NCBI RefSeq assembly: GCF_039822205.1
Contig: NZ_JBAGBW010000027.1
Span: 1 to 25,192, forward strand
DNA from: Thermodesulfobium sp. 4217-1
GTDB lineage: Bacteria; Thermodesulfobiota; Thermodesulfobiia; Thermodesulfobiales; Thermodesulfobiaceae
DNA: 25,192 nt
Direction: 5' to 3'
How positions within the stretch are numbered: position 1 is the stretch's first letter; each line of letters starts with the position of its first letter. The notes beneath the pieces were generated by a model. That model saw only the letters and a program-made list of their open reading frames with translations. It ran no database searches and had not been told where the DNA came from. The position numbers and the translations under genes are program-made. Of the stretch, positions 1 through 25,192 are shown in pieces.

Positions 1-2
1 TA

Positions 3-296
3 AATGATTTGAAAGAAGAGGAAATGATGGCTATATTAGATTCTACTGTAGGAGGTGATAAGATGGCACCTGTAATTGAGAAGTGGATAGAAAAGGGAAG
101 AGAAGAGGGAAGAGAAGAGGGCATGATATTTGAAGCCCAGGATTTACTTTTAGATGCCATTGAAGCCAAATTTGATAAAGTTCCAAGAGATATAAAAATA
201 TTGGTGAAAAAAACGAAAGACAGAGAGAAGTTAAGAAGCATACTTAAAGCTACTATCAAGGTTCAAAGCATAGATGAAATAAGGGATATGTTCTAA
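3..296 (+). CDS. Rpn-family nuclease/putative transposase, C-terminal part (5' end outside window)
   Basis: The reading frame is open to the left edge, so only the last 97 or so residues are seen. Rpn proteins are PD-(D/E)XK nucleases of the recombination-promoting/transposase_31 type; the nuclease core would lie upstream of the window. What remains is the family's typical tail: a Gly-Gly segment, a basic/acidic hinge of repeated EKGREEG units, then a helical block ending in an Ile-rich terminus. The hinge is encoded by a perfect tandem 12-mer. The tail is clearly related to the decayed minus-strand copy at 16189-16611 (both have an EAQDxxLxAIEAKFD block). A strong internal Shine-Dalgarno and ATG sit inside the frame at 51-65. 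Family assignment rests on this tail only, so the exact subfamily is uncertain. Confidence 0.65.
   Translation, partial: NDLKEEEMMAILDSTVGGDKMAPVIEKWIEKGREEGREEGMIFEAQDLLLDAIEAKFDKVPRDIKILVKKTKDREKLRSILKATIKVQSIDEIRDMF
51..65 (+). promoter_or_regulatory. Internal Shine-Dalgarno and ATG inside the Rpn gene
   Basis: GGAGGTG at 51-57 is followed after five bases by an in-frame ATG at 63. Translation from here would give a 77-residue protein made of only the Rpn C-terminal tail. E. coli RpnA is known to make such a short internally started form, which inhibits the full-length nuclease. The SD is also simply the codons of a conserved Gly-Gly pair, so chance cannot be excluded. Confidence 0.45.
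95..121 (+). repeat. Tandem 12-bp repeat in the Rpn hinge
   Basis: Two exact copies of GGGAAGAGAAGA (95-106 and 107-118) plus a partial GGG. They encode the GREE-type hinge. The unit is a multiple of three, so copy-number change would alter hinge length without breaking the frame. Confidence 0.7.
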
Positions 297-507
297 ATTA
301 ATATCTGACCTAAAAAATAACTCTTCTATTCTACACATCAGAAATCGTTCTTTCTATACTTTTTCAATCTTTTAAATATTATGTTATTTTGACTGGATTT
401 TTATTCTCATGATCAGCTAAGTTTATATTTATAGGTTTTTAATTTTCTTAGTTATAACAAAAAATATTACAAAAAATTTCTAAAAGATTCCAAAAGGAGG
501 TGCCAAT

Positions 508-1341
508 ATGGATTTAAGAATTACTATTTTAGCCGAAAATAGCGTAGTGCTTCCATTTGACGTTATTGGGGAACATGGTTTTAGCGCTTTTGTAGAAACC
601 CCCAACTTCAACTTTTTATTTGATACTGGACAAGGCAAAGCATTGTTAAATAACTCGATTGCTTTGAAAAAAGATTTAAGCAGTATAAAGTTTTTGTATA
701 TATCTCATGGGCATTACGATCATGTAGGCGGTATTGTAGACCTTTTAAAATTTAAAGCCCCAATTGAAACATACTCACATCCAGACATATTTTCTAATAG
801 ATATTGGTCAATTGGTAATACAAGAAGGTATATAGGTATACCATTTAGTCAATTTTATCTTGAAAGTCTGGGCGTTAAATTTAATTTTCATAAAGAATTT
901 ACAGAGATAGAAAAAGGCATTTTTTCATCTGGAGAAGTTGAACGTAAAACAAAATTTGAGAAAATTGATAAAGAAATGAAAGTTGTAAACGCCAATGGCG
1001 ATTTGGTCCAAGATGAGATTTGGGATGATTTTTCTTTAGCAATAGAAACGCCAAAAGGTCTTGTGGTTCTATTGGGTTGTGCTCACGCTGGCATAATAAA
1101 CATTCTAAATCACTTTATAAACAAAACAGGTAAAAAAGAAATATATGCTGTAATAGGAGGAACCCACTTAGGCTTTGCTTCACAAGAGCAGATTAATAGT
1201 GTCCTTGAAGTGATAGAAAAATACAATATACAGAAATTGGGTGCCTCTCATTGCACGGGCATGGAAGTTGGAGCAAAATTGTATAATAAGCTCAAAGATA
1301 GATTTTTCTTTGCAAGCGCTGGTAGCGTATTTGAAATATAA
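508..1341 (+). CDS. MBL-fold metallo-hydrolase
   Basis: A 277-residue cytoplasmic metallo-beta-lactamase-fold enzyme with no signal peptide visible. The zinc-binding HxHxDH signature is intact: H67, H69, D71 and H72 in SHGHYDHVGG. Further likely metal ligands are H193 in GCAHAG and H248 in SHCTG, with GGTHLG between them. The pattern resembles the subfamily often annotated as 7,8-dihydropterin-6-methyl-4-(beta-D-ribofuranosyl)-aminobenzene-5'-phosphate synthase-like hydrolases; the natural substrate cannot be told from sequence. The ATG start is secure: AGGAGG at 495-500 stands seven bases before it. The gene is monocistronic, with about 210 bp of AT-rich DNA upstream in which I see no gene. 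Fold certain, substrate unknown. Confidence 0.85.
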   Translation: MDLRITILAENSVVLPFDVIGEHGFSAFVETPNFNFLFDTGQGKALLNNSIALKKDLSSIKFLYISHGHYDHVGGIVDLLKFKAPIETYSHPDIFSNRYWSIGNTRRYIGIPFSQFYLESLGVKFNFHKEFTEIEKGIFSSGEVERKTKFEKIDKEMKVVNANGDLVQDEIWDDFSLAIETPKGLVVLLGCAHAGIINILNHFINKTGKKEIYAVIGGTHLGFASQEQINSVLEVIEKYNIQKLGASHCTGMEVGAKLYNKLKDRFFFASAGSVFEI

Positions 1342-1530
1342 AAGCTTTTGTAAAAATTAATTAAAATAAGATTTCTCATATAATTGTGTAGGCTATAATT
1401 ATACTTTTTGTTTTTTTAGATTTATTTTAAGAAAAAATATTTTTAAATATTATTTATCTAAATTTAAATACAGTAACTTACAGAATTTTCTATAAAATAG
1501 AAACGATTAACAATGAAATAATTTTTAAGG

Positions 1531-1559
1531 TTGCAAAAAAACTATAAGTCCTTTATAAT
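1531..1559 (+). promoter_or_regulatory. Sigma-70-type promoter for tRNA-Ala
   Basis: TTGCAA at 1531-1536 (-35, four of six consensus) and a perfect TATAAT at 1554-1559 (-10), separated by 17 bp. The predicted transcript would start a few bases before the tRNA at 1569. Confidence 0.75.
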
Positions 1560-1568
1560 AACTGCAGT

Positions 1569-1644
1569 GGGCCTGTGGCGCAGTTGGGAGCGTGCCTCAA
1601 TGGCATTGAGGAGGTCAGGGGTTCGAATCCCCTCAGGTCCACCA
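1569..1644 (+). tRNA. tRNA-Ala (anticodon GGC)
   Basis: A complete 76-nt cloverleaf can be folded by eye. The acceptor stem is GGGCCTG/CAGGTCC and contains the G3-U70 wobble that identifies alanine tRNA. The D stem is GCGC/GCGT, the anticodon stem CCTCA/TGAGG with loop ATGGCAT (anticodon GGC, reading GCC), and the T arm AGGGG/CCCCT with loop TTCGAAT. The 3' CCA is encoded at 1642-1644. The minus-strand BREX operon ends only 20 bp downstream; tRNA 3' ends are common insertion points for islands, but I found no second copy of the tRNA end in the window. Confidence 0.97.
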
Positions 1645-1663
1645 TAAAATTATTTTTCTCTAT

Positions 1664-3145
1664 TTATAAGTCGCTATCTGGTCTGACACTAAATATGGGT
1701 ATGTCTTTACCAGTGTATTCTGAGTCGAGGATGCCGATTTGGTATTTTATTGTATCTCTCATTTTTTTTGCTCTGTCAAGGCAGTAGCGCTTAAAATCAC
1801 GAGCAGTAATGTCGTCAGGCTCACGCACATTTGGAAATAGCAGTTTTAGATATGCAGTCGCTATACGTTTTACTGCCTCTGTATCTCGAGTATCTGCTGC
1901 TTCTGGGACTTCGATGAGTTCATCCACAATGGCACGATAACTCATATCATTGCGCATTTCGTGCAATATTGAACAGAAATATTCTGAATTAAGCGCCCAC
2001 CCGGAAACCTTAAGATCATCATTCATTCGCGGTATATTCCATCCTTTTATGAAGCCATGAAAACGCTCTATGAGAGCTGACTCGTGAAATACATCAGGCA
2101 GCTCTTCAAACATATTTCCATAACCGTCTTCATCCATAATCTCTTTTTTAATATTGCCGCACAAGATTACGCCAGCTTCAGCTGCTCCTTCATAATTACC
2201 TACAGTAAAAATTCCTGACTCAAGATAGCCTTTTAGAGCTGCTCTCATTTCACTTATATTGGTAAAGGATATTGTTTGCACTTCATCAAGGGTTATAAAA
2301 TCGTTTCCTGATACCAAGCCCTCAACGCGCTGGTTTTGATCATAAAACATTTTTGCCCTACTCATAATGCCACCGCTTGATAGCCATCCAAAACGACTGA
2401 CACGTCCAAAAAGATATGATTTTCCCGTTCCTTTTGGTGCAAGTTCTATGAGATTTAGTCTTTTTTCTACAAAAGGGAGTAGTCTGGTTAACATTGTAAG
2501 TTTTTTTTCTTCGTCACCAAGATAGCCGTTCGCATTGTAGTCCACTGCGCCCAATAGCACATCAAGCCATTCTGATATAGTAAATTCTTTACGCGCTTCT
2601 TTGTAGTAGTTAATATCGATTGTATAAGGACAGAAAGTCTTGAAAGCAACAAGTTTGATTTTGCCTCTATTAGCCCCTTTGGCTTTGTTTCTATAAAATT
2701 TCAAGTCATAGTCATCGGGAGGTCGATATCCTATTTCAACCATGCCCCATGTTTCTCGTCCGCTAACTAAATCATTCTTACAAATGTCCCAGACACTATC
2801 TTCAATGATAGTGTCTTTGCTTGTAAGGCCAAAGTCTGGAAGTGAAAAAGAAACCTCCCTTGTTTTAATATCTATATCTACAGAAACTTTGGCAAGAAAT
2901 TTCACGCGTTCATTTTCAATAATTACCCGATTCTTTATTGCTGTCCAATCGTCCTTGCGTGGTAGATATGTACGCACGAATCGAGCCAATTCGTCCGGAT
3001 CAAAATACCCGTCCTCACCTTCAAATCTCTTCAAAAGCCAGTCGCGCATAAATGAAGGCAAGCTTAATGCAGAAAGGAAGTTGCTTTTCTTGAGATCTTT
3101 ATATACAACCATCTCATCAAAATAGTTTCTTAGCTTTTCAATCAT
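1664..3145 (-). CDS. brxL: BREX system AAA+ protein BrxL (short form)
   Basis: A 493-residue protein with the BrxL-type N-terminus (LRNYFDEMVVYKDL) and a central AAA+ P-loop: KGTGKS at 238-243 (Walker A) and DE at 287-288 in FITLDEVQ (Walker B). BrxL is an effector of BREX phage exclusion; characterised homologues form DNA-binding AAA+ rings. It is shorter than the roughly 680-residue type 1 BrxL and ends soon after the ATPase region, so no room remains for a Lon-like protease domain. From family knowledge, a shorter BrxL subfamily of about this length exists, so this is probably its natural size. AAGGGAG stands seven bases before the ATG, and the gene starts 12 bp after the pglZ stop. It is the last gene of the operon and converges on tRNA-Ala; no terminator was recognised in the 20-bp gap. 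Confidence 0.88.
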   Translation of the reverse strand: MIEKLRNYFDEMVVYKDLKKSNFLSALSLPSFMRDWLLKRFEGEDGYFDPDELARFVRTYLPRKDDWTAIKNRVIIENERVKFLAKVSVDIDIKTREVSFSLPDFGLTSKDTIIEDSVWDICKNDLVSGRETWGMVEIGYRPPDDYDLKFYRNKAKGANRGKIKLVAFKTFCPYTIDINYYKEARKEFTISEWLDVLLGAVDYNANGYLGDEEKKLTMLTRLLPFVEKRLNLIELAPKGTGKSYLFGRVSRFGWLSSGGIMSRAKMFYDQNQRVEGLVSGNDFITLDEVQTISFTNISEMRAALKGYLESGIFTVGNYEGAAEAGVILCGNIKKEIMDEDGYGNMFEELPDVFHESALIERFHGFIKGWNIPRMNDDLKVSGWALNSEYFCSILHEMRNDMSYRAIVDELIEVPEAADTRDTEAVKRIATAYLKLLFPNVREPDDITARDFKRYCLDRAKKMRDTIKYQIGILDSEYTGKDIPIFSVRPDSDL

Positions 3146-3157
3146 AACATCACTCCC

Positions 3158-5398
3158 TTAAAACAAATCTTCAAATTCATCATTTTTTTTGCCACTTTTG
3201 CCTTGTGCCTTAATTTGCACTTCCCCGATTAAGTCATCGCCCGCGTAAACATCAGCAGAATAATTGCCTGCTCGCTTTATATCAGGGAGCGCTACTTTGT
3301 AGTGAAGGCCATCAAGCACAAAAGCAGGATAACGTTTGCCGTTTAAAACGATTGAAACATTTTTCGCTGGTGGATTAAAGAAAAGCGTTATCTCTGTTCC
3401 TGTGCGGAAATCAACTGTCACAAATTCTTCTACTATTTTAACTGAGATTTTGCTATCTTGTAATGTTAATTCGATAACGGGAATGACGACCTCTTCCAGT
3501 GATGCTCCTCCATGAACTTCAACATTAGCTGCACGGCTTCCTTTAAATCTTCCGTAGTCAGCAAGCACAAGATAGCCGTTCTCTTCGGCCGCAAAAGGTA
3601 GATCGTATGGTTCAAAAGATTTACAACAGCGTCCAGAGTGTTCGCCTTGAGTGTCTGTGTCATATTTTTCTTCTTTATGTCTTAACACGGCAAGACGAGA
3701 GGCTCCGTGGTCACTTACAATTAGAAAACGCTTGTAATGACGCTGGGCAAGTTCTGTGGCGGCCTTATCAATAGCATCCGTAATAGTAACCAACTCTTTT
3801 GCAAGATGAGTAGGCAAATCATTGTTATCGGAATTATAACCATCCGTATCGCTATGTTTTATTTTATCGAGCTGATCGTTTTTTTCTTTACCGTTTTGCC
3901 AATTATCGAAAAAATCATGGTTAAAAGAAGTTAAGGTAGGCAGTTCTGCACGAGCAATTTTAATTGTTACTGATAAATTACGATTGCGCGCCAATTCAGC
4001 TATGAATGCCAAATATTCAACGCCGAGTGAATCGAGCCAATAAAGATAAGTGTCGTCTTTATTTATACCGTCAATTATTTCGTTGCGTGTGGGCAATCGG
4101 TTAAATTCACGACTCTGGGCGAGTTTCTCCACTTTTTCGATGAAATCGGCTTTTAGTGTATTGGAAACTTTCTGTTTTTTATATTCGTCAAAATATTCCG
4201 TCAGCAGATTTGACAGGTCACCACAATTAAAGACATACTCTTTTAAATAATCCGATAGTGCAGGATATATTTCGTTAATTTCAGGTATGACCCCATTTTG
4301 AGAAACCCAGGCTATAATTTCTTTTCTCTCTACCATAGTGTTGTTTGTTAATTTATAAATGCTTTTATCTATATTTATTTGATTGCTTATAACGAAATTT
4401 GCAATATCTGATTCAGGGAATTTCTCTACCAGCCTTTTCCGTTCTGCATAATAAGTTCTAAAGCGGTTATCATCGTGTCTAACTTCGATTATTGCATTTA
4501 GAACGTTTGTCTTAAAGTCTTCAAAACAATTCGTATTATCCAGCACAAAGCGCAAATAGCTATTTGATAAAATGTTAGACTTGCTTTTCAAAGCAATGAA
4601 GTAAAGCCAACTCTTATATTCTGGTCCAGTTAATCGAATATAAAAATCGACATCAAGGTTGTCCTTAAATCCATTTTTTTCAAAAACTGCATCAAGTGAG
4701 TCGCTGTTTTGTGTTAACTCCTTTAGCAGTTCATCCCACTGCATATTACTGCCGCAAGAGCTTGGTAGATTAAAGTCGTGCACGGTAAATTTAATACCCT
4801 CGTAAGCATTAACTATTTTATGGATGTTAAATAGGGCTTTATCAAGATTAACCGTAGTGTTAACTACAAAATTCCCACATAAACCGTTTTCGAGTTTTAT
4901 GAGTAGAGCCTTTATTCCTGGCAGAGTCGACAGGCCGACAGATGGAACGGCAAGTGTGAAAGACAAATCGCAATTTGCATTATCAAGCATGCAGAAACGT
5001 CGATTGTCAAAACGCGGGTCTGTTTGAAAGTCATTAATTTGAGTGGCAACTCCACGCAGAAGTAAAACCACTTTCGTGCTCCCAACGTTTAAGTCTTTCA
5101 ATTGCGATAAAATGCTCGCAGCTTCGTTATTTCCACGAAGAGCTAGATATTCACCAAGTCCAACTACAACCAGTTTGTTATCACTCGTTTTCACATCGGC
5201 GTTCTTAAGGCGTTCTAACAAGCTGTCGATGTCCGGCAATTTATCATCGCCACCGCAATAGTCGCTTACTTTGACTAAAGTAAATCCTAATTCCAACAAT
5301 TTATCCTTGACACCCTTATACTGCCCATCACCGACGATTAAAAAGTAAGGAGTCTTAACGCTGGAGGATAGATATTTATTTACTGCTTCAATCGACAT
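3158..5398 (-). CDS. pglZ: BREX-4 alkaline-phosphatase-superfamily protein PglZ
   Basis: PglZ-domain protein, a core component of every BREX type, with a metal-dependent phosphatase/nuclease fold. I choose the ATG at 5398 (746 residues): it overlaps the brxC stop by 11 bp and has GGAGG eleven bases upstream. An in-frame ATG at 5416 would add six residues but has no ribosome binding site. With the 5398 start, the first metal-binding motif is D456 in LDSLGVEY and the second is D563-H564 in VSDHGASRLAVL. A Cys/His-containing segment (GEHSGRCC) follows, then a Gly-rich GGASLEEV motif and a beta-rich C-terminal region. The N-terminal half is divergent. Neighbours brxC and brxL and the absence of a methyltransferase place it in type 4. 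Codon choice is visibly more G+C-rich than in the flanking plus-strand genes. Confidence 0.9.
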   Translation of the reverse strand: MSIEAVNKYLSSSVKTPYFLIVGDGQYKGVKDKLLELGFTLVKVSDYCGGDDKLPDIDSLLERLKNADVKTSDNKLVVVGLGEYLALRGNNEAASILSQLKDLNVGSTKVVLLLRGVATQINDFQTDPRFDNRRFCMLDNANCDLSFTLAVPSVGLSTLPGIKALLIKLENGLCGNFVVNTTVNLDKALFNIHKIVNAYEGIKFTVHDFNLPSSCGSNMQWDELLKELTQNSDSLDAVFEKNGFKDNLDVDFYIRLTGPEYKSWLYFIALKSKSNILSNSYLRFVLDNTNCFEDFKTNVLNAIIEVRHDDNRFRTYYAERKRLVEKFPESDIANFVISNQINIDKSIYKLTNNTMVERKEIIAWVSQNGVIPEINEIYPALSDYLKEYVFNCGDLSNLLTEYFDEYKKQKVSNTLKADFIEKVEKLAQSREFNRLPTRNEIIDGINKDDTYLYWLDSLGVEYLAFIAELARNRNLSVTIKIARAELPTLTSFNHDFFDNWQNGKEKNDQLDKIKHSDTDGYNSDNNDLPTHLAKELVTITDAIDKAATELAQRHYKRFLIVSDHGASRLAVLRHKEEKYDTDTQGEHSGRCCKSFEPYDLPFAAEENGYLVLADYGRFKGSRAANVEVHGGASLEEVVIPVIELTLQDSKISVKIVEEFVTVDFRTGTEITLFFNPPAKNVSIVLNGKRYPAFVLDGLHYKVALPDIKRAGNYSADVYAGDDLIGEVQIKAQGKSGKKNDEFEDLF

Positions 5399-8300
5399 CC
5401 GTCTGTTCGCCTCCATTCGTAATAATTTCGATTCCGACGGTCATGTTTTCCCTAACGAGCCGCTTAAGATACTGCTTCAATCTGGTATCGTTCATTTCAT
5501 CAATTTTCACGAGGGCTTTATCACTACCACCAGCGTTGTATTCAGCTTCGGCAAGTTGCTTGACTTTGTTTTTTACACTAGGATTTTCACGCCAATCATA
5601 AGTGTCTACAGACAAACGTCCAAGTGCGTCCCTAACTTTTTCTAGATCTTGGAGCAAAGGAAGGTATTCGCCGACAATATCACATTTAAATGCTTCATTG
5701 CGTTTATTTTCGTCCGATAAAATTTCGAAGAGTCTTGTTGTTTTAAGAAATTCAAGCGCGTCTTTTATTTCCACATCTTTAGACCAACTTCTGTTTAGTG
5801 TGTCAAACGCTTTTTTCGCCACGCCAAACTCGTTTTCGGATACACAGCAAAGTATCGGAGTTCTATATAGGCTTGACCATTCACAAGGATTTTTCGTACC
5901 AGTCTTCTCTTTCCAGAGTTTGAATAATTGTGTTTTTAATTGGTTCTTACGAAATTCCTCCGCTGCCGCCTTAACTTTGGAGTTGCAGTCAGTTTTCGAG
6001 AGTTCAAACATTTCCGTTGGTAGTTTGCTCTTTATCTCGCTGATATCAGAATCGCTCAAATCCTCGAGATAATGGTCGTAAACTTCGGTGAATATTTGCT
6101 TTTCGTTATTAAGTAAATCACGGATTTCTTCACTGTGTGCAGTCAGTTCTAAAAGGAACATCTTTAGCTGATCTGGTAATATTTCCGACTGCTGATATAT
6201 TGTCAGAAGCGTATTAAGGACTTTAGTTATTGAAGGAAATTTTGCTCTTAATGCCTCGCAAGAAACTCCGATAAACTTCAGCCGTTCACGCCATTCTTTA
6301 AATACTTCCGAACGAGAATGTGCAGCCACGTTTAAAAGCATATTGCTTTCTTTTACAACACCATAATCGGACAGGAGTTTGCTGATTTCATCCGCACCTG
6401 TCTGTCTATCCCACAAACAGGAATGCTTAACCTCAAATAAAGCACGAATGTCCGAGAGTACATTCCCAATTGCGCCAATTTCAGCAGCAAGCGATAGAAT
6501 TTTCCCGCCTTTAAATGAGGTCAAGAACTTGCGCATTCCATTTTGGCAGTTTTCTCCTGTAAGAAGAGCTGCTAATTTTTCAGATAATATGGTTTTGGCA
6601 TTAGCGATCTCACCTATTTCAACGGCTTTTTTGTGTGCTTCATTTCCCTCTTTCTGGATGAGCTCAATGTACTTTTGAATAACGTCATAAACACCATAAT
6701 TATCAACTTCGGCAAGGCACCACACGGGCAATCTAAGCCCACGCATTTTTCCAGTTACGGCGAGAGCTGCCTGCCCTGCCGACGAACAAGAATTAGGCGC
6801 AATGCCCCAAGCTTTTTCAGTGTATTCGTAGAACGCCCTTTCTTCATCTGTCATTTTTACAATATAAGTAGGTTTTAGAGTTTTTCCAATATAATTGCTG
6901 AGCATTTCCGCGAGCTTGTCCTGTGTCATTGACTCGTGACTACCGGATGAATCGCTGTATCGGAAAGGCTTATCGCCATATTCTTTCAGCAGGAAGCCCG
7001 CAAGGAACGCTGAAAGGTTGCAAGGTGCAAAACCGTAACTCTCTTCGAGGAAGCCATATATTTCGCTGATTGAAATCTGTACGCCGCGACTAAACGCGGC
7101 CTCAATAAACTTGTCCAACTCGACTTTTATCTTTGAAATCGGCAGCTTTGTCGTGGTCGGAGCTTCCCAGTATTTATCTGATTTCCACACAGTAGGCAAA
7201 ACGTGCTTTTCTATGCCGGCAACAACGCCGCTAGTGCTTTGCGTAATACCGCATTTTGCACTTGCTTTACCGTTAGTAAGTTTTAACTGATTTTCGCTTA
7301 GCCCTTTGGCAAAATCGAAGACGAGAGGAAATCGAGCAGTTACTATAGCTTGGAGAACGCTCGCCACGCCTTGTTCATTGCTGAGTTTTCCCCCCTTTTG
7401 ATTTGTATAGGTGTATACTATGAATTGCCCATTGTAAATACGGTTTTTCCAGTCCTGATCTAAGATGTGTTTTGCCTTGTCATTATTTTCCCGCGATGCT
7501 GAATTGTTGTTTCCGTTATAATACATAGCCATAGCGGAATAATCCACATACTGTTCGAAAGCTTCAATTCCAAGCGGGGTAGAGAGCGCATCTATAAATA
7601 CAATGTTTTCGTACCGCTTATCCTCAATCGCTGCTTTGATAGTTTTTCGGAAGCTGCAAGCTTCGACATCGCTTTTGGCGAACGCTATAACAGCATGGAA
7701 ATTCCACTTAGTTTCTTTTGTATATAGGTTATTGATTGTGCGGGTAAAATCCGTAGTTGTTACAGGTATAATTTTCCCTGTATTTGGTTCGGATTCAAAC
7801 CGCAAACGGAGCGCAGGAGATAGAGAAAGAACGGTTGAAAGACCACCCTCGGCAACAAGCTTCGAAGTTGTGCTATTATTGCGGATATCTTTTTTGTAAC
7901 TGTCAATCCTTGCTTGGTCGCCTGCAAGCACAGCAACGGCAAAAACATGCTTACCACCGCTTATTGGGTTTGAAACCAAGATTCCTTTTGATACAAGTTG
8001 TTTGGCAATATTGATGCAAGCCATTAATTCCAAATTCGCAATTCCTTCAAACACATAACTTAGGTTTTGTTCTGTAGCTTTGAACAGATCAATCGTACCA
8101 CCCAAGCGTTGGTCGATCGCCTGTATTATCAGAATAGCCTTAAGGACAGCTTTCTCGTCTTCTCTCAAATTCTGCTGTTTGGTAAATGTATCTAAAATAA
8201 GCTGAATGTCGGAAGTAAGATTATCCCTGCCTTTTTCGTAGAAAAAGTTCCACAGCATATCCACTGTTAAGAGAGGATGATCGTCGATGGGACTCGTGTT

Positions 8301-9539
8301 CTCAATGAACCACTGAAAGGCTTTCACATCGTACATGTTTGACTTTATAAAGTCAAACATACTTCTCTGATTGGATTTAAACGCAGTGGCTATATTCTTA
8401 AGCAAAAGAGCAGCCATAGGGTGGATCGGCATAATGTTTTTTATCACTTCTGGATCTGTAATTTTCGTAGCCGTCATGACTGCCGCACGAGAAGAATTAA
8501 CTCGTTTGTTCAAGTCGTCAGCCAACACTTCCCAGTTGCCTTGCGCTGCTTGCTTAGCTTTAAAAGCATGACCGATGAGATCAAACGCTATGTTATCCGG
8601 CAGAGTGATTTGAACGGGAATAAAGCGATCACGCACTTTTGTCCAAGTGTCGTCTGCTGTGAGGAATAGCTGACCTGACTCGTGTGTAACCACAATAAAA
8701 TAGAAAGGCTTCAGGTTTACCAGTTCGACGAGTTTCTGAAATTCAGACAAGCTATCACGATTGTTTTTGAAATAGTCAGAGAATTCGTCCCAAATAAAGA
8801 CGATTTTCACATTGTTTTGGTTGATAACGTCAGTTATCCAAGCTAAAAGCCTATCCGTGTCGATGTCCAATGCGGTAATGCCTTCTTTGTCGGCGAGGCG
8901 GAACAGGTTATCCATCAGCTGTTTGACTTCACCTACTTTACGGAGTCGGAGTGCATTCAACACTTCTTCAGCAGTTGACTGTGAAAACAAAGCCTTCCAT
9001 TCCGGCTTTTGTAAAAGCGCGTCAAGGAACAACTTGTGCGACGGTTCATCAATCCAAGCGATGACGCTTTCTTTCAGCGTGTTTTCACCTGCATAGAGTT
9101 CTTTCTCATTCAGGGCAGATCTTATACTATCCTGCACGGCAAGGAACAAATTACGAGGAGAATTAATACCACCGGAGGCATATCGGTGCACAGTTACAAT
9201 TCCTGTTTGCTTATGTCCGATGAGTTTTTCGAGCAGATCTGGTTTCTTTTTAAGTGGCTCATACTTGTTCCAGTAAGCACGGAGTTCATCTTCCTGAACT
9301 TCAAGAAATTTCTTTAATGTATAGGCACATTGTGATTTACCTGTGCCGTAAGCTCCCTCAATCCAAAGAGAACGCATATTGTTACGAGCCAAAACACATT
9401 CCATACTACTTAGCAACTTTATAAAAGCTTGATGGGGATATGTATGTTTCCAATAATCAGGATTTGCTTCTATTGTGGAATTATTTACTTGCGGGAAGTA
9501 TCCTTCGTCTATATCGAAGTAATCCCTATAACTAGACAT
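5388..9539 (-). CDS. brxC: BREX large P-loop ATPase BrxC/PglY
   Basis: A 1383-residue ATPase of the BrxC/PglY family, the largest core protein of BREX complexes. With the start used here the Walker A is GAYGTGKS at 62-69 and a Walker B-like IWDEF has D251-E252. The rest is long, mostly helical and without recognisable catalytic motifs, as is usual for the family. The start is decided by GAGGAG seven bases before the ATG at 9539, which overlaps the brxP stop by eight bases; the in-frame ATG at 9572 lies deep inside brxP and is less likely. Translation of brxP, brxC and pglZ is probably coupled. The intact length and P-loop argue that the gene is functional. Confidence 0.9.
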   Translation of the reverse strand: MSSYRDYFDIDEGYFPQVNNSTIEANPDYWKHTYPHQAFIKLLSSMECVLARNNMRSLWIEGAYGTGKSQCAYTLKKFLEVQEDELRAYWNKYEPLKKKPDLLEKLIGHKQTGIVTVHRYASGGINSPRNLFLAVQDSIRSALNEKELYAGENTLKESVIAWIDEPSHKLFLDALLQKPEWKALFSQSTAEEVLNALRLRKVGEVKQLMDNLFRLADKEGITALDIDTDRLLAWITDVINQNNVKIVFIWDEFSDYFKNNRDSLSEFQKLVELVNLKPFYFIVVTHESGQLFLTADDTWTKVRDRFIPVQITLPDNIAFDLIGHAFKAKQAAQGNWEVLADDLNKRVNSSRAAVMTATKITDPEVIKNIMPIHPMAALLLKNIATAFKSNQRSMFDFIKSNMYDVKAFQWFIENTSPIDDHPLLTVDMLWNFFYEKGRDNLTSDIQLILDTFTKQQNLREDEKAVLKAILIIQAIDQRLGGTIDLFKATEQNLSYVFEGIANLELMACINIAKQLVSKGILVSNPISGGKHVFAVAVLAGDQARIDSYKKDIRNNSTTSKLVAEGGLSTVLSLSPALRLRFESEPNTGKIIPVTTTDFTRTINNLYTKETKWNFHAVIAFAKSDVEACSFRKTIKAAIEDKRYENIVFIDALSTPLGIEAFEQYVDYSAMAMYYNGNNNSASRENNDKAKHILDQDWKNRIYNGQFIVYTYTNQKGGKLSNEQGVASVLQAIVTARFPLVFDFAKGLSENQLKLTNGKASAKCGITQSTSGVVAGIEKHVLPTVWKSDKYWEAPTTTKLPISKIKVELDKFIEAAFSRGVQISISEIYGFLEESYGFAPCNLSAFLAGFLLKEYGDKPFRYSDSSGSHESMTQDKLAEMLSNYIGKTLKPTYIVKMTDEERAFYEYTEKAWGIAPNSCSSAGQAALAVTGKMRGLRLPVWCLAEVDNYGVYDVIQKYIELIQKEGNEAHKKAVEIGEIANAKTILSEKLAALLTGENCQNGMRKFLTSFKGGKILSLAAEIGAIGNVLSDIRALFEVKHSCLWDRQTGADEISKLLSDYGVVKESNMLLNVAAHSRSEVFKEWRERLKFIGVSCEALRAKFPSITKVLNTLLTIYQQSEILPDQLKMFLLELTAHSEEIRDLLNNEKQIFTEVYDHYLEDLSDSDISEIKSKLPTEMFELSKTDCNSKVKAAAEEFRKNQLKTQLFKLWKEKTGTKNPCEWSSLYRTPILCCVSENEFGVAKKAFDTLNRSWSKDVEIKDALEFLKTTRLFEILSDENKRNEAFKCDIVGEYLPLLQDLEKVRDALGRLSVDTYDWRENPSVKNKVKQLAEAEYNAGGSDKALVKIDEMNDTRLKQYLKRLVRENMTVGIEIITNGGEQTDVD

Positions 9540-11871
9540 TTGTTTGCTCCTCTCTAAATAGGTTGAGCACATCTGACGATGTCTTATCCTCTGTAAGTGA
9601 TATTTTTTCTAAGTCGTGCGTAAAAGACGATGAAATGAACTCTGGATATTTTGCAGAAAGTCCCAATAAAATAGGCTTCATTTCATCACGTTCAAGCCCG
9701 AAAATTCTGGTAGGACTAATTCCATCGCGCTCTATACTGTCATTTAATAATGTAGCAAGTGTAAATTCTTTATAATTATTGCACTTTTCTGCAAACTTGA
9801 ATAAGCCATAAAGTGCTACACGAAGATCGGAAATAGAACATTTTGTACGTACAAGATCGCCGTCATCTGTGATATAGCCGAAATGTAGTATGGTACCAAA
9901 TGGAGTTTCTGTTAAGCGTTTGAAAGCATTTATTATGCTTGAAATATTATCTTTACTTTGCCCGCTAGCAGTAAGGCTATTTTCCAATTCGATACGTCTG
10001 TATGCCCTACCGATGTCCATTTCATGTATATACCAAGCGAACTGAGGATTATTTGTAACAAGATTAATGAACATGAATCCCAAAAAGACATCGGTATCCC
10101 ATGTCAATACCGCACCTAATTTAGCAAACGCGGTAGCCTCATTGTTCTTAACAAGATTAGCATCTTTTAGAAATCGTTTATAAAAAGGTTTTTGAACACG
10201 TCCTAACGTGTTGTTTTCAAGAAAGTCCGATTGGTGTTCAAAGAAATCTTTCAGCCATTCGGTTTTCGGAGCATGATTACTAAAAGTATTTAGAGATTTC
10301 ATTTTTCCACCCTCCTCATTAGGTATATTTAGTGAATGGTAAGCTAAACAGCCTGTTTCCATAGAATAGCAATCAAAACAATGATTGCAGTTTTCAATTC
10401 TTAATTTTCCTTTGAAAGAAATACAACCATTTTTACAAATTGCCATGCATGTTTTGCAGGGTATACAATATGCCGCTTTCCTGAATGTGTAGCGAAACAA
10501 TTTTCCGAACAAAGGGTTTTCTTTTGCATACCTCTCTGATAATCTAATAGTATAGCCTTCTTTCTTTAATTCGCAGATGAAAGCGAAAGATTGACTTTTG
10601 AAATCTATGATATAGTTGCTCTCTTTTTCATATAAATCTCCGAGGACTTTTATCCATTCTTTCCAATCGGTTTTTGGTGAGATAACATTTATGATAATTT
10701 CGCCATTTTTAGTGGTTTCGGAATATATTTTCTTATTATTAGTAAGAAAATGTCCATTTTTCCTTGCATTCCAACCACCTCTTGAAATATAGTCTTTTGA
10801 TGTAATAAAAGTTCTTGCATTACTTTCTTTTATATAAGATAGTAATACTTCTGATTCTTTTGGATAATTTGTGTGTTCTATAAAACTTGCTTTAGAACCT
10901 CCCATAGGACAACAAATACATCCTATCCTTGCACTACCTTTTTGATATGCCTCATTAATAGAAATGTCGTTAGCATATATATAAAGCCATACTTCTGCTG
11001 ATGTCCACTCTAAAATGGAGTTATGGCTGTATTGTCCCTTTTGTTTTTTACCATAATTCTCATATTCGTATTTGGACCGAGTTGCGCTCTCATAAGCTCG
11101 TACACCTACGAATGCTAATCCGACATAATTGCTCTTTCCTGTAATTTCTCGTAGCTTCAGCGTTTGTGGTGTGCTTTTATGAACGCTGCAGCACCATCTT
11201 AACACGCGCGATGGGGGTCCAAACAACTTCCATGATTCTTTCGGATCCAGATGGGATTTTGCTATATAAAAAGGTATTCCTTCTTCTTCACATTTGAGTT
11301 TCGTTTTCTCTACTATATCGTATGTATCAGGAAATTCCATACCTGTATCACCGAATACGACAACAAAGCCTCCTTTTGGCAGAGCTTTTTTTACGAGATC
11401 AAGCAAGACCGCACTATCTTTTCCTCCTGAGAAGGCTACGTAAAATAGGTCAAGCTTGTTTTTGTATTTTTCATAGATTGCTAATATCTTTTTTACAGTA
11501 GTTTGCTCTATGATTTCGAGCATCTCACGATTTGCATTTACCATTGTCTCAATATCAATTGTACGCAGGGCATTGCCTTCTGGTTCTGGCGTCACTGGAT
11601 TGCCATCGTCATCTTTTGGAATGATTATCTCAGGTGCTGTGTAGAGATTGCCTCCTTTAAGTTTGGCGACAAGTGTCCCTCGATACCAATAGTTGTTTGC
11701 TTCAGCCCACATATAAGGCAATTCATTTTGCTTATCGTATTTCCAATATTTATCAAATCCTAAAATGTCAAGCTCAGCTGCATATAAGGGGCGAGGTTCT
11801 TTTGAGCTAATAGTAGGTGATGAGTTTATCAATATCCCGCCTGTCTTCTTGTCGTATGTATATGAATACAA
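9532..11871 (-). CDS. brxP: BrxP: PAPS-reductase-like enzyme with 4Fe-4S cysteines and DUF4007-like domain
   Basis: The diagnostic gene of type 4 BREX, which has a PAPS-reductase/DndC-like PP-loop protein where other types carry the PglX methylase. By analogy with DndC it may take part in a sulfur-based DNA mark; that chemistry is inference. I place the start at the TTG at 11871 (MYSYTYD..., 779 residues), because AGGAGG at 11880-11885 is eight bases away; the TTG at 11877 is only two bases from it. Domains: an N-terminal segment of about 125 residues; a PP-loop domain with SGGKDS at 148-153, then RWCCSVHK and GCICCPMGG; a ferredoxin-like cluster of nine cysteines (469, 472, 475, 479, 483, 495, 498, 501, 508); and a C-terminal region from about 525 resembling DUF4007 (VTNNPQFAWY). 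The start lies two bases beyond the upstream stop. Confidence 0.87.
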   Translation of the reverse strand: MYSYTYDKKTGGILINSSPTISSKEPRPLYAAELDILGFDKYWKYDKQNELPYMWAEANNYWYRGTLVAKLKGGNLYTAPEIIIPKDDDGNPVTPEPEGNALRTIDIETMVNANREMLEIIEQTTVKKILAIYEKYKNKLDLFYVAFSGGKDSAVLLDLVKKALPKGGFVVVFGDTGMEFPDTYDIVEKTKLKCEEEGIPFYIAKSHLDPKESWKLFGPPSRVLRWCCSVHKSTPQTLKLREITGKSNYVGLAFVGVRAYESATRSKYEYENYGKKQKGQYSHNSILEWTSAEVWLYIYANDISINEAYQKGSARIGCICCPMGGSKASFIEHTNYPKESEVLLSYIKESNARTFITSKDYISRGGWNARKNGHFLTNNKKIYSETTKNGEIIINVISPKTDWKEWIKVLGDLYEKESNYIIDFKSQSFAFICELKKEGYTIRLSERYAKENPLFGKLFRYTFRKAAYCIPCKTCMAICKNGCISFKGKLRIENCNHCFDCYSMETGCLAYHSLNIPNEEGGKMKSLNTFSNHAPKTEWLKDFFEHQSDFLENNTLGRVQKPFYKRFLKDANLVKNNEATAFAKLGAVLTWDTDVFLGFMFINLVTNNPQFAWYIHEMDIGRAYRRIELENSLTASGQSKDNISSIINAFKRLTETPFGTILHFGYITDDGDLVRTKCSISDLRVALYGLFKFAEKCNNYKEFTLATLLNDSIERDGISPTRIFGLERDEMKPILLGLSAKYPEFISSSFTHDLEKISLTEDKTSSDVLNLFREEQTNV

Positions 11872-11873
11872 CC

Positions 11874-13415
11874 TCAATTCCTCCTCTCGCGTTTGGCTTT
11901 TGCCTGTTCAATCAATTCATCGGTTTTTGCATAAGACCGCCTGCCTATGTATCCGTTGCTGCACAAAAATTCTTCAATTACCGTTTTTTCAAGTGGTATG
12001 TCAGATTTTGCGACTGCATCCGCCATAATTTGAGCATAAGACAGACTGCAGCTTTTTCGGACTATTACGCCTGCATTTTTAGAATTAAACGCTAACACCT
12101 CAAATCGAAATCTATCGCTGAACCGTCGGCAATAGCTTTCAAGCAGAAACAAGCTCCAAGCCTGTTCACAATGTGGGAACGCCGCAAATGTGGTAATGCT
12201 TTTAAGCGTTAGGTATTCACTGGTTACGAACAGATCAAGCACGCTGTCAATCTTGGCAACATCAAAATGAACATACTTTTCTGCTATGTAGTTATCCTTG
12301 TTTACTCGCACCATTACGGAATAACCAGCTTCCATCGGTATCCAACGACGTGTTTCTCCCGTAAGTTCTCGCTCAAAATCAAGTAAGTTCTGGAGAGAGC
12401 ATTTGTCCAACTTGCGGCAATACTCTTTCATTATGGTTAGTGCGTCAAGAGTGTCACCCTTGCGGGTTATGATTTTACCACGCCTGTCATATTTGTCGGA
12501 AAGGACAATCTCAAATATTGCGTTGTGAATTGCCGTAACCGTAAGTTCATAATTGCACTCTGCGATTTCCTCAAACGGAACATAGCTGAGAGAAACGTAA
12601 CCATCTCTCCGACAGGCAACATCAACATAGTCGGTAATAACGTTACATTCCTCAACAGTCACATTAACTTTATTAATATGAGTGTAAACCCCCGTGGTAT
12701 TCCATATAAAATCACCGTACTGTGCCAACACGTATTTTATTTTATCGAGTGGAATAAAGGGCAAGCGTTCAGCAAGCTGTTCAAAGCTTAACAAGTTATT
12801 ATCACCCCAAATACGCAGGATTTCACCTTTGATTTTGGCGAGCTCCGTATCGTTTCCCGCTTTTGGTGAGAAGTATTTTGTTTTGTGCACATATTTCGGG
12901 TACATCTTAACAAGTATCTCTTTCAGCATTTCCTCAGAGATGACTCCTCCTGCAAGCAACCATTCTTCATGCTGAGTGTAAAACGAACTGTAGAAGATAA
13001 TTTCTACGCCGCCTGAAACTGTCAAATCTACATTGTTTCGTATTCTGTTCTCAATTTCATTGCCGATGACATAAACCTTACCATTAAAGAAGATGCCGCA
13101 AGAAGAGATTGACTTGATTAACTCTTGATCGGTTATCAAGAGTTCATTGCCAAAGTTTTTGGCTGCGAAACGACGAAAGCGTAATAATTCAATTGGAGAA
13201 TCAATTCTAAAGCCGTTAGAAAAATGTGTCGACATTACCTCTGTTATCATTTTTGCAAATGCAGGTTCAAGCATTGTGTTAGACAAGATATGCGTTATAA
13301 CATTATTTTCCAAGCAATCAGTAGTTTCTGCTTTATGTTCAAAATGAGCCCTTTGGCGTGTAGCTAATAATAACATCGCCAAGAGGGATATCACAGTGTT
13401 GGCACAGTTTCCCAA
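11874..13415 (-). CDS. BREX-4 leader-gene protein, probable C-terminal portion of a frameshifted gene
   Basis: I do not recognise a named family. The frame is open for 513 codons from a weak TTG at 13415, which has no ribosome binding site; in-frame ATGs occur at 13376 and 13274. Visible elements are a GFRIDSPIEL block, a GKVYVIGNE strand, and a segment around EQLAERLPFIPLDKIKYV that could be a winged helix, followed by a Cys-rich helical half (FLLESYCRRFS) and a very basic C-terminus (KAKRERR). It overlaps the preceding fragment (13339-14160) by 77 bp in another frame. Skipping one T in the TTTT run at about 13342 would fuse the two into one protein of about 760 residues. It lies two bases upstream of brxP, so a regulatory or DNA-binding accessory role is plausible but unproved. 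Confidence 0.5.
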   Translation of the reverse strand: MGNCANTVISLLAMLLLATRQRAHFEHKAETTDCLENNVITHILSNTMLEPAFAKMITEVMSTHFSNGFRIDSPIELLRFRRFAAKNFGNELLITDQELIKSISSCGIFFNGKVYVIGNEIENRIRNNVDLTVSGGVEIIFYSSFYTQHEEWLLAGGVISEEMLKEILVKMYPKYVHKTKYFSPKAGNDTELAKIKGEILRIWGDNNLLSFEQLAERLPFIPLDKIKYVLAQYGDFIWNTTGVYTHINKVNVTVEECNVITDYVDVACRRDGYVSLSYVPFEEIAECNYELTVTAIHNAIFEIVLSDKYDRRGKIITRKGDTLDALTIMKEYCRKLDKCSLQNLLDFERELTGETRRWIPMEAGYSVMVRVNKDNYIAEKYVHFDVAKIDSVLDLFVTSEYLTLKSITTFAAFPHCEQAWSLFLLESYCRRFSDRFRFEVLAFNSKNAGVIVRKSCSLSYAQIMADAVAKSDIPLEKTVIEEFLCSNGYIGRRSYAKTDELIEQAKAKRERRN

Positions 13416-14160
13416 TTATTTCTACAATTGTCTGAGAGCTGTAATTGGTAAAAATCCACTTACCATTTGACAGCTTGGCGCTATTACCTAAGTTAGTTCT
13501 TTGCTGTATAAAAAAAACTCTATTGCCTTTTATTTTTATTCTGTCAAGAATATTTAAATTAGTATTTTTCTCTTCTATCAGCCACTCAGTAACCGCAACC
13601 AACAAGCTTGACCAGCTTTGTCTATCAAGCAAGATGGCTTGACCGTTTATAATGCAGCTAATAGGGATTGTGTTTATACAGAGATCTGGATGCTCAAAGT
13701 CTACGATTGAAGCAGTGCTATTATTACCAATTGACTCTGTATCTTGTGAAATTGACTGTGTAGATTTAATATTAATGTTAAATACTTTATTAGATGGAGC
13801 TCTTGCTTTTATAAAATCCTTATCTTTTAAAAATTTTAAATACATTTGTCCAGCTACAAGAAAAATCTTATAGGTATTCCTATCAGTTATTCTAAGTAGC
13901 TTATCATTTAGAATTTTGTCGTACACCATTCTAAAAATAGAATTTTTTGAAATATTCCATATATCCACATCGCAAAATTTTTGTTTAATTGCATAATCTG
14001 AAATAGTGTCAAGACAATCTATCAATATATTATTTGATTAAGTTTTGCGATGTAAGGTCGAGAGCCAGGAAATGAAATTATCTTTCAATGAAATGGTTTT
14101 TAATAAAGCGCCTTGTTCGCTGTGTGTATTTTTATTGCTAATGCCTTCTCTATTTGTCAT
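13339..14160 (-). pseudogene. N-terminal part of the BREX-4 leader gene, interrupted by an in-frame TAA
   Basis: Reading from an ATG at 14160, the frame gives 40 residues ending in NFISWLSTLHRKT, a TAA at 14038-14040, then continues open in the same frame to 13339. Across the stop, the segment from FISWL to CLDTISDYAI has the spacing of a phage-integrase-type SAM-like N-terminal domain (F..WL, then a helix ending in L.TIS), which suggests one continuous domain cut by a nonsense codon. The second half carries a small domain ending in KLSNGKWIFTNYSSQTIVEI and HCDIPLGDVIISY. No good ribosome binding site precedes either the ATG or the TTG at 14025 after the stop. The frame ends at a TGA overlapping the start of the next fragment. 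Alternatively, the 228-residue part after the stop is a real small protein started at TTG. Confidence 0.55.
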
Positions 14161-14184
14161 TTGTCGGGGTCACTAAATTGGAAA

Positions 14185-14215
14185 ATTTTAACCATGAGCT
14201 ACTTATTGCTGTCAA
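14185..14215 (-). promoter_or_regulatory. Candidate promoter of the BREX-4 operon
   Basis: On the minus strand a perfect TTGACA (14210-14215) is followed, 19 bp on, by TAAAAT (14185-14190, five of six -10 matches). This is about 25 bp upstream of the ATG at 14160 that opens the disrupted leader gene. The spacer is slightly long. A second TTGACA on the same strand at 14315-14320 has no good -10 partner. AT-rich DNA gives false hits, so this is tentative. Confidence 0.35.
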
Positions 14216-14273
14216 TTTATTAACTTATTATTTGAATTTTTCATAATATCCCCTATATTGCATTAAAAATTTT

Positions 14274-14297
14274 ATAAATTTTAATTTTAAAATTTAT
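14274..14297. repeat. Perfect AT-only inverted repeat, 11-bp arms
   Basis: ATAAATTTTAA and its exact complement TTAAAATTTAT are separated by TT. It lies about 60 bp upstream of the candidate BREX -35. It could be a dimeric regulator's operator or simply a product of AT-richness. Confidence 0.5.
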
Positions 14298-14386
14298 GCT
14301 CACATTCCACCCTTTGTCAAAATTGTAATATCCCATTAACTTTTGATAAAAAAGTCATTAAGTTTAATTTTTTACATCCAATTATA

Positions 14387-14406
14387 GATTTAAATTATAT
14401 TAAATC
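14387..14406. repeat. AT-rich inverted repeat, 7-bp arms
   Basis: GATTTAA and TTAAATC are separated by six bases in the same intergenic region. It is shorter and therefore more likely to be chance than the repeat at 14274. Confidence 0.3.
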
Positions 14407-14709
14407 ATAAATGACTTTTGCTTGCAATAATAGTTTTTTGTAATTTAGTAGAAATTGTTTTTTATTTTAAATATTTTACATATCTGTAAATCTAAATCAT
14501 AGCTTTATTCCTTTCATAAATTATTTGAAAGTTCATTTTTTATTCATTTTTTGCGTAATTGCGAGTTTATAAAAAGAGTTTTAGAGAAGTGTTGTATGAT
14601 AATAAATATCAATCAGAAATTATTTAGTAAATATAATGTTGTAATTAATTCTGAGGTTTATAATAAGACGAATAGCAAGTGCAGCAATAAAATGGGAGGT
14701 TTTTTTGGG

Positions 14710-15906
14710 ATGAATAAAGCTGATTTTGCGTCCTACTTTGAAAAGATAGACACGTCAAGCTTCAGAGTGATATTCTGGGATGAAGATATCGTGGATTACG
14801 GCACAGTTGAGAGCAAATTTTCCATAACCTTTAAGAAAGAGCCTTCAATTTTTTTTGTAAAAGAGGAAGACGCCGCTAAATTAACAGACGATTATGCTGA
14901 AGAAATTCTGGACATAGAAGGAAGTCTTGACGATATATGCAGCGCATTTGGTCTGAATCGTGACCAGACAAATCTAAAATCCATAAAAAGACAGATCTTA
15001 ATATCTTTGGCGCAGCTATCTTTAAAAATTAGAAAAGAAAGACAAAAAAAAGAAGTCCAATCGCACTATGACCTGGGTAACGACTTTTTCTCTTTGTGGC
15101 TGGATGATACTATGACTTATTCATGCGCATACTTCAAGGATCCAAATATGACTCTTCACGACGCCCAGATAGAAAAGATAAATCACACTCTCAGAAAGCT
15201 AAACTTGAAAAAAGACGAAAGGCTCCTTGACATAGGAAGCGGCTGGGGACAGCTCATAGTAAAGGCTGCACAGGAATACGGCGTAAAATCTATGGGGATA
15301 ACCTTGAGTGAGGAGCAATTTAGAGGGACTAAAGAGCTTATAAAAAGATCGGGACTTGAGGATAGAGTGGAAGTGAGACTGATGAACTATCTCGATCTTG
15401 ATGAAAATGAATTGCAATTTGATAAGATTGTTAGCGTGGGGATGTTGGAACATGTGGGCAAAGAAAATCTGGAAAAATTTTTTGAAAAGGTTAGCAAGCT
15501 TCTTGTTAGCACTGGGCTTTGCCTTGTACACACCATAAATGTTCCTGAAAATTCAGAAGGCGATTCTTTTGGCGTGTGGTTGAAAAAATATATCTTTCCA
15601 GGGGGATATCTTCCTGCATTGAGAGAGCTAATATGGATCTTGCCGAAATATGATTTTCACCTTATGCATCTGGAGAGTCTGAGAATGAATTATGCTGTGA
15701 CGCTGGATAGATGGTATGAAAATTATTCCCTTCACTCTAAAGAGGTAGAAGAAAGATTCGGAAGACAATTCGAGCGCCGTTGGGGGTTTTATCTGAAGGG
15801 GTGCGCGGTAGCTTTTAGGACGTCTGGTCTTGATGTGCATCAGCTTCTCTTTTCAAAGGGTTTAAATAACGATATGCCTTTGACATTCGATTATATATAC
15901 AAATAA
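14710..15906 (+). CDS. cfa: Cyclopropane-fatty-acyl-phospholipid synthase
   Basis: Transfers a methylene group from S-adenosylmethionine to the double bond of unsaturated acyl chains in membrane phospholipids, at the inner face of the membrane. The 398-residue length fits the family (E. coli Cfa has 382). The N-terminal lipid-binding region is followed by QSHYDLGNDFFSLWLDDTMTYSCAYF, split here as QSHYDLGNDFF and LDDTMTYSCAYF. C139 aligns with the E. coli bicarbonate/active-site cysteine. The SAM-binding motif is DIGSGWG from D174; E247 in GMLEHVG and H274 in HTI match the other conserved active-site residues, and a C-terminal FGRQFERRWGFYLKGC block is typical. The ATG at 14710 is chosen because GGGAGG lies ten bases upstream; earlier starts (TTG 14551, ATG 14596) add sequence unlike the family. 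It appears monocistronic and unrelated to the defence genes. Confidence 0.92.
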   Translation: MNKADFASYFEKIDTSSFRVIFWDEDIVDYGTVESKFSITFKKEPSIFFVKEEDAAKLTDDYAEEILDIEGSLDDICSAFGLNRDQTNLKSIKRQILISLAQLSLKIRKERQKKEVQSHYDLGNDFFSLWLDDTMTYSCAYFKDPNMTLHDAQIEKINHTLRKLNLKKDERLLDIGSGWGQLIVKAAQEYGVKSMGITLSEEQFRGTKELIKRSGLEDRVEVRLMNYLDLDENELQFDKIVSVGMLEHVGKENLEKFFEKVSKLLVSTGLCLVHTINVPENSEGDSFGVWLKKYIFPGGYLPALRELIWILPKYDFHLMHLESLRMNYAVTLDRWYENYSLHSKEVEERFGRQFERRWGFYLKGCAVAFRTSGLDVHQLLFSKGLNNDMPLTFDYIYK

Positions 15907-15914
15907 TTTCGGTA

Positions 15915-15936
15915 TAGATTTTTCTAAAGAAATCTA
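15915..15936 (+). terminator. Weak hairpin after cfa
   Basis: TAGATTT and AAATCTA can pair across an eight-base loop just after the cfa stop. No T run follows and the stem is AT-rich, so terminator function is doubtful. Confidence 0.25.
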
Positions 15937-16084
15937 CAAAATTCTGCTAACTGTCATTGATTGTTATCACTTCAATAAGAAGACGCTGATTTTGTCAATA
16001 TGATGGGAGAGTTAGCCTTGAGACCGTGTTGCCTCATGTAAAAACATAAAGGTGATTTTTTATTAAATTGTGTAAAAGTATTTA

Positions 16085-16105
16085 AACTACTATACACAAG
16101 TAGTT
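16085..16105. repeat. Small inverted repeat, 7-bp arms
   Basis: AACTACT and AGTAGTT flank a seven-base loop, extendable into flanking TTTA/TAAA with one bulge. It is in non-coding DNA between cfa and the decayed Rpn gene. Role unknown. Confidence 0.3.
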
Positions 16106-16188
16106 AAACATTCCCAATTTTTAAAACAAAAAAAGCACCAAAACCCAAGTAAATCAAGATAGATTCTGTAAGTTTTTTTATTAGATTT

Positions 16189-16611
16189 CTATAGTAAATC
16201 CTCAAGCTCGCTTATGCTGTTAATCTTAAATATTGCTTTCATTATATTTTTCAGTCTCTCTCTATCTGAGATACTTTTAACTTTGCTCTCTATTTCAGGC
16301 GAAATAGTATCAAATTTTGCCTCAATGGCGTTCAATACCATATCCTGAGCTTCAAACAGCATGCCTTCCATTTTTCCTTCCATCTTTCCTTCTATCCGGC
16401 CTTCTTCTTTTCCTTCCATCTTCCACTTCTTAGTTAAGGTTATCAACTCTTCTTCGCCTCCTATCTCTGATATCAAATCTTGTGTTCTTTCTGGACCATA
16501 ATTTATGGAAACGTAGTTTATTACAATTAAAATCTCTTAATTAAAAACCATCTTAAAGAACTTATCATGTGCATCCTTAACGCCCTTTGCATCCTCTAAG
16601 AAATCGGCCAA
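16189..16611 (-). pseudogene. Decayed Rpn-family nuclease/transposase gene with intact C-terminal tail
   Basis: The 5' end, readable from a TTG at 16611, encodes ADFLEDAKGVKDAHDKFFK, the family's usual HDKFFK opening, but meets a TAA within about 30 codons. The frame then shifts and jumps straight to the C-terminal part (VINYVSINYGPERTQDL, a Gly-Gly segment, EGK/MEG hinge repeats, EAQDMVLNAIEAKFD). Most of the PD-(D/E)XK core is therefore deleted. The remaining tail frame, 95 codons from a TTG at 16476 to 16189, is intact and similar throughout to the left-edge Rpn tail. Both a neutral relic and a retained short inhibitor-like protein are possible. The coding strand is opposite to both neighbours. 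Confidence 0.7.
16364..16423 (-). repeat. Degenerate 12-bp tandem repeat in the decayed Rpn hinge
   Basis: About five units of a CCTTCCATTTTT-like 12-mer on the plus strand encode the MEGK/IEGR/EEGK hinge. It is the same period as the exact repeat at 95-121 but with a different unit. Confidence 0.65.
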
Positions 16612-16801
16612 ACCATGTTATCCCCATTGATTAGTTTAAAGCAATATACCATAATTTAGCGCAAAGTGCTATATTTTAATAAATTATTAGCTTTCGATTT
16701 GATTCTTTCAGAAGATTAATTTGAAAATTGGATATATTTTTAGAATTTTTTAAAAAATGTTATATTATATTGTATTAAATTCAAATTTTTAGGGGTTAAG
16801 A

Positions 16802-16831
16802 ATGAAAAACAAGGTGTGTGGATATGAGTAA
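16802..16831 (+). other. Possible nine-codon leader ORF overlapping the helicase start
   Basis: ATG AAA AAC AAG GTG TGT GGA TAT GAG TAA, with AGGGG six bases upstream. It ends inside the first codons of the helicase gene (ATG 16824), an arrangement that could couple translation. It may be fortuitous. Confidence 0.25.
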
Positions 16832-19800
16832 CTTTATTACAAATTCAGGCGAAAGGTCTTTGAAGAGTAGAATATCAACACTGGTCAAAAATAGCGCTGA
16901 ACTAAAATTTCTTGTTGGATTTTTTTACTTTTCTGGTTTGAAAGAGTTATATGAAAGCATGAAAGAGAACCAGGATGTAACCTTAAATGTGCTTGTAGGA
17001 CTCAATGTAGATACTTCGAACTTCGGCTTAATCGAATACGCTCAAAATAGAGATAATCTGTCACAAAGAGAAATTTCTGATAAATATTTATATTCTCTGA
17101 AGAAGTCTATTAACACAGAGCTTTTTGACACGAAAGAATTTTATAGCCAGTCAAAATTTTTTGTTGGTTTAATAAAATCAGGTAGGCTAAATATAAGAAA
17201 GACTCTTGAGCCAAATCACGCAAAGCTTTATCTTTTCAAACTAAAAAATGAGGTTGGCAGATCCAGACTTTTTATTACAGGAAGCAGTAATCTTACAAGT
17301 TCTGGACTGTCCAGACAAAAAGAGTTTAACGTGGAGATCTCTGACTATGGATTTAAAGAGGCAGAAGATTATTTTGATAAATTCTGGGAAGATTCTGTAG
17401 AGATTACCGAGAAAGATGAATCTAAGAATAGATTAATAAATACCCTTGAGAAAGAGACGCTAATAAGAAAGGTTACACCTTTTGAGGCGTATGCGCTGGT
17501 TCTAAAAAGTTATCTGGACGTTTTCAAGGGCAAGGATATCAGTCAGAGGTTGACAGAGATATTTGAAGAAAACGGCTATAAGCCATATTCATATCAGCTT
17601 GACGCTATCAAGCAAGCTCTGGGAATCATAGACCAAAGCAATGGAGTCTTGATAGCTGATGTGGTGGGACTGGGTAAGACTATTATTGCATGCGCGCTCG
17701 GATACGAGCTAAGGCAGCGGGGCATAGTGATAGCTCCTCCTGGCATTATAGGCGACAAAAAGAAGAGCTTCGGGTGGTGGAGATATTTAGAAGAGTTTGG
17801 CCTGGCGAAATTAGGATGGCAGCCATATTCTTCGGGAGACTTAAAGACTGTTCTCGAAGCTGTTTCGGTAGCAAAAGATATAGAAGTGGTTGTAGTTGAT
17901 GAGGCGCACAGATTTAGAAACCAAAACACTAAAGATTATGAGCTTCTAAAGAATATATGCATGGGCAAGAAGATAATTCTTTTGACTGCGACGCCTTTTA
18001 ACAATCAACCTTCAGATATATTTTCACTTCTGAAGCTGTTTATTATGCCGAAAAAATCAAGCATTACCTTGTCAGATAACCTAGAGTACAAATTCGATTT
18101 ATTTTCAAGCCAGTTTGACAAGCTCTCTTATATAAAGAAATACCTTGCTTCTTCTGATACGAAAAAAAGAGAAAGGGCAATATTTTACAACAAGCTTTTG
18201 TTTGGAACGGATAGGATAGATCTTAGAAGTGTAGACTTTCTTGCTCATTCAATAGCCAAACAGATCAAGGACGTAATAGAGCCTATTATTATCCGCAGAA
18301 ATAGACTGGATCTCGCTGAAAATCCAAATTACAACACGGAAATAGGTGAACTCTCAATTATAAAAGATCCAGATGAGTGGTTTTTCGAGCTCACATCAGA
18401 CCAATCTGATTTTTATGATAAGGTTATAGAAGATTATTTTGCCCTGCCAGAAGATGGTGGCAGGTTTAAAGGAGCTATATATAAGCCCTTTCTCTATGAA
18501 AAGGGAGTTTTAATAGAAGATCTTGAAAAGGGATTCACCAAAGAAGAAAATTTTCAATATTTTCAACAGATAAACCTATATGATTTTATGAGAAGGCTAC
18601 TGGTAAAAAGATTTGAGAGCTCTTTTGGTGCTTTTGAACAGAGTATAAGAAACTTTAAGAAGATTACAGAAGAAGTGCTAAAATTCATAGAAAAGACTGG
18701 AAAGTATATCTTAGATAGGGATCTACTTGAAAAAATCTACAACAAAGATATTGATGAAATAGAAGAATATTTAAATAACTATGCTAAGAATCTTGAAAAA
18801 GAGGAGCATTCGACAAACGACAAGATATATATCCTGAAGGAGTTTAAGCTCAAAGATAAGTTTGTTCAGGATATTAAAGATGACTTAGAGCTTTTTGATG
18901 ATATTTTAAAAGAATTAGCTAAACTAAATATGGTAGCTGACGATCCGAAAATAAAATCATTAATAAAAAATTTGAAGAAAGTTTTCAATATGCCTTCAAG
19001 CGGTAAAGAGCCAAAAAGAAAGGCTGTAATATTTACAGAGTATCTTGATACTGTAAAGTATCTTAAAAACACTCTGAACAAAAGGTTTAATAACAGGGTG
19101 CTTGTGGTAGAGGGTATTTTAAGTGCGAGCAAATTAAGAGAGATAAGAGAGAATTTTGACGCATCGTATGGTGAACTAAAGGATGACTACGACATACTTC
19201 TTACAACCGATATGGTTTCTGAGGGATTTAACCTGAATAGGGCTGGGATAGTGGTGAACTATGATATACCCTGGAATCCTGTAAGGGTAATCCAGAGGGT
19301 GGGAAGAATCAATAGAATATCCAAAAAGGTTTTTGAAGAGCTATATATTGCAAATTTCTTTCCTACGCAAAAGGGCTCAGACCTGGTAAGGTCAAGGGAT
19401 ATCGCATCGAACAAGATGTTTATGATTCACAAGGCTTTGGGTGAAGACTCTAAAATATTTGATGTGGACGAAGAACCTAAGGCGTCAAATCTTTATAAAA
19501 GGATACAGCAAAACCCTGATGAGATGGAAAAAGAGAGCTTTTATACCAGAATTTTCAGAGAATTTGAAGATATAAAGAAAGAGCGCCCAGATATAGTAGA
19601 AGTGCTAAATAGCTTCCCAAATAGAGTAAAGGTTGCTAAATCTGGCGGCAAAGATGAGGTCTTTGTGGTCATAAAGAAGGGCAAAATTTATGTAAATCAC
19701 AGAATTTATGATGAGGAGACAAAGGAAGTAAGTTCATTAGAAGACGTAATAGATGACATTCGTTCAGATGAGAACGAAAAAGGTCTGGAGCTTAGCGATA

Positions 19801-20168
19801 GATTTTGGGATGAATATATGATTTTGAGAGATTATGAGGGTAAAATTGACAAGCCTTTTAAAAATAGCGCCCAAAGCATTGAAACTAAGGCTTATAATCT
19901 TTTGAGAAGCTTGCAAAAGAAAGATAGCCTTTCGGATCAAAAAGACTTTATCAATACTCTCATAGAAGATATTCGCGATTATGGATCTTTATCTGAATAC
20001 ACGCTAAGAAGGCTGGTAAATATGGAAAAGATGAAAGAGGATAGCGTGTCAAAAGAGATTTCGAATCTTAAAAAAGAGTTGGGCGCTGACTATCTAAAAA
20101 GAGAGAAAGAAAGATTGAAAAGCCTAAATAAAGAGGTAATCATAGCTATAGAAAATAGAAGGGGATAG
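16824..20168 (+). CDS. PLD-like domain / SNF2-type helicase fusion protein
   Basis: A probable DNA translocase-nuclease of 1115 codons including the stop. The first 230 or so residues form a phospholipase D-like domain with HAK at 132-134 and GSSNLTSSG; the Asp of the HKD motif is replaced by Lys. A superfamily 2 SNF2/HepA-like motor follows: GLGKT at 282-286 (motif I), DEAH at 359-362 (motif II), LLTATPFNN (motif III), then a roughly 250-residue helical insertion, and TTDMVSEGFNL with QRVGRINR (motifs V and VI). The C-terminal part is charged and coiled-coil-like. I prefer ATG 16824, with AAGGTG upstream; GTG at 16818 is two codons earlier. The methyltransferase gene follows after three bases, so the two are surely co-expressed. 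This points to restriction by a helicase-nuclease and its cognate modification enzyme; biochemical role inferred. Confidence 0.85.
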   Translation: MSNFITNSGERSLKSRISTLVKNSAELKFLVGFFYFSGLKELYESMKENQDVTLNVLVGLNVDTSNFGLIEYAQNRDNLSQREISDKYLYSLKKSINTELFDTKEFYSQSKFFVGLIKSGRLNIRKTLEPNHAKLYLFKLKNEVGRSRLFITGSSNLTSSGLSRQKEFNVEISDYGFKEAEDYFDKFWEDSVEITEKDESKNRLINTLEKETLIRKVTPFEAYALVLKSYLDVFKGKDISQRLTEIFEENGYKPYSYQLDAIKQALGIIDQSNGVLIADVVGLGKTIIACALGYELRQRGIVIAPPGIIGDKKKSFGWWRYLEEFGLAKLGWQPYSSGDLKTVLEAVSVAKDIEVVVVDEAHRFRNQNTKDYELLKNICMGKKIILLTATPFNNQPSDIFSLLKLFIMPKKSSITLSDNLEYKFDLFSSQFDKLSYIKKYLASSDTKKRERAIFYNKLLFGTDRIDLRSVDFLAHSIAKQIKDVIEPIIIRRNRLDLAENPNYNTEIGELSIIKDPDEWFFELTSDQSDFYDKVIEDYFALPEDGGRFKGAIYKPFLYEKGVLIEDLEKGFTKEENFQYFQQINLYDFMRRLLVKRFESSFGAFEQSIRNFKKITEEVLKFIEKTGKYILDRDLLEKIYNKDIDEIEEYLNNYAKNLEKEEHSTNDKIYILKEFKLKDKFVQDIKDDLELFDDILKELAKLNMVADDPKIKSLIKNLKKVFNMPSSGKEPKRKAVIFTEYLDTVKYLKNTLNKRFNNRVLVVEGILSASKLREIRENFDASYGELKDDYDILLTTDMVSEGFNLNRAGIVVNYDIPWNPVRVIQRVGRINRISKKVFEELYIANFFPTQKGSDLVRSRDIASNKMFMIHKALGEDSKIFDVDEEPKASNLYKRIQQNPDEMEKESFYTRIFREFEDIKKERPDIVEVLNSFPNRVKVAKSGGKDEVFVVIKKGKIYVNHRIYDEETKEVSSLEDVIDDIRSDENEKGLELSDRFWDEYMILRDYEGKIDKPFKNSAQSIETKAYNLLRSLQKKDSLSDQKDFINTLIEDIRDYGSLSEYTLRRLVNMEKMKEDSVSKEISNLKKELGADYLKREKERLKSLNKEVIIAIENRRG

Positions 20169-20171
20169 ACG

Positions 20172-23100
20172 ATGAAACTAAATATAGACGAACTGATAAA
20201 CTGCTTTTCAGATGATCTGCTTAGAAGACTCCTGGAGGCAAATTCATCATTTAAGCCTGAAAGTGAGGAGCTATTCTACGAAGGATATGATAAATTTCAA
20301 GACCTAAGGTATCTTGGGAGCATAGAATTTGAGGATACGAATAGATTGGGACTCTTTTCAATAAAAGTAAACAAAGAGCTTAACGAAAGGTCTGGCAAAA
20401 AGGAACAATATAAATTAGGTAAGCAAATTCAAGAAGAGCATAGGCTTGATCTTGCTATCTTTGCCTTTTATGATGAACAGGGCAGCTTTAGGTTATCTTT
20501 AATATACAAAGAATATGCGGGAACGAAAAGCGCTACAAGCTCTTATAAGAGATTTACCTTTTACGTAAACAAAAAGCTTACAAACAAGACCTTTAAAGAT
20601 CAGATAGGAAAGTGCAATTTTAGCTCGTTTGGGGAGATAAAGAGCGCATTTTCGGTAGAGCCCGTAACAAAGGCATTTTATGAAGAGATTCAGACCTGGT
20701 ATTTCAATGCATTGGATAAGATCCATCTCCCAGATGACTTTAAATTTTCTGATAACCCAGAAAAGGATAGAGAAATAAGAAATTCTACTTCTTTAATAAG
20801 ACTAATAACAAGAGTTATATTTATCTGGTTTCTAAAAGAGAAATCCTTAGTTCCAGAGGATCTATTTTCAGAGGATAGGATAGGAAATATCATTAAAGAC
20901 TTCAAGACCTCAAACAACTATTACAACGCAATCTTACAAAATCTATTCTTTGCAACGCTAAACAGTGATGAATCTCAAAGAGGCTTTGCTGAAGATAAAG
21001 GCTATCCGATGAATGTGTCCAATTATGGGATAAAGACGCTGTACAGATATCTGGATAAGTTTCTTATATCTAAGGATGAAATATTAGAAATATTTAGCAC
21101 TGTTCCATTTTTGAACGGCGGCTTATTTGATTGTCTGGACAAAGAAAATGAGAATAAAAAAGTAATATATTTAGACGGATTTTCCAGAAATAAAGATAAG
21201 CAAGCAAGGATACCTGATTATCTTTTCTTTCAACCTGAAGAAGAGAGAATAGACATCTCTAATTATATACAGGGAGGCAATAAAAAGAGTGTAAGAGGGC
21301 TTTTTGACATATTAAAAAGTTACAACTTTACTATAGATGAAAATACCCCGTTCGATCAGGAAATAGCCCTTGACCCTGAGCTTCTGGGTAAGGTATTCGA
21401 AAACCTTCTGGCAGCGTATAACCCTGAGACCTCTACTACTGCAAGGAAGGCAACAGGAAGCTACTATACCCCAAGAGAAATAGTGGACTATATGGTAGAA
21501 GAGAGCCTGTTTCATCACTTTTTAAATATTTTAGGTCAATCTGATGAAAATACTGAAAAACTTAGAAACCTTCTTTCGTACTCTTCTGAAGAGAACCCCT
21601 TTAATGAGAGTGATACGAAAAGATTGATAGAGGCGATATTCGATCTAAAGGTATTAGATCCTGCCTGCGGTTCTGGTGCATTTCCCATGGGGATACTGCA
21701 TAGGCTTACATTTATTCTGGGCAAGCTCGATCCTGATAACGAATACTGGTATGAATTGATATATCGCAAGGCCGTAAACGAATCTAAAGAGATTTTTGCT
21801 AATGAAGACAAATCTGAAAGAGAGATAATGCTAAAAGAGTTAAACGATTCTTTTGACAAAAGCTTTGCCGATCCTGACTATGCAAGAAAGCTATATCTCA
21901 TAGAAAATTGTATATATGGAGTGGATATTCAGCCTATTGCCATTCAGATATCGAAGCTAAGGTTTTTCATATCGCTTGTGATAGATCAAAAAGTGGATAA
22001 AAATAGGCCAAATTCAGGCATAAAAGCCCTGCCTAACCTTGAAACAAAGTTTATAGCTGCAAATTCGCTTATTGGTATAGACAGACCTCAAAATCTTTTA
22101 TATATAGATGATATCGAAGAGATAGAAGGAAAGATAAAGCAAATTAAGCACAAGTTCTTTCAGGCAAAAACAAGAAACAATAAGATGAATCTTCAAAAAA
22201 GAGACAAAGAACTAAGGAAAAGGTTATCTGAAATGCTAAATAAAGTTATTCCATTTGAAGACTCTGAGAAAATAGCTAACTTTGATATCTTTGATCAAAA
22301 CTCAAGCGCTGAGTGGTTTGACCCTGAGTGGATGTTTGGCGTAAGAGATGGCTTTGACATTGTAATTGGAAATCCGCCTTATATACAGCTGCAAAAGAAT
22401 GCAGGTTTGCTTGCAAAAAGGTATAGAAACTTTAATTACAAAGTGTTTAACAGCATGGGTGATATATACGCACTTTTTTATGAAAAGGGTATAGATCTTT
22501 TGAAAGAAGATTCCCATCTTTGCTTAATTACATCAAACAAGTGGATGAGAGCAGGTTACGGAGAGAATTTAAGAGAGTTTTTTACAAAGCTTAATCCAAA
22601 GATTTTAATTGATTTAGGACCTGGAGTATTTGAAAGCGCAACTGTAGATACAAATATCTTGCTCGTTCAAAAGAAAGGAAACCAAAAAGAACTTATTGCT
22701 ACCACGCTGCAAAAAGAAGATAAGGAAAACATATTAAACGCTATAAAAGAAAAGGGAGTAATCTTAGATAAGCTTTCTAAAGACGCCTGGTTCATAGGAA
22801 GTAGTGCTGAGCAAAAACTAAAAGAAAAGATAGAAAGAATTGGAAAACCGCTTAAAGATTGGGATGTAAAGATTTATCGTGGCATATTAACAGGCTTAAA
22901 CGAAGCTTTTATAATTACCACAGAAAAAAAAGATGAGATACTTGCAAACTGCAAGACTGAAGAAGAAAGAAAAAGAACAAGTGAAATTATAAAGCCAATT
23001 CTTAGAGGAAGGGATATAAAGAGATATTATTACGAGTGGGCGGGGCTGTGGCTTTTATGGATTTATCAAGGCATTAATATTGAAAAATATCCCTCTATTT

Positions 23101-23654
23101 TGCAACATTTATTACCTTTTAAGAAAAAATTAGAAGTTAGGACGGGCGGAGCAAAAATTGCTGGTGACCCCTCAACCGTCCCATATAAATGGTACGAATT
23201 ACAAGTGGACTCTGCCGCTCACATTTCCGAGTTTGAGAAGGAAAAGGTGGTGTGGCAAAGAATTACACAAGAGCCAACTTTCTGTTTAGTTGAGCCAAAT
23301 GTTTTTATTCTTGATAGTATGGCATTTTTCACAGGTAATAAATTGAAATATGTAATGGCTTTGCTGAATTCAAAAGTAATTTATGAATATGTAAAAATGA
23401 TAGTTCACCAGTATGGATTTACAGGTTTTAGATTGTCAAATCAATATGTTGAAGTTATGCCTCTTCCCCCCATCACCCCTCCCAACGAGGCTTTGGTAAA
23501 ACGCATCGAGTCGCTGGTGGATAAAATACTTGCCGCCAAAAAACAAACCCCTCAGGCGGATACGAGTGAGTGGGAAAGAGAAATCGATGAGATTGTGTAT
23601 AAACTTTATGATTTAACAAATGAAGAAATAAGAATAATAGAGGGAGGGAGATGA
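20172..23654 (+). CDS. Eco57I-class adenine-specific DNA methyltransferase with recognition domain
   Basis: An N6-adenine DNA methyltransferase of the large type IIG-like class, 1160 residues. GSYYTPREIVDYMVEE (motif X-like) precedes the SAM-binding motif DPACGSGAF at 496-504 (motif I), and NPPY at 734-737 is the catalytic motif IV. The C-terminal third, starting at about KDWDVKIYRGILTGLNEAF, matches the TaqI-like specificity region of Eco57I-type enzymes. The N-terminal 330 residues are helical and beta-rich; I see no clear PD-(D/E)XK site there, so cleavage may reside in the partner helicase/PLD protein. GGGGA lies about seven bases upstream of the ATG. Ile codon use changes sharply at about 23041, inside the recognition region, suggesting recombination. 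The next gene starts three bases after its stop. Confidence 0.88.
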   Translation: MKLNIDELINCFSDDLLRRLLEANSSFKPESEELFYEGYDKFQDLRYLGSIEFEDTNRLGLFSIKVNKELNERSGKKEQYKLGKQIQEEHRLDLAIFAFYDEQGSFRLSLIYKEYAGTKSATSSYKRFTFYVNKKLTNKTFKDQIGKCNFSSFGEIKSAFSVEPVTKAFYEEIQTWYFNALDKIHLPDDFKFSDNPEKDREIRNSTSLIRLITRVIFIWFLKEKSLVPEDLFSEDRIGNIIKDFKTSNNYYNAILQNLFFATLNSDESQRGFAEDKGYPMNVSNYGIKTLYRYLDKFLISKDEILEIFSTVPFLNGGLFDCLDKENENKKVIYLDGFSRNKDKQARIPDYLFFQPEEERIDISNYIQGGNKKSVRGLFDILKSYNFTIDENTPFDQEIALDPELLGKVFENLLAAYNPETSTTARKATGSYYTPREIVDYMVEESLFHHFLNILGQSDENTEKLRNLLSYSSEENPFNESDTKRLIEAIFDLKVLDPACGSGAFPMGILHRLTFILGKLDPDNEYWYELIYRKAVNESKEIFANEDKSEREIMLKELNDSFDKSFADPDYARKLYLIENCIYGVDIQPIAIQISKLRFFISLVIDQKVDKNRPNSGIKALPNLETKFIAANSLIGIDRPQNLLYIDDIEEIEGKIKQIKHKFFQAKTRNNKMNLQKRDKELRKRLSEMLNKVIPFEDSEKIANFDIFDQNSSAEWFDPEWMFGVRDGFDIVIGNPPYIQLQKNAGLLAKRYRNFNYKVFNSMGDIYALFYEKGIDLLKEDSHLCLITSNKWMRAGYGENLREFFTKLNPKILIDLGPGVFESATVDTNILLVQKKGNQKELIATTLQKEDKENILNAIKEKGVILDKLSKDAWFIGSSAEQKLKEKIERIGKPLKDWDVKIYRGILTGLNEAFIITTEKKDEILANCKTEEERKRTSEIIKPILRGRDIKRYYYEWAGLWLLWIYQGINIEKYPSILQHLLPFKKKLEVRTGGAKIAGDPSTVPYKWYELQVDSAAHISEFEKEKVVWQRITQEPTFCLVEPNVFILDSMAFFTGNKLKYVMALLNSKVIYEYVKMIVHQYGFTGFRLSNQYVEVMPLPPITPPNEALVKRIESLVDKILAAKKQTPQADTSEWEREIDEIVYKLYDLTNEEIRIIEGGR

Positions 23655-23657
23655 AAT

Positions 23658-25192
23658 ATGGAAGTGAAGAAAATAAATTCAATTAGAAGTTTTGGACAAT
23701 TTACTGAATTTGATTGGGACGAAAATCTATCCCAGTTTGAAAATTATAATTTCTTTTATGGCTGGAATTATTCTGGTAAAACTACTTTATCAAGAATATT
23801 CAGAAGTATTGAAAAAAGACAACTTCATAAGGATTATCAAAACTCAACATTTTCTCTTGAATTAGAAAATAATCAAAAGCTGACTGATAAAAATATTGAT
23901 AACAATTATCCTATACGAGTTTTCAATGAAGACTTTATTGAAGATAACTTTGAGTGGAATAATGAAAATGCTGGAATAGATCCAGTTCTCATTTTAGGAG
24001 AGGAGTCAAAAGAACTTGATAAACAACTAAAACAAAAACAGAAAGAAGAGGAGGTAAAAAAAGAAGACAAGAGCAATTATGAAAATGAAAAAAATCAAAA
24101 AGAAAGAGACCTTCAAAATAAACTAACCGCAAAAGCATCAGAAATACGCAGTATTTTATCAATCACAAATTCAAAAGAATTTGACAGAAATGCATTAGAA
24201 AAAAAAATAGAGCAGATTAAGGAAAATTTTTCAGAAAAAATTTTATATGATAATAAATTAGAGAATTTGAGAGATGTGATTGTCAGCCAAAAGTCAGATG
24301 TAATTAGTCTTTCAATGATCTCATTAGATTTTAAGCTTGGTCAATATATTAATGATATAAAAAAAATCCTTAATAACAAAGTAACTGCCCAAAAAATTAT
24401 TGAAAAACTAAATCAAAATACCCGTCTAAGTGAATGGGTAAAAGAAGGCATCGATCTACATAAAAATGAAGACACTTGTCAATTTTGTGGAAATTCTTTA
24501 ACAAAAGAGCGTTTGGATGAACTAAACAAGCATTTTTCCGAAGAATTCAATCTGTTGATGAAAGAGATTGATGAAAAAGAAGCTGAATTAAATCATCATA
24601 TTGAATATATAAACCAAATTTCGTTTCCAGATAAAGCAAGACTTTATAATGAGTTCCAACAAGATTATGAAGACTTGCTGAATCGTTTTAATGAGATAAA
24701 AATACAGTACATTAATACTGTTGAAAGTTTAATAAAAGAATTAAAGAGAAAAAAAGGAAAACCTTTTGAAACAATCACTATTGATCAGTCTATTAATGAA
24801 GACATAGAAAAGGAAATAATTAATTTATTTGCAGAAATTAAAAAAATTATTGAGCAACAGAATAATAAGGTAAATTCTTTAGCAAAGGAAAAAGAAGATG
24901 CAAAAGAAAAAATAAAATTGCATTACTGTGCAAAGTTTATTCAAGATGAAAAGTATTTTGAGTTAAAAAATGAGATTACTCAATTAGATGAGAAAATCAA
25001 AAATTTAGAGCAGGAAATTAATAATATTACTGAAGAGATTAAGGAGATAGAGCAAAAAATTAAAGCCTCAGCTATTGGTGCAAAGAAGTTAAATGAGTAT
25101 TTAAATAACTTTTTCAGTGATGATAGGTTTAAAATAGAACAAACTGAAAATGGTCGATATAAACTTTATAGAAATGATCAAATTGCAAAAAA
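23658..25192 (+). CDS. PrrC/RloC-like AAA_13 ATPase with zinc hook (3' end outside window)
   Basis: The frame runs open from ATG 23658 to the window edge (511 codons seen). GGAGGGAG lies just upstream. The N-terminus has the family's opening (KKINSIRSFGQF), then Walker A GWNYSGKT at 35-42 and the characteristic RVFNEDFIEDNF segment and ILGEES. Long charged coiled coils flank a CQFC zinc hook at C274-C277, in the arrangement of Rad50-like RloC proteins. RloC and PrrC are anticodon nucleases that cleave a tRNA when an associated restriction system is inhibited by phage. The second ATPase half and any nuclease triad lie beyond the window, so an AAA_13 ATPase without nuclease activity remains possible. 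The gene is three bases from the methyltransferase stop, so it belongs to the same operon. Name rloC is likely but unproved. Confidence 0.75.
   Translation, partial: MEVKKINSIRSFGQFTEFDWDENLSQFENYNFFYGWNYSGKTTLSRIFRSIEKRQLHKDYQNSTFSLELENNQKLTDKNIDNNYPIRVFNEDFIEDNFEWNNENAGIDPVLILGEESKELDKQLKQKQKEEEVKKEDKSNYENEKNQKERDLQNKLTAKASEIRSILSITNSKEFDRNALEKKIEQIKENFSEKILYDNKLENLRDVIVSQKSDVISLSMISLDFKLGQYINDIKKILNNKVTAQKIIEKLNQNTRLSEWVKEGIDLHKNEDTCQFCGNSLTKERLDELNKHFSEEFNLLMKEIDEKEAELNHHIEYINQISFPDKARLYNEFQQDYEDLLNRFNEIKIQYINTVESLIKELKRKKGKPFETITIDQSINEDIEKEIINLFAEIKKIIEQQNNKVNSLAKEKEDAKEKIKLHYCAKFIQDEKYFELKNEITQLDEKIKNLEQEINNITEEIKEIEQKIKASAIGAKKLNEYLNNFFSDDRFKIEQTENGRYKLYRNDQIAK

Follow-up and report, generated by a model that had tools for sequence, protein, structure and literature searches.

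A PLD-SNF2 helicase and adenine methylase gene pair followed by an RloC-like zinc-hook ATPase gene in Thermodesulfobium sp. 4217-1: a candidate restriction module with an exchangeable effector

Three closely spaced genes that run to the end of a contig of Thermodesulfobium sp. 4217-1 raise the question of whether they form a dedicated three-part defence system or a restriction module to which a separate effector has been added. The window analysed here (the whole stretch of DNA, 25,192 nucleotides) is the entire contig C27 of a 2.0-Mb genome assembled in 69 contigs, and in our collection the phylum is represented by four genomes, all of one genus. The three genes are as follows.

16824 to 20168, plus strand: gene 1, PLD nuclease-SNF2 helicase, 1114 amino acids (alternative GTG start at 16818)
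20172 to 23654, plus strand: gene 2, adenine DNA methylase with a recognition domain, 1160 amino acids
23658 to 25192, plus strand: gene 3, RloC-like ABC ATPase, first 511 amino acids (AAA_13, 5.9e-82; PADLOC PDC-S06, 4e-109)

The open reading frames and gaps were verified and agree with a sequence-only reading of this DNA, which had described three consecutive genes in a single transcription unit. The intergenic gaps (20169 to 20171 and 23655 to 23657) are 3 bp each, and the starts of genes 2 and 3 are each preceded by a purine-rich, Shine-Dalgarno-like stretch. For gene 1, the ATG at 16824 and the GTG at 16818 are equally plausible starts. The ORF of gene 3 was called at 23658 to 25190 on the plus strand and is open at the contig end; because the window is all of contig C27, this truncation is an effect of the assembly. 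A complete-looking type 4 BREX set (brxL, pglZ, brxC, and brxP; minus strand, 1664 to 11877) adjoins the operon on the opposite strand, and the contig can thus be regarded as a defence island. Two further minus-strand ORFs (513 and 228 amino acids; 11874 to 14025) lie at the end of this operon that carries brxP; neither matched a Pfam family above the cut-off, and the 513-residue ORF additionally matched no PADLOC or NCBIfam model.

Gene 1 was named a PLD-SNF2 helicase in the sequence-only reading, and the Pfam domains and conserved motifs agree with this. All Pfam matches were above their cut-offs: PLDc_2 and RE_NgoFVII at the N terminus, then SNF2-rel_dom and Helicase_C.

16896 to 17387, plus strand: PLD nuclease domain of gene 1 (Pfam PLDc_2 and RE_NgoFVII; conserved residues in a 42-sequence alignment)
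17868 to 19319, plus strand: SNF2 motor of gene 1, with intact DEAH, TATP, and QRxGRINR motifs

The PLD residues H132, K134, N156, and E167 are invariant in the alignment of 42 relatives, and a GLGKT motif (residues 282 to 286) lies just upstream of the SNF2 motor span. This H-x-K ... N ... E set resembles that of BfiI, a dimeric restriction enzyme of the PLD type, at its active site. Per-block identities of gene 1 are 76 to 100% with the orthologue in genome G003 and 64 to 96% with that in G002. No relative of this helicase was found in phages at 1e-40, and searches of solved structures with genes 1 and 2 gave only generic SNF2 and DNA methylase matches.

The assignment of gene 2 as an adenine methylase was likewise upheld, by Pfam matches to Eco57I and N6_Mtase and by the DPACGSG and NPPY motifs, which are invariant among 31 aligned relatives; Pfam also places a TaqI_C domain in the protein, and PADLOC type IIG models match it.

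21906 to 22616, plus strand: Eco57I methylase domain of gene 2, with NPPY at residues 734 to 737 and DPACGSG (residues 496 to 502) upstream
22992 to 23462, plus strand: TaqI_C target-recognition domain of gene 2 (Pfam; 24 to 44% identity with the G003 orthologue)

The label "type IIG-like" that gene 2 had been given is misleading, however. A type IIG enzyme has an adenine methylase and a recognition domain in a single chain, as gene 2 does, and carries a PD-(D/E)XK nuclease motif in that same chain, whereas no conserved D...ExK motif was found in the N-terminal region across the 31 sequences of the gene 2 family (an AlphaFold model of residues 1 to 410, with a mean pLDDT of 48, was of too low quality to assess the fold). 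Gene 2 is therefore better called a methylase-specificity subunit, and the predicted nuclease of the module is the PLD domain of gene 1. Compared in 50-residue blocks, gene 2 and its G003 orthologue are mostly 74 to 98% identical, with a drop to 44, 32, and 24% over residues 951 to 1100 and 64% over residues 1101 to 1150; relative to the G002 protein, the sequence is diverged or replaced throughout from about residue 650 to residue 1100. Such divergence of the recognition region between the closest species, with gene 1 staying similar, is the signature of a change in DNA specificity.

Gene 3 matches AAA_13 and PADLOC PDC-S06 along its 511-residue length, and these matches, together with the Walker A and CxxC motifs, bear out its description as an RloC-like zinc-hook ATPase.

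23760 to 23786, plus strand: Walker A motif GWNYSGKTT of gene 3, intact and common to 11 full-length relatives
24477 to 24488, plus strand: zinc hook CQFC of gene 3 (C274 and C277), both cysteines invariant in 12 sequences

Like RloC, gene 3 has an N-terminal ABC ATPase head with Walker A and a CxxC zinc-hook insert, and its relatives share the RloC size class and nuclease triad. RloC is found alone or in type I or type III loci, whereas gene 3 follows a PLD-SNF2/Eco57I-methylase pair and its C terminus is unread. Relatives also contain LSEGE, IDDPVSSLDS, and STHN, the corresponding region of gene 3 being beyond the contig end. In published RloC proteins the nuclease motif reads R-X3-E-X36-52-H, and the His is often preceded by Ser (PMC2610378). 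Each of the 11 full-length relatives has an R-X3-E/D-X38-47-H triad, a spacing that falls within the published range, with D in place of E in one of them; the closest, L031, matches the PrrC model at 3.5e-16. The anticodon-nuclease triad that had been predicted is thus present in the relatives, while gene 3 itself ends at residue 511, before the sites of the triad; its unsequenced nuclease half could be degenerate. No solved structure matched a gene 3 relative.

The missing half of gene 3 was not found when its own assembly was searched with the C terminus of a relative. A DNA match on contig C1 of about 41 bases was taken as chance. Contig C19 opens with 285 nucleotides encoding the C terminus of the gene found behind the methylase in G002, and then continues into a gene that we take from its sequence to be icd; it was rejected as the tail of gene 3 because it encodes the tail of a different gene. 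In both G002 and G003 the order is helicase, methylase, third gene, and icd, with differing third genes. This order and the start of contig C19 make the arrangement helicase, methylase, gene 3, gap, G002-type gene, and icd likely here, gene 3 having been inserted behind the methylase and contig C27 presumably joining contig C19.

Does the trio recur? Helicase relatives were drawn from 386 domain-wide genomes and from 395 and 340 genomes of two phyla, together with five genome contigs and three plasmids, which gave 48 distinct helicase loci (49 were listed; L004 and L107 are one contig). A methylase gene lies near the helicase gene in 41 of the 48 loci, from several phyla, and the other seven end at contig breaks. 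A profile search with gene 3 found no member in any of the 48 helicase loci. Similarly, the gene 1-gene 2 pair is absent from all 16 loci with gene 3 relatives (14 genomes and two plasmids); this helicase is missing from nine of ten genomes with gene 3 relatives and lies ~690 kb away in the tenth. Gene 3 is also absent from the remaining three genomes of the genus, although these do have the pair or a more divergent form of it. The idea of a dedicated three-gene system, put forward from the sequence, is thus not sustained by the neighbourhood search, which found no gene 3 homologue beside the pair in this sample. Given the modest size of the sample and the breaks at contig ends in several loci, rare repeats of the trio may exist. 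An apparent helicase-methylase fusion of 2210 amino acids (L075, 4887 to 11519) was discarded as an artefact spanning a run of N (X residues). No description of the exact helicase-methylase pair was found in the searchable open-access literature, outside which many papers lie. The three-gene set is a combination of known parts that did not recur in this sample; gene 3 is a plug-in, one of many that accompany this common but little-studied pair.

The pair is accompanied elsewhere by other added defence genes, which sit between or just behind the helicase and methylase genes.

L106, 8629 to 12489, and L114, 8312 to 11659 (helicase forward): Dsr1 (SIR2), directly behind the pair and, in L114, overlapping it by 4 bp
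L100, 4938 to 5794: nucleotidyltransferase and HepT (MNT-HepT), between helicase and methylase
L111, 3606 to 4570, and L116 (oriented), 5206 to 6176: nucleotidyltransferase and a small protein, between helicase and methylase
L117 and L119: SLFN_AlbA_2 proteins, with the pair
L104: DUF1016/PDC-S02, with the pair
L069: AAA_14-DUF4143/PDC-S01, with the pair
L105: OLD/GajA-like ATPase, with the pair
L063: KAP, with the pair
L113: Mrr, with the pair
L041 (G000 contig C31), 300 to 8542: DUF3800 gene, 3 bp behind the pair

The inserts in L100, L111, and L116, a nucleotidyltransferase with a HepT-like or unassigned small gene, are a possible second association of the pair with a HEPN toxin. The last locus, L041, belongs to the source genome itself, which thus has a second PLD-SNF2 helicase and methylase pair, at 31 to 33% identity. 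The relatives of gene 3 keep other company.

L031, L130, and L132: type III loci
L032 and L035: type I loci, inside hsd operons
L038: behind an EcoRI-type methylase
L036, 9054 to 20000: BREX-related layout, beside DUF6079-methylase-SNF2 genes

In L036, the RloC-like gene is divergently oriented, with a small ORF and the DUF6079-methylase-SNF2 genes lying ~0.3 kb away. In L132 (9606 to 11793), the RloC-like gene is seemingly split into two ORFs; the L031 copy is intact.

The gene order, the domains, the PLD and methylase motifs, the variable recognition domain, the Walker A motif, and the zinc hook are present in the sequence, and the nuclease triad in the relatives; we infer DNA translocation and cleavage, the sensing of ends, the cutting of tRNA, and any coupling of gene 3 to the module. 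In our favoured and reasonably probable reading, genes 1 and 2 would be a type I-like restriction-modification chassis of two subunits, to which an exchangeable back-up effector, RloC in this case, has been added. The methylase/TRD subunit (gene 2) would recognize a short motif, marking its adenines in host DNA and locating sites that lack the mark; the SNF2 motor of gene 1 would then travel on the unmarked DNA, which the PLD domain, probably dimeric, would cut. Gene 3 would act as a second-line effector, whose Rad50-like zinc-hook ATPase would sense DNA ends, among them ends from the restriction module or the phage, and whose C-terminal HEPN anticodon nuclease would then be switched on, so that translation stops and the infection is aborted. 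RloC is switched on by linear DNA with ATP hydrolysis in the case of the Geobacillus protein and by inducers of DNA breaks in the case of the Acinetobacter one (PMC3874168). Since the known RloC trigger is DNA ends with ATP hydrolysis, the ends that the PLD module leaves could set it off. The order of events first proposed for this locus, with restriction first and cleavage of tRNA when restriction is blocked, is that of PrrC; work on RloC favours activation by DNA breaks and an internal switch (PMC3874168).

The main rival, which we consider rather unlikely, is that gene 3 is an independent RloC that shares only the transcript, with the restriction module and RloC acting separately. Because RloC can work without a linked restriction enzyme, coupling of gene 3 to the module may indeed be absent. 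Linkage to restriction genes is unusual for RloC (8 of 72; PMC2610378), the Acinetobacter restriction proteins neither silence RloC nor mediate its activation (PMC3874168), and the scarcity of this helicase in the genomes with gene 3 relatives points the same way. However, selection for co-expression is suggested both by the 3-bp spacing behind the methylase and by the recurrent restriction-locus neighbours of gene 3 relatives (L031, L032, L035, and L038).

Restriction operons of type I and of type III are known to include anticodon nucleases. It is also conceivable, though improbable, that the restriction complex keeps gene 3 inactive and frees it when a phage anti-restriction factor strikes the complex. 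PrrC with the type Ic enzyme EcoprrI is the precedent (PMC3710099); there, too, a tRNA-cutting effector lies beside a restriction enzyme, a gene 3 relative shows C-terminal kinship to PrrC, and hsd operons contain gene 3 relatives (L032 and L035). PrrC differs in having no zinc hook, in being controlled by the restriction enzyme, and in its host module. Against such coupling, RloC carries a built-in switch (PMC3874168), gene 3 here lies beside a module other than type I, and their linkage is not conserved in the loci sampled. Silencing in the manner of PrrC is less likely than an RloC back-up triggered by DNA ends. A fixed three-part machine similar to Pbe/CxC, in which the zinc-hook ABC ATPase loads the PLD-helicase, is very improbable: those systems do combine a helicase of the HKD-SF2 type and a zinc-hook ABC ATPase, in some cases with a methylase (PMC10853773), but they have cytosine methylases, DndE, and a CxC-clade ATPase, whereas gene 3 is AAA_13/RloC-like with no DndD or Pbe model matching at the threshold used, its relatives end in the RloC triad, DndE was not seen in the window, and the trio does not recur in the loci sampled.

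Other known systems resemble the operon in part. BREX-related Type-2 loci (HKD-Swi2/Snf2 helicase, DUF1156 methylase, DUF499 ATPase, and DUF3780; PMC12839542) have a PLD/HKD-SNF2 helicase and an adenine methylase in common with it, but none of the operon proteins contains DUF499, DUF1156, or DUF3780, and the methylase here is of the Eco57I/TaqI_C type. DrmD and DrmMI of class 1 DISARM are distantly related to this SNF2 helicase and adenine methylase; however, gene 1 scored 159 bits against the DrmD equivalog cut-off of 610, its PLD domain is fused to the helicase, and no DrmA, DrmB, or DrmC was found among the scanned proteins of the window. Hma has the same three-gene layout of helicase, methylase, and ATPase, but HmaB is an m5C methylase (PMC8565338) and gene 2 is of the N6-adenine type, the HmaA model covers only part of gene 1, and gene 3 matches PDC-S06, not HmaC.

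HEPN effectors adjoining restriction genes are an established theme (PMC3710099). The operon adds another host module to the type I and type III enzymes already known to carry anticodon nucleases, and it suggests that many restriction designs can take up effectors of the RloC type. More widely, the PLD-SNF2/methylase pair is conserved while the defence genes lying between its two members or behind them are interchangeable. Tentatively, and as something we hold possible rather than probable, the pair may represent a widespread, unnamed class of split, type I-like restriction systems acting as a chassis for exchangeable suicide effectors (Dsr1, MNT-HepT, Schlafen/AlbA, and RloC), and the DNA ends that it creates would here feed the RloC tRNase directly. 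If confirmed, the operon would provide a tractable model of layered immunity, in which the question is whether cutting by the first layer triggers the second.
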